DNA of 64,000 nt from Sweltsa coloradensis (lineage: Eukaryota; Arthropoda; Insecta; Plecoptera; Chloroperlidae). The DNA lies in assembly GCA_024449915.1 (NCBI GenBank), contig JAMZAV010000806.1, forward strand, positions 1 to 64,000. The letters are read 5' to 3'. The notes beneath the pieces were generated by a model. It worked only from the letters and a program-made list of their open reading frames with translations, had not been told where the DNA came from and made no database searches. Shown here piece after piece: positions 1 to 64,000 of the stretch (its first letter is position 1; each line of letters begins with the position of its first letter). The translations under genes and the position numbers were made by a program.

Positions 1-880
1 CTTTACACATTACATCTAAGAGACCAACCTCTTAAAATATCAGAACATATCTTTTGCTTATACTATTGATTTTCCTTACTTTAATCCATGCTAAACTCAC
101 TACTAGATCTTTGATTTAAACTTACGTTTAAGACACTCTTCAATGCATTACTTTGTTTCACATCATTTGAAAAACATAGTCACCACATAAGTGCAATAAG
201 ACCATGACCTCCCATGAGAGTAAACAAAAACACATGGCTCATAAACACATTTTCTTATAAACCAGACTCTCCAAGTACTGCGTGCCTCTTGATACCACAT
301 CCTTGACGATTGTTTTAAACCTTAAATGGCTTTATTGAGCAAACATACTTTGTGATCGTGCTCCCCCATGCAGTACCTTTACACCCTCTGGTATTTTTAT
401 CAGCACTCTTTCTTCTAACTTACCATTAAAAAATGCAGTAGGCACATCAAGATGTTCCATTTGTCATCTAAACGTTCAACTGCCTGACCCAAAATAAATC
501 TAATGGTTTCGTACCTCACAACTGGAGAAAGATTTTCAGTTTAATTGAACACCACTTTCTCGTGAAAAACCCTTGGCCACTAACCTGGCTTTGCATGTAT
601 CTAGAGTTCCATCTTAAACCTCTCTTAATGCTAAAAACACAGTTGGATTCTACCACTTTTCCCCTTTTGTCATAGGAATAACCCCCCATGTCTCATTTTT
701 CTTTAGCGAAGAAAGCTCATCCCTAATGGCCTTTACCCAGTGGCCCTTATCCTTCCCACTGATAGCTTCCGAGTAACTTTGAGGAATCTTTACATTTTCA
801 TAAACTGCCTGATACACTTCATAGTCCTGATATATTTTAGGTCCCTATTTCTTAATGGATACTAGCGTTCGGTTTTCCCC
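1..880 (-). pseudogene. Copia-1 reverse transcriptase fragment
   Basis: Minus-strand translation in several frames gives recognisable copia reverse transcriptase blocks. Around 780-720 there is a W-V-K-A-I-R-D-E-L block typical of the domain start. The K-A-R-L-V-A-K-G-F block follows near 590, a D-V-x-T-A-F-x-N-G block near 440, and I-P-E-G-V near 380. A degraded region continues to the window edge. Frames change several times and stops are frequent. The role in an intact element is cDNA synthesis in the capsid; this copy cannot encode it. Confidence 0.75.
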
Positions 881-1099
881 CCCTATGATAGTTTCTATCT
901 CAGGCTCAGAAAAATTTTGATGACGAGTCTGAGCTCCCCCCCAAATAACAACTGTCTCGTATTCTCAGTCTCACTAGAGTCATCTCCGTCAGTCTTGGTA
1001 TCATCTGGTCCCTGAAAGTAGGTTTGGACAAAAACTTTGAATTCACTTGCAGGCTGACTTACGTTTTCAACATGGGGAGCAGTCTTGCCTTTAGCCCAC

Positions 1100-1815
1100 A
1101 TTACATTTTCAAAAAAATACAACAATTACGGAATTTGATCAGTCTTGTAGGGTTTTTAGTTCAACACACTGATAAACCCTTTTGGGTCCCACAATACCCA
1201 ACAAAAATGCACTCTTTCCCTTTCGGATACCATTTTTGACCTCTCCTCGTTCGGGATAAGGACAAAAACCCTTACAACCAAACACCTTAAATTAGAAAGA
1301 TTCACCTATATCCTGACCAAGCTTGTTTCGGTGTTTTCCCTTTTACTGCCTTGGTGGTGCCCTATTTCTCAAGTACACTGCCGTTTGAGCTGCATGATTC
1401 CAGTAACGTTTTTCATAACCCCGGGATCATGTAGCATACTTCTTCCCATTTCTACTATGGTGCGGTTGGCCCTTTCAGCCACCCCGTTTGTTCAGGCGTT
1501 CTAGGAATAGACAATTCATGCACAGTCCCACTCTGGGCGAAAGCCTAAATTCACCGCATTATTAAGGAAATTTCCCTCCCATTATCACTTCTAAATACTT
1601 TAATTCTTTTACCGGTTTGATTCTCTACCATGGCCTTGAATTCCATTAACTTTTGTTTTGTCTCATCTTTACTTTCATCAAAATAAATGAAATTTTTCCT
1701 GGAATAGTCATTAACTAAAATTAGAAAATAGAGTGAACCATCCCAGGCAGGCTCCTTCATAGGGCCACACAGGTCAGCGTGCACCAGTCCTAATACCTCG
1801 GTGGCGCGCTTTGCC
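1100..1815 (-). pseudogene. Copia-1 integrase core fragment
   Basis: The minus strand from about 1815 shows the copia integrase core. An H-A-D-L-C-G-P-M block at ~1780 holds the first catalytic Asp, and F-R-S-D-N-G near 1585 holds the second. A degraded N-G-V-A-E-R-A-N-R block near 1470 holds the Glu. A block typical of the region before reverse transcriptase (Y-L-R-N-R-A-P) follows near 1360. A stop and frame change lie between the second and third catalytic blocks. The pre-integrase part of the same gene lies across the Helentron-like insert, at 2605-3048. Confidence 0.8.
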
Positions 1816-1832
1816 CCTGTCTTTATAAATAA

Positions 1833-2604
1833 CTAGGAAAACGCTAAAGTCCCGCCGCGTTGATGGATGAACTTTTTAAAGGTTTTAGTTTGCGTGGGAT
1901 ATCTTTACTTTTGCAAGTGCTTTGTTTTGCTGCCTACGCATTGTAGGTGAATGTTGTCAAGTTTCTTTTGTTTCTTGTCAATTGGTTTTATTTACCGTAA
2001 AAAAACTTGTATTAAAAGCTTTATTTCTATGGATTCTGGCTAAATTTTTCAACTTTTTCTTTCAAAAGGTACTACATCACCATAACCTTAATGTCCATGT
2101 ATAATATGAACGTTGTAGCCCCACCTGTTTGGTCAGAATTGGCCCAAATGGCACGAAAATATCGCACAAAAAGTCAAAAAACGTATATTAAAACCTTTAT
2201 TTCCATAGATTTTGGCTAATTTTTTCAACTTTTTCTTTCAAAGGTCAATACATCACCATTACCTTAATGTGCATGTGAAATATGAACGTTGTAGCCCCAC
2301 CCGTTTGGTCAGAATTGGCCCAAATGGCACGAATATATCGCACTAAAAATCGAAAAAAAATCGTAAAAGTACGATATTCATGAGAAATATTTCTTCGATT
2401 GTACCCAAAAATGTAGCAAGTCTAAGTTCAGAGAAAACGAAGGTCGTGTCAAATTTTCATCAAGATCGCATATACCGTTTGCCCGGTAGAGAGCGAACAA
2501 ACAGACGGAAAAACGAAAAAAAAAACAACAAAAAAACAAAAAAACACCCGAGCTAAATTTTTTGGGGGGTCGGTGAAATCGAAGTCTTCGCTTCGCTCAT
2601 CCAA
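1833..2604 (-). mobile_element. Helentron-like non-autonomous element, full copy in Copia-1
   Basis: The left end is CTAGGAAAACGC. On the minus strand this is a 3' end: a small AACGC/GCGTT stem, then TTCCTAG, followed by a T in the flank. The right end is GCTCATCCAA. A GGATGAGC-type block occurs at the right end and also about 35 bp inside the left end, inverted, so the inverted repeats are asymmetric. The centre holds two ~180-bp tandem repeats. This layout (conserved ends, central tandem repeats, subterminal hairpin, CTRR-T end, no transposase) matches Helentron-associated elements such as DINE-1. The family assignment is inferred, because no Rep/helicase gene is present in the window. Confidence 0.65.
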
Positions 2605-3048
2605 AAATTTAGTCAGCTTACCTTGTATACATCCTACACACGGCTGCATCTCTGTTTTCTCAAGTTCTACACCTTCTGCCATTCCATTTCGAAGTAGGTT
2701 CATGCTTTTGGGGTTTAAATGATCCAATTTCTCGTGCCACAACTCCTGAGAATTGATCCCCTGTTCAATACCATTTAGTGAATTCACTAAATCAACATTA
2801 TAGGCTCCGTGACTTGGCCTCTCGATCAAATCTAGCTTATACAACCCACATTTCCTTGAACCTGTAGCTACAACTTCACCCTCATATGAAAAACTTTCAC
2901 TTTCAATTACCTCACAGCCCTCAGCTGTAAACAACATAACTTTGTTTTTATCACAGGTTGCTCCAACTGATAGGAGATTTGCCCCTAATTCAGGTACGTA
3001 AGTTACATCCTTGATTACCCTAGAGTCACTTCTGTCATGCACAGATAA
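2605..3048 (-). pseudogene. Copia-1 protease end and pre-integrase domain
   Basis: An open minus-strand stretch encodes the C-terminal end of a copia protease region (block L-G-A-N-L-L-S-V-G). It is followed by the GAG-pre-integrase domain with a conserved H (L-W-H-E-K-L-D-H-L) and C-x2-C (C-V-G-C) zinc-binding set. It is bounded on both sides by Helentron-like sequence in inverted orientation, so the first and last residues of the open frame come from those inserts. Confidence 0.8.
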
Positions 3049-3319
3049 TTGGATGAGCAAAGCGAAGACTTCAATTTCACCGACCCCCCAAAAAATTTAG
3101 CTCGGGTGTTTTTTTGTTTGTTTGTTTGTTTGTTTGTTTGTTTTTTGTTTTTTTGTTTGTTTTTCTGTCTGTTTGTTCGCTCTCTACCGGGCAAACGGCA
3201 TATGCGATCTTGATGAAAATTGGAGGAGACCTTAGAAATCTCTGAACTTAGACTTGCCACGTATTTGGGTACAATCGAAGAAATATTTCTCATGAATATC
3301 GTACTTTTACGATTTTTTT
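3049..3319 (+). mobile_element. Helentron-like end fragment in Copia-1 (inverted relative to the copy at 1833)
   Basis: Starts with TTGGATGAGC and continues as a reverse complement of 2340-2604, including a T-rich (TTTG)n stretch. It stops at a T run where the ~180-bp internal repeats would begin, so only the GATGAGC end is present. With the copy at 1833-2604 it forms an inverted pair around 445 bp of copia sequence. Confidence 0.65.
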
Positions 3320-3990
3320 CTCTACCACGGCCAGCTTGATGCCCTTGGTCTTGAGACTTGGAACTTCCGCCGTCGTCACCACCCCCTGGCGGTGGGTGTG
3401 GACAATCTCGAACCATGTGCCCAACCGACTGGCCCCTGTAGCATTTCATCTGAAAGCTTCCCTGGTCCCCTTGACTGCATTGGTTTCCTCGAAGTCCTCC
3501 TCTCGAACATTTGTACCCTCGGCTGCTTCCTCTTCCACCTTAAAACGAGGTAGCAAGGGTTACATTCTCACCAAGAGTGCCAGAACCACTCAACAGTTTT
3601 TGAGCTGAGCCACTCTGTAGTTAATTTAACATCACTACCTTCGATCCCCATTTCAAAGGCTTGATATATTGATGGCAAACCTGCTAACATAATTTTGGCA
3701 ATCCATTCTTCGTCTAGAGGCTGCCCGATGTCTTGTAGCTTCTGGTTTATATCCATTATATCAGCAACATACTCCTGCATACCTGGGTAGTTGGTGAGCC
3801 TCACATTCATTACGCGTCGTACCAGTGCAATGCTCCTCTGTGGACCGGCATCTTCAAAATTCTTTTTAAGAGCCTCCCATGCCTCAAGTGCAGTTTTGGC
3901 CTTCATTAAAAAACGATGACAATGTGGCTTAACGTTAAGTACAATAATGGCCAGAGCCCTCTGTAGTACAGTGCAATTAGCTCATATATG
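3320..3990 (-). pseudogene. Copia-1 gag with degraded zinc knuckle
   Basis: From 3990 down to about 3600 the minus strand encodes a UBN2-type copia Gag: an A-L-A-I-I-V-L-N block, then A-W-E-A-L-K-K-N-F, M-Q-E-Y-V and I-M-L-A-G-L-P blocks. In another frame at 3449-3400 is a CCHC knuckle whose second Cys has become Gly (C-Y-R-G...H...C), followed by a Gly/Asp/Ser-rich linker. An intact Gag packages the element RNA. Frameshifts between the two parts make this a pseudogene. Confidence 0.8.
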
Positions 3991-5201
3991 GCCTTAACCC
4001 ACGCATTCAAAAAAACAAGCAAGGACCGGTTGGGATATGTTCAGGATGGTTTCCTCAGTATCCCCAACAGAATCCCAAAAAATCCGGTTGCGGGTTATCC
4101 TCCATTTTGAAAATCAATTTACAGATTTTTGAGTTTTGTCGAAGAATGGAAAATTAGCAATATTGAGTGAAGTATTAGACCGAAATAGCTCACATTTGTT
4201 TTTAAAGTTTCGCATAGAATTAGAGGTGTGATAAGTAACAAGTTTGGCATGCTTTCTTTTAATCTCTGGTGACCAGCCGTCCTTAAAACAAATTTTTACC
4301 CTCTTTTTTTAAATTATCTGAATTTGTTTTGCCTATTTATCAAAACAAAAACAAAACCAGTAACTTTATGAAAATTTGTTTCAAATAAAAGTTGAAGGGC
4401 ATGAAAAAACACATCGATATCATATTCTTGATTGTGTCCGTAGATTATAATGGCCGAACGCTTCATGACAAGCAAGACCATTGTGCGGTGAGCAGCGTAA
4501 ACCGTTGCTCGACGCGCTACCACTAGCGCAGTCCATGGCCATAAGTCCCCTAGGAATTTCGACCTTTATAGACTTTCTCTTCTGATCCTGTTAGGGTATA
4601 CCTTAAGGATAAAAAAAATCTTGGGTAAACATCTGGCATCCCGGGCCTAAGTTTTTTTAACGACGCCATCTTGATTTGGGCAAATGCGTTTAGTACACGC
4701 TCTTAATTTTAATACTTTTCTATACTTTTGACTACATGTGTAATGAATCTAACGTAATTATAGGATTCTCCAATAAATTTTCAATTACATGATACAAATT
4801 TGGTCATCCTGGGAACATTGTGGTATTTGTTATAGTGAAATACATATTATTAACATTCCTGCGTACAGGTGCACTATTTACCTCCAATTGTGTATTTCAT
4901 GATAGATATATAAAATTTGGCACAAAATATACGAAAATGTAATTGGAAAATGATTTGACTGTACAGGGCAATCTTATTATTATCCACGACACCAATGCGG
5001 CCATTTTCCAAGATGGCCACCCCAACAAATTATTTGAATTTTGTGACAGAATGTTGAAATATTGGTATACACATAGATCATGTCATTGAAAATGACTTTT
5101 GAATAGGCCATGTCAAACTAACTAACACAATGGCACCAATGGCGGCCATTTTAGAAGATGGCCGCCACACACATTATTACGAACCACGTAAATTTTATGA
5201 C
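3991..5201. other. No gene; copia flank and AT-rich sequence with a diverged duplication
   Basis: No coding region is recognised. At 4980-5170 two related blocks mention GGCGGCCATTTT-type words and a TTTTATGACAGAAT/TTTGTGACAGAAT motif, so the left flank of the inverted-repeat element at 5202 contains a diverged partial duplication of that element's end. The sequence is otherwise AT-rich and unassigned. Confidence 0.4.
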
Positions 5202-5527
5202 AGAATCTTGTTGTGTACACACATAGGGCACTCCATTGAAAAATGTCGTATTTATGTGTTATATCAATACTTTTTAGAAACAATGTAGTATGGATCCGCT
5301 ATCGCGTATCTTGAAATATTGCTATGGAATTAAATACTAGCAATAATTACTACTTATAACAATTCACTTGTTTTTTATACACATTGTAGGCAATTATTAT
5401 TGACAAGTTTCTATATTACATTAATATAATGTTTATGTATTCTAAATATGACAAGTGAAATGTTTATATTCCCATTTTAGTTCGTTCAATTAAATTCCCG
5501 TTAGTAAAAGGCGATAGTCCAGTAGAT
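5202..5527 (+). repeat. Left terminal inverted repeat (326 bp)
   Basis: Reverse complement of 6979-7304 with only scattered substitutions and small indels. Contains the words ATAGGGCACTCCATTGAAA and GGATCCGCTATCG, which can be followed in both arms. Confidence 0.85.
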
Positions 5528-6978
5528 CACCAACGAGTTCACCCAGCATAGCCGCCAAAAGAAGCCAAAAGTACGCTTACTGTCGTTTTGTGTCAAAATA
5601 CTACCTCTTGGTAAATTTACAAGACAGCCAAGAATTCACCAATTGGTTTTCTAAAAATACGCCAAGAGGCAGCCAACCCAAATTATAGTATCATGTCATA
5701 AAATTGACTTAGTATGCATGGGTTTTATTGCATTAAAAAATGTTGAAGATCGTGAGAAATGAATAGAAGACCATGCTTTTCGAGTTCCTATATGGCCATC
5801 AAAACATACTCAAATTTACGAATTCTAATAAAGTTCAGGATATCAGATAATCACAATAGTAAAGTAGTGCATAGCATCATTACTATGTGTTGAATAATGT
5901 AAGAACTCGGTTTGAAATGCATACATTATATATTGATGTTTCGTAACAGACAACACTTGATTTTTATCTAAACCTCGTTACACTTGGACACTTGGATAAC
6001 TATGGTTAATTTTCATGTAAACCTAAATAGGGTTCACTTGAAACTGCCATGTTTCATGTTGCATTATGTTTCTATTTACACACAAAACTCCCTTTAATAT
6101 ATGAATATTATACTGGGTTACACTGTGCACACTCTTTTCTCTTGCGGACATGCGATTTCATTTTACACCAACTATATTTTGTATTTTATTTTCTAAACTA
6201 GGAAAAGCTACTCTAGAGCACTGCCATGTTAACGAATCTTTGGTTAACGAACACATTTTTCTATCACTCACACGCTTGTTTCAAATGGAAAGCATACTCT
6301 TCGCGTCCTAGAATCACCCCAAGCCCGTTGAAGGACAGGAAAATAAGCTGAAGAATGCAGTGTTTAACGGCACCAACCGTGTGACACGAGGGACATCCAC
6401 GTGACAATCAATTATTGGTATCCCGTTGTCTACCTTTTAGTAATCTATCGTTAACTATGTCGCAACGTCTTTGTGTAGGCTTGGTGTCTTCCATCAGTTA
6501 GTAAACTCATGTCATTCTTTTGGCTAAGGTTTGGCGTTATATTTGGTGCTAAGTGGTCATCACTTGCTAACTTAAAGGTGAACTGTGAGCAACCACTTGA
6601 TGGATATCTTGCCCAACAAGGAGAAAATGTTTGTAACTCATTGGCTGCCTCATCGTGAACGCATGGCTATCATATTATTGTTGAGTTGAAATTTCGGTGG
6701 CTACCTTTGGCAACCACTTGGCAATCAAAATCAAGCCTTGGTCTTGCTTAGATACCTATTGGCAACCATTTGACAAACAAATTTCTACAAGGGCTGGAAG
6801 TTATTAAGACGTCAAGATCGTTCAAAATACTTTCCCCTTCAGCTGAGTGGGTGGGGGCTAATGGCTGGCCTGCTAATAGGATTGAGTATAGAGGATGCCA
6901 ATAGCTAATTCTGTGTATATGTTTATGGGTCTCAAATGGATAAACTTTGAGTAACCAAATTCTGCACCAATGTCAGTC

Positions 6979-7304
6979 ATCTACCGGACTATCGCCTTTT
7001 ACTAACGGGAATTTAATTGAACGAACTGAAATGGGAATATAAACATTTCCCTTGTCATATTTAGAATGCATACACATTATGTAATGTAACATAGAAACTT
7101 GTCAATAATTGCCTACAAAGTGTATACAAAAACAAGTGAATTATTATAAGTAGTAATTATTGCTAGTATTTAATTCTATAGCAATATTGCAAGATAGCCG
7201 ATAGCGGATCCATACTACATTGTTTCTAAAAAGTATTGATATAACACATAAATATGACATGTTTCAATGGAGTGCCCTATGTGTGTACACAATAACAAGA
7301 TTCT
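6979..7304 (-). repeat. Right terminal inverted repeat (326 bp)
   Basis: Reverse complement of 5202-5527. The arms are the same length, which supports a true element boundary at 7304. Confidence 0.85.
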
Positions 7305-7328
7305 TCAAGAATGATCATTCTTGAAGAA
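7301..7328. repeat. 28-bp perfect palindrome at an element junction
   Basis: TTCTTCAAGAATGA is followed directly by its reverse complement. It sits exactly where the 326-bp inverted repeat ends and a Penelope-like/LINE 3' fragment begins. Confidence 0.8.
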
Positions 7329-7358
7329 GCCACCAACATAGGTGGCGAAACGTCGAGC
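7319..7358 (+). ncRNA. Hammerhead-like remnant (stem II and GAAACGTC only)
   Basis: A TGAAGAA block is followed by a GCCACC/GGTGGC stem with a 6-nt loop, then GAAACGTC. The stem II and GAAA-stem III-GTC layout is that of a type I hammerhead, but the catalytic CTGATGA is replaced by TTGAAGA. Activity is therefore unlikely. Such motifs are common at the ends of Penelope-like elements. Confidence 0.35.
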
Positions 7359-7437
7359 AGTGCCTCATCATCGACACGACGAAACAGCCCAGGGATCATA
7401 CAGAAGACATCTACGGGTCGTGAAAGCCTACAACATC

Positions 7438-7717
7438 TCAAGAAACTACCCTTATTGACGTTTCTGTCCCAATGTGCCGTCGAGACTTCATGGAAGAAAA
7501 AAATTGACAAGTATAGTGGACTTGCAATTGAGATCAAGAAGATGTGGAAACAGAAAAAGGTAAATACAATCCCATTCGTAATATCGGCCAACGGCATCAT
7601 ACCGAAGAAGCTACATGAAAGCATTAAACAACTAGATCTTCCACCCAATGTTTACATCGAGACTCAAAAGGCAGTAATACTCAACACGTGTAGAATAGTT
7701 CGTAAATTTCTAAACTA
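7438..7717 (+). pseudogene. C-terminal restriction-like endonuclease fragment, LINE copy 1
   Basis: Encodes the segment after the catalytic D of the restriction-like endonuclease: a W-K-K-K-I-D-K-Y block, a Lys-rich I-K-K-M-W-K-Q-K-K stretch, then I-P-F-V-I-S-A-N-G and the C-terminal R-K-F-L-N end. A frame change occurs just after the L-I-D-V block. The first ~40 codons of the open frame upstream (7311 on) are unrelated sequence. In an intact protein this domain nicks the target to start target-primed reverse transcription. Confidence 0.75.
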
Positions 7718-8008
7718 AGAATGATTCTTCGAGATTCCGAGACAACTTCCATCCTGACATGGTTTTCGTGGTTTCCCATAGTCCGAAGAGCAAATGCTAG
7801 GATGGCGACGAGAAATCGGCCACGACCATACACAGCAGAAAGAAAACATCAGCTACAAACCATATTATAAATTACTTATTTTAGTTAGAGTTAAGACAAA
7901 GTAATAATGTAGATATGTAATATAGGTACACATGGAAGTACTTGACGTAAGTCCGTACAACATGTAAGCTCCGGTTTTGACCGAGTTTGTATGAAATACA
8001 TCCAATAA

Positions 8009-8043
<35 letters not shown>

Positions 8044-8071
8044 TAATAATAATAATTAAAATTATAATAAA

Positions 8072-8142
<71 letters not shown>
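8009..8142 (+). repeat. (TAA)n microsatellite between LINE copies 1 and 2
   Basis: About 134 bp of TAA units with a few substitutions. It is the 3' tail of copy 1 and lies directly against the 5' truncation point of copy 2, as expected if copy 2 inserted into the tract. Confidence 0.9.
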
Positions 8143-10755
8143 GATTCAAGGTTCATGCAAAGCATGAAACACTTAACGAATTCATTCACGAATATTTGGA
8201 TACACTTAAACAAAAAGTAAGTGCTCTAGCTAAGAGATTAAAAAGATATAAAAAATGTAGTATTAGAAAAGAACAAAACCGAATGTTTAAAAAAAAGGAA
8301 AAACAGTTTTACCAACAACTATCTAGTACCGAAGAAATAATAGGAAATGGAACACCAACTAAGACAGAGATAGAAGAGTTTTGGACAGGAATATGGGGTA
8401 ACCCGGTAGCACACAACCAGGATGCACAATGGATTCAAGATGAAATAGCTAGGATGAGCGATATTAATGAGATGAGATTCGAAGGTATAACTATTGATGA
8501 ATTAAAGTCGACAATCAGTGCTACACATAGCTGGAAAGCACCAGGTAATGATAATATTCAAAATTTTTGGTATAAGAAATTCAATACTAACTTACTCACA
8601 ATCAAATTAGAAAATGTCTCAACGAGTTTATAAATGGAGTTAAAGAAATACCCGAATTCTTTACTGAAGGAGTAACCTTTCTCAAACCAAAGGACAATGA
8701 CACGAAGAACCCAGGTAAATATCGGCCAATTACATGTCTACCAACTATATATAAAATATTGACTTCATGCATAACAAATAAAGTATATAATCATTGCGAA
8801 GAACACAATATCATGGCCGAGGAACAAAAAGGATGCTGTAAGAACTCACAGGGATGTAAAGAACAACTTATTATTGACTCTACTGTAATGAATCAGGCAC
8901 ACAATAAGAAAAGGAATATTCACGTAAACTACATTGACTACAAGAAAGCCTTTGACTCAACACCACACACATGGCTTATTCAGATTTTACAAATATATAA
9001 AATCAACCCAGTAAAAATTGTAAACTTTTTGAAGACAGTAATGGAGACATGGAGAACAACACTAAAACTAAATATGAAAAACCAGCAGATAACTACAGAT
9101 CCAATACAAATTAAACGTGGCATTTTCCAGGTGACTCATTAAGTGCATTATGGTTTTTCTGTCATTAAACCCACTGTCACATATGTTTAAAACGAATCGA
9201 CATACGGATTTAAAATTAAGGACAATAATGTGGTATGTCAACACAATTTCCCACCTATTTCTACATGGATGACCTAAAGTTGTATGCATCAAATTTTGCT
9301 CAACTAAACAGTCTAGTCAATACAACATTAGAATTTAGTCAAGATATCTGCATGGAGTTTGGAGTAGACAAATGTAAGACGCTACATATCGAAAAGGGTA
9401 AGGTTACACAAGCAGAAGAGTTCCAGCTAGATGATGGAAATAGGATTGGAATAATGGACGATAACGATGTATACAAATATTTAGGATTCGCACAAGCTGC
9501 CAGAATTGAACATAAAGTTATGAAAGCAAAATTGATAGATACATACAAGAAACGACTAAAGTCTATCCTCAAGACGCCAACTAAACGGTAAAAACAAGAT
9601 CACAGCAATAATCACATATGCTGTACCAGTACTGACATATTCATTCGGAATCATTAAATGGACGCAGACAGACATCCATGCGTTGGAAATATTAACTCGT
9701 ACTACACTTACCAAACACAGAATACATCATCCTAAATCAGCAATAGAGAGATTGACACTTCCAAGAGAAAAAGGAGGACGGGGCCTAATTGATCTGAACA
9801 ACTTATATTATAAACAAATAGAAATTTTAAGAAAATACTTTTTGACAAAGAGCAACCAATCCACACTTCATAGGGCTGTAGTGCTAGCTGACAAATCATT
9901 AACTCCACTCAATCTAGCAAACGAAAATGTCAATCTACAAGGGAAACTCATAACTGACGCTTCAAAAGAGTTACGTCTCTCAGAAAAGACCCTACACAAG
10001 AGACATTATGATGAACTACACAAAGGTCACGTAGATATTAACGCATCAAATAGGTGGTTAAACAACGGGGAACTATTTGGAGAAACAGAAGGTTTTATGA
10101 TGGCTATTCAAGACAGAGTGATTGCGACGAACAATTATAAAAAATACATAATACAAGATGCGACAGTAAACGATCAATGTAGAAAATGTAGTGCAAGGAG
10201 TGAAACAATCGAACACATCATATCCGGGTGCAAGTCACTATGTCAAACAGATTACCTCTACAGACATAACCAATTAAGTAGCTAACATTATTCATCAAAA
10301 ACTAGCAATCAAGTACAACCTCATTGACACACACACACCTTACTACAAATACAAACCAGAGAAAGTACTAGATAGTAAAGATTACAAATTATATTACGAC
10401 CGCACAGTTATAACAGACCAAACGATACATCACAACAGACCGGATTTAATAATAATTGACAAGAAGAAACAAGAAACTACCCTTATCGACGTTGCTATCC
10501 CAATGTGCCATAACGTCGAGACCACGTGGAAGAAAAAAAATTGACAAGTATAGTGAACTTGCAATTGAGATCAAGAAGATGTGGAAACAGAAAAAGGTAA
10601 ATTCAATCCCATTCATTATATCAGCCAACGGCATCATACCGAAGAAGCTACATGAAAGCATTAAACAACTAGATCTTCAACCCAATGTATACATCGAGAC
10701 TCAAAAGGCAGTAATACTCAACACGTGTAGAATAGTTCGTAAATTTCTAAACTAA
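8143..10755 (+). pseudogene. R4/Dong-type LINE polyprotein: reverse transcriptase, CCHC, restriction-like endonuclease
   Basis: Open segments in changing frames give these blocks in order: a Lys-rich N-terminal part (8143-8320); W-K-A-P-G-N-D reverse transcriptase start (~8530); Y-R-P-I-T-C-L-P (~8720); D-Y-K-K-A-F-D-S (~8940); R-G-I-F-Q (~9115); and catalytic Y-M-D-D (~9265). A block found in endonuclease-type LINEs (H-H-P-K-S...G-G-R-G-L) lies at 9725-9790. The CCHC finger C-x2-C...H...C is at 10180-10235. The endonuclease H-N-R-P-D and L-I-D-V-A-I-P blocks are at 10435-10500, and the C-terminus ends at 10755. At least four frame changes (near 8630, 9140, 9590 and 10285) kill the gene. An intact protein makes cDNA at a nicked chromosomal target. 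Confidence 0.8.
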
Positions 10756-11048
10756 GAATGATACTTCGAGATTTCGAGACAGCTTCCATCCTGAAATGGT
10801 TTTCGTGGTTTCCCATAGTCCGAAGAGCAAATGCTAGGATGGCGACGAGAAATCGGCCACGACCGTACACAGCAGAAAAAAAACATCATCTACAAACAAT
10901 ATTAGAATTTATAAATGACTTATTTTAGTTAGAGTTAAGACAAAAGTAATAATGTATGTAATAGGTACACATGGAAGTACTTGACGTAAGTCCGTACAAC
11001 ATGTTAGCTCCGGTTTTAACCGAGTTTGTATGAAATACATCCAATAAA

Positions 11049-11053
11049 ATAAT

Positions 11054-11138
<85 letters not shown>

Positions 11139-11147
11139 GTAATAATA
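11049..11147 (+). repeat. (TAA)n tail of LINE copy 2
   Basis: About 99 bp of TAA units following the AATAAA-like end of the copy-2 3' untranslated region; its right end is occupied by another LINE tail on the opposite strand. Confidence 0.9.
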
Positions 11148-11460
11148 TTTATTTATTTATTTATTTTTTTTTTTTGGAAGCACATATTTAAATACATGAT
11201 TAGTTCAGTATGGAAACGAGTCCCACAAGCCACACAAGCGGCTTAGCTGTGGGGATAAAAAACATTGACAATTAATAAAAATAACCCAGACTCCAGACTT
11301 TATAATATTGATATAAGTACAAGGGAAAAACAACAAAATACCTAGAACCAAAAAACATACAGAAAACTTGAACAAATAATAATACACTGAAAATGAAACT
11401 TAAAAATACTACGCATCCCACTTACATGCAATGTCTGTTTCATATAACAAAAACACTTTT
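11148..11460 (-). mobile_element. 3' end of another non-LTR element, minus strand, with (AAAT)n tail
   Basis: On the minus strand a ~290-bp non-coding sequence ends in an A run and then (AAAT)n, abutting the (TAA)n of LINE copy 2. A tetranucleotide tail is typical of CR1/L2/RTE-like LINE 3' ends. No coding sequence remains, so the family cannot be named. Confidence 0.4.
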
Positions 11461-11547
11461 AACTCATAATAATAATAAAAATAATAATTATTATTATTTC
11501 TTGCCTTATGCTTGATGCTTGATGACTCGTAAAATATTTGATTTCTC

Positions 11548-11548
<1 letters not shown>

Positions 11549-11597
<49 letters not shown>

Positions 11598-11611
11598 TAA
11601 TAATAATAATA

Positions 11612-11668
<57 letters not shown>

Positions 11669-11671
11669 GAT
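11549..11671 (+). repeat. (TAA)n upstream of LINE copy 3
   Basis: About 120 bp of TAA units with rare changes. LINE copy 3 coding sequence begins immediately after it. A shorter AT-rich TAA/ATA patch lies at 11468-11500. Confidence 0.9.
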
Positions 11672-12409
11672 GATGCATCTAATAAATGGTTACAAGTAGG
11701 CGATTTATTCGGAGAAACAGAGGGATTTTTCATGGCCATACAGGATCAAGTAATTGCTACACAAAATTACAAGACGCACATCATTAAAGACAAGACAATT
11801 CTGGATGATAAATGTAGAAAGTGCCACTTGACCAATGAGACCATAGATCATGTAATATCGGGATGTAAACTTCTAGCCCAGTCAGACTATTTGCACAGAC
11901 ATAATCAAGTTGCCAACAAAATTCACCAACATCTGGCCCAAAAGAGTTCGTTACTGGAGAACATCGTACCGGTACCATACTACAAGTACCAACCTGAAAA
12001 AGTATTAGAAAATTGTGATTGGAAACTTAATTATGATCGGGCTGTTATTACAGATAAGATATTACAGATACAACATAATAGGCCTGATATCATTTTAACG
12101 GATAAATAAAAAAGGCAAACATTTATTATTGATGTAGCAATTCCACTAAGTCAAAATATTGAAACAATGTGGGACAGAAAAGTTAGCCGCTACTTTGACT
12201 TAGGACAAGAAATAAAGAAAATGTGGAAACAAGATCAAGTCACTACAATACCAATTATTGTGTCAGCCACGGCAATTATAATATACAACCTACACAATAG
12301 TTTACACCACCTGGACATTAACAAGAATTTATTCATCAAAATGCAGAAAGCTGTTATAATTTGTACATGCCATATAGTCCGAAAATTCCTCAATGACAAT
12401 GTTTTATAA
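11672..12409 (+). pseudogene. R4/Dong-type LINE, copy 3: CCHC finger and restriction-like endonuclease
   Basis: This is a related but clearly diverged copy: about half of the residues differ from copy 2, yet the blocks align throughout. The CCHC finger lies near 11815-11880, H-N-R-P-D near 12070, and the D-V-A-I-P block near 12130 after a one-frame change at 12105. The C-terminal R-K-F-L-N end is at ~12390. It ends in (TAA)n at 12615-12761. The 5' truncation abuts (TAA)n at 11671. Its divergence shows that the (TAA) preference is old and shared by more than one subfamily. Confidence 0.8.
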
Positions 12410-12614
12410 AACCATTTTATGTTGTATATTTTGTAAAGATTAAGATTAGTTTCTGATTTGAATGTTATGTTGAATACTGTATAGATTTTAGATAAGTTTT
12501 GAATATGAATGTTTTGTTATTATTATAGGCACATGTATTGCTTTACATAGTCCGCAATACATTGCATTTACTTGTACCGGTTTGTACCGAGATGTGGAAA
12601 CATGTGAATGAAAA

Positions 12615-12762
<148 letters not shown>

Positions 12763-12799
12763 GAGTCTTTACTTTCAACTTGGCAAAGCTTAAGGCCAT

Positions 12800-12987
12800 A
12801 AGGCGTTTCTTCTTCCTTTTTAAAGGTTGGCTACTACACTGCTACGGAGTTAGTTCTGTTTCCGTCCATGTCTGTATCATCATGTAGTCAATAAAGTAAA
12901 CTGATTTAAACTTCGAAATCAATCTGTGTTAATCTAACAACAAAACTACCCAATTCCGCTACTATTCTAGCAGGTTATGGAGCCCAG
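12800..12987 (+). mobile_element. Copia LTR fragment with primer-binding site
   Basis: Positions 12800-12972 match, in opposite orientation, the LTR at 21553-21732, including a CAATAAA polyadenylation signal near 12890. The end ...CTAGCA is followed by GGTTATGGAGCCCAG (12973-12987). That closely resembles the initiator-Met-type primer site of Drosophila copia. The 5' part of the LTR is missing, replaced by the LINE (TAA) tail. It may be the 5' LTR of Copia-2 or a separate element. Confidence 0.65.
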
Positions 12988-14754
12988 AGTTTCCAATTGG
13001 GTAATTAAAGGAATGGACTCGGTTTGCATAACAAGCTCCTCAGAAGGTGCCTTGATTCAATTCAAGAACAATACAACAAAATCCAGGTCGCTGAGACTTA
13101 TGGAACCCAAATAATCACGCTTTTACTAAAGCCCTGCACAGCGCGTAGGCCGCCTGTGGTGACGTCACTGCAGGGCTACCTGCTAGGCTGGCTCCAGCCG
13201 AGGAAGGCCTCGCTCAAGCTCGCTGCCGTGCCGTAAGCGGCCGCTTATGGCGAATATCCTAGGGGTGGCATTGCCGCCCTGACACTTCTAATAACCGATT
13301 TTACATGTCGAAAGAACAAGATAAATATCACTGTTTCTGAATACTAACTAAATTAAAGTTTTTATAGTATAACAAAAATGTAACATTTAACACTTTACCA
13401 AACATTGACGTTTCACATGAATCTGTACTCCCGTATTGTCAACTCTCGAACGCAAAAGGCGGCCAAAAGACTCATTCAGATCATGGAAGCTCAGATTTCA
13501 CATTTTCGATGGTTTATTGTTTGCTTTTCTCAATTCCATTAATCGGTAAACACTGCCGTTCGTAGGTGTAATTGATTTACCCCGCAGAGATGGATTTTTT
13601 AATTTCTGGATTAATTTCCATAATATTGTTTGACTTAAGTTAATCAGAGTAATAATATTCTTTCCGAAACACGTGCCGAGTGGGGAGTATAGCTACCACT
13701 CTCCGCCCTCGTGTCGTTTTATCTGTCCAGCAGTGGCGTATGAACCGGGGGTGGGGGTGGGGGGTAACATATTTAACTTTACGTGCATTTTAAAAGTTTT
13801 TAGATCCGAGTGCAGGAAGTTTAGTGTTAGTTTTTGAGGTATACATTTAAGTTATTTCAAAAATGTCTTTATTATTGTGCAAAACTTACTTTTATACAAT
13901 GATGGTTTAGTTGGGCAATAATTTTACATTTTTTTACGCCCAAAAACAACTTAGTGTAATCCTTCATAAACAAAACAAAATCCCTTCTTGCCATTTTTTT
14001 CAGTTAAAAACAGACGAAAAACTTAGTATGGATGGTGTTTTTTATTTTTAAAAACGTTTCCTTTAAAAAAATTTTTGGATGACCTACTAGCTCTGGGGGG
14101 AGGCCAAATGAAATCTGCTTACGTGGCCGTGAACACAGACATGTAACTATTCCACGCGAGTCCTTTTGAGTTATAAAACAAAAAATAGTTTTTTTTAAAT
14201 GTAAATATGTAATTTTTTTTAAATTTAAAACTTGCAATACTTAGGCTTAAAACAAATTGAACTTTGCCACAAAAAACTCCTCAAAAAGGAGTGCTAATAA
14301 CAAAAATCACGTGAAGAAACGATGATCAGCGCTATATAATATAAATACGTATATAGAAACTAAATTCTCTTTTACAAAAAACGGCAAACAAAAGTTTTCG
14401 GACTCCGACCTACACCTGAATGCTCGCTCCGTGCAGGTAGCAAGACCCGAGGCCCGTGCCCACACTGACGTCAAAATTTTCGCGCGGGTTGAAAAGAAGC
14501 CCCATACGACCCACCACTCTAAATGGGAATTTTTTTGAAAATAATTTTTTTCTTATATATGTTAAATTTATTTAAAAGACACTTGTTGGAAACCCGGACA
14601 ATCCCTTTAATTAAATTTAAGTTTTTTTGTTTTTTGGAATCTGAATTGTTTTTCGATGGGGTGGTCAACCCTCCCCCGAATATCGGACCCATATAATCGT
14701 AAGTGGGGCCCAGCTTCATAAAAAATTTTAAATTTTTTTAAAAGGGTTTTAATC
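12988..14754. other. Unassigned interval with a GC-rich patch, between copia LTR and Copia-2 gag
   Basis: No coding sequence is recognised. A GC-rich patch at 13130-13265 contains TGACGTCA and CAGGGCTACCTGCTAGG words. Similar words recur in inverted orientation at 14420-14475 (TGACGTCA and CAGGTAGCAAG). The two patches may be the ends of an insertion of about 1.35 kb that separates LTR and gag, but the similarity is short. The rest is T/A-rich. Confidence 0.3.
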
Positions 14755-14759
14755 CAAAC

Positions 14760-15275
14760 ATTTATGGCAAATAAAACCCGAATGTGGAACCGAAGTTAGA
14801 TGGACTAAGCAATTATTCCACATGAAAGCTAATCATGAAAATGATTCTGAAGGGCATGGATCTGTGGGATTGTGTCGAGAGAGAAATGGGCATGCAAGGT
14901 GACCCAATCCCATTGGACGCAAAGAAAGATCAGAGAGCATTAGCAACCATCTGTTTGAACATCCCAAAGGGGATTGGGCCCTATGCATAGGGGCCCATCC
15001 AGTCTGTGGGGGAAAAAGCGAGGCAGCGTGGAAAAGCCTAGCAAATGCATTTGAAGACTCATGGTCCACAAAGACGACTTGGACTCACGATAAAACGAAT
15101 GAGAATCAACACTTTGATGATTACCCAGGAATGCAAGAATACATCACAGACATAATGGACATTGCTCAAAGGCTTCGTGATATTGGAAAGCCATTAGACG
15201 ATGATCTGTTAGCCACGATAATGCTTGAAGACTTCCGCCTAGATTTGAAACTTTCGAGTTGGGACTCAAGGTAGT
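14760..15275 (+). pseudogene. Copia-2 gag fragment
   Basis: Blocks K-L-D-G-L-S-N-Y-S-T-W-K and L-W-D-C-V-E mark the N-terminus of a copia Gag. They are followed by a D-Q-R-A-L-A-T-I-C-L block and, in another frame near 15125-15230, by M-Q-E-Y-I and D-I-G-K-P-L-D-D blocks. The latter correspond to the Copia-1 Gag at 3600-3800. Several frame changes and stops are present. No intact zinc knuckle was found downstream. Confidence 0.7.
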
Positions 15276-16039
15276 GGTAGAAAAATTTTCCATGATTGTT
15301 TTTAAAAATAAAATTTCCAGTAGCCATTAAGTTTTAAAGAGTGGATCGCAAAAAAGGGAAACAACAGCGTTTGCAACTCGCAAGAGAGGTGGGGGTTGCC
15401 GTTCGTTCAATGAGAGAAGATGTTATCTTGTGATGATCCGGGTTTCCCGAAGCCTCAAAGTCCCCACCTGAAGAAGAAGCCTAGGGGTTACGCACCTGAA
15501 GAAGACACAGGAGTCTACTTTGCAGGGACGCAAACCAAATCAAAAGTGACGGGGACAAGACAAACAGTCGCATTCCAATAAGAATGGACATTTCTAATGC
15601 GCTACACACCAATCTACGGAACCATGGACTGGTTTATAGACCGGGGCTAATGGTCATATGTCCAAGTGGAAAGGGCGGGTGTTGAATTACAGGAGACAGT
15701 GATAACTAACGGTAGCTAATAGGGACACAATTAAAGCTGCGGGCTGGTGATTTATTCAAACTCAAATCATCTGGGGAACTTAAAATTATAAATGAAGTGT
15801 CAATGTTCCTGATTTAAGTGACAATTTATTATCCTTAGGTATGTCCCCTTAAGGAATGGTCGCCTTATTTTTTCCATACAGGTTAAATGTTTCGGGAAAG
15901 GGGGGCTTTGAGTATGATGGTAAGTTTACAAAATCAAAATGCTATAATCTGATGGTTTGTACAAGCTGGATCTCTAAAGTGAGGTTAAAGACCCCGAATT
16001 GCTGAACAACAGGTTAGTGTGCCAGAAAATTTCTCAGCA

Positions 16040-16642
16040 AACTGTTTCTTTTTCTGTAAAACACAAAAAAAAATTAATTTTCAGTAAATTAAAGCACAAA
16101 CAGTCAGCAGGCCATCTAAATGGTAGAAGTATGAACTTGTTGCAAAATGGTATGATAGTTGGCGTTAAATACTCTAATGATACCTGGAAGCATTGTTTGC
16201 CATGTATAAAAGGGAAACAACATAGGGTCCCCTTTAAGAAATCAAGAGCACGAAGAGATCAAGAAAAACTAGAGCTTATTCATGCTGATCTGTGTGGCCC
16301 AATGAGTGAGCGAGCATGGGATGGTTCAAAGTATTTTTTTGTGTTGGTAGATGATTTCAGAAGAAAAAAAAATGTGTGTATTTTTCACAATCAAAAGATG
16401 AAACCAAGGCCAAATTTGCAGAATGTAAGGCAATGTTTGAAAATGATACTAAATTAAAAACTCAGACTGTTAGAACTGACGGGAGGACAGAATTTCTCAA
16501 TCAAGAAATGCGTAGTTTACTGACTGATGCTGGAATTAAGTATCAAGTCACAGAAGCAGCAGAATGGAGTTGCGGAGAGAACCAATTGAAATCTAGTAGA
16601 AATAGGGAGGACGCTTTTGCAAGACTCTGGTTTAGGTGCTAA
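16040..16642 (+). pseudogene. Copia-2 pre-integrase and integrase core
   Basis: Contains C-L-P-C-I-K-G-K (zinc-binding C-x2-C of the pre-integrase domain, ~16195). H-A-D-L-C-G-P-M follows with the first catalytic Asp (~16280), then a V-L-V-D-D block. After a frameshift near 16370 comes V-R-T-D with the second Asp (~16475). The third block (N-G-V-A-E-R in the family) is corrupted at ~16575, so the catalytic Glu cannot be confirmed. The frame ends at 16642. Confidence 0.75.
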
Positions 16643-16859
16643 GTATTGGGTAGAAGTCACTAGGACTGCGGCTTACCTTTAAAATAGATCCCCTAGTACA
16701 GCAGTCATAGGGATGACACCTGAGGAGGCCTGGACAGGTGAGAAACCCGATCTCAGTCATTTGAGAACTTTTGGGGTTTGCAAAAGTTATAGTCAGTTCC
16801 TAAAGAAATTAGGAAAAAGTGGGTTTCTAAAAGTAAATACTGTTTGTAGGGTACTGCAC

Positions 16860-18218
16860 TGAAACAAAAGGTTATAGATGTGTTGATCCTCAAAATCCCA
16901 GAAGAGTTTTTAGGGCTAGAGATGTTATATTCCTTGAAGATACTCAGGAAGTTGGCATTAAGTCGGAAATCCCTAAGAATGGGGTCGAGCCAAGTGTAGG
17001 CCTAGTAATGTGTAATGAGGTAGTTCAGGATAATGAGGTTATGTCAGTATCTAGTGAGGGATCAGGTAATAATGAAATCGGTCAAAGTGAATACTCCGAG
17101 CTGGAAACCGAGTCTGAAAGTGAGGAATCTCATGGCGTAGATTTAGATGCAGGCCTAGGCCTAGAGAGAAATGAGCCAAATGTGGGAGCTAGACGCACTA
17201 AAAGGGTTCGTAAACCTACACAGTTCCCAGATTTTTTTGTGTATAATGTCTTTGAGTCACAGACAGAATTAGGCGAACCAGAAACAGAAACAAAAACAGA
17301 GGGAAGTGGAAAAAAGCTATGGAAGACGAGCTTAAATCGTTGTCTGCCAACGGTGTATGGGAGTTAGTGCATAGACCTGAAGGTGCTCATGTAATTAAAA
17401 GCAAAAAAGTTTTTAAAATAAAACGAGGCCCCGATGGCGCTGTAGAACGTTATAAAGCAAGGTTAGTAGCTAAGGGTTTTTCACAAATAGAGGGCTTAGA
17501 CTATAAAGAGACTTTCTCACCGGTGGTGAGATATTCAACAATCCGAATGCTTTTGGGTGTTGCTTTAAATTTAAATTTAGATATTGATCACCTGGATGTC
17601 AGCACAGCCTTTCAGCATGGGGAGTTGGAAGAAGTGGTTTATATGGAAGTTCCAGAGGGACTAAACATTCAGGGGGAGAAGGTGTGTTTGTTGAAAAAGG
17701 CTTTGTATGGACTAAAACAAGCCTCTAGGGCTTGGAACACAAAGATACATAATATTTTGATCAAGTTGGGCTTTAGTAGGTCCAATCTTGAGCCATGTGT
17801 GGATTTTAAGAATAATGAGGGCATAATAATCGCTGCTCTGTATGTTGATGATTTCATTGCGTTTTCAAATAACCCTTCTTACAAGACCGAACTGAAAACA
17901 TGTTTAGCAAGGGAATTTAAAATTAGATACCTTGGGGAACTAAAACATTGTTTGGGAATGGAATTTCAGAGGGATAAGGTGACTGGTGAAATCAGAGTAA
18001 ACCAGAAACAGTACATTCAAAATGTTCTAGAACGTTTCAATATGTCCGATTGTAATCCTGTATCAACCCCTCTAGACCCCAGTATGAAGTTAGAGGTTTC
18101 AACTTCTGAAACCAATGTTGATGTTCCTTATCAGCACCTTATTGGATGCCTCATGTATCTAGCTGTATACACAAGGCCCGACATAGCTTTTGTAGCTAGC
18201 TATTTGAGCCAGTTTAGT
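16860..18218 (+). pseudogene. Copia-2 linker and reverse transcriptase (N-terminal part)
   Basis: The acidic linker (16990-17170) is rich in Ser/Glu and ends in the K-R-V-R-K-P-T block typical of copia elements before reverse transcriptase. From 17319 a long open frame gives, in order, K-S-K-K-V-F-K, A-R-L-V-A-K-G-F, S-P-V-V-R, L-D-V-S-T-A-F, P-E-G-L, L-K-K-A-L-Y-G-L-K-Q-A, catalytic Y-V-D-D-F (~17840), and L-K-H-C-L-G-M. It stops 301 codons later only because of the hAT-like insert at 18219. A one-base frame change near 17320 separates linker and polymerase. This is the best preserved part of Copia-2. Confidence 0.85.
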
Positions 18219-19158
18219 CAGTGATATTGTATTCGTAATTTTAGTTTTGGGTATACACTCTTTCCAAGCAAATATACATGCTTTCGTACAATGGGGGTCT
18301 GGGGGGAGGCCCCCCGGCTAATACGGGTCTGGGGCGCACAGCCCCAGATTTTGTGTGTTTTAAACACTGCAATTGGTGGCTTTTAAGCGTTTTGAAGGTG
18401 CTATTATCATAGCCAATATAACTTATATAATTATGAAATCATGTGACAGCAGTACGTTTTAAACTTACTTTAATTTATAAATCAATTTAAACTTAGCTGG
18501 TGTTACATTCATGAAGTTCAGAGCTGTGTGCCCACGGATTTATTACGAATTACTTCCATTTGGATCAGATTACCAATGAAAACTTTGTTAGTGAATATTA
18601 TAATAACATATACCTATTAGGCCAAATATCCAACATAATTTATTTTGTTGTGTTTTTTTCAGGAGATTTAGATTGGGAAACAAAAAGGAGAAATCTAAAT
18701 TGATGTTTATTTACTGTATTTTAAGGTTTACGATGATAATAAGGCATTCTTAATTGATACATTTAAATGTTATATTTGTGTGATTAGAACCTACGGGATT
18801 GAGAATTTTTACTGAACTGTTAGTATTAAACACTTCAAAATCTTCCACAAAGACTCTTTTTGCGTGTCCTTAGAAGGAACTGAACTCTTTTGATTGTTCA
18901 CCATTAGCCCTTCGGTGGTTTAACATGGGATTCCGATAGGCAAAAGGGGGCCCATTCCTGTTGATGAAAATCAAATTTGATATATTGGATGGTGATGATA
19001 TGATTGCATAATTATTTTATTATTTTGCTCTTTGGAGGGCTTAACTTATGATAAGGTACAGCGTATACCCTGCATATTTTTTTTAGGTATACAAGGGGGA
19101 CAATATTTGTTTTTGGGTATACGCCGTATACTCGCGTTTACCCCCCAATACACCACTG
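18219..19158. mobile_element. hAT-like non-autonomous element (940 bp) in Copia-2
   Basis: Ends are CAGTGATATTG on the left and CAATACACCACTG on the right, giving a short CAGTGRTGTATTG-like inverted repeat. It is flanked by AGTTTAGT (18211-18218) and AGTTTAAT (19159-19166), an 8-bp target duplication with one change. Removing the element and one flank copy restores the conserved copia reverse transcriptase frame. No transposase is encoded. The CAGTG ends and 8-bp duplication are hallmarks of hAT elements. Confidence 0.8.
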
Positions 19159-19323
19159 AGTTTAATGTAGTTCATTCCGATGATCACTGGAAAGCAGCAA
19201 AAAGGGTGTTACCTTCAAGGGACCAAAGATTATCATTTGTCATTTAAACCCACTGGGAATAAAATCCATGGTTATGTTGATGCTGATTTTGCTAATGATG
19301 TATTTGATAGAAAATCATACACT
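19159..19323 (+). pseudogene. Copia-2 end of reverse transcriptase / connection
   Basis: Continuation of the copia frame after the hAT-like insert: an H-W-K-A-A-K-R-V-L block, a one-base frame change, then G-Y-V-D-A-D-F-A with the D-A-D that begins the RNase H region, and D-R-K-S-Y-T at the LINE insertion point. Confidence 0.8.
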
Positions 19324-20677
19324 TTTATTTTATTTATTTATTTATTTAACGTCTATCCTAATCAGTTATAAAAACTGATTTACAAAGGAGGACAACTAAA
19401 TAAATCTAAGAACATAGATGCAGGGCAAAAACAATGAAAATACATTTAAGTAAATATTTGAAATAGTAATATTACAACAATGCATTAAATACTCAAAAAA
19501 ATTTGATAACAAATAAAAAGGATATTGAATGCAATTTATGAAAGAAACGAATAGAAAAAAAAGGGGGGGGGGAATGAAAAGAAAAGAAAAAAGAAAAGAA
19601 AAAAAAAAATAAAAGAAAAAAAAAATAAAAGGGAAAAGGGAAAAAAAAAAAGAAAGAAAGTTAGAAAGAAAAGAAAAAAAGAAGAAAAAAAAAAAAATTA
19701 AAAAAAAAACGAAAAGAAAAAAACTGATTTATTAGACGATCCCACTCAAACAATATGAGGTTGCCAAAAATCAGGAACAGCAAATCAGGGAGTAATCAAT
19801 CTTTCGCGGAAGAACCACCGAACGCGAATCTTCATTCTTGTGTTCAACCATCATTCTTGTGTTCAAATCTTGATAACAATTTAGTGCAAAAGATCTTGAC
19901 TCTAATATATAATTATATCAGAATATAATTATTTAAAATTGTTCAAGTCAAAAACTGATCACAGCAATGATACAGGACACATAACTCAAGTTGCAAGTTC
20001 CACCAGTGGGCGGCAACCAGACAATCTAGGCAGAAAAATATCAATTGAAAATACATTGAATACATCAAAATCAAAGCAATAATGAACAAACAAAGAGAAC
20101 AGCAAAATCATAAATAAAAACATATGAAGATAAATTAACATAACATAAACACAGAGACAATGCCCCACAAATAAATAGTAAAAATCAATTCTCTTTGTTT
20201 TTTCGATTTATTATCATTGCTTCAATTTTACTTTTAAATTGTACTATTCCTAGCTCAGTAAACTGGCTTCTAATATCATAAGAAATTGAATTCCAAAAGG
20301 ATACTCCTCTGTACAAGAATGACTTTCTTAATGATTCAGAAATTAATTTAGGAACTATCAAAGAGTTCATTAGAATAGAATTTCTATCACGATCAACAAA
20401 TTGAAAAATATTGGGTGAAATACCTAAATACATACCTTTCAATATTTTGAATGTATTTACCAGTACGCTATATTTCATTCTTTCCTCAATCGTGAAGCAT
20501 TCAGATTGTAAATCTTGGCTCATAGGAATTGAATCAAATAGATGGTCAATTCTCTTCTGAAGTACAACATATTCGGTAGAAGGTCTTACTGCCCAAACCA
20601 CTAAACAATAATCAATAATAGAGTGAATATAAGAATCTACAAGTAACCTCAACATTCTCTCTGTTACAAACCTCTTC
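19324..20677 (-). mobile_element. 5'-truncated non-LTR retrotransposon inserted in Copia-2
   Basis: The insert lies on the minus strand. Its 3' end at 19324 is an (AAAT)n tail. Its 5' truncation at 20677 lies inside the polymerase gene. Flanks ACACT (19319-19323) and ACACT (20678-20682) form a 5-bp target duplication. The interval 19540-19720 is a long purine-rich (GAAA) tract within the 3' untranslated region. The copia frame resumes cleanly at 20678. Confidence 0.75.
20188..20677 (-). pseudogene. C-terminal part of a non-LTR reverse transcriptase protein
   Basis: An open minus-strand stretch of about 160 codons carries the region after the catalytic domain of jockey/CR1/L2-type polymerases. 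It shows R-M-L-R-L-L-V-D-S-Y-I-H, I-D-Y-C-L-V-V-W and L-Q-K-R blocks, then a conserved F-Y-R-G-V-S-F-W-N-S-like block near the end. Only the C-terminus is present and the natural stop near 20188 is intact. The exact clade is not resolved. Confidence 0.65.
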
Positions 20678-21163
20678 ACACTGGTTTTGTTTTTATGCTT
20701 GGTGGTGGAGTTGGACCAGTATCCTGGGAAAGTAAAAAGCAAAGAATTGTAACAAAGCACAGCACAGAGGCTGAATATGTTGCAGTTTCAGAAGCAGGAG
20801 ACAAGGCTTTTTATTTGAAAAATTTACCCGAAGAACTGTTTGGAAAATCTGATTCTATTGTTCTGTTTAATGATAATCAAAGTTCACAGAAAATAGCAAT
20901 GAACACAGGAGCTGGTGGTAGAACCAAGTACATAGATGTAAGATATCATTGGATTAGACAGTACATTGAACCAAATAAATTGCACTTAAATCTATCTTGT
21001 ATTTTGTATTTCAAATACCAAATTTCAAGTATCTGTATCTAGTATTTCAAATACTTCAAATGTGAATCATGTTAGTTCTGAAGAAATGGTAGCCGATGTG
21101 TTGACCAAAGGTTTGGGAAAAATCAAACACAATAAGTGTGTTGAAGGACTTGGTTTGATCTAG
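20678..21163 (+). pseudogene. Copia-2 RNase H and C-terminus
   Basis: Starts G-F-V-F-M-L-G-G directly after the LINE target duplication. It then shows V-S-W-E-S-K-K-Q, S-T-E-A-E-Y-V-A (catalytic Glu) and N-D-N-Q-S (Asp), and ends V-A-D-V-L-T-K-G-L, the usual copia C-terminus. A short GTATTTCAAATAC duplication at ~21000-21060 breaks the frame near the end. No polypurine tract or 3' LTR follows on the plus strand; Helentron-like sequence begins at 21207. Confidence 0.8.
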
Positions 21164-21206
21164 TGAATTTAAGTTTTTTACCAATCTCTTGAGTATTACT
21201 ATATTA

Positions 21207-21552
21207 CTAGGAAAACGCTTAAGTCCCGCCGCGTTGATGGATGAGCTTTTTTGTAAATTTTTAGTTTGCGTAGGACCACTTTTCCTTTGCAAGTGCTTTG
21301 TGAATGCATTGTGGGTGATTGTTGTCAAGTTTCTATTGTTACTTGTTAATTGTTATTATAAACCTAAAAAACTCATATTAAAACCATTATTCTATGGATT
21401 CTGGCTAACTTTTTCAACTTTTGCTTTCAAAAAGCAATACATCACCATAACCTTAATGTCCATGTACAATATGAACGTTGTAGCCCCACCCGTTTGGTCA
21501 GAATCGGTCCAAATGTCACGAAAATATCGCACTAAAAATCGAAAAAAATCGC
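21207..21552 (-). mobile_element. Helentron-like partial copy (CTAG end)
   Basis: Begins CTAGGAAAACGC with the GATGAGC block 36 bp inside, then runs into one ~180-bp internal repeat and stops at a copia LTR fragment. The GATGAGC end is missing. It is inverted relative to the CTAG end of the copy at 21788-22719, so the two outer ends are mirror images. Confidence 0.6.
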
Positions 21553-21745
21553 TGATTGCACTGATTGATTTCGATGTTTAAATCAGTTTACTTTATTGAC
21601 TACATGATTGATACAGACATGGGCGGAAACGGAACTAACTCCGTAGCAGTGAAGCCAACCTTTATAAAGGAAGAAGAAGATTAACGTTATTGATATCGCT
21701 CTCGTAAGCCAAAGATTATACACACCACAACACTCCCCCTTAATC
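21553..21745 (-). mobile_element. Copia LTR with polypurine tract, minus strand
   Basis: On the minus strand AAGATTAAGGGGGAG (polypurine tract, 21733-21747) is followed by TGTTGTGG, an LTR start, and 180 bp matching the LTR at 12800-12972, including the AATAAAG signal. It is a 3' LTR of a minus-strand copia element whose interior is gone. The LTR end is cut by the Helentron-like copy at 21552. Confidence 0.65.
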
Positions 21746-21787
21746 TTGACTGACACAAGAACAAGAACAAAAAAAAAACTTTATTAG

Positions 21788-22719
21788 TTGGATGAGCGAA
21801 GCGAAGACTTCAATTTCACTGACCCCCAAAAAATTTAGCTCGGGTGATTTTTTTGTTTTTTTGTTTTCTGTCTCTTTGTTAACTCTCTACCAGGCAAACA
21901 GCATATGCGATCTTGATGAAAATTTGAGAGGACCTTCGAAATCTCTGAACTTAGAGGTGTATTGTTTTTTGGTACAATCGAAAAAATATTTCTCATGAAT
22001 ATCGTACTTTTACGATTTTTTTCGATTTTAAGTGCGATATTTTCGTCACATTTGGGTCGATTCTGACCAAACGGGTGGGGCTACAACGTTCATATTTTAA
22101 ATGAACCTTAGGATTATGGTGATGTAGTACCTTTTGAAACAAAAAGCTGAAAAAGTTAGCTAAACCCATATAAATAAAGGTTTTAATATGAGTTTTTCGA
22201 TTTTTAGTTCGATATTTGGCGTCACATTTGGGCCGATTGTGACCAAACGGGTGGGGCTACAACGTTCATATTTCACATGGACATTAAGGTTATGGTGATG
22301 TAGTACCTTTTGAAAGAAAAAGTTGAAAAAGTTAGTTAGAATTTATAGAAATAAAGGTTTTAATATGAGTTTTTTTATTTAAGTGCGATATTTTCGTCAC
22401 ATTTAGGCCGATTTTGACCAAACGGGTGGGGCAACAACGTTCATATTTCACATGGACATTACGGTTATGGTGATGTAGTACCTTGTGAAAGAAAAAGTTG
22501 CAAAAGTTGATAAAGTTGTCCAGAATGCATAGAAATAAAGGTTTTAAAATATGTGTTTTGAGGTTTATAATAACAACTAACAAGAAACAATAGAAACTTG
22601 ACAACAGTCACCTACAATGCATTCACAAAGCACTTGCAAAGGAAAAGTGGACCCACGCAAACTAAAAACTTACAAAAACGCTCATCCATCAACGCGGCGG
22701 GACTTTAGCGTTTTCCTAG
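21788..22719 (+). mobile_element. Helentron-like full copy with three internal repeats
   Basis: Starts TTGGATGAGCG. It contains three ~180-bp tandem repeats (near 22030, 22195 and 22375) that match those of the copy at 1833. It ends with an AACGC/GCGTT-type stem and TTTTCCTAG, followed by T. The ends are the same as in other copies while the repeat number differs (three here, two at 1833). Confidence 0.65.
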
Positions 22720-23461
22720 TGGTTATTACAGTTATGAAACCGATATAAACATGTTTTAATGTGACGTCGAGAGTTATGTGCTGAGTTTGGTCTTTGGTGT
22801 TATGGAAACGAAAGTGAAAACATATTGTTTTCACACATTTCGGTTTTTGACTATGATGTTTATCCAAGAACGCTGACTGGTACAACAATGAGCTGAATAA
22901 CTAGGACGTAAACACGACTTAAACACCTCTGGGAAATGGAAGAAGAGAGAGTGGGGGGAATGACGTCATGACGAGTATTTAATCACAGATCGGTGGTAGA
23001 TCGGGGAGATTGATTGAAGATAGCATTGGGACGTCGCTGAAGATAGAACCTGAAGAATTAGACGCAAGAGGAACCAATGGACGAGGAACAGTGTGTTGTT
23101 GTGTACTAAGTAGAGATAGTTTTGGGTAAGCTATGCACGATAAGTGCCATTACATTAGTAGTAAGCTGTTATTGTTGTTAGCTCAGGGAGTTATATCCAC
23201 GTTATTGGACGCAGGGTGCACAGTCTTGTCAGACACAAGTCTTGAATGTTAAAGTGTTAATAAATGAGCAATCCCTTCAGAGTGAACTACGTGTAATTAC
23301 TATGTACCCAGATTGCTCAGTAATCCCAGATTCCCTGAAACACAGTACGATCCTTGGTCGCTGTCTCTGAGTCAGGGAGGAATCATATTGTGATGGCTAC
23401 GCCCGTAGTTATTGTTGTTGCTGAGGACCTAAATTCGTTGGTTTAACCCTGGCTCAGCAGA
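22720..23461 (+). other. Unassigned; LTR-like or promoter-like features, no gene
   Basis: No coding sequence. The stretch has a TGACGTCATGACG word followed by a TATTTAAT box at ~22975 and an AATAAATG signal at ~23262. That spacing would suit an LTR with promoter and polyadenylation site. I found no second copy in the window and no primer-binding site that I trust, so this is only a suggestion. Confidence 0.25.
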
Positions 23462-23667
23462 TACCCAGCAAACAGAACAGTGCGGGCAACTTGCGGGGCC
23501 CATACGGGCAATGTGGGCAGTGCGGGCTATTTGCGGATTACGGGCATCTTGGTAATTGCCCTCATGTTGCCGTTAAGGGCGGTTTATGGGCACGTTTGAA
23601 ATTTGCCCGTAAAATTTAATATCCCATCTTACCCGTATCTTGCCTAAGGGCGAGATACGGGCAAGAT

Positions 23668-23809
23668 GCGGGCATCATGGTTGCGGGCGGATTACGGGCA
23701 AGTCTCCATCTCGCCCTAAGGGCAAGATGAAGCAACATGCGGGCATCATGGTTGCGGGTGGATTACGGGCAAGTCTCCATCTCGCCCTAAGGGCAAGATG
23801 AAGCAACAT
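23668..23809 (+). repeat. 71-bp tandem duplication in the subterminal region
   Basis: Two copies of a 71-bp unit starting GCGGGCATCATG differ at about one position. A third, shorter start follows at 23810. The unit itself contains several CGGGCAA-like words. Confidence 0.85.
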
Positions 23810-24343
23810 GCGGGCATCATGTTTGAGGATGGAATCTGCTCCAAGAACACTGCAAAGTGGACTCAAAAGAATTGTAGTTAGATGAATTTACACTGGTTTT
23901 ACATCTTGTTTGTTTGTTTGTCCGGTCCCTTACGGCCCTACGACCAAATAGTTTGAGCTAAAATTTTAAACAGACATCCGTGACCAGGTAACTGAGAACT
24001 GCTAACAAAATGAGAAAAATCCGTTACCATTTCAACCTACAAGAAATTAATAATAAATTAAAAAATATAATGGAAATTTGTAGTTTTTATTTTAATTTAA
24101 CGACAATGGTTTTGTTTTGAAGAAGTCATTTTTATCGAATGATTTTTGTCAGGCCGTGATTGTTTTCAGTGACCAAAATGTATCGAATCTTGCACGCTCA
24201 AGGTTCCCCTAAATTCCGCTGAGAGATTGAGTAAACCTTGCAATCTTTGGTCGTATTTCGTACTGCCCATGTTTTCGTAGTATAGTATGCATTTCAAAAC
24301 ATGTTTTATAATTTTTTAAATACGATCCAGAAATTAGAAAATC

Positions 24344-24411
24344 TTTCCCGACGGAGGGTTTGAACCTAGGTCTTCCACATTTCGGGTATAAAGGGCACCT
24401 TCGCCAACTAG
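24344..24411 (-). repeat. tRNA-like SINE head
   Basis: On the minus strand TAGTTGGCGAAGG resembles an A box and GGTTCAAACCC a B box, spaced as in a tRNA. No full cloverleaf is convincing. It probably is the 5' end of a tRNA-derived SINE; it directly abuts the small element at 24413. Confidence 0.45.
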
Positions 24412-24412
24412 A

Positions 24413-24675
24413 CTAGAAAAACGCCAAAGTCGTTGTAAGACGAGTGAGCGAATCATGTGTTGATGAGTATCCGGGACATTTGCATTTAAGTTTGATAATA
24501 ATTATAAAGCTATAATTAATAGGGTTTTGAGGGTCAACTGTAAGGCCATAATGAGCCACTCTATAGCCTATGATAGGCATGGAGAGGCCCTAGATAGGGG
24601 AAGAAAGGGAATGTTACCGGGTACTCAACACATGGCTCACTCACTCGTCTAACAACGAGTTAGTCGTTTTCCTAA
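24413..24675. mobile_element. Small inverted-repeat element (263 bp) related to the Helentron-like ends
   Basis: Both ends read CTAG/CTAA followed inward by (G/A)AAAACG, then a GACGAGTGAGC block and an ATGTGTTGA block, in mirror orientation. Read outward each end has a short stem, TTTTCC/TTTTTC and CTAG or CTAA, followed by T. It shares the CTRR-T end and spacing with the GATGAGC elements but has a different inner block, so it may be a symmetric derivative of a relative. Confidence 0.55.
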
Positions 24676-25440
24676 TAAGTTAATAATATTGTAATAATTG
24701 TATTAATATGAGCAGATTGTAAGCTTATTCACACAAGGTATAGTTATCGTATAATATACTGATTTAAGTCTATTATGAAGGATTTATGACACTTCCATTA
24801 TATTACACATTATGTATTAGCACTACATTATGTACAATTACATTCATATTAAAATTATTTCTTAGCAAATCCTCACGCATTCTCTCCGAAATTGTATACA
24901 CTTTTTTTTAAGTTTCACATTAAGAAGTCTCACCTACTATACAGAATTAATTTTGGGCAGTGCTTGTTTGGATTGTACAATCCAATAAGCCTATTTTTGT
25001 TCTTGTTAAATGTTCATGTAGATTTTTAAGTCTATTTAAAAAAAACATTTTATCTGCTGAATGGCATGTCTTCACTTATTACCAATATAATACCAATATA
25101 ATTATAATTACCAATAATATTTACCAATTATAATAATTACCAATATAATACCAATATAATCAAGGTTATTCTCTACATTACGATTAGTATTTGAGTATGT
25201 TTCATTTCAGTTTATTTGTTGAAGCCTATCAATGAAACAAATAATGAAAGTATCTAAGTTTAAATATTAATTTTTAGTTAAAAAATCATGAACCATAAGT
25301 TAAAGAAACAAAATAAAACAAAACACATAACAAATTATACCGAAAACGCAAGTAGCGTCTGCAGTGCTACGTTCCGCAATACACGCACATGGGCTAAAGA
25401 CGCTCGTAAGCCAGCTAACGCGCCCAGTTACTCACAGGTG

Positions 25441-25512
25441 CAGTGTCCGAGTGGGTAACGCGTCCGGAAGTGGAGGGAGGTGTCTCGTGTTCGAGTCCGG
25501 GTCTTAGCGATA
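25441..25512 (+). repeat. tRNA-like SINE head
   Basis: TGTCCGAGTGGGTAACGC resembles an A box/D arm and GTGTTCGAGTCC a B box, at tRNA spacing. Acceptor pairing is poor, so a functional tRNA is unlikely. Confidence 0.45.
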
Positions 25513-25898
25513 AAATTTATACTTCTGATGTTCTGTCTATATAATTGTTCTTGTTCTCTCCTTATCGATCTCTAATATGAAATTAGTTAAACCCCTTAAA
25601 AGTGATTAATTTTTAATTTTGTTATTCTTATTTTTGGTTCGTGGGTTACTTGCGTGTATACTAGATGGCGTAGCGTACGTGGACTTGCATGTACGGGCAG
25701 GATGAGCCACAATGCGGGCTTGCCAGTATGGGCAGGATGAGCTACAATGCGGGCTTGCCAGTATGGGCAGGATGCGGGCGGGGGTGACATATTTTTAAGG
25801 GCGCCCTCATGGCATGCCCGTACGGGGCCCGTACGGGCAACTTGCGGGCAGGGATGCGGGCATTATGCGGGCAAGATGATTTCTGTTTGCTGGGTAGA

Positions 25899-26590
25899 CT
25901 ACATCTTCAGCTATACATGGCTATTTTGTTTTGGTTTAATGTTCGTATCACTCAATCTACGCTTTTTGTCACTGATAACTTCATCTATACATGGCTATTT
26001 TGTTTTGGTTTTATGTTCGTATCACTCAATCTACGCTTTTTGTCACTGATAACTTCATCTATACATGGCTATTTTGTTTTGGTTTTATGTTCGTATCACT
26101 CAATCTACGCTTTTTGTCACTGATTACTTCATCTATACATGGCTATTTTGTTTTGGTTTTATGTTCGTATCACTCAATCTACGCTTTTTGTCACTGATAA
26201 CTTCATCTATACATGGCTATTTTGTTTTGGTTTATTGTTCGTTTCACTCAATCTACGCTTTTTGTCACTGATTACTTCATCTATACATGGCTATTTTGTT
26301 TTGGTTTTATGTTCGTATCACTCAATCTACGCTTTTTGTCACTGATACTTCATCTATACATGGCTATTTTGTTTTGGTTTAATGTTCGTATCACTCAATC
26401 TACGCTTTTTGTCACTGATAACTTCATCTATACATGGCTATTTTGTTTTGGTTTAATGTTCGTATCACTCAATCTACGCTTTTTGTCACTGATAACTTCA
26501 TCTATACATGGCTATTTTGTTTTGGTTTTATGTTCGTATCACTCAATCTACGCTTTTTGTCACTGATAACTTCATCTATACATGGCTATT
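25899..26590 (+). repeat. 74-bp tandem array, about nine copies
   Basis: The word CATGGCTATTTTGTTTTGG recurs at 25916, 25990, 26064, 26138, 26212, 26286, 26359, 26433, 26507 and, truncated, 26581. The period is 74 bp with one 73-bp unit. Copies differ at only a few sites, so the array is young. It starts right after the right end of the element at 25896. Confidence 0.9.
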
Positions 26591-27654
26591 TGCCGGGTTC
26601 AAGATTATCTTAGGAAGGCACACTCATATGAATGTCGGAATGTTATAAAAACTGTTTATTCCACTAATTCTACTCCATCCTGAAATATTTAAGTGCGCAT
26701 CCCGATAGCATTTGGCCCCCAAAGTGGATTTCCACCTCTAAACAGGGCGCATTATTCTGCATAGCGACTGATTACACAAGCAACATGCATGCTGGCTGGA
26801 TTATTCAACAAGCCGGCGAATTATTACGCCCTGAGCGCGCAAGCCCCGAGGACTTCCGCCATGATATATAGCCCACATAAATAATCTCTTTGAGAGGAGT
26901 TTCCTTCAACTATTTATACGCAGCCAGGATTCAGTTTTATGCATAGGTTTCCGCGGCGGGTGATCGGACGAGGATACCGTAGCTTCCAACTGCCCCCGAG
27001 GGAGTTACCTGTATCGAGCATAGAGCCCCCCGGGGAGCGAACATATCAACATCCAAGTTTCGAATGTCGTTCTTTTGATGCCACTGTGGGGAAATATCCC
27101 CGTCTGACGGACACGTACGGGGTAATATCGGATATCAAGTTGCGACGCGGTCGGACGGTCGCGGGGCGGCGGTTCACAACTGGGAATCGAACCTCACCCG
27201 ACTCGACTCGGCTCGGGTTAATCCGAAAGCCGTGACTTTTTATTGAGAGAGGGTCATAGTTTTTTAGGAGACGGAGTGGAATATTCAATGATGCAAAGAG
27301 ATGCTCTAAAGTTTTATGGGGTTATTGAGGCGTTTTGTCAGTAAAAGCCATATTACTTTACTCCCGGTCGCTGTGGCTGTGGGGACATCTGTGTATTGGA
27401 TACACATCACATCACACTCAATGGGACTATAGAAGCAAACAAATCAAGCCATCACCCCGGTTTCAATCTATTCGAAAAGCAATCGGGTTGCACTTGCATG
27501 TCTACATTAATATCAATCGCCAAATCAACTTTTAATATCTAATATTAATATTACACAATATTTACTCGTGATCTAATGAACCAAATAAAGTATATTTCAT
27601 TTAATTTTAATTACTTCATCATATTAACATATAACTGATTTCGTCTTACCTATA
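26591..27654. other. Unassigned interval, partly GC-rich
   Basis: Open frames exist on both strands at 26939-27288 but neither has a recognisable domain, and the region lacks splice or promoter context that I would trust. On the minus strand near 27190 GGTTCGATTCCC matches a B box without a matching A box. Could be single-copy host DNA. Confidence 0.25.
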
Positions 27655-28180
27655 CAGATGGATGATTAAAAAATGTATGGCAAATCAAAGGAAGAGCCCA
27701 AAAGTGTAATTGACACTGTAAAATTATTCAGTGAAGACATTCGTATGCAATTTGGATTAGATAAATGTGCTTAAATGCATATGAAAAGTGGAAAATTGCA
27801 AGAAACCGACAACTACCAACTTGATGTTAATAAAGAAATTCCGAATATAATTATTAATAACAGCGAAGAAAGATAGATACCGTACCTCGGAATCAAGCAA
27901 AACATTATTCTTAACCACAAGGAGTTAAAAATGTTAAACTAATATATGAACAAAGAACTAAAACTATCTTAAAAACGAATGTTAAAGCAGGCTCTAAAAT
28001 CAATGCATTAAATACATGACCTTCACCAATCTTGACCTATTCATTTGGTATTGTGAAGTGGTCAGATGTGGACTTGATGGACCTCGATCGTTTAACAAGA
28101 AGACAAATTAATGACCACCCACAAACATCTTCTGTTTCAAACAACAACGTGGAAAGAATGGTAGTAGATTGGTAAATATT
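27655..28180 (+). pseudogene. Endonuclease-type LINE reverse transcriptase fragment
   Basis: Changing frames give a degraded catalytic block (D-D/G-L-K-M-Y-G near 27660), F-G-L-D-K-C with a stop in the following codon, H-M-K-S-G-K-L and Y-L-G-I. Further on, a T-Y-S-F-G-I-V-K-W-S block near 28040 precedes the region that in the R4/Dong-type copy 2 carries G-G-R-G-L. It lines up with 9265-9760 of copy 2 but is a different, older subfamily. Many stops; a fossil. Confidence 0.6.
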
Positions 28181-28239
28181 CGTTCATTGTGCTATTCTCA
28201 TGTTCATAAACTCAGATCATACTCTTTAATAAATAAAAT

Positions 28240-28400
28240 AAATATAAATAAATTATATTTAGAGTCTACCCACTCAGTTGTATAACAAATTTTCAGTGGG
28301 GGACAGTAAATCAAAGCGACCAAGCCAACCCTGAAGACCCCGACGCAATCGACGAGTGAGCGATTACCAACCAAAAATTGATATCTTTAATAGGAAATAT
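28240..28400 (-). repeat. Interspersed repeat, second copy at 43175-43330
   Basis: The minus strand matches 43175-43330: both contain CAGTGGGGGACAGT, GACGCAATCGACGAGTGAGC and TTTTTGGTTGGTTAT-type words in the same order. The GACGAGTGAGC block is also in the small element at 24413, so a link to the Helentron-like group is possible. Confidence 0.6.
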
Positions 28401-28586
28401 AGCAATCAACGTGGTATGGACAGTGCAAACACCCGCGGATCAATGCCAGAATCAACAAGGCCGATTTAGAACAACTCTAAATTTATTATGTGCATCGTTG
28501 CTAGGACGGCTCCAAAGTCACCGTTTACAAACTCCTAAGACAAGAACTGATGGACTTAAGTCCACATCAGAAGTTAAAAAACTTCT

Positions 28587-28655
28587 GACTTTGGGGGGAA
28601 TCGAGCCCTGGACCTTCTGCATTGGAAGCAGATACTAACCACAAAACCAAAGAGC
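28587..28655 (-). repeat. tRNA-Gly-like SINE head
   Basis: On the minus strand GTGGTTAGTATCTGC (A box), CTTCCAA (an anticodon loop reading TCC) and GGCTCGATTCCC (B-box-like) are in the order and spacing of a tRNA-Gly. The acceptor stem is imperfect. A short AGAAGTT/AACTTCT hairpin lies just downstream on the same strand at 28569-28586. More likely a SINE head than a gene. Confidence 0.5.
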
Positions 28656-28929
28656 CACACACACTCTCTGAATTCTACATTCCATTATCACCAAGAACTT
28701 AAACTCGGAGATAAAAACATAATTCCCCTCAGGCTTAATGACGATTCTTTCATCCAGAAATATACATAGATTGGATATTGCTTAACGTCTCATATTAATG
28801 CACTTTGGCTATTCGAGACGATGAGTGGTGATAGATGAGGATGAAGTATGAACAGAAGGAAGGAGGGGAAACCCCCCTTACAAATAACACTACCAAAAAA
28901 CTAGAGAAAAAACTTAAAAAAATTGTAGT

Positions 28930-29220
28930 TATTTGAAGTAGTAATTCCGCACCTTTTTAGAAAAAAAAACTTCTTACAAAAACTACTAAAATTAACTATT
29001 GGAAATAATTCACGAGTTAAAACTACTAACAATAACTACTAGCTACAACTATGGAAAATAACTAGAGGCATTAACTACGGGAAATAACTACTTACTATGG
29101 AAAAAAAATATACTTTAACTATGGACAATAACTACTAGCTATAACTACAGAACATAACTACGAGCTATAACTACGGAATATAACTCCGGCAAATAACTAT
29201 GGGTGGATACAGGACTCGTG
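28930..29220 (+). repeat. Degenerate AACTAC/AACTATGG minisatellite
   Basis: Short motifs AACTACTA, AACTATGGAAAATAACTA and TAACTACGG recur irregularly every ~20-30 bp and lead directly into the 47-bp array. Confidence 0.5.
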
Positions 29221-29551
29221 CGAATAAACTACCTTAGTATGGACACTGCTTCTGGCTCGAGCTCGTGTGAATATATTACCTAAGTGTAGAAACTGCTTCT
29301 GGCTCGTGCGAATATACTACCTTAGTATGGAAACTGCTTCTGGCTTGTGCTCGTGCGAATATACTACCTAAGTGATTAAACTGCTTCAGGCTCGGGTTCG
29401 TGTGAATATACTACCTCAGTGATAAAACTGCTTCAGGCTCGGGCTCGTACGAATATACTACCTTAGTATGGAAACTGCTTCTGGCTCGGGCTCGTACGAA
29501 TATACTACCTTAGTATGGAAACTGCTTCTGGCTCGGGCTCATGCGAATATA

Positions 29552-30294
29552 CTAGGAAAACGCTTAAGTCCCGCCGCGTTGTTGGATGAGCGTAATTGGT
29601 GTATTGAGCTGCCATGTGTTATGCGGATTTTCTGTTGTTCTGTGAAAAAATCATTACTAAGTTGAAGATTTTTTTAAAATTAAATTAAAATAACAAAAAT
29701 TAACTTTAGATTTTTTTAAAAAGGAAAAAATCGTAATATTGAAATTTTCATAAAAAATGATTATTCGATTGCAAACAAATTTTACACAAATATATTTATT
29801 CATAAAATTAAGGTTCTGTGAAAAAATCATTACAATAGGATATAGCATGTAAGTGTTATAAGTCAAAGAATTGTATTAAAAAAGAAAAAAAACGTAACAT
29901 TTCGATTTTCATGAGAAATAATTTTTCGATTGCGCTCAAATTTCAAACGAATACCTTAATTCATAAAATTAAGGTTCTGTGAAAAAATCATGAAAATCGG
30001 ATAAAGCATGTAGGTGTTACAAGCTGAAGAATTTTTTTTAAAATCGAAAAAATCGTAAAATTACGATTTTAATGATAAATAATTTTCCGATTGCGCTCAA
30101 AAACGTGGCAGTTCTAAGTTCAGAGATTTCGAAGGCCTCCAAAAAATTTCATCGTCATTGGAGTATCGGTTTAGCCGGAATCGTGTTAACAAACACACAA
30201 AAATACAAAAAGAAAAAAAGAGAAAAAAAAACATTCCGGATTTTTTTCTCCAGTGTAGTGAAATGGAATCTTCGCTTTGCTCGCTACGCTCATC
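29552..30294 (-). mobile_element. Helentron-like copy in satellite I, first of two
   Basis: CTAGGAAAACGC left end and GCTACGCTCATC right end, 743 bp. The interior has repeats built on AATTAAGGTTCTGTGAAAAAATC-like words (not the ~180-bp repeat of the copies at 1833 and 21788). The satellite unit is broken at ATACTA. Same ends with a different interior define a second subfamily. Confidence 0.65.
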
Positions 30295-30579
30295 TAACTT
30301 CCATAGTGTTGAAACTGCTTCTGGCTCGGGCTCGTGCAAATATACTACATTAGTGTTGAAACTGCTTCTGGCTCGGGATCTTGCGAATATACTACCTTAG
30401 TGTTGAAACTGCTTCTGGCTCGGGCTCGTGCAAATATACTACATTAGTGTTGAAACTGCTTCTGGCTCGGGCTCGTGGAAATGTACTACATAAGTGTTGA
30501 AACTGCTTCTGGCTCGGGCTCGTGCGAATATACTACCTTAGTGTGGAAACTGCTTCTGGCTCGGGCTCGTACGAATATA

Positions 30580-31322
30580 CTAGGAAAACGCTTAAGTCCC
30601 GCCGCGTTGTTGGATGAGCGTAATTGGTGCATTGAGCTGCCATGTGTTATGCGGATTTTCTGTTGTTCTGTGAAAAAATCATTACTAAGTTGAAGATTTT
30701 TTTGAAAATTAAATTAAAATAACAAAAATTAACTTTAGATTTTTTTTTAAAGGAAAAAATCGTGATATTAAAATTTTCATAAAAAAATTATATTCGATTG
30801 CACACAAATTTTACACAAATATATTTATTCATAAAATTAAGGTTCTGTGAAAAAATCATTACAATAGGATATAGCATGTATGTGTTATAAGTCAAAGAAT
30901 TGTAGTAAAAAAGAAAAAAAACGTAACATTTCGATTTTCATGAGAAATAATTTTTAGATTGCGCTCAAATTTCAAACGAATACCTAAATTCATACAATTA
31001 AGGTTCTGTGAAAAAATCATGAAAATCGGATAAAGCATGTAGGTGTTACAAGCTGAAGAATTTTTTTAAAAATCGAAAAAATCGTAAAATTGCGATTTTA
31101 ATGATAAATAATTTTCCGATTGCGCTCAAAAACGTGGCAGTTCTAAGTTTAGAGATTTCGAAGGCCTCTAAAAAATTTCATCGTCATTGGAGTATCGGTT
31201 TAGCCGGAATCGTGTTAACAAACACACAAAAATACAAAAAGAAAAAAAGAGAAAAAAAACATTCCGGACTTTTTTCTCCAGTGTAGTGAAATGGAATCTT
31301 CGCTTTGCTCGCTACGCTCATC
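30580..31322 (-). mobile_element. Helentron-like copy in satellite I, second of two
   Basis: Also 743 bp and almost identical to 29552-30294, in the same orientation and at the same position of the satellite unit, 1028 bp downstream. This argues for duplication of a larger satellite block instead of two insertions. Confidence 0.65.
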
Positions 31323-33460
31323 TAACTTCCATAGTGTTGAAACTGCTTCTGGCTCGGGCTCGTGCAAATATACTACATTAGTGTTGAAACTGCTTCTGGC
31401 TCGGGCTCGTGCAAATATACTACATTAGTGTTGAAACTGCTTCTGGCTCGGGATCTTGCGAATATACTACATTAGTGTTGAAACTGCTTCTGGCTCGGGC
31501 TCGTGCAAATATACTACATTAGTGTTGAAAGTGCTTCTGGCTCGGGCTCGTGCAAATATACTACCTTAGTGTTGAAACTGTTTCTGGCTCGGGCTCGTGC
31601 AAATATACTACATTAGTGTTGAAACTGCTTCTGGCTCGGGCTCGTGCAAATTACTACATTATGTTGAAACTGCTTCTCCTGTGTCATGCAAAACTCTCTT
31701 CGTGTGTGAAATTCTTAGGTTGTGCTCTGGCGGATCTGCAAATATACCTAAATAGTGTTGAACTGCTCTGGCTCGGTTGTGCAAATGTACTACATTAGTG
31801 TTGTAACTGCTTGGCTCGGGATCTGCGAATATACTAGCTTAGTAGTTGAAACTGCTTCTGGCTCGGGCTCGTACGAATATCCTACCTTAGGTTGAAACTG
31901 CTTCTGGCTCGGGATCTGCAGAATATACTACAGTGTTGAAACTGCTTCTGGCTCGGGATCTTGCAAATATACTACTTGAAGCTTCGTCTATAACTAGTGT
32001 GAATTTTGTGGTCGTGCATGACATTAATGTGTTCTGGCTTCGATTTGCGGAATATCTACGTAGTTGGAAACTGCTTCGCTCTGGTTGAAAATACTCTAGT
32101 GGTTGAAATGCATCTGACTACTAGTGTGAAACTGCTTCTGGCTCGGATCTTGCAATATACTACATAGGTGAAAACTGTTTGGAACTGCTCTGGCGAAATA
32201 CTCCTTGAGTGAAACTGCTTCTGGCTCGGGATCTTGCGAATATACTACCTTAGGGTTGAAACTGCTTCTGGCTCGGGATCTTGCAAATATACTACATAAG
32301 TGTTGAAACTGCTTTCTGGCTCGGGATTGCATGACTACATTAGATGTGAATGCTTGGAACGCTCGTGCAAATATACTACTTGTGTTGAAACTGCTTAGGC
32401 TCGGGAAACTTGCGAATACGACATTAGTGTTATAACTGCTTAGGCTTTGACTGCATATCTACGCTTCAAGGTGGACTACATGCTTTGGCTCGGGTTCTGC
32501 GGAATCTAGCATATAGTTGTGTTGAAACTGCTTCTGGCTCGGGCTGTGCAAATATACTACATTAGCGTTGAAAACTGCTTCTGGCTCGGGATCATGCAAA
32601 TTACTACATTAGTGTTAAACTGCTTCTGCTCGGGATCTGCAAATTACTACCTTAGTGTTGAAATCTTGGCTCTGCTTCTCTTGGGATCTTGCAATATACT
32701 CTAGTGGTTGAACTGCTTTGGCTCGGGTCGTGCAATAAACTGTCTTAGTGGAAACTGTTCTGCTCGGAGTCGTTGCAATATACTACATAGTGTGAAATAT
32801 TCTGGCATCGGGATCTTGCCGATATACTACCTAGTGTTGAAACTTTCTGGTCGGCTCGTGCAAATTACTACATTAGGTTGAAACTGGCTCATCTTGGCTC
32901 GGATCTTGCAATACTGCCTAGTGTTGGAACTGCTTCTTGCCGGGCTCTGCAAATATTACTGTGTTGAAACTGCTTCTGGCTCGGGATCTTGCAAATATAT
33001 ACCTTAGTGTTAAAACTGTCTGCTCGGGCTCGGCATTCTCTGCAAATGTTAAACCTTAGTGTGAACTGCATTGCTCCTTGTGTTAAATGTTTGACGGCTC
33101 TGCCGATTCTGCAAATATACTCATTGAAATCTTACTGCTTCTGACTCGGTATCTGCAATATATAAAATGTTGGCTGACTGCTTCGGCTCGATCTTGCGAA
33201 TTACAAGCTTGTGTTGCAAAAACTGACTTCTGGCTCGGGCTTGCAAATATACTACCTTAGGTTGAGTACTGCTCGGGTCTGCAAATATACTACCTTAGTG
33301 TTAAAACTGCTTCTGGCTCGGGCTCGTGCAAATATACTACCTAAGAGTGGAAACTGCTTCTGGCTCGGGATCTTGCGAATATACTACATTAGTGTTGAAA
33401 CTGCTTCTGGCTCGGGATCTTGCGAATATACTACATTAGTGTTGAAACTGCTTCTGGCTG

Positions 33461-33679
33461 CTATGAATCAATAACTATGTCCTTAAAGCGGGCTTATGCT
33501 AAAAAACCTAATATTCATACTACCCAACTCATGGGAGATGAGACGTGATTGGATTTTTTTAATTTTTTTATTCATGCGATCTTTCAGATTTGACAGCTAC
33601 ATTGCAGTCTTCTGTTGGATTTATGTCATGGAAGTCAACAGTCACAACAAATAGCAGTTTAGTAAAGGTTTGTTCTGTG
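33461..33679. other. Short unassigned interval between satellite I and a tRNA-like element
   Basis: AT-rich, no coding or repeat signal recognised; it may include the 5' flank of the SINE-like sequence at 33680. Confidence 0.3.
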
Positions 33680-33752
33680 GTCCCGGTAGCTTAATTGGTA
33701 AAGCTATGGCACGATATGCCGGAGGTTCTGGGTTCGAACCCCAGTCGGGGCA
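33680..33752 (+). tRNA. tRNA-like sequence, probably a SINE head
   Basis: A 73-nt cloverleaf can be drawn. The 7-bp acceptor (GTCCCGG with TCGGGGC) pairs fully if G-U pairs are allowed. The D stem is GCTT/AAGC, and the T arm is CTGGG-TTCGAAC-CCCAG. The anticodon stem has one mismatch and the loop is ACGATAT, so position 33 is C instead of the near-universal T; the nominal anticodon would be GAT (Ile). About 27 bp later comes a (TAA)n tract. The odd loop and the tail favour a tRNA-derived SINE over a working gene. Confidence 0.5.
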
Positions 33753-33779
33753 AACTTTTTCGACAACTGCTTTGAATCA

Positions 33780-33788
33780 ATAATAATG

Positions 33789-33868
<80 letters not shown>

Positions 33869-33871
33869 AAA
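33780..33871 (+). repeat. (TAA)n microsatellite following the tRNA-like head
   Basis: About 90 bp of TAA/AAT units. Same repeat as the tails of the R4/Dong-type LINEs at 8009, 11049 and 12615. Confidence 0.9.
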
Positions 33872-34982
33872 ATCGATTATTCATAAAGTCCAACTCGCTA
33901 CCTTCCCGTGGTTTGGCCTGTGAGTAGGGGAGTAGTGTATTCCCCAAAACTAAGGGCGAGCTCTGGCCGGTTGGGGTGCATGTTGCAGAGAGAGCTTTCG
34001 CGCAACTTTTTATCACTCCTTTCTTCATTCACACAGCCTTACTCATATTTATTTTCTTCTTTCACTTTTTTCGTCTCCATTCTTGCCGGCCCTCTCTGCA
34101 ACGAGCGCTCCTCCGTTCCCACCCAGTTTAACCCATCCTATCCAACATCCTCACTCCTTCCCATTAACCCCCCTCGTCTTCCCTTACGTTCCTCCCATTG
34201 GAAAGAAGAAAACACGGTGGTGATCCACAATTATGGAAAAAGAAATTTTTTAGATTCCAATACAATTGACATGGGCACTGATAACTCTACTGTTGAGTTC
34301 CCTAAAACACTAACATTAACATTAACATTACACTAACCCCATATGTAGCTTTATAGGCCTAGTACAGTTAATTCCCACTTGCGAAATTACTGGTCGCCAT
34401 TTTGTAAGCAGGTGTGATCTGTACGAGGAGGCTTCGTAGTGACCATGCACTTTCGGTTGCTGCCTGCTATACCTACTACCCTGCTAGCTATAATTTGTAG
34501 CCTTTGTCGCCTATGGGGTCACTTCCGTTAAATTAGCCTGCCTACAAGGATATAGTTAACTTAAAGACATCATTTAAGTCCCACAACTTTCATACAAAGA
34601 CGCATTATTAGACAAAAGAAGTACGCTTCTAAACTTTTTTATGACCAAATCGCCAAACTGCTTTCGGTCAGTAACTTACAATAGCTTACACCATGTATAT
34701 TAGCAACTGTGTAAGAGGCGGTGGGTTAAGTAGGAGCCCTGAAGATTGACATCAACCCCTTTTCTCTTGGCTGATTTGGAGAATTGGGACTTTATCTGTC
34801 TTCGTGTTTAGATTAGCGTGAAAATGAAGCATTGTAATATCAAGCTTAACAAACCGTTATGTTTATGTTGTTCGGCATGCATGTAGAAACAGTAATTTAA
34901 GTGCTCGAAAAAAGCAAGACATTGAATCTTGTGTTGGCTCTGATCATATTTATTAGGTAGCTTCTTGAACGCTTATTATCGT
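33872..34982. other. Unassigned; pyrimidine-rich block then AT-rich sequence
   Basis: An open frame at 33908-34336 (plus strand) has a biased Ser/Leu/Pro composition driven by the pyrimidine-rich DNA and ends in an ACATTA repeat. I do not recognise any domain. Because it begins right after a (TAA)n tract it could be 5' sequence of a TAA-targeting element, but nothing proves that. Confidence 0.25.
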
Positions 34983-35310
34983 TGCGTCGATGGATGAGCG
35001 TGTGGATTCACTAACAGCATTCCATGTTAGAAAAGTCGTAATAAAGTGATTTTAAACAGTATTGTATCTGCGTTCAAGCCTTAATTTATAACATATTGGT
35101 TCAAATGTATCTTGAAACATTTCACCAAGATTGGAATTGCCATTTATCCTCTCAAAGCGAACAATTATACAAATCATAGAAATGTAAGATTACTTAAGAA
35201 ATGTTTCTTCGGTTGTTCCTAAAAAACGTGCCTGAAAAAAATGTAATCAAGATCGAAGTAAGCCCTTGTCCGGTATAGTGCGAAGAAGGAGACAAAAAAC
35301 TAGTCAAATT
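34983..35310 (+). mobile_element. Diverged Helentron-like fragment
   Basis: GTCGATGGATGAGCG at the left resembles the conserved end block. Near 35250 AATCAAGATCGAAGTAAGCC and CCGGTATAGTGCG correspond to the AAATTTTCATCAAGATCGCATA and CCGGTAGAGAGCG region of the copy at 1833. Old and rearranged. Confidence 0.4.
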
Positions 35311-36596
35311 GGAGTCTTGCTACTCTCGTACAAAAGACAATGAATTTTTATTTTGTGTGTGTCAATAAAAATGATAATTCATTAGAAAAGTTATAGAATA
35401 TCACCTAGCTTAGGTCATAGGACTAACTTATTTGAAATTGGAGCAATCTACGTAGAACTTACGTCAAGTCTCTCATCGATTATTACGTCGTACTGTTTTT
35501 AAAGATATTTCTTGACTGAGCAGTTATTCGAAAACTATGAACCAACAGGTCAGTATAATATTTTATCTATCCGTCTATCGATCTGTATGTGACTTATCTC
35601 TGCCTGTGAACATGCTTTTTTGAGTTTTTTCTATCCGTATTGAAGTCTATGAATGTCTATTTTATTATGTCTGCCCGTAAGTGTCAGAATTCCCTCCTGG
35701 TCAATCCAGTGCCGGCCTATCCCACTTCACAGACCACGGCAGATTCGAGTGAGGTCGCACGAAGAACGTGACACAGCCGAAGGTTTGAATTAAATCCCCT
35801 AGATATGAGGGAAAATAGAAATATTTAACAAAGAAAAGATTGACTCTAAACACCCTTAATATTTGACTTAAAGTTGAACCTGTTCTAAGCTTTCAGATCT
35901 CGCAATATATACTCATTTCCAGCAAACTTGTGAAACCGCAATTACTAAAAAAGGTGTTTTTGGCTTAATCGGTAACAATGCTTAATATTAAAATTGTATC
36001 TTAAAAAGGGGCTATTAGCCCAAATTATTTTTTTACTACATAATCTATAGCATAATACGACACTGAAATGACTGTTTAACATTTTTAACATCTTGTAACT
36101 GTGAATTTACAGAAAGTTTTTTAAGTTTATTTATTCAAAAATTTACAAAAATGACGTTTTTGGGAATTTCGCAAATCGACTTAATGCTATTCCAGAGCAC
36201 TCTTACCAATATTTTAGAAGTAAAAAAAGGCTTAAAGTTGGTTGGATGAAAGATGAACTTTAATAAAAAAAATAAGAAAAAATAACCTTTTTTTGGATGG
36301 GACAAAAGCTTCATTTTGGACAATAACTTATATGCAAATTTTGGGCCAATAAGAAAATTACCGTTCTAAGTGCAATACTAAATTTTTAGATTTGACTTTT
36401 TTTCAACACACCGTTGTCTCTGGACTCAATACAAGGGAAAATAATTTCCTGAAATAACGTTTGATGTACGTTTTTGTTTGTCACATGGCAGAAATAAGAG
36501 TCTTGAACCGGAGGACGAAACAAATCGTACATCTAATGTTATACGAGAAAACTATTTTCCCTTGTATTTAGACCAAAGACAAAGGTAGGTGACAAA
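35311..36596. other. No gene; AT-rich, unassigned
   Basis: No coding signal. A minus-strand open frame at 36135-36323 is short, Phe/Lys-rich and without domain. Two diverged blocks near 36420 and 36540 share an ATACAAGGGAAAATA-type word in opposite orientation (TATTTTCCCTTGTAT), giving a short inverted repeat. Confidence 0.3.
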
Positions 36597-37085
36597 TTTT
36601 TTATGAGCATTTAGTGCTGATTTAGTGCTTTTAAGTAACGCAAATCCCAGATTTAGTGCTGCTATATCTTCGGACTTATTCAACCAAAGGTCGTTGGGGG
36701 GGGGGGGGGGGTGTTGCCCAGTTCACGCAGCACCCCGCAAGGCAAGACTCCAATCAGGCAAATTTTTTGTGAGCATTTAGTGCTGATATAGTGCTATTTT
36801 GATCCGCAAATCCCAGATGTAGTGCTGCCATATCTTCGGACATATTTAACTAAAGGTCATGGGGGGGGGGGTGCCAAGTTCTCGCAGCACCCCCCAGGAC
36901 TCCAGGGGGGGGGGTGCAAGTTTAACCTAAACCCCCAGGAATCCGATCACGCTAATTTTTTTAAAGTTTTAAGTGCTCTTTTAGTGCTATTTAGTGCCGC
37001 AAATCCCAGATTTAGTGCAGGCATATCTTCGGACTTATTCAACCCTAAGTCCGGGGGGCGCCAAGTTCACGCAACACCCCATGAC
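36597..37085 (+). repeat. Tandem repeat (~170-190 bp, three copies) with poly-G tracts
   Basis: Copies start near 36597, 36767 and 36957. Each has TTAGTGCTG words, CGCAAATCCCAGAT, ATATCTTCGGAC, a G run (up to 17 G) and CACGCA(G/A)CACCCC. G-run length differs between copies. The array ends at the gypsy element's left target duplication. Confidence 0.75.
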
Positions 37086-37096
37086 TATGATCAGGC

Positions 37097-37342
37097 TGTT
37101 ACGTCTAGGGGTAGTAAGTAACAATAATCAATGCTGATATAATTATTCAGTATTTATTTAAATTAATCTTCAGAAATACAGAAAGAAACCATTCCTAAAA
37201 ATCACCACAATCGACAATCCAATAACACCTTCTTCTGTTTTTCCCACCGCTTGCTTAGGCTGTCTCCCGAAGGGGATTCCAATGCCTCCTAGATACTATA
37301 CACACATTGACCTGACTAGGGCAAGTTAGGTTATACCTAACA
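37097..37342 (-). repeat. 3' LTR of the gypsy element
   Basis: 246 bp, starting TGTTAGG and ending GTAACA on the minus strand. Differs from the 5' LTR near the GGGGATTCC/GGGGATATC word (37272-37277 versus its partner). A C-rich run next to its inner edge on the plus strand is the polypurine tract. Confidence 0.95.
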
Positions 37343-37361
37343 TTCTCCCCCCCTTTTTCTT
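37343..37361 (-). other. Polypurine tract
   Basis: On the minus strand GAAGAAAAAGGGGGGAGAA directly precedes the 3' LTR start TGTTAGG. This is the plus-strand DNA primer site of the element. Confidence 0.85.
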
Positions 37362-40200
37362 CAGACCACACGATGACGAAGATTGTAAGGATGGTCAGCT
37401 TTAGGTGGTGGGGGCGCAGGCCGGACCACTGGTGCTGGAGGAAAGTCAGTTATCGGGGCCCAGTCAGGTGGATCCATATTGTGCAGCAGTTGGTCAATGT
37501 TTGCATGACCAGCAGATTTACCCGTTCGCTGGTCTACAAGGTCATACACGTTATTGCCAATCTTTTGCACAAGCATGTATGGTCCATCTCGTTTTGGAGC
37601 TAGGCTTGCCGAAATCCCCTTACTTGCATCACTGAGAGTGTGTTGGTCTCGCCACACCAAGTCACCTACACGAAACTCAACATCTTTGCGTCCGGAGTCG
37701 TATCTTGTCTTTTGACTATCATGCAGTTTTCCGGACCTATCAGCTGCAAAATCCCGAGCATCAGTCAGACGGTTTAACAGGTCTGCTGCAAAATGTTGTG
37801 TTTCCGCTGGCAAATTGATATTGTCTTCTATTCCGTCTTCTGTATCTTGTGGGGACCATGGAGCTCGAAGTTCTCTTCCGTAGACTAAAAAAGCCGGAGA
37901 GTACCCAGTAACTGAGCTAACTGAAGTACGAAGAGCAAAGAGTATTTCAGGCAAACAAGAGTCCCAATCCCGATGTGTGTCACAGTATGCCTTGAGAGTT
38001 TCCTTGAGAGTCGCATTGTACCGTTCTACCATTTGTCCCGCCGGACGGTAGGGGACTGTGTGCCTCTCAATGATTCCCATATGAGACAGTACACCCTTCC
38101 ACAGTGCACTGACAAATGGCTTTCCATTGTCACTTGAAATGCTCTTGGGGAACCCATGCCTTGTAAATACTTCCACCATACATCGGACTATAGATGAGGT
38201 ATTAGGGTTTTTAATAGGAAATACCTCCAAGTACTTGGTGAATTTGTCCACAATTACCAATAAATGGTTGAAATGGCGTGGAGATGTCGGAAGTGGTCCC
38301 ACAAGGTCAACGCTGAGTTCATCCATGGGGCCACTAGGAAGTCTGCTGTCCATTTTGCCTGTTGGTTTCTGACGAATAGGCTTCAAAGTTTGGCAAGATT
38401 TGCAAGAGCGAACAAATTTAGCAATATCGGGACGCATCCCCATCCAAACAAAAGAGCGTTGTACCCTTTTTAAAGTTCTGAAGAACCCGCCATGCCCACT
38501 TAATGGGTGGTTGTGTTCAGCTGACAACACCAAGGACCGAAGAACTTTAGGAAGCCAGGTTTTGCTGTAAGTTCCCTCTTCGGTTCCTGGGAGTCCAGCA
38601 ATGCGCCTCACTAAAACGCCCTCCTCATCCAATGCACTTTCTTTAGCCATTGTCTGCACCCAAGCTGCAAGCCGCACATTTGTAGGTAACTCACCTGTGA
38701 GCATAAAGTGTGCTAAAGGTCGAAGGTCCTCATCCTTTTTCTGAAGTCCAATGAGCATAGGTTTGTCCTTCAGAACAGTTATGTCTAGATCATTCACTGA
38801 AAATACTGCTTTTGCACATGGGACAGCTTCGAAAGTCACATTTTGAAGATGGTCAGACATAGAAATAGGAAACAGTGCTTCAGGCAATGAGGGAACATGA
38901 TCCTGTTGCACTACTGCACAAGGAGCTCTGCTTAGTGCATCAGCTGGTATGTTGTCACGGCCCATACGAAACCGTATAGTGCAATCGAAACCTTGCAACC
39001 GTAAAACCCAGCGTTTCACCCGGCTAGAAGTAAGTTCTGTTTTGAACATCCACGTAAGAGAGGCATGATCACAAAAGACGTCAAAGTGTGAAAACTCCAG
39101 ATAGGGTCGAAACTTATCAACAGCCCAAACAACCGCCAGGCATTCCAGCTCCTGCACAGTGTAGTGTTCTTCATGCTTTGTTAACTGCCGGCTTATGAAT
39201 TCTACGGGGCGGAATACGTTATTGAATTCTTGCAAAAGTACAGCTGCAATACCAACACCACTGGCATCTGTTTCCACTCTGAATGGTTTGTTAAGATCGG
39301 GAAGTGCTAGTGCTGTGGCATCAATGAGGCCATCCATGAGAGCCCGAAAAGCGGCTGCCTCTCTCTGTTCCCAACGCCATTGCGTGTTCTTGCGCAACAG
39401 GTGTGTGAGTGGCAAGGACACTTGGGAAAAATTTGGAAGAAAAGACCGGTAGTACCCAACAAAACCAAGGAAACGCTGTAGCTCCTTAACCGTGGTTGGT
39501 GATGGGTAGTTCTTTAATGTAGCCAATTTCTCCGGGTCAGGAGCACATTCTCCGGGACGAATAAGGTGGCCAAGAAAACCCAGTTGCTGCTGAAACAGCT
39601 GAACTTTTCGTGGGTTTATAGTTAAATTTGCAGCTTCAATGCGTGACAGTACTGCATCCACGTCACGGACATGCTGTTCTGCTGTCTCAGAAAAAACCAC
39701 AAAATCATCCAAAAAAGCCATGACACATTTGTACTTGAGGTCGTGTAGTACATTATCCATGAGCTCCTGGAACCGAGCAGGACTGCTGGCGAGGCCAAAC
39801 GGCATACGAAGGTATTCGAAGACTCCACGATGGCATATGAAAGCCGTTTTATGTCGATCTGCAGGAGAAACGGATATCTGATGAAAACCTTGAGACAAGT
39901 CTAGGGTTGAAAACCACTTAGCTCGTCCCAATTGTGCAAACACCCATTCTGTATTCGGCATAGGATATAGTGGCACAGTAGTGCGCTTATTGACCTGTCT
40001 GTAGTCCACAGCCAGTCTGTGGCCTCCCGATTTTTTTGGAACTATAACTGGAGCAGAGGTCCAACTACTGCTGGATGATTGTATGATACCCTGCTCCAAT
40101 AGGTCGTCCACGAGCCCATCGAGAATCACCCTTTTGCTGTTGTTGACCGGGCGCAACTTGCATCTGGATGGTCTGTTATTACCTGTATCAATTGTATGTT
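37361..40200 (-). CDS. pol: Gypsy Pol: reverse transcriptase, RNase H, integrase
   Basis: A 931-codon open frame from about 40156 (open to ~40200, no natural start, as expected inside a polyprotein) to the stop at 37361. Residues ~30-215 are reverse transcriptase with L-D-L-S-Q-G-F-H-Q, M-P-F-G-L and catalytic F-L-D-D at 148-151 (F-L-D-D instead of the usual Y-x-D-D). Residues ~290-412 are RNase H (D297, E336, D363). The integrase has an H-H-C-C finger at ~548-589 and catalytic D617, D676 and E711. A GPY/F module (G-P-Y-M-L-V) lies near residue 870. No chromodomain is visible. A proline-rich tail ends the protein. Integrase and polymerase look intact; expression depends on the frame breaks upstream. 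Confidence 0.95.
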
Positions 40201-41333
40201 CAATTCTTGTAGTTAACCCTGAACCCTGAAGATATGGGCATATCTTTCAAGGACTTTAGCCAGGGAAACTGCACTTCCGGAGGACCATGTTGAACAGCAC
40301 CCTCTATTGTCGCAAACACTAACTGCGTCTCAGTGGACAAGTTTTGCTGCAATTCAGGTTGTTCCTGTAGCGATGTACGAGTGAATCCTGGTAGCATAGG
40401 AGCTACTATACGCAACGCTGCTACAACGTCATCAAGCTGTTTCTGCCGCCCTGGACCTGAAGCCACAGGCAATGGTGCACCGGAAGATAGAGGAGATAAA
40501 CGAACAGGAGAGCCAGTAGTCGGGATAACTGTATCCTCAGTTATCATCATCAGTGTATCATCATGTTGAACAGCAACTTGTATTGGCGCAAGCACTAACT
40601 GCCCCTCAGTGGACAAGTTTTGCTGCAAATCAGGGTGTTGCTGTAGAGATGTACGAGTGAATCCTGGTAACATAGGAGCTACTATACGCCAAGCTGCTAC
40701 AACGTCATCAACCTGTTTCTGCCGACGTGGACCTGAAGTCACAGGCAATGGCGCGTGTGAAGTAAGAGGAGATAAACGAACAGGAGATACAGTAGTCTGG
40801 ATAACTGTATCCTCAGCTGTTGTCAGGGAAAACAACTGTTGCAATCCAATTGAGTCTATGACAGTGTCAATATCCCTTGATACTCCCATATTATTAACAC
40901 TCTGGTTTGCAAAAGGAATCAGCCTCTGTATGGACGTACCAACTGTCCAGCCTCCTTCCACTATGTGCAGTGAAATGCCTGTTGCTTGGAGAAAGTCTCG
41001 TCCCAGGATAATGGTGGCTGCAAGGTCAGGCAAGAATAAGAATTTTTGCCGACGCGTACCTCCGGACCATCGGATGTGTACTCGAAGCTGTGCTGTAGCT
41101 GCTGCAGTCCCTGATGCTAAACACAATGAACGCGAAACATTGCATGCTTTAGCACCTGCTGCTACTGCTGCCTGTAGACCCACCTCCCCTAGTAAACTGA
41201 CACACGATCCCGTGTCCATCAGTGCGGGGAGAGAAGCATCTCCTATATTTACATCTAAAATGGGAGTTCCACATTTGACGTGGCTTACCTGCATTACTGA
41301 TTCCATGCAAGACCTCGCAGGTAAAGGTCTCAC
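40201..41333 (-). CDS. Gypsy aspartic protease plus duplicated linker
   Basis: A 377-codon open frame. The protease shows A-L-M-D-T-G-S (catalytic DTG, residues ~36-42) and a flap/ILG block (I-I-L-G-R-D-F-L-Q). It is followed by two tandem ~100-residue repeats (starting E-D-T-V-I-Q-T-T and E-D-T-V-I-P-T-T) sharing P-V-R-L-S-P-L and R-I-V-A-P-M-L-P-G-F-T-R-T-S-L-Q. The DNA copies lie at about 40270-40560 and 40560-40830. The frame ends about 40 bp before the polymerase frame opens; similarity to other gypsy elements continues in the two other frames, so at least two small indels separate protease and polymerase. The linker function is unknown. Confidence 0.85.
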
Positions 41334-42519
41334 ATCTGGTAGTTTCCCTGGTTGTTAGTTGTAGGTATAGTGCCTAGATCTGAGCGGGGTGTGGGGCATT
41401 GCTTAGCCCAGTGTCCTCTACCTCCACACCGGTTGCAGGATTCGTTTGACCGAGCTCGAGGGAGTGTAAGCGCCTTACGTTTGGACAACGCATCTGAAGT
41501 TGTTTGCTTGGTGGGGTAGAAAGCGAGGTCTCGTTCAAGGAAGGTATCAGGCAAAGGAGGAGGGCGGTAACACGAATTACGCCAAACCAAATCCTGAATC
41601 TCTGGACCTACATCCTCTAAGTCTCTTAGTGATGTGAAGTTCCTTCCTAGCAATGCATGTCGAGTAAATGGAGTAACTTGGGCCAAGACTCTGTTCACTA
41701 GCTCCTCTTCAGACTCTGTGGATCCTAAACGCTCGCTGTAAGCTCTGATGACCCGCACAAAGGAGCCAAGGTCTTCATCAGGGTGCTGTGTCCGAGTTTC
41801 CAGTTCCATGCGCAGACGTCGTAGGCGATCCGGTTCTCCAAAGGTCCTGAGGAAATCCTGCTGAAAACCATCCCAAATGGTGTATCCCCCACGTGACTTC
41901 CACCAGCGTTGCGCATCACCCACTAGCGCTACAGGAAGAATCTCCTGCAACAGCCAATGCCGATCGCGATGCACTGCAGTAGCGTACCGAGAGAGTTGCT
42001 GAAGAAATTCAGCCGGTGAATTTGCATCCAAACGCCTTCAAATATTGGTATGTCAATTTTGAGGGCACGAACCGTGGTATCCCCTATATGTTCTCGAGGA
42101 ACAATGTCACAAACCCTTGGCGACGTCGCGAGCACGGGATGCGTGAGCAACCCTGTACTATCTGCAACGGGCGACGGTGAAGCAAACTCTGGTTGCGATA
42201 TCAAATAGGCGTTGATCTGCGTTGGAGACGCAAGCTCGGGTCGCACGGACGACCTTGCACCGGCAGCCTCAGACGGCAAGGTTGGTGACACAGTGGAACG
42301 CAACCGTGGCGGAACGGGAGGCGCGCCAACAGTGGTGCATTCACTCATCGTAGCCTGCACTGGTGAAGTTTCCGCCTCACATACCATTCGCAATGCACGT
42401 ACAAATCCGTCAGAATTATTTACCTGAAACCTTCCCATGGCTTGTATTAGGTCCAAAGGTACAGCGTCCTCGTCAAACCGCGGCGACACGAAAGGGTTTG
42501 ATTCCATATCGACACACAA
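41330..42519 (-). pseudogene. gag: Gypsy Gag in two frames
   Basis: The first frame (42519-~42035) is a Pro/Ser/Ala-rich N-terminal region ending in an I-P-I-F-E-G block. The next frame (42031-41330) continues with A-E-F-L-Q-Q-L, a capsid-like region (L-P-V-A-L-V-G-D-A-Q-R-W-W, D-E-D-L-G-S-F-V) and a CCHC knuckle (C-N-R-C...H...C) before the end. The break near 42035 is a single-base frame difference without a convincing slippery heptamer, so mutation or base-calling error is more likely than programmed frameshifting. The gag end overlaps the protease start by 4 bp. Confidence 0.85.
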
Positions 42520-42550
42520 CCATGCACGTAAAAATAAGAACTATTAAAGT

Positions 42551-42562
42551 GACGAGCCCCCA
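42551..42562 (-). other. Primer-binding site, tRNA-Pro type
   Basis: On the minus strand TGGGGGCTCGTC starts two bases after the 5' LTR end. Its 12 bases match the start of the tRNA-Pro primer site used by many retroviruses. Beyond that the match stops. Confidence 0.7.
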
Positions 42563-42564
42563 AT

Positions 42565-42810
42565 TGTTACGTCTAGGGGTAGTAAGTAACAATAATCAAT
42601 GCTGATATAATTATTCAGTATTTATTTAAATTAATCTTCAGAAATACAGAAAGAAACCATTCCTAAAAATCACCACAATCGACAATCCAATAACACCTTC
42701 TTCTGTTTTTCCCACCGCTTGCTTAGGCTGTCTCCCGAAGGGGATATCAATGCCTCCTAGATACTATACACACATTGACCTGACTAGGGCAAGTTAGGTT
42801 ATACCTAACA
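42565..42810 (-). repeat. 5' LTR of the gypsy element
   Basis: 246 bp, same length as the 3' LTR and identical except for two sites. Promoter and polyadenylation signals are expected here, but I do not see an unambiguous TATA box. Confidence 0.95.
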
Positions 42811-42814
42811 AGGC

Positions 42815-44120
42815 TTATTATTCTAGTTATTAAGTGAACTACACTGCCTTATTTATTGAACACTTTGGTTTATTACACTGCTTTATTAATTGTATAACTG
42901 AGTTATCTACACTGCCTTATTAATTATACAACTTGTTTAACTACACTGCCTTGTTATTGTACAACTGGGTTAACTACACTGCCAGATTAATTGAACAACT
43001 GGGTGAACTACTCTGCCTTGATAATGGTACAACAGGGTTAACTAAACTGCATTATTAATTGTACAACTGGGTTTACTACACTGCCTTATTAAATGTACAC
43101 TTGGTTAACTACTCTGCCTTATTAATTATACAACTGGTTAACTACACTGCCTTTACCATACCACTGATTTCTATATTTCCTATTAAAAATATCGATTTTT
43201 GGTTGGTTATCGCTCACTCGTCGATTGCGTCGGGGCCTACAGCGTTGGCTTGGTCGCTTTGATTAACTGTCCCCCACTGATTATCAGTTTTACAACTGAG
43301 TGGGTAGACTCTAAATGCAATGTATTTATTTATTATTTTATTTTAATTGTGCAACTTGGTTAACTATACTTCCTTATTAATTGTGCATCTGGGTTAACTA
43401 AACTGCCTTAAAAATTTCACAACTGAGTAAACTACATTGTCTTGTTAATAGTACTAATGGGATTATTACCCAACTGGTATAACTAGACTGCTTTGTTGAT
43501 TGTACAAATGGGATTACTGCACAGTGCACTGTGTTATTAATTGTACAACTGGGCTTGTTACACTGCATTATTATAAGTACAACTAGGCTTACTTCACTGC
43601 CTTGCTAATTGTACAATTAGGCGTGCTACACTGCCTTGTTGATTGTAAAACTAGGATTACTACACTGCCTACCAGATTAATTGTAAAACCTCGGCCTACT
43701 GCTATGTCAAACTGTATACCTTATTAATTGCATACTTTGGCTAACAACTCGGATATTTTAACAATTGTCACTACAACAAGGTCTTCTGTAGTGTCTTCTG
43801 CAGTGTAGTTGGCCAAAGTATGCAATTAATAAGGCATAGTTTGACAAAAGTTGGCCGAAGTTTACAATTAATATGGTACTCAAGTAGGACTAGGTCTACA
43901 TTTAATAAGGCAGTGTAGTAATCCTAGATGTACAATCAACAAGGCAGTGTAGCAGTGTAGCAAGCCCATTTGAACCATGAATAACGCAGTGCAGTCATCA
44001 CAGTTGTACAATCTACAAATTGCTGTGTAGTTTTACCAGTTTGGTAATTATCCCGGTAGAACAAATAAATAGGCAGTGTTGTTCAACCAGTTCTACAATT
44101 AACAAGGCAGTGAAGTTAAC
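42815..44120. repeat. ~34-bp minisatellite that reverses orientation
   Basis: From 42830 to ~43760 the plus strand repeats (T)TAATTGTACAACTGGG-TTAACTACACTGCC. From ~43795 to 44120 the same motif appears as its reverse complement (GGCAGTGTAGT...GTACAAT). The switch lies near 43770-43800. An interspersed repeat (43175-43330) sits inside the forward half. Confidence 0.8.
43175..43330 (+). repeat. Interspersed repeat, second copy at 28240-28400
   Basis: Matches the minus strand of 28240-28400, including the GCTCACTCGTCGATTGCGTC block and CCCCCACTG. It interrupts the ~34-bp minisatellite. Confidence 0.6.
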
Positions 44121-44124
44121 ACAG

Positions 44125-47100
44125 TTAAAACAGTCAAGCCACGCTCTTGTTAACATACGTGTGGTAAGCTTTGCCACAGTCACCGCCTTTTTAAATAGTG
44201 TGGTAAGCTTTGCACACAGTCGAGCCGCGCTCTTGTTACTACGGTGGGAAGCTTTTTCACACAGTCGAGCCGCGCTCTTGTTAACAATACGTGTGGTAAA
44301 ATTTCACACAGTCGGCCACGCTCTGTTTAACAAAGTGTGGTAACTTTGCACACAGTCGAGCCACGCTCTTGTTAAAAATACTGTGGTAAACATTTGCACA
44401 CAGTCGAGCCAAGCTCTTGTTTACTTTCGGGGGTAAGCTTACACCAGTCGAGCCCCGCTCTTGTTAAAAACGGTGATAAGCTTGGCAACAGCGAGCCACG
44501 CTCTTGTTAACTACGTGTGGTAAGCTTTGCCACAGTCGAGCCAAGCTCTTTTTAAATTCGTGTTGTAACTTGCACAAAAGTCGGCCCGTCTTGTTTAAAA
44601 TACGTGTGGGGGAACTTTGCACACAGTCGAGCCCGCTCTTATTAAAAACGGGTGGTAAGCTTTTCACACGCGAAAAACGCTCTTGTTAACATCGTGGGTA
44701 AAACTTTGACAAGTCGGCCCGTCTTTTTTCATACGTGTGGTAAGCTTTCACACGTCGAGCAGCTCTTGTTTAAAATACGTGTGGAAGCTTTTTCACCAGT
44801 CAAGCCCCGTCTTGTTAACATACGGGAAACTTTTTTTCACAAGTCGAGCCACGCTTTGTTTAACATACGTGGGTAACTTTTCACAAGCAAACCACCCCTC
44901 TTTAAAATACTGTTAAGCTTTGCACAAAAACAGCCCGTCTTTTTAAAATACGTGTGGGAAGCTTTGCACACAGTCGACCCGCCTTGTTACATACGGTGGT
45001 AAGCTTTGCACACAGTCGACCCGGGTCTTGTTTAAAAAACGTGTGGTAAGATTTGCACACAGTCGAGCCACGCTCTTGAACTACGTGTGGGAAGCTTTGC
45101 CAAAGCCACCCCCCCCCCTCTTGTAACGCGTGTGGGAAGCTTTAAAAACAGTCGGGCCCGTCTTGTTACATACTGTGGGAAGCTTTGCACACAGTCGAGC
45201 CCGCTCTTGTTAACATCGTGGTGCTTTGCACACATCGAGCCCCGCTCTTGTTAAAAAACGTGGGTAAGCTTTGCCACAGTCGACCGCGCTCGTTAACATC
45301 GTGTGGTAGCTTTGCACCAGTCGAGCCCGCCCGTTTAAAATAGTGTGGGGAAGCTTTGCACACAGCGAGCCACGCTCTTGTTACCCTCGTGTGGTAACTT
45401 TGCACACAGTCGAGCCACGCTCTTTTTAACTCTGTGGTAGCTTTGCACAAGTCGAGCCAGCTTTGTTAAAATACCCCTTGTTTTTGGGGGGGTTTTAAAC
45501 TTTTCCACAGTCGAGCCGTCTGTTACATACTGTGGTAAGCTTTGCAAAACCGTCGAAACCCTCTTGTTAACATACGTGTGGTAAGCTTTGCACACGTCGA
45601 GCCCGTCTTGTTTTTATAGTGTGGAAGCTTTCACACAGTCGAGCCCGCTCGGTTTTTCATACGTGTGGGAAGCTTTTCCACAGTTAGCCCCGCTCTTTTT
45701 TAACATACTGTGGTAACTTTAAAAACAGTCGAGCCCGCTCTTGTTAAAAATACGTGGGTAAGCTTTGCAACAGCAAACCCGCTTTGTTAACATAGTTGTA
45801 AGCTTTGCACACGTCGAGCCCGCTTTTGTTAACTCGTGTGGTAAACTTTCCCCCACATCAAGCACGCTCTTGTTAACATACGTGTGTAAGCTTTTGCACA
45901 AAGTCGAGCCCAAATCTTGTTTAACAACGTGTGGTAAGCTTTCCCCAGTCAGCCACGCTCTTTTTTACATACGTGGTAAGCTTTGCACACGCGAGCCCGC
46001 TCTTTTTAAAATACGTTGTTTTCTTTCACACAGTCGAGCCAGCCCCTTTTTTTTACATACGGGGGTAAGCTTTGGGACACAGTCGAGCCCCCCTCTTGTT
46101 CTACGTGGGTAAGCTTTGCACAGTCGAGCCCGCTCTGTTAAAAACGTGTGGTAAGCTTTGCACAAGTCGAGCCACGTTTGTTAACATTCTGTGGTAAGCT
46201 TTTTCCACAGTCGAGCCGCTCTTGTTAAAAATACGTGTGGTAAACTTTGCCCCAGGGCGAGCCGCTCTTTTAACATACGTTGGAAGCTTTGCACCAAAAA
46301 AAAACCCGCTCTTGTTTACATACGGTGGTAAGCTTGCAACAGTCGACCCGCTTTTTAACTACGTTGGTAAAACTTTGCACCAGTCAGCCCGCTCTTGTTT
46401 AAAAACGTGTGGAACTTTTCACACAGTCAGCCACTCTTGTTTTAAAATACGGTGGTAACTTTGCACAAGTCGAGCACGCTCTTGTTAACATACTTGGTAA
46501 GCTTTACACGTGAGCCCCCCTCTTTTTACATACGTTGGAACTTTGCAACGCGAACACGCTCTTTTTTAACTACGTTTGGTTTAAACTTTGCACAAGTCGA
46601 GCCCGTTTGTTCTCGTGTGGTAAGCTTTTCCACCCGTCGAGCCACGCTCTTGTTAACTACTGGGGTAGCTTTGCACACAGTGGCCGCTCTTGTTAACATA
46701 CGTGTGGTAAACTTTCCACAGTCGAGCCAGGGTCTTGGTAACATGTGGTAAACTTTCACACAGTCAGCACGCTTTTTGTTAAAACGTGTGGGAAATTTTC
46801 ACAAGTCGGCCAAGCTTTGTTAACATACGTTGGTAAAATTTGCACAAATCAGCCACGCTCTTGTTAACATACGTTTGGGAAGCTTTGCACAAGTCAGCCG
46901 CTCTTTTACATAGTGGTAAACTTTGCACACAGTCGAGCCGCTCTTGTACAACGTGTGGTAAGCTTTGCCACGTCGACCGCGCTCTTGTTAAATACGGTGG
47001 TTAAAATTTCACACAGTGGCCACGTCTTGTTAACATACGTGTGGAAGCTTTTGCACAAAGTCAGCCCCGCTCTTGTACCTCGTGTGGGAAACTTTAACAC

Positions 47101-48305
47101 AGTCGAGCCAGTCTTTTTCATACTGTGGTAAGCTTTCCACAGTCCCAGCCACCTCTTGTTAACATAGTGTTAACTTTGCACACAGTCGGCCACCTCTTGT
47201 TTTCATACGGTGGTAAGTTTCACCAGTCGGCCCGCTCTTTTTTCATACGTGGGTAAGCTTTCACACGTCGGGCCCGCTCTTTTTAACTACGTGTGGTAAG
47301 CTTTGCACACAGTCGAGCCGCGCTCTTTTTAAAACTTTTGGTAAGCTTGCACACGCGAGCCACGCTCTTGTAAAATACGTTGGTAACTTTCACCAGTCGG
47401 CCCGTCTTGTTAACTACGTTGGTAACTTTGCACAAGTCAGCCCGCTCTGTTAAAATACGTGTGTTTAAAACTTTACAACGCGGCCAAAAGCTTTGTTAAA
47501 ATAAAGTGTGGGAAACTTTCACAATCAGCCAAGTCTTTTTAATAGTGGTAAAGCTTTCACACAGTCGAAAACCACGCTCTTGTTAACATACGTGTGGTAA
47601 ACTTTACACACAGTCGAGCCACGCTCTTGTTAACATACGTGTGGTAAGCTTTGCACACAGTCGAGCCACGCTCTTGTTAACATACGTGTGGTAAGCTTTG
47701 CACACAGTCGAGCCGCGCCTCTCTTGTTAACTACGTGTGTTAACTTTGCACACAGTCGGAGCCACCGCTCTTGTAACATGAACGTGTGGTAGCTTTGCAC
47801 ACAGTCGAGCCCACTCGTGGTGGTAACATACGTGTGGTATGCTTTTGCACACAGGTCCGTAGCACATCGCTCGGGTTGTATATCATACCGTGTGTTAAGC
47901 TTTACACACAGTCGGCCACCTCTTGTTAACAAGACGTGTGGTAAGCATTGCACACAGTTGAGCCACGGCTCTGGAAAAGAGGAGGGTAACATACTGTGGT
48001 AAGCTTTGGCACACAGTCGAGCCACGCTCTTGTTGAACATACGTGTGGTAAGCTTTGCAAACAGGCGAGCCGCGCTCTGGTTAACATACGGTGTGGTAAG
48101 CTTTGCACACAGATCGAGACACGCTCTTGTTAACATAACGTGTGTTAAGCTTTGCACCAGTCGAGCCAAGCTCTTGTCAACATGCGTGTGTAAGGGCTTT
48201 TGCACCAATCGGCATGCTCCTGGTTAACATACCGTATGGTCTCTTGCACCAGTCCCGAGCCGCGGTCTTGTTAACAGACGTGTGGTAAGCTTTGCACACA
48301 GTGGA
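44125..48305 (+). repeat. 47-bp satellite array II
   Basis: The unit is GTCGAGCCACGCTCTTGTTA followed by ACATACGTGTGGTAAGCTTT and GCACACA. Units are clean at 44140-44300 and 47580-48300. Those in between have frequent one- to three-base gaps and homopolymer stretches. The nominal copy number is about 90, but the noisy centre makes it unreliable. All apparent open frames in it are by-products of the repeat. Confidence 0.9.
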
Positions 48306-48724
48306 TCCGCATTAATATTGTATCATAAGTTTTCATCCGTTGTGTCGCAGGAAATCTTTACATTTTCCCACTATTTTCTGCATGTTGACAATTGAGCCTC
48401 CAGCTTCTTCAAAGGCAAGCGAATACGTAATCGTCCATTTGGAATATTAGGTCATGTCATATTTATAAGCCCTTCCCCCGTGTGTCCGGGATATGTTCGG
48501 AACGGCATGGAGCCAAGCGGACGTGACGAGCTCCCCATTGGGTGCGGACTGCTCAACATAAGCATATTATGCTATCAAGGACGTTGGGAGGGCTGCGAGG
48601 AGAGAGGGAATTAACATGCTCGACGCAATTCTACTTGTTTTTTATTCTTTATGTTACGAGTGTTGTTTTATGTACCTGGTTGACGAATTGGTTTATTGTA
48701 AATATTGAAACGGGTCGGGGCCAC
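48306..48724. other. Unassigned spacer after satellite II
   Basis: No repeat or gene recognised. A short open frame at 48542-48724 has a hydrophobic stretch but no family signature. Confidence 0.25.
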
Positions 48725-48780
48725 ATCACCGAATATCCACTGCACACAATACCAACATCACCGAAAAACAGACTGCCCTA

Positions 48781-49170
48781 AGAACATGTACGTCTGGGCC
48801 TTGTAAGGGCCACATCCGGCTAGCCGGACGAAAACGTCCGTGCCACATGTGGCTAGCCGGATGTGGCTAGGTACTAGTTTTTGGCAGTCACTCCACGTGA
48901 TGGTCCATGCGTCCGGGCCTGTAAGAGCGCATCCGGCAGCCATATAACTGTGCTAATTTCATATGGCTACCAGATGTGGCTGGTACTTGGGTTTTTTAAA
49001 ACAGTCACTCCACGTATGGGCCCATGCGCCTGGGCATCGTACGAGACGCATCCGGCCAGCCAGATGTGGCTGTACTCGTTTTGTTTGGCAGTCACATCCC
49101 AGTATGGCCCATGCGCCTGGGCCTCGTACGAGATGCATCCGGCCAGCCAGATGAAATCTGTATCTGACAG
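48781..49170 (+). repeat. ~115-125-bp tandem repeat with CATCCGGC/GCCGGATG words
   Basis: Three to four diverged units, each with CATCCGGC(C/T)AGCC, TGTGGCTG, a TTTTGGCAGTCAC word and CCATGCGCCTGGGC. Related words recur at 50185-50360. Confidence 0.6.
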
Positions 49171-49329
49171 GAAGTTTAGGACTCATCATGGGGTAAATAA
49201 TGATATGCATACATATTTATTCACAATTTCATAAATAACTGTCAATGATATATTTCATATTTTGTTTTTTCTTGCGAGGGATGTGGGCGAGTGTATACTT
49301 ACATGAAACATGGAGACTTAGTGGCACCA

Positions 49330-49905
49330 TGCACTGATATGAATCCACCTTCTTGCTGGGGGTGCGTACGTACTGCATGTGTTACCATTAGTATGAAGAC
49401 CAATTTTCTGGCAAGGGCTGAGCGGTTAAACCTTACCTTCTTGTAATTACTTCTGCGTGCGTTCTGCATACACTACCATTAGTATGAAGACAAGTTCTTT
49501 CAGGCAAGAACTGCATTAGTCCTTCTGTACGACTTCTGCTCATGGCTTTGCGCTGTGTGCCTGTAGGAATCATCCTCTTGCTATAACGGTGCGTGCGTAC
49601 TCCAAGTATTACCATAAGTATGAAGACACGATCCTCCTGGCAAGGGCTGAGTGGTTAAACATTACCTTCAGTTCGACTTCTTCTCCAGGCTTTGCCTATA
49701 TGAATCCATCTTCTTGCTCTAGGGGCAAGTGAGTACTGCGATTTAACCTTGAGTATTTTTACACTTTCTGGCAACAGATGTGTAGTATAGCTATATACAT
49801 TACCATTTACCTTCAGGATGACTACCGCTTCTGGCTGGTGCCTATATGAATCCTTTGGGGTGTGTGTACTGCGTATATATTACCTTTCCAAAGGACTCCA
49901 AAAAC
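49330..49905 (+). repeat. Degenerate tandem repeat with ACCATTAGTATGAAGAC words
   Basis: ACCATTAGTATGAAGAC or close variants occur at ~49384, 49482 and 49609, followed by GGCAAGGGCTGAG and ATGAATCC(A/T)(C/T)CTTCTTGC words. Units vary in length and are diverged. Confidence 0.55.
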
Positions 49906-50617
49906 GTGTGCTATGTGCGTGTGCATTATACGTAGCATAAATACCTACACCACAGTGACCAGCATAGACCCAGCCTTCTCGAGAGAGCATTCGCAACTAA
50001 CCAAATAAAGGTAACGCCGTAAAGGACAAGTGATTCAACATTTTCAAATTCAAACTGAACGCTACCCCCACCCTCTTTCTGCCCTAACGGCTTAACAGTT
50101 GTTTGTCAAGACGAGTCGGGCTGGCCGTGTGTGGAAATGACATGGCGAGCATCCGTCGTGCCACATACAGCTGAAATAAGTTAAGACGCATCTGGGCCAC
50201 GTATGGCTAGCCAGATGTTTGCCAAGTCATGGCTAGCCGCGCACAGCAAGGATCTGGCTGGTATCCGGCGTCCAAGCAGTTTAAAATGTATGGCTAGCCT
50301 GGTATGGGCCAGACGATGCCCAGACGTGCTTTCCCGTACGTCAGGCAGCCAGATGAGGGCCATACGTGGCCCAAACGATCCCGAAAATCCTGTGCTACTA
50401 GGGTGTGGCACAAGACCGAATATTTTCGACAGAGGTATCCACAGCACACAATAGGGAACTAGCCTTCATTCCAGAAATCGAATATGTTCAAGACAACATT
50501 AAAAAAAAATATCATAAAAGTTTTTTTTTGTCTAAGGTTAATACTTTTCTCAATATTTAACGTTGAAATTTGATTCTGGCTTCCCGCCAAAAGACAACAC
50601 GAAAAGTAGTTTGACGT

Positions 50618-51400
50618 CAGACTGCTGAGCGCAGCCAGAGTAGATAAAGAAGTTTTCCCTTTGGGGAGGTCCTCCAACTCCCTATACCGCCCTGGGTTAA
50701 ATAAAAAGTCGGTTTTTGGCGTTTGGAATCTAACGTTCCGCGCGACTCTGTGTGACGATTGATGGAACTACTTCAATAAAACTACGTCACTTTTCTACTA
50801 GTTGTTAACAGTCGATTACGACAAATGGCGGAAACGTCAAAATATTAAATACGATCGAATGTTGGCGAATGTTTTGGAGTAAAGTAAACTCTCTTTATTG
50901 ATGAGGATATTTCTGATGGAGTAGACCTAAGCTTAGGACCTAGGCCGACAATATGTATTGTTCAAGATTTCGATTTGAATGCCAAGGGCGTACTTACGTC
51001 TGAAAACTGTATTGTGGCCTTGGGCCTAGGCTACACTTACGTCCGTTAGGCTAAAACAAGACATATCTCAAATTATTTCGCACGAAAATGTCAGTGACGC
51101 CTGCGCAACACTTTATAGTACAATAATAAATCAAAAGTAAATCGTTTTAAAAGACTAGGGCCCAGGGCTAATATGATTGAAATAAAATTGAAGTTTGATA
51201 TTTCGTCTGTTGTTTGTTGATTTCAGCGTCACTGCACATCGATAATCTACTGACCGTATTTAGCGTGCAGTGCTTTTATTAGTTTCACATTGGAGCCGCT
51301 CTCAGCGCGCAGGACGTTAGATTCCGTTTTGACTTGGGAGTAAGGGGACCTCCCCAAAGGGGAAACTTCTTTATCGACTCTGCCGCAGCCTAACGCAGAC
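50618..51400. repeat. Inverted repeat, ~100-128-bp arms, 560-bp spacer
   Basis: Arms 50618-50745 and 51304-51400 share GGACGTTAGATTCC, GACCTCCCCAAAGG, AAACTTCTTTAT and GACTCTG-type words in mirrored order. The spacer is AT-rich and non-coding. Could be a non-autonomous DNA element; no target duplication recognised. Confidence 0.6.
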
Positions 51401-51586
51401 CCAAAGGCGCACCGCTATCTAGATATAAATGGTAGATATTCTACCATCCAGTCGGCGGTGGGTCAAACACATCCTAGCAGACAGTTGCCGTCACTGCGCC
51501 CGCTGTCATTCCTGCTATCGTTTCTCAACGACACTTTTGATTGAATTTAAAAGAAATGACGCTTTATAAAAGGTGTAAGGTACCAA

Positions 51587-51751
51587 TAGGTTTGTTCGTT
51601 CGTACACACTTTTGTGAAAAGAGCCATTTTGGTCCGTTCGTTCGCTTCAGTGTTAAAACTGGCACTCATAACACTAGCCTAGAAGCCAGTGTAAAGTGTA
51701 GACACTGACTTTTTTTAGTGTTAACACTAGGTCCGCGAACGAACAAACCTA
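51587..51751. mobile_element. MITE-like 165-bp inverted repeat element
   Basis: TAGGTTTGTTCGTTCG at the left is matched by CGAACGAACAAACCTA at the right. Further inside, AGTGTTAAAACTGG and inverted AGTGTTAACACT words allow near full-length pairing. Possible TA target. Confidence 0.6.
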
Positions 51752-51892
51752 ATGTGTTTAAACACCACTCTAGTTTTTTACCGGAGAAAGTATTTATATA
51801 TGTTCCAAAAAGAACTAAACAGGTGAAAAAAATGGTTAAACACAACAAGACGAGAATATGTCAAGAAGTTGTAGGGCCTCTAGCCTACCGCT

Positions 51893-52310
51893 GCAAATTC
51901 ACTTTACCGTTGTGAATACCACTTTCTCCTTTCATGTAAGTAAATGATATTAATTGGTCTACCTACTACTTTTTGTTTCACAGGTTAGTTTCCTATGAGC
52001 TTCTAATTTACCTCGGGATTATTATAAGCCTAGGACCTATACGTAACTCATTTTCTCGCGGGGAATTATTCAAAATATGTAGTTAAAAATTTTGAATTTG
52101 TGACATTCTCCCATGCGAGAAAACGCCTCTTACGTTTAGGCCCTAGACTTATAATCCCAAGGTAAATTTTGCTGCGAGAATATTTGGCCGGAGCCTAACA
52201 GAAGCTTATAGGAAATTCAATTGTGAATTAAAAAGCTAGTAGACCAATTAATAATATTTACTTGCATCAAAGTGGTCTTCACAACAGTAGAGTGAATTTG
52301 TAGAGGGGGC
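51893..52310. repeat. Fold-back: ~170-200-bp inverted arms with a ~45-bp loop
   Basis: Arms 51893-52063 and 52110-52310 mirror each other through GCAAATTCAC, TTGTGAA, AATTGGTCTAC, TTCCTAT(G/A)AGCTTCT, ACCT(C/T)GGGATTAT and TTTTCTCGC words. The two arms differ by small indels, so the hairpin is not recent. No coding content. Confidence 0.7.
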
Positions 52311-52439
52311 GTCCTCCTCAAAACATTCTCGTGCTGCAGCTTTGAACAATTCTTTTTGCCTTGTTTGTCGTTTGGTTCTTTTGGCACGTGTAAAATGATC
52401 TTCTCCGGTGTTTCTACAGTGGTAGCCTTTGCCATCTTG

Positions 52440-52740
52440 GTAGACCTAGGCCCTTAGGACCTAGGGCCGAGGTAGGCCTATCACTACGCCCAGGTCTAGG
52501 CGCATATTTAAATATAAAACCTAAAGCCCTACCAAACATCAATGATATAAATCATATCATCATCATCAACCTAAAAAAAACTAGGCTAAGGATACAGGAA
52601 ATGCCTCGGCCTAGCCCTACCTAGGCTAGGCTATGTCTAGGGCATCCAAATGGACATTTTATAGAATTGATTTACCTAACCTAGGGCAAAGACACAGCCT
52701 AGGGCGTAGGGCCTAGCCTAGCGCAGCCTTGAATGACTGT
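52440..52740. repeat. CCTAGG/AGGCCT-rich stretch
   Basis: Words such as CCTAGGCC, TAGGCCT and CTAGGGCC recur at high density. Similar words are at 61190-61300 and 61995-62020. Composition of this kind is seen in some deuterostome genomes; here it only serves as a clue to the organism. Confidence 0.45.
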
Positions 52741-53264
52741 ACGACTACGCCAGACCATAAACCTACAAATTCTTTCCCATAGAGAAATAACCGGGGCTCT
52801 TTCCCACCAATGAGAAATAAATCGCTTTCTAGTCAAGGTCGGGTAGACGCACTGTCAAAATCGGTCAAAATCACGGGGTTCTTAAGTCATGGTCGTCATC
52901 TTTGTCATCGTTCGTGTTGTTGTCAAAATAGTCCGATTATTGATGAGCACGGTCCACTGGATTACCTCTAGGCTTCGCTGCCGCGCACGGCCGCTCGTCG
53001 AGCTTTTGTTGTTGTTGTTGTAGTATTTATTTCTTGATAAATACAAACTACAACGATGAGCATGCTGCAAGCTACGTAACGCAGTTGAACCAACAACGAG
53101 CGTTTGCGCGGGGGTTCAAAACCCTATAACTTTGTACCCCCGTAGTTACCACGGATGATTTAAAAAAAAAAAATCTTTCAATTGTGAAGTTTATTTAACT
53201 GTGTTCTATAAATAATAAAAAATGAAAAACGTGAATTTGAGACCAAGGCTAGTTCCCTATTGCC
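52741..53264. other. No gene recognised
   Basis: Unassigned sequence. A GTTGTTGTTGTTG stretch lies at 53006 and an A run at 53160. No coding or repeat family recognised. Confidence 0.3.
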
Positions 53265-53594
53265 ACAAGACCGAAAAATTCGGTGTTGTGGCACATACTG
53301 GATGGGTCGTAAGACCGAATGATTCGGTGTTGTGGCACATACTGGATAGGTCGTAAGACCGAATGTTTCGGTGTTGTGGCCGACTGACAGCATCGAATAT
53401 ACAGTGCACACAATAGCCACAACACCGAAAAAATGACTACCCCACAAGACCGAATATTTTCGACACAGGTATCCACAGCACACAATTGCCACAAGACCGA
53501 AGAATTCGGTGTTGTGGCCCTAGCAGGACGGGTCGTTCTTCACAACTTACTTTAGATTTTACCGATTTTCGGTCTTGTGGCGACTGTGTGGCGA
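53265..53594. repeat. Palindromic ~44-bp repeat array
   Basis: Units contain GCCACAAGACCGAA followed within 3-4 bases by TTCGGTGTTGTGGC, a near-perfect inverted repeat, joined by CATACTGGATGGGTCGTAA-type linkers. Palindromes centre near 53279, 53322, 53366 and 53507, with half units at 53415, 53449 and 53570. Each could form a 13-14-bp hairpin. The array abuts the left end of the Penelope-like copy. Confidence 0.75.
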
Positions 53595-53763
53595 TTGTGA
53601 ATATATCGTCAATATATCTTAGCCAAACAATTGGCTTCAATGGAGCATTCTCAAGAGCTTTAGTTTCCAAAAAATCCATGAATATGTTTGCAATAACTGG
53701 AGAAAGAGGTGATCCCATCGGCGCTCCCTTGACTTGTTTATACATATTACCTTCATACCGAAA
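53593..53763 (-). pseudogene. Penelope-like reverse transcriptase, palm part (inverted segment)
   Basis: Minus-strand codons encode G-S-P-L-S-P-V-I-A-N-I-F-M, then W-L-R-Y-I-D-D-I-F with the catalytic D-D (~53612), followed by a few residues before the palindromic array begins. G-S-P-L-S-P and R-Y-x-D-D-I-F are characteristic of Penelope-like enzymes. Continues at its 5' side beyond the hAT-like insert (57792-57922). Confidence 0.8.
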
Positions 53764-54363
53764 CATGGGCGCCGGCAGGAATTTTAGCAGGGGGGGCAAC
53801 AACCACAATTTGTAGTTTCGTTGGGCAAGCACGGGGGGTTTGGGGGACAGAGCCCCCCAACAATAGCGCCGCAGGCGAAATTTTTGAAAATCAGGTTTTT
53901 TGAATGCATTTGGTGGGTTTTAGAAAAAAGTAGTGGGCTGAATACGATACCGAAATTATGTAATTTTTGTGCAGTAGATACTAGAAAGTAAACAAAAAAA
54001 CATTGTGTCTCAACTTTTATACGGTTATTAAAATAAGTTAAGAGTTGAAAATGAAACACACGTTTTAAAAATAAAGGCTATATTTTATTTTGCATAAAAT
54101 TATAATGAATGTGACTGTTTTGATCATATTTTCTTTTTTACATAAACTGCAACTTGTAAGTTCTCTCCAGTTGCAATGCAATGTGGAATAAAAATATAAA
54201 ACATAAACACGTTCTTAGAGGTCTACATCGACTAATAATATGAGATTGGAGAAGGGTTGACAGGTTGGGAAAGCAAAGAGAACATAAATCCCAGCCTGAA
54301 GGGCTGGGGGCGACAAAACTTTTCACCTGCTGATGACAACTGCAGCTAATTTAAAGTTGTTAC

Positions 54364-54415
54364 CTTAATCCACGACGCGTTTCGTCCTTCTGGGACTCAT
54401 CAGGCAGATGGTGGC
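54364..54415 (-). ncRNA. Type I hammerhead ribozyme, copy 1
   Basis: Core CTGATGA, stem II GUCC/GGAC with a 5-nt loop, GAAA, then ACGCGT and the cleavage triplet GTC. Stem I pairs six bases next to the core, then after a 3x3 internal loop three more (CCA with TGG-type pairing). Stem III is only the palindrome ACGCGT with no loop, so two copies probably have to pair as a dimer. Such minimal stem III hammerheads are known from Penelope-like elements. Confidence 0.85.
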
Positions 54416-54622
54416 CACTAAAAATCAGCTAACTACATGCAAACAAAACTCACAACACATAACCAAACCTGTGGTAGGGCCACGCAAGAAGCAAATTCTG
54501 CATGCATGTTGTCATCATCAGCAAGGTTACTTCAAACACCATTCATACTGAGCCACACCGTCAGCACAACCAGTAAGGGGGCTTCCCTCCCAACTCTAGT
54601 GCTCGGGAGACAAAACATCCAT

Positions 54623-54700
54623 GACTCACCCTGGATTCGAACCAGGACCCTTGGCAACAAGAGAAAAGCTGCCCCTTCTGTTGCTTGGCCAGGGTGCCTC
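54623..54700 (-). repeat. tRNA-like module 1, copy 1
   Basis: On the minus strand TGGCCAAGCAACAG (A-box-like) and GGTTCGAATCC (perfect B-box consensus) are spaced about 40 bp apart. The T arm CCTGG-TTCGAAT-CCAGG pairs fully. Confidence 0.7.
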
Positions 54701-54864
54701 TTCATTCATACTTTAAAAAAAAATATATATATAAAAATATAAAAAAAATATATAAAATAAAGAAAAAAGGGGTCAGAGATAGGAAAGGTGGAAAGTCACA
54801 CAACAGCACAACCAGTGAGGGGGCTTCCCTCCTAGACTCTGGTGCTTGGGCGACAAAACAACCA

Positions 54865-54937
54865 TGTCTTAACCTGGATTTGAACCAAGACCCGTGGCAA
54901 CGAGAGAGGCTGCCCTACTAATTGTGACTGGGATCAG
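54865..54937 (-). repeat. tRNA-like module 2, copy 1
   Basis: The minus strand carries GGTTCAAATCC (B box) and a GGGCAGCCTCTCTCGTTGCC segment matching module 1 (GGGCAGCTTTTCTCTTGTTGCC, split here by two changes). Modules 1 and 2 are diverged duplicates of one tRNA-like sequence. Confidence 0.65.
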
Positions 54938-55365
54938 AAAACGAAAGGAAAAGACACTACAAGTTGCAAGCTCTTGGCTATAGCACAGGTACACGTGCTA
55001 TAATAGCTCTTGGCTGCAGGTGAAGAGGTTGAAGGAAAAGAAGAGAAGGGTCTAACAGGTTCATCACCTGCTAGGCCCCCCCAGCAGGACAAGGAGTCAC
55101 ACTTGTAATGAACAAGGAAACACGGACCCACCAGAGGGTGTAGTAGGCTCGCCCATCTCAACCCCAAAGGTGAAGACAGAAAAAGAAAGTGATAGGGTGT
55201 CAATCGACTGATTGGTTCTAGTGTGAAAAATGCCTATCGGCTACTTAGATTGGAGAAGGGTTGACAGGTTGGGAAAGCAAAGAGAACATAAATCCCAGCC
55301 TGAAGGGCTGGGGCGACAAAACTTTTCACCTGCTGATGACAACTGCAGCTAATTTAAAGTTGTTA

Positions 55366-55418
55366 CCTTAATCCACGACGCGTTTCGTCCTTCTGGGACT
55401 CATCAGGCAGATGGTGGC
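55366..55418 (-). ncRNA. Type I hammerhead ribozyme, copy 2
   Basis: Identical in the core, stem II, stem III and stem I to the copy at 54364, one unit (~1.0 kb) away in the same orientation, as required for excising a unit-length RNA from a tandem transcript. Confidence 0.85.
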
Positions 55419-55625
55419 CACTAAAAATCAGCTAACTACATGCAAACAAAACTCACAACACATAACCAAACCTGTGGTAGGGCCACGCAAGAAGCAAATT
55501 CTGCATGCATGTTGTCATCATCAGCAAGGTTACTTCAAACACCATTCATACTGAGCCACACCGTCAGCACAACCAGTAAGGGGGCTTCCCTCCCAACTCT
55601 AGTGCTCGGGAGACAAAACATCCAT

Positions 55626-55702
55626 GACTCACCCTGGATTCGAACCAGGACCCTTGGCAACAAGAGAAAAGCTGCCCCTTCTGTTGCTTGGCCAGGGTGC
55701 CT
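55626..55702 (-). repeat. tRNA-like module 1, copy 2
   Basis: Same as 54623-54700, with intact A-box-like and B-box sequences. Confidence 0.7.
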
Positions 55703-56006
55703 CTTCATTCATACTTTTAAAAAAAATATATATATAAAAAAAAAAAAAAAAAAAAAAAATAAAAAAAAGAAAAAAGGGGGGGGGTCAGAGATAGGAAAGG
55801 TGGAACGTCACACAACAGCACAACCAGTGAGGGGGCTTCCCTCCTAGACTCTGGTGCCTGGGCGAAAAAAAAAAAAAAAAATGGTGTTTGAAGTAACCTT
55901 GCTGATGATGACAACATGCATGCAGAATTTGCTTCTTGCGTGGCCCTACCACAGGTTTGGTTATGTGTTGTGAGTTTTGTTTGCATGTAGTTAGCTGATT
56001 TTTAGT

Positions 56007-56060
56007 GGCCACCATCTGCCTGATGAGTCCCAGAAGGACGAAACGCGTCGTGGATTAAGG
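56007..56060 (+). ncRNA. Type I hammerhead ribozyme, copy 3
   Basis: Plus-strand copy identical to the minus-strand ones. A CCAGCC/GGCTGG hairpin lies about 55 bp downstream (56117-56134) and recurs after every hammerhead in the element. Confidence 0.85.
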
Positions 56061-56489
56061 TAACAACTTTAAATTAGCTGCAGTTGTCATCAGCAGGTGA
56101 AAAGTTTTGTCGCCCCCAGCCCTTCAGGCTGGGATTTATGTTCTCTTTGCTTTCCCAACCTGTCAACCCTTCTCCAATCTAAGTAGCCGATAGGCATTTT
56201 TCACACTAGAACCAATCAGTCGATTGACACCCTATCACTTTCTTTTTCTGTCTTCACCTTTGGGGTTGAGATGGGCGAGCCTACTACACCCTCTGGTGGG
56301 TCCGTGTTTCCTTGTTCATTACAAGTGTGACTCCTTGTCCTGCTGGGGGGGCCTAGCAGGTGATGAACCTGTTAGACCCTTCTCTTCTTTTCCTTCAACC
56401 TCTTCACCTGCAGCCAAGAGCTATTATAGCACGTGTACCTGTGCTATAGCCAAGAGCTTGCAACTTGTAGTGTCTTTCCTTTCGTTTTC

Positions 56490-56565
56490 AGATCCCAGTC
56501 ACAATTAGTAGGGCAGCCTCTCTCGTTGCCACGGGTCTTGGGTTCAAATCCAAGTTAAGACATGG
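56490..56565 (+). repeat. tRNA-like module 2, copy 2
   Basis: Contains GGTTCAAATCC and the GGGCAGCCTCTCTCG block. Lies between hammerhead copies 3 and 4, in the same orientation. Confidence 0.65.
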
Positions 56566-56725
56566 TTGTTTTGTCGCCCAAGCACCAGAGTCTAGGAGGG
56601 AAGCCCCCTCACTGGTTGTGCTGTTGGGTGACTTTCCACCTTTCCTATCTCTGACCCCTTTTTTCTTTATTTATTTATTTTTATATATATATTTTTTTTT
56701 TGTTTTTTTAAAGTATGAATGAAGA

Positions 56726-56801
56726 GGCACCCTGGCCAAGCAACAGAAGGGGCAGCTTTTCTCTTGTTGCCAAGGGTCCTGGTTCGAATCCAGGGTGAGT
56801 C
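56726..56801 (+). repeat. tRNA-like module 1, copy 3
   Basis: Contains TGGCCAAGCAACAG and GGTTCGAATCC in the usual spacing. Preceded by a T/A-rich spacer of variable length, the most variable part between units. Confidence 0.7.
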
Positions 56802-57008
56802 ATGGATGTTTTGTCTCCCGAGCACTAGAGTTGGGAGGGAAGCCCCCTTACTGGTTGTGCTGACGGTGTGGCTCAGTATGAATGGTGTTTGAAGTAACCT
56901 TGCTGATGATGACAACATGCATGCAGAATTTGCTTCTTGCGTGGCCCTACCACAGGTTTGGTTATGTGTTGTGAGTTTTGTTTGCATGTAGTTAGCTGAT
57001 TTTTAGTG

Positions 57009-57061
57009 GCCACCATCTGCCTGATGAGTCCCAGAAGGACGAAACGCGTCGTGGATTAAGG
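57009..57061 (+). ncRNA. Type I hammerhead ribozyme, copy 4
   Basis: Second plus-strand copy, about 1.0 kb from copy 3, again identical through the catalytic core. Ends 150 bp before the right edge of the element. Confidence 0.85.
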
Positions 57062-57791
57062 TAACAACTTTAAATTAGCTGCAGTTGTCATCAGCAGGTG
57101 AAAAGTTTTGTCGCCCCCAGCCCTTCAGGCTGGGATTTATGTTCTCTTTGCTTTCCCAACCTGTCAACCCTTCTCCAATCTAAGTAGCCGATAGGCATTT
57201 TTCACACTAGAATCGACTAATAATATACTAGCCTACAAATCATAGAAACGATATCATGTTACATTATTATTATTTATTTCAATAAATCATACAAATAATA
57301 TCACATAACATAAAATAAATGGAAAACGGGCGTGATTGACTACACCCAAAATGGAAAAGCAGAAATTTCAATGCATTACTAAGAATTGCCTACAAACATA
57401 ATCACAAATTTATTTTTAAATAAAGAATAAATTATTGTAGGCCTACCGTGTTCTGGGGGTCTATTTACTAAACTCTAAACGACATGCTAAGTTTCATCTA
57501 ATTATCACTTGTGCCGCTAGTACCAACTTAAAATACCGCCAAATTCAAAGGCAGCACCGGCACCGCTAACTTTGATGAAATAGCAAAAAAACAAACAAAC
57601 TAGCAACACTCCGCTCCCGATCAGATCATTAAATATATAAATATTATTAATATTAATTTTCAATTGAATTTCGGTTTCACGAATACATTAATGTATATGT
57701 AATAAACGCATATCGCCAGTTAAAATTTATTTTTCCTGAAATCCAGGGGGGGGCAAGCGCCCCCCCTTGCCCCCCCCCTCCCGGCGCGATG

Positions 57792-57922
57792 TACCGAAAG
57801 TATGTGTTTGAGAGACAATGCTCTATGAGATCTAATATATACTGTGGGGGCTTTATTTGGGTCTTGATAATTTAAGGTTTCACCAATAGGCCCCTTTGTA
57901 AACAAAGATACAACATGCCATC
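57792..57922 (-). pseudogene. Penelope-like reverse transcriptase, fingers part (inverted segment)
   Basis: On the minus strand V-V-S-L-F-T-K-G-P-I-G begins at ~57920, a block found at the start of the conserved Penelope-like polymerase domain. A frame change near 57815 leads into T-Y-F and the 8-bp target duplication of the hAT-like element. The protein continues at 53763. Confidence 0.75.
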
Positions 57923-58740
57923 TGGGTATATAGTAGAGCAGAGCTTGATAATTTTCTGACTTATTTGAACAGTTTACATGACGATATTAAGTTCACAATG
58001 GAAGTTGAACAAGATAACCGCCTTCCATTTTTGGATGTGTTGGTAATGAAAACACATGACGAAAGCTTTGCCCATACCGTATATCGTAAACCGACACATA
58101 CTCATAGATATTTAAATGCTTCATCACACCACCATCTTGCTCAACTATTCTCAGTTGTTAACACTCTCGCTACACGATCAAAGAGGCTATCTGACCAACA
58201 CCATATAACAGAAGAAATGAAGGGACTTCGGGAAGCTCTTCTTTCGAATGGTTATTCCGACAAATCTATTTCCAAAGCGTTTAACAGAATTCCTAAAAGA
58301 AGGACTTAAATCCTCTAGAAGTAGAGAAATACCGAAGCATGGCATATTTACCGTATGTACAAGGCACCACAGATAAAATAAGCAGACTCCTAAAGAAAAA
58401 CAACATTGGAACCATCTTTAAAGCTGAACTTAAGATCTCATCAATGCTTAGAAATGTGAAAGATGTGATTCCTCATGAAGCTCATGGAATATACGAAATT
58501 CCTTGCGGGTGTTGTGAGAAAACATATATCGGAAGGACGAACCGTAAAATCTCAGCACGTCTGGACGAGCATAGAACTGCAATAAAAAACAGGCAAACTA
58601 CATCTGCTCTTTTCCAGCACTATTTTGAGAAGGAGCACTGGATAGATTTCGCGAACGCAAAGACTGTTGCCAGAGTGGACCATTAAGTATCACGTATTGT
58701 TAGAGAAGCCGTCGAAATGGGAAACGAACGCATAACTTAA
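57915..58740 (+). pseudogene. Penelope-like thumb region and GIY-YIG endonuclease
   Basis: The plus strand begins just after the catalytic block and shows I-K-F-T-M-E-V-E and L-P-F-L-D-V (58000-58035), then Y-R-K-P-T-H-T-H-R-Y, typical of Penelope-like enzymes. A frame change occurs at ~58310. The endonuclease follows with G-I-Y-E-I-P-C (58485) and Y-I-G-R-T (58525), the Arg-containing R-K-I-S-A-R-L-D-E-H block, and an H...C-type linker with C-G-C-C before the Y-I-G. A stop at 58685 and frame change precede a final R-I-V-R-E-A-V-E block. The catalytic GIY and YIG residues are kept, but two frame breaks inactivate the gene. Confidence 0.85.
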
Positions 58741-59075
58741 AACATACGAGGATGAGCGAAAGACTAGCACCTGGAACTGCGCTACTGCATAGCAACTGTT
58801 GCCGTAATACCCCATTTGCACGAAAATGTAGTTTCTCGAACTAGAGTGGATAGAGGAGAAAGAAGCCACCTGAAGCTCCAAACTACCAAACACCGTTAAG
58901 GTCATCGCAAAGATCTTAAAGTAAGCTGAGCACTGCGTGACGTTGTTTGTCTTATATATTGTCCATTGTCTTGTTTGTTTCCCCAATGTTTTTAATTGTA
59001 GTAGGTAACCTTGAGAATGGGCAGGGAGAACTGTTCGAAACGTTGGTAATAAATTACTAAATTAAATACTTATTT
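58741..59075 (+). other. Penelope-like 3' untranslated region with hammerhead-like end motif
   Basis: Non-coding sequence after the nuclease. Near its end (59008-59043) CTTGAGAA, a GGCAG/CTGTT stem and GAAACGTT occur in hammerhead order, without the CTGATGA core. An ATAAATTACTAAATTAAAT run marks the likely 3' end. Confidence 0.5.
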
Positions 59076-59130
59076 ATATATTATATTAGGATTGTCTATG
59101 TAAAATGGTACTTGTGCTGTACGAGACTCT

Positions 59131-59162
<32 letters not shown>

Positions 59163-60279
59163 GTATAATTTAGGAAAAAAAAATCCCTAAAAGAAGTTCA
59201 TGCAACTTCATCCAATTACTCCAATTGGTTTAATCACAGTCTTTTGTGTAAAATTAACACATCCAAACTGGGTATCATTATTTTGGAAGTCTATTTTACA
59301 GGAAAAAATTTGTGGGAAAAAAAAATATATATTAATTAAATTAAATAAATGTGTACCATTTTTGACATAGGCATACAAAGTACACCTAAAACGCAATAGA
59401 TTATCACGTTACATTCTTATAAACATACATAAGCACCGTCAAGTACAAGTCATTCATGAACTATGTTCTAGTCTTCCCAGCATACTTATTATGTCAAAAG
59501 TAGTATCAAAAAATTAAATATATTTAATTTAAGGTTAAATTAAAAAAAAATATATATATATATTTTCCCGTTAAATATTTGCTTTTAAATGTTACCCAGT
59601 TAGCTGTGTCAATTTTACACAACAAATTGTGACTACATAAATATTTTCAATTCACGGGAAAAATGCATAAACCTAATTTTGGGACTCTTACCTTTAAAAA
59701 TTATACACGCATGTTTGATTCTTCTGTTGACATTTGGAGGTGCTCGTGTCAAACAACAATATTGATAGTAAGTAATTCCTCATTTATTGCTTAAATAGTC
59801 GGCTAGTTATGGAATTTCGTTTCGTGTATGGATTCAACGATTCATAGGCATTATGTTAGTAAAGGGGAAAATTTTTGGACGATTGATCGAGTTTTAGGTA
59901 TCCATATTTAATAATACATATGTCAAAAGTGGCATAAACGCACCCCCCGAAAGCCCCCCCCCCCCCCCCCCATCATGTTATTTTGGAATTGTCTTTTTAC
60001 TTGGTATTTCCTAGTGACCTAGCGGTTACCAGCTCCAATAGGGATTGGCTAACCTTTATTTCCAAGTTTCGAACCGAACTTGAACTTGTGTACCAAAAAT
60101 GTTCCGAACTTCGAGCTCGAACCGAGCTCTTACAAATTCGTTTGAAAAGTGAAAACAAGTGGCCCTTAGCCCACAAATCATAGTGAATGGAGCTGTTACT
60201 TCTCTAAAGATTGTTAATTGTAAATTAAAATACAATATTAACTTAATATGCTTCCCATGCATTCTTTTCGGTGTTGGAA
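59076..60279. other. AT-rich spacer with (TA)n and poly-C tracts
   Basis: A (TA)13-like tract at 59130-59158, a short TATATATATAT at 59551 and a run of 18 C at ~59953. At 60060-60130 related words (CGAACCGAACTTGAAC, CGAACTTCGAGCTCGAACC) form a small imperfect repeat. No gene. Confidence 0.5.
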
Positions 60280-60546
<267 letters not shown>

Positions 60547-60583
60547 ATCCAATAAATGACATGGGTGGTAGGTGGGCTTAGGT

Positions 60584-60777
<194 letters not shown>

Positions 60778-60802
60778 CTTTGAGTAGTAGAGATAGCGTG
60801 CA

Positions 60803-61536
60803 GCTTATGGGACTTTTCGAGTTGCCTTCAAACAAGGAAGTTGAAAAGTAAAAAGTGAAAAGTGGAAAGAAGAATGGCCTTGAAGAGTTGACCGTGAATG
60901 GTCGACAACGTTGTCATTGAGTTCAACTTTGGCAAGAAATCGAGATGCAGAAAAACGTAAGACCTTTGCCACAGCTTGATATACATGTGGCGGTGGAAAT
61001 TCCTGCCCGATTGTCAGCTGAGAGTCATTCTGTCAACTTGTAAAATTCGCGAAACAACTGTGTTTCATAGCGTCTACTGAACTAGCACATTTAGTTTGCC
61101 CCAAATTGAGAGGCAAGTGACAGTAATGCGGAACCCGAACGCGGCTAAAGAAAGGCTGGCAGTGACGTTGCATCAGCATCAGGTTTGTACCTAACCTAGG
61201 CCCTAGGCCTATACCTATTTTATGTATCCCAATTCGCATGATGGGCCACATGAGGAAGTGAATTCGCTCCACTACGCCCTAGGTTTTAGGCCTAGAACCT
61301 AGAATAGTAAACAAACACGCGCCAGTACTGTGTGAAGATCCAGATTGAAGAAAACAATTGTGATGGTTAGTTACCCCTACTTGCCGTATCAGCGCGCGCG
61401 GCGCAACAGTTTCTCACAAAGGCCGAGAGGTGACGCCAGGCACAAACTGTTTCTCTTCGTCCGAAAAGTTACTCGTTCTTTTCACTTTTTACTTTTTACT
61501 TTTTCAACTTCCCCCGTGTAAATGGCCCATAAGCAT
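60803..61536. mobile_element. Inverted-repeat element (~730 bp), non-coding
   Basis: GCTTATGGGAC (left) mirrors GGCCCATAAGC (right). Just inside, GGAAGTTGAAAAGTAAAAAG (60830) mirrors CTTTTTACTTTTTCAACTTCC (61490, quoted in words of the same block). The interior (60860-61470) has no open frame of note. Possibly a non-autonomous DNA transposon; target duplication unclear. Confidence 0.55.
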
Positions 61537-62089
61537 AGCATGGGCGCGGAAGCGCAGCACAGGAGATGGTTATATTTTATATTTCTTACGCTTGCGCTTG
61601 CGTCCAGTTATGATTGACCAATAGGAATCCAGAAACAACAAGACTCAACACAAACGCCCATTTTCAGTTAAATCAAATCCACAGCTATTAATGTTTGTGT
61701 CTGTGGCAGTATTTGAATCACACTGCCTTCTAGGTTTAGACTCATAACATTAGTAATATATCTCAAAGGTTGGTACCACCGCTTGTAGTTGATGGTCTGC
61801 ACGAGATGTCAGCCAGAAGTATACATGTAGCACACTAGTAGATCCAGATAATAAAGTATTATAATAACCTATGCAGTAGCCTTTAACTAAAGACCAGCTA
61901 ACCATCCTGATACATGGTTTACGGAAGTTATGGATGTTGTTACATGGTTTCAACTCATTAAATACTCGCTGTATGAATGAATACAACCATGGGTGCACTA
62001 GGCCTAAGCCTAGGCTAGGCTCACATAGACGCAATTCGATGTTCTAGACGCTTTTCGAAGCAGGCCTAGTGTGAAGTCTCTTTTTGAAG
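61537..62089 (+). other. Unassigned leader region before the SURL-type gag
   Basis: No open frame of interest. It may contain the 5' LTR or leader of the gypsy element that follows, but I see no primer-binding site and no second LTR to compare. CCTAGGC words occur at 61995-62020. Confidence 0.3.
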
Positions 62090-62968
62090 ATGGACGCCGT
62101 AAACCCAGCTATACAAGGACCTTACAACATGGTAAGTCTTCCAGTCCCTTCTGCTGTTGTCATTGGCGAAAATGTGGTAGAGAATTGGTCTCAGTGGAGC
62201 AACTATGTCATTGCAAGCGAGCTAAATCTAAAATCTCATGCAATACAAGTGGCTACATTTTTGACTGCGGTTGGAAAAGATTGCTTCCAAATCTTTCAAA
62301 ACTTAGCATTGTTTGATGCTGACAAATCTACAGTTGAGTCAATTTTATCACACCTTGATGCATATTTTCTTCCAAAAGTGATCATAATCTATGAAAGATA
62401 TGCCTTCCATTCTGCTGGTCAGGAAGATGGCGAGTCAGTTGATGCATTTGTCAATAGGCTTAGGAAACTAGTAGCTACATGTTCCTATGGTGCGATGACT
62501 GAGGACATGATACGGGACAAGATAGTGCTAGGGATCCGAGAAGTTAGAACGCGCCGCCGTTTACTAACTGAAGTCAACCTAACCCTAGACAAGGCTATAG
62601 GAATGTGTTGGTCAGAGGAAATTACAGAACGACAGATACAGCAACTTGACAACTCATCAAGCCAAGTAGTAAACAAACTTTCTAAACAGGGAAAGTCACA
62701 TCAAAAGCCGACCCCAAAAGTAACTAAAACATGTAAATACTGTGGGCTTCAACATGAACGCGTGCGGGAAAGCTGCCCTGCATTTGGCAAAAAATGCAAT
62801 ATTTGCCACAAGGAAAATCATTTTTCAAATGTGTGCCGGAGCCAACAAAGTATTGAACAACAACAACAGCCTAAAGGTAAGAAAAAATTAAATGCCGTAT
62901 CGCAGAATACGAATGCACAGGGTACAGACTCCGATGAATCACTATATCAGGTGAGTACATTATGTTAA
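62090..62968 (+). CDS. gag: SURL/Mag-type Gag with two zinc knuckles
   Basis: The first ATG of the frame is at 62090 (M-D-A-V-N-P), giving 292 residues. The N-terminal ~200 residues are a Mag-type capsid region with W-S-Q-W, a Y-A-F-H-S-A-G-Q block, and the D-K-I-V-L-G-I-R block seen in this family. Two Cys/His knuckles follow at ~214-250: C-x2-C-x3-H-x6-C, then the canonical C-x2-C-x4-H-x4-C. A Gln/Lys-rich tail ends the protein. The open frame is intact. Function: RNA packaging and particle assembly. Similar Gags are frequent in echinoderms but not confined to them. Confidence 0.85.
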   Translation: MDAVNPAIQGPYNMVSLPVPSAVVIGENVVENWSQWSNYVIASELNLKSHAIQVATFLTAVGKDCFQIFQNLALFDADKSTVESILSHLDAYFLPKVIIIYERYAFHSAGQEDGESVDAFVNRLRKLVATCSYGAMTEDMIRDKIVLGIREVRTRRRLLTEVNLTLDKAIGMCWSEEITERQIQQLDNSSSQVVNKLSKQGKSHQKPTPKVTKTCKYCGLQHERVRESCPAFGKKCNICHKENHFSNVCRSQQSIEQQQQPKGKKKLNAVSQNTNAQGTDSDESLYQVSTLC

Positions 62969-62970
62969 GG

Positions 62971-64000
62971 CCATGATGACACACACCAAAGTCAGTGTGG
63001 CTGGCAAGAATGATGTCATCGAAGCTCAGATAGACACAGGCGCTGACTGTAATGTCATGGGTTCAGTGAAATTCAAGCAACTTGTGCAAAATGACTGCAA
63101 ATCGCTTGAACCTAGTTCCGTCAAACTGAGGACTTAGTAGTGAGGAGTAGTGGGAAAATATTAAAACCATTAGGCCAAGCACAGATTGATTGTAAATATA
63201 AGAATAATAAATGTTCGGCAACATTTCAGATAGTTGAAGGTAACTACACTACTCTGCTGTCAGGTGATACTAGCATGCGATTGAATCTTGTTAAAATACT
63301 TGCAGATCTTCATGCAGTAAAAGGTCACGACAATGAATTCGATCAAATAACTAACGAATATCAAGATGTATTCACAGGTCTTGGTAAATTGCCCGGTAAG
63401 TGTCACTTAAAGGGAGACTCGGATGCACAACCTATTCAACACAAACCACGACGCATACCAGTAGCCATAAGAGAAAAATTAAAATTTTACTTAAACCAAC
63501 TTGAGGAGAGGGGAGTTATAAAGAAGGTGCATGATCGTACTACTTGGACACACAATACTGTGGTAGCTCGGAAAGGTAAGAAGATTCGACAATGCTTAGA
63601 TCCACCGGAACTCAACGTAGCTTTAGATAGGCCAAGGTATCCTATGAACAAGCTAGAAGAAGTCTTACCTGAGTTGGCAAAAGCAAAGATATTCTCGGTG
63701 GTAGACGTTAAAGATGCGTACTGGCATGTAGAATTGGATGAAGAGAGTAGCGGTTTAACAACGTTCTAGACGAATCAAGGTCGTTACAGGTGGGTTCGCC
63801 TACCTTTTGGTATTGCCACAGCTAGTGAAGAATTTCAAAGACGACTTCATGAAGCGCTTGATGGATTGAAAGGTGTGGAAATCATCGCAGACGATATTCT
63901 GGTATATGGATGCGGTGACGATCTCGAAACCGCAAGTAAAGACCACAATCAAAATTTGAAACAACTACTTCTCAGATGCAGAGAAAAGAATATTAAGTTA
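62971..64000 (+). pseudogene. pol: SURL/Mag-type protease and reverse transcriptase, truncated by the window
   Basis: Q-I-D-T-G-A-D-C-N (catalytic DTG, ~63030) begins the protease. Two stops close together near 63135 interrupt it, then the frame reopens. Blocks follow in order: H-K-P-R-R-I-P (~63440), L-E-E-R-G-V-I-K-K (~63500), R-Q-C-L-D-P (~63590), V-V-D-V-K-D-A-Y-W-H (~63700). A TAG stop lies at 63767, then R-L-P-F-G-I-A-T-A (~63800) and catalytic A-D-D-I-L-V-Y (~63890). In an intact element it matures the polyprotein and makes cDNA. This copy is inactive. Confidence 0.85.

Follow-up and report, generated by a model that had tools for sequence, protein, structure and literature searches.

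The insertion at positions 54242-57212 of the analysed window (the whole 64,000-nt stretch of Sweltsa coloradensis contig JAMZAV010000806.1) carries four hammerhead ribozymes on two strands, and raises the question of what kind of element this is and how it came to be inserted in such an arrangement. We read it, with a probability of roughly 70%, as a single insertion of a non-autonomous retroelement of the Penelope-like (PLE) type. Most likely it is an ORF-less derivative flanked by pseudo-LTRs (pLTRs), for which a GIY-YIG PLE would have provided mobility in trans. The kind of element is already known, being PLE-like, and the insertion adds a member to it; PLE integration itself is only partly known, and the footprint preserved here bears on how PLEs insert.

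An Rfam scan of the 64-kb window yielded four matches to the type I hammerhead model Hammerhead_1 (RF00163), each with a score of 39.4 bits and an E value of 1.8e-6, above the gathering score of 34, and relaxing the threshold to E up to 1 across the whole window gave no fifth hammerhead. The 30-nt core is found exactly four times in the window, where nothing else lies within three mismatches of it, and none of 100 dinucleotide shuffles contained a match; a chance origin of the four hammerheads is excluded. Each is built from a stem I of 6 bp including two G-U pairs (AUCUGC/GUGGAU), a stem II (GUCC/GGAC) with a loop of 5 nt, and a loopless, self-reverse-complementary stem III (ACGCGT), which is the minimal kind reported for PLEs. 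Copies on the same strand are spaced by 1003 nt (minus) and 1001 nt (plus), and cleavage is predicted after 56049 and 57050 on the plus strand and at 55377 and 54374 on the minus strand. The preliminary description had proposed four identical, complete type I hammerheads with a bare palindromic stem III, about 1.0 kb apart on each strand, within one non-autonomous insertion. The covariance model, the spacing, the 14-bp duplication at the flanks and the lack of a helper ORF bear this out, and the four sites and their strands stand as described, with starts that were 4-7 nt off.

For the hammerhead monomer, the MFE of -7.8 kcal/mol is reached by a fold that pairs part of the core and differs from the hammerhead fold. 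A dimer that closes one core via the ACGCGU stem comes to -19.9 kcal/mol, compared with -13.2 kcal/mol for two monomers restricted to stems I and II, and with -15.6 kcal/mol for two monomers at their MFE, yet the MFE of the dimer (-22.3 kcal/mol) belongs to another fold, so that the energy model permits the dimer without proving it. On tandem transcripts, the active form of the hammerhead is probably the dimer; we make no claim that its activity is needed in insertion.

The insertion is composed of two arms of opposite orientation that meet head to head (see the table below). Both arms carry the same 299-bp hammerhead block at their outward end, and since the unit has a period of 1003 bp in the left arm and 1001 bp in the right arm, each arm is longer than one unit. 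The left arm extends approximately 320 nt deeper into the unit than the right arm. Each arm crosses two hammerhead cleavage sites unbroken, and neither has its 5' (inner) end at such a site. The 31 nt that form the tail of the right arm recur inside the unit at 56181-56211 (plus) and 55216-55246 (minus), and are absent from the left outer end. The centre of a palindrome is the least safe place for an assembly, and this part of the sequence may be badly assembled.

Features of the insertion and its flanks, in window coordinates
Feature	Position	Strand	Remarks
Left target-site duplication TCGACTAATAATAT	54228-54241		exact 14-nt match
Left arm, 1622 nt, sense on minus	54243-55864	-	outer end ...CCAATCT, without tail; one unmatched base (54242)
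pLTR-like hammerhead block, left outer	54243-54541	-	299 nt, identical to 55882-56180
Type I hammerhead, left arm outer copy	54368-54409	-	RF00163, 39.4 bits
pLTR-like hammerhead block, left inner	55247-55544	-	298 nt, one C-run indel relative to the others
Type I hammerhead, left arm inner copy	55371-55412	-	RF00163, 39.4 bits
Head-to-head junction, run of 17 A	55865-55881		by eye, absent from that place in the unit
Right arm, 1331 nt, sense on plus	55882-57212	+	31-nt tail at outer end
pLTR-like hammerhead block, right inner	55882-56180	+	from sequence comparison
Type I hammerhead, right arm inner copy	56014-56055	+	RF00163, 39.4 bits
tRNA-SINE-like module A	56511-56623	+	B-box-like GGTTCAAATCC at 56541-56551, 10/11
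tRNA-SINE-like module B	56722-56874	+	B box GGTTCGAATCC at 56781-56791, 11/11
pLTR-like hammerhead block, right outer	56883-57181	+	from sequence comparison
Type I hammerhead, right arm outer copy	57015-57056	+	RF00163, 39.4 bits
Tail, 31 nt, AAGTAGCCGATAGGCATTTTTCACACTAGAA	57182-57212	+	right end only
Right target-site duplication TCGACTAATAATAT	57213-57226		exact 14-nt match; the element's last A could make it 15

The four hammerhead blocks differ by a single 1-base indel and by no substitution; the four copies had been described as unchanged, which holds for the 30-nt core, while the 299-bp block shows this one indel. Selection or very recent amplification had been suggested as the cause. 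Neither is needed, since a single insertion event seems to have placed all four hammerheads at once, which makes selection unnecessary to account for their identity.

Several features of the insertion are those of PLEs. A minimal type I hammerhead with loopless stem III lies within the pLTR-like block in four of four cases, direct pLTRs are combined with an inverted pLTR in head-to-head orientation, and a tail within the 30-40 bp known from PLEs is present at a single end (31 nt on the right, none on the left). The target duplication is short and AT-rich (11 of its 14 positions are A or T), as is typical for PLEs, and its sequence has no exact 14-nt match in the window beyond the two flanks. 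The duplication alone is not decisive: among 20000 random 2971-bp intervals in this repeat-rich window, 40 were flanked by an exact repeat of at least 14 nt, and we think that such chance flanking repeats stem from the tandem arrays of the window. The tail at one end, the inverted layout of the arms and the duplicated target are stronger evidence for a PLE than the features listed in the preliminary description, in which these three were absent.

What sets the insertion apart from an autonomous PLE is its cargo. Successive hammerhead blocks are separated by approximately 700 bp in which no coding sequence is recognisable. Across the whole insertion, open frames reach at most 140 codons, and no ORF for a reverse transcriptase (RT) or a GIY-YIG endonuclease, both of which an autonomous PLE encodes, was found in 54242-57212, where the single listed ORF of at least 130 aa (135 aa) has no Pfam match. 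As the coding part is missing, the insertion is not an autonomous PLE. A coding PLE remnant in the unit was considered and rejected, because the frame that opens at the hammerhead ATG ends at a stop after 11 codons, with more stops beyond, and because of the lack of a Pfam match for the 135-aa ORF.

We read this cargo as non-coding DNA, including two tRNA-SINE-like modules, that replaced the PLE coding part. Modules A and B share 83-85% identity over about 113 nt. Their B boxes were scored over the 11 positions of the consensus, and six places elsewhere in the window (122058 bases, both strands) score at least 10 of 11; the A-box-like matches in the modules are unspecific. Neither Rfam (56470-56890, E up to 10) nor ARAGORN (whole insertion) identified a tRNA. 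Module B is flanked by AGTATGAATG repeats (56712-56721 and 56875-56884), so that, as far as these repeats indicate, it is probably a SINE that inserted into a unit already in existence; the missing tRNA match counts against this. Module B itself contains a run of four T after its B box, and T runs of four and five lie ahead of the hammerhead; on account of these T runs and of the missing tRNA model match, transcription by Pol III from the SINE-like modules was rejected for now as the main driver.

How, then, could one event have generated two arms of opposite sense, only one of which has a tail? We propose, tentatively and at slightly less than even odds, that both 3' overhangs of one staggered cut served as primers on multimeric RNAs that had not been processed, each at a different one of the two sites bounding the tail, and that the resulting cDNAs became linked in head-to-head orientation. 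If both strands of the AT-rich site were cut in a staggered way, 14-nt 3' overhangs would be left, and from each of them RNA of the 1-kb unit would be reverse-transcribed, one starting at the inner site (...CCAAUCU) and the other 31 nt further (...CUAGAA). The cDNAs would run for 1.6 and 1.3 units, through the hammerhead sites, before being connected to each other at their free ends, in opposite orientation, via the A/T run, and fill-in would then produce the target duplication and the mirror-image structure. The involvement of a PLE enzyme, the order of these steps, the priming at both ends and the joining of the ends are what we infer from the structure.

The 14-nt duplication, together with the attachment of both element ends by the RNA 3' side, fits 14-nt 3' overhangs that act as primers. 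The orientation of both arms, the presence of a tail on only one of them and the geometry of the 3' overhangs are expected from PLE properties described in the available parts of PMC3846280 and PMC11167929. According to the latter, as far as its available text goes, the anole PLE cuts and extends both target strands in vitro, prefers AT-rich targets, and begins reverse transcription internally at two sites that correspond to the tail boundaries, alike on both strands; this absence of a strand difference means that the use of one site per end, as proposed here, is not predicted by that study. Since each cDNA passes two hammerhead sites, the template RNA would have been uncleaved or re-ligated rather than a cut linear monomer. 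Cutting of a read-through RNA to unit length, as put forward in the preliminary description, is possible in principle, each strand carrying a tandem dimer, whereas the arms found here run uncut through two sites each. For the anole PLE, the same source reports that the hammerhead cleaved only when PLE protein was added and that insertion in vitro is unaffected in hammerhead mutants, and its authors suggest unprocessed RNA as the main substrate (PMC11167929, available parts). The run of 17 A at the junction is not explained by priming at both ends and counts against it. That PLE inversion results from the priming of both ends is not spelled out in the accessible text of the literature searched, which included few subscription papers.

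A different origin of the inverted arms would be compatible with the PLE-type reading of the element: in place of two separate priming events, a single cDNA could have folded back, or an antisense template could have been used for self-priming, as proposed for bdelloid Penelopes. Head-to-head is the commonest orientation among bdelloid Penelope copies, and self-priming is the explanation favoured for such copies by the authors of that study (PMC3846280, in its available parts). The near identity of the arms agrees with fold-back, the two full units differing, with the T tract left out, by 3 substitutions and 3 single-base indels over 950 aligned nt. However, the case for self-priming in the available text of PMC3846280 rests on junction palindromes, whereas the junction here is a run of 17 A; the left arm reaches deeper into the unit than the right arm; and a tail on one arm only is not predicted for a fold-back copy of a single molecule. 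We consider this origin unlikely, with a chance that still has to be reckoned with, and from a single insertion, the priming of both ends at once is not distinguishable from fold-back or from a later rearrangement.

The insertion might instead be a metazoan non-LTR retrozyme, whose hammerhead-cut transcripts would be circularised by a host ligase, and the circle copied round and round into tandem cDNA. Such retrozymes are likewise non-autonomous and non-coding, with tandem units, type I hammerheads and target-site duplications of more than 4 bp, and their GC content is given as below 50% (below 45% in the legend of Figure 1) in the accessible portions of PMC7229834, compared to 0.46 for the unit described here. 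A circle would also explain arms of more than one unit, and 5' ends that do not coincide with a cleavage site. Against this, the units of 1001 and 1003 bp fall outside the 150-450 bp of metazoan retrozyme repeats, whose circular and linear RNAs measure approximately 170-400 nt (PMC7229834), and the tail and the inverted terminal block, both of which are present here and are PLE traits, do not appear in the retrozyme description as far as it is available (PMC7229834). One circle copied twice should moreover give the same sequence twice. Over 257 shared nt, the partial inner copy of the left arm differs by 2 substitutions from the full copy of the same arm and by 3 from the full copy of the right arm, while the two full copies differ over the same 257 nt at only 1 position, and the T tracts of all three copies differ; although these numbers are small and the assembly of the centre is uncertain, they do not support one circular RNA having been copied round twice. 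A retrozyme is thus an improbable identity for this element; PLEs have themselves been named as possible movers of animal retrozymes, according to the parts available of PMC7761336 and PMC11722881.

It is very improbable that an ordinary satellite or a segmental inverted duplication with a chance hammerhead, devoid of retrotransposition, gave rise to this locus: recombination can yield tandem and inverted repeats, but an exact 14-nt duplication flanks both outer ends, these ends lie 31 nt apart like PLE tails, and the unit has no other match in the window outside the insertion (E up to 1).

Both termini of the PLE-type insertion are preserved, along with its tail, its target duplication and the junction of its arms, and in this way it constrains the mechanism of PLE integration: in this case hammerhead sites were copied through, the two ends are separated by 31 nt within the unit, and the element encodes no protein. 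If general, priming at both ends would explain in one step the inversion, the one-end tail and the tolerance of foreign cargo between pLTRs, which in the present case is a SINE-bearing non-coding RNA. From this insertion one would expect a tailed end to be matched with an untailed one in other inverted PLE copies as well, and any genome rich in copies would allow such pairs to be counted.

Relatives were sought in a collection of genome contigs and one of viral contigs, which comprise prokaryotes and viruses. A hammerhead pattern had no match in the genome contigs, a 22-nt pLTR word had none in the viral contigs, and no autonomous PLE sharing the hammerhead block came to light; as these collections contain no animal genomes, the absence of relatives says little. 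A degenerate hammerhead pattern had a single match in the viral contigs, which was rejected as a relative: it possesses its own long stem III, resembles the hammerhead described here only in the core (by eye), and gave no hit in Rfam at the gathering score. Among known animal elements, SMalpha of Schistosoma is likewise a SINE-like element with a type I hammerhead (PMC8490949, available parts); the SMalpha-similar copy measures 335 bp, and the likeness is one of description. For butterflies, the accessible text of PMC6685494 mentions Penelope elements that are short and non-autonomous.

Likeness is also found with the Poseidon PLE of Anolis carolinensis (PAc), which has a hammerhead in its pLTR region, two internal RT start sites that bound the tail, and an AT-rich target of which both strands are cut and extended, in vitro for PAc and by our reading of the structure for the present insertion. 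The two differ in that the RT-EN ORF of PAc starts within the hammerhead (PMC11167929, available parts), where the present element soon runs into a stop. A counterpart in architecture is provided by the bdelloid Adineta vaga, based on the parts available of PMC3846280, the text of which does not contain the word hammerhead. Its EN-containing Penelopes have an ORF between two direct pLTRs, an adjacent inverted pLTR and a 9-bp target-site duplication, and a 31-bp tail is optional on one inverted pLTR. The cargo of the present insertion is non-coding with two SINE-like modules, its inverted part comprises more than one whole unit instead of a single pLTR, and its duplication has 14 bp compared with 8-10 bp in the A. 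vaga Penelopes. As with the present element, Pen2a_Av and the pLTR-flanked NRPS copy of Pen3a combine direct and inverted pLTRs, one optional 31-bp tail, a short target-site duplication and head-to-head orientation, and in the NRPS case a foreign host gene is carried between pLTRs as a cargo that includes no internal sequence common to Penelope (PMC3846280).

A partial reverse transcriptase (minus strand, 53437-53832; Pfam RVT_1 match, E 1.3e-8) ends about 400 bp from the ribozyme-bearing insertion, and four database relatives share 50-53% identity with it over 44-56% of the fragment. Its motifs may be of the Penelope type. The fragment is adjoined by 44-bp repeats (53267-53380 and 53485-53536), which contain the inverted word CCGAA..TTCGG.

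The interval 50453-53258 probably represents a DNA transposon, and its inverted ends read AGGGAACTAGCCTT.../...AAGGCTAGTTCCCT; by eye, this candidate is nested in a repeat that continues past its far side. Outside this genome, a hammerhead-like motif whose stem III appears long by eye was seen on the minus strand of the IMG/VR viral contig L001 (approximately 11500-11580), where it stayed under the Rfam gathering score.

Other features annotated in the window
Feature	Positions	Strand	Evidence
Long tandem array, 47-bp units	29215-33459		
Long tandem array, ~44-bp units	44187-48302		
tRNA gene, anticodon GAT (Ile)	33680-33752	+	ARAGORN; Rfam 48.5 bits
Retrotransposon (domains: RT, RNase H, integrase, gag)	37361-42031	-	domain matches
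Retrotransposon piece, RVT_2	17319-18224	+	domain matches
Retrotransposon piece, gag_pre-integrs	2449-3060	-	domain matches

The retrotransposon with the integrase domain is Gypsy-type, and the RVT_2 and gag_pre-integrs pieces are Copia-type.
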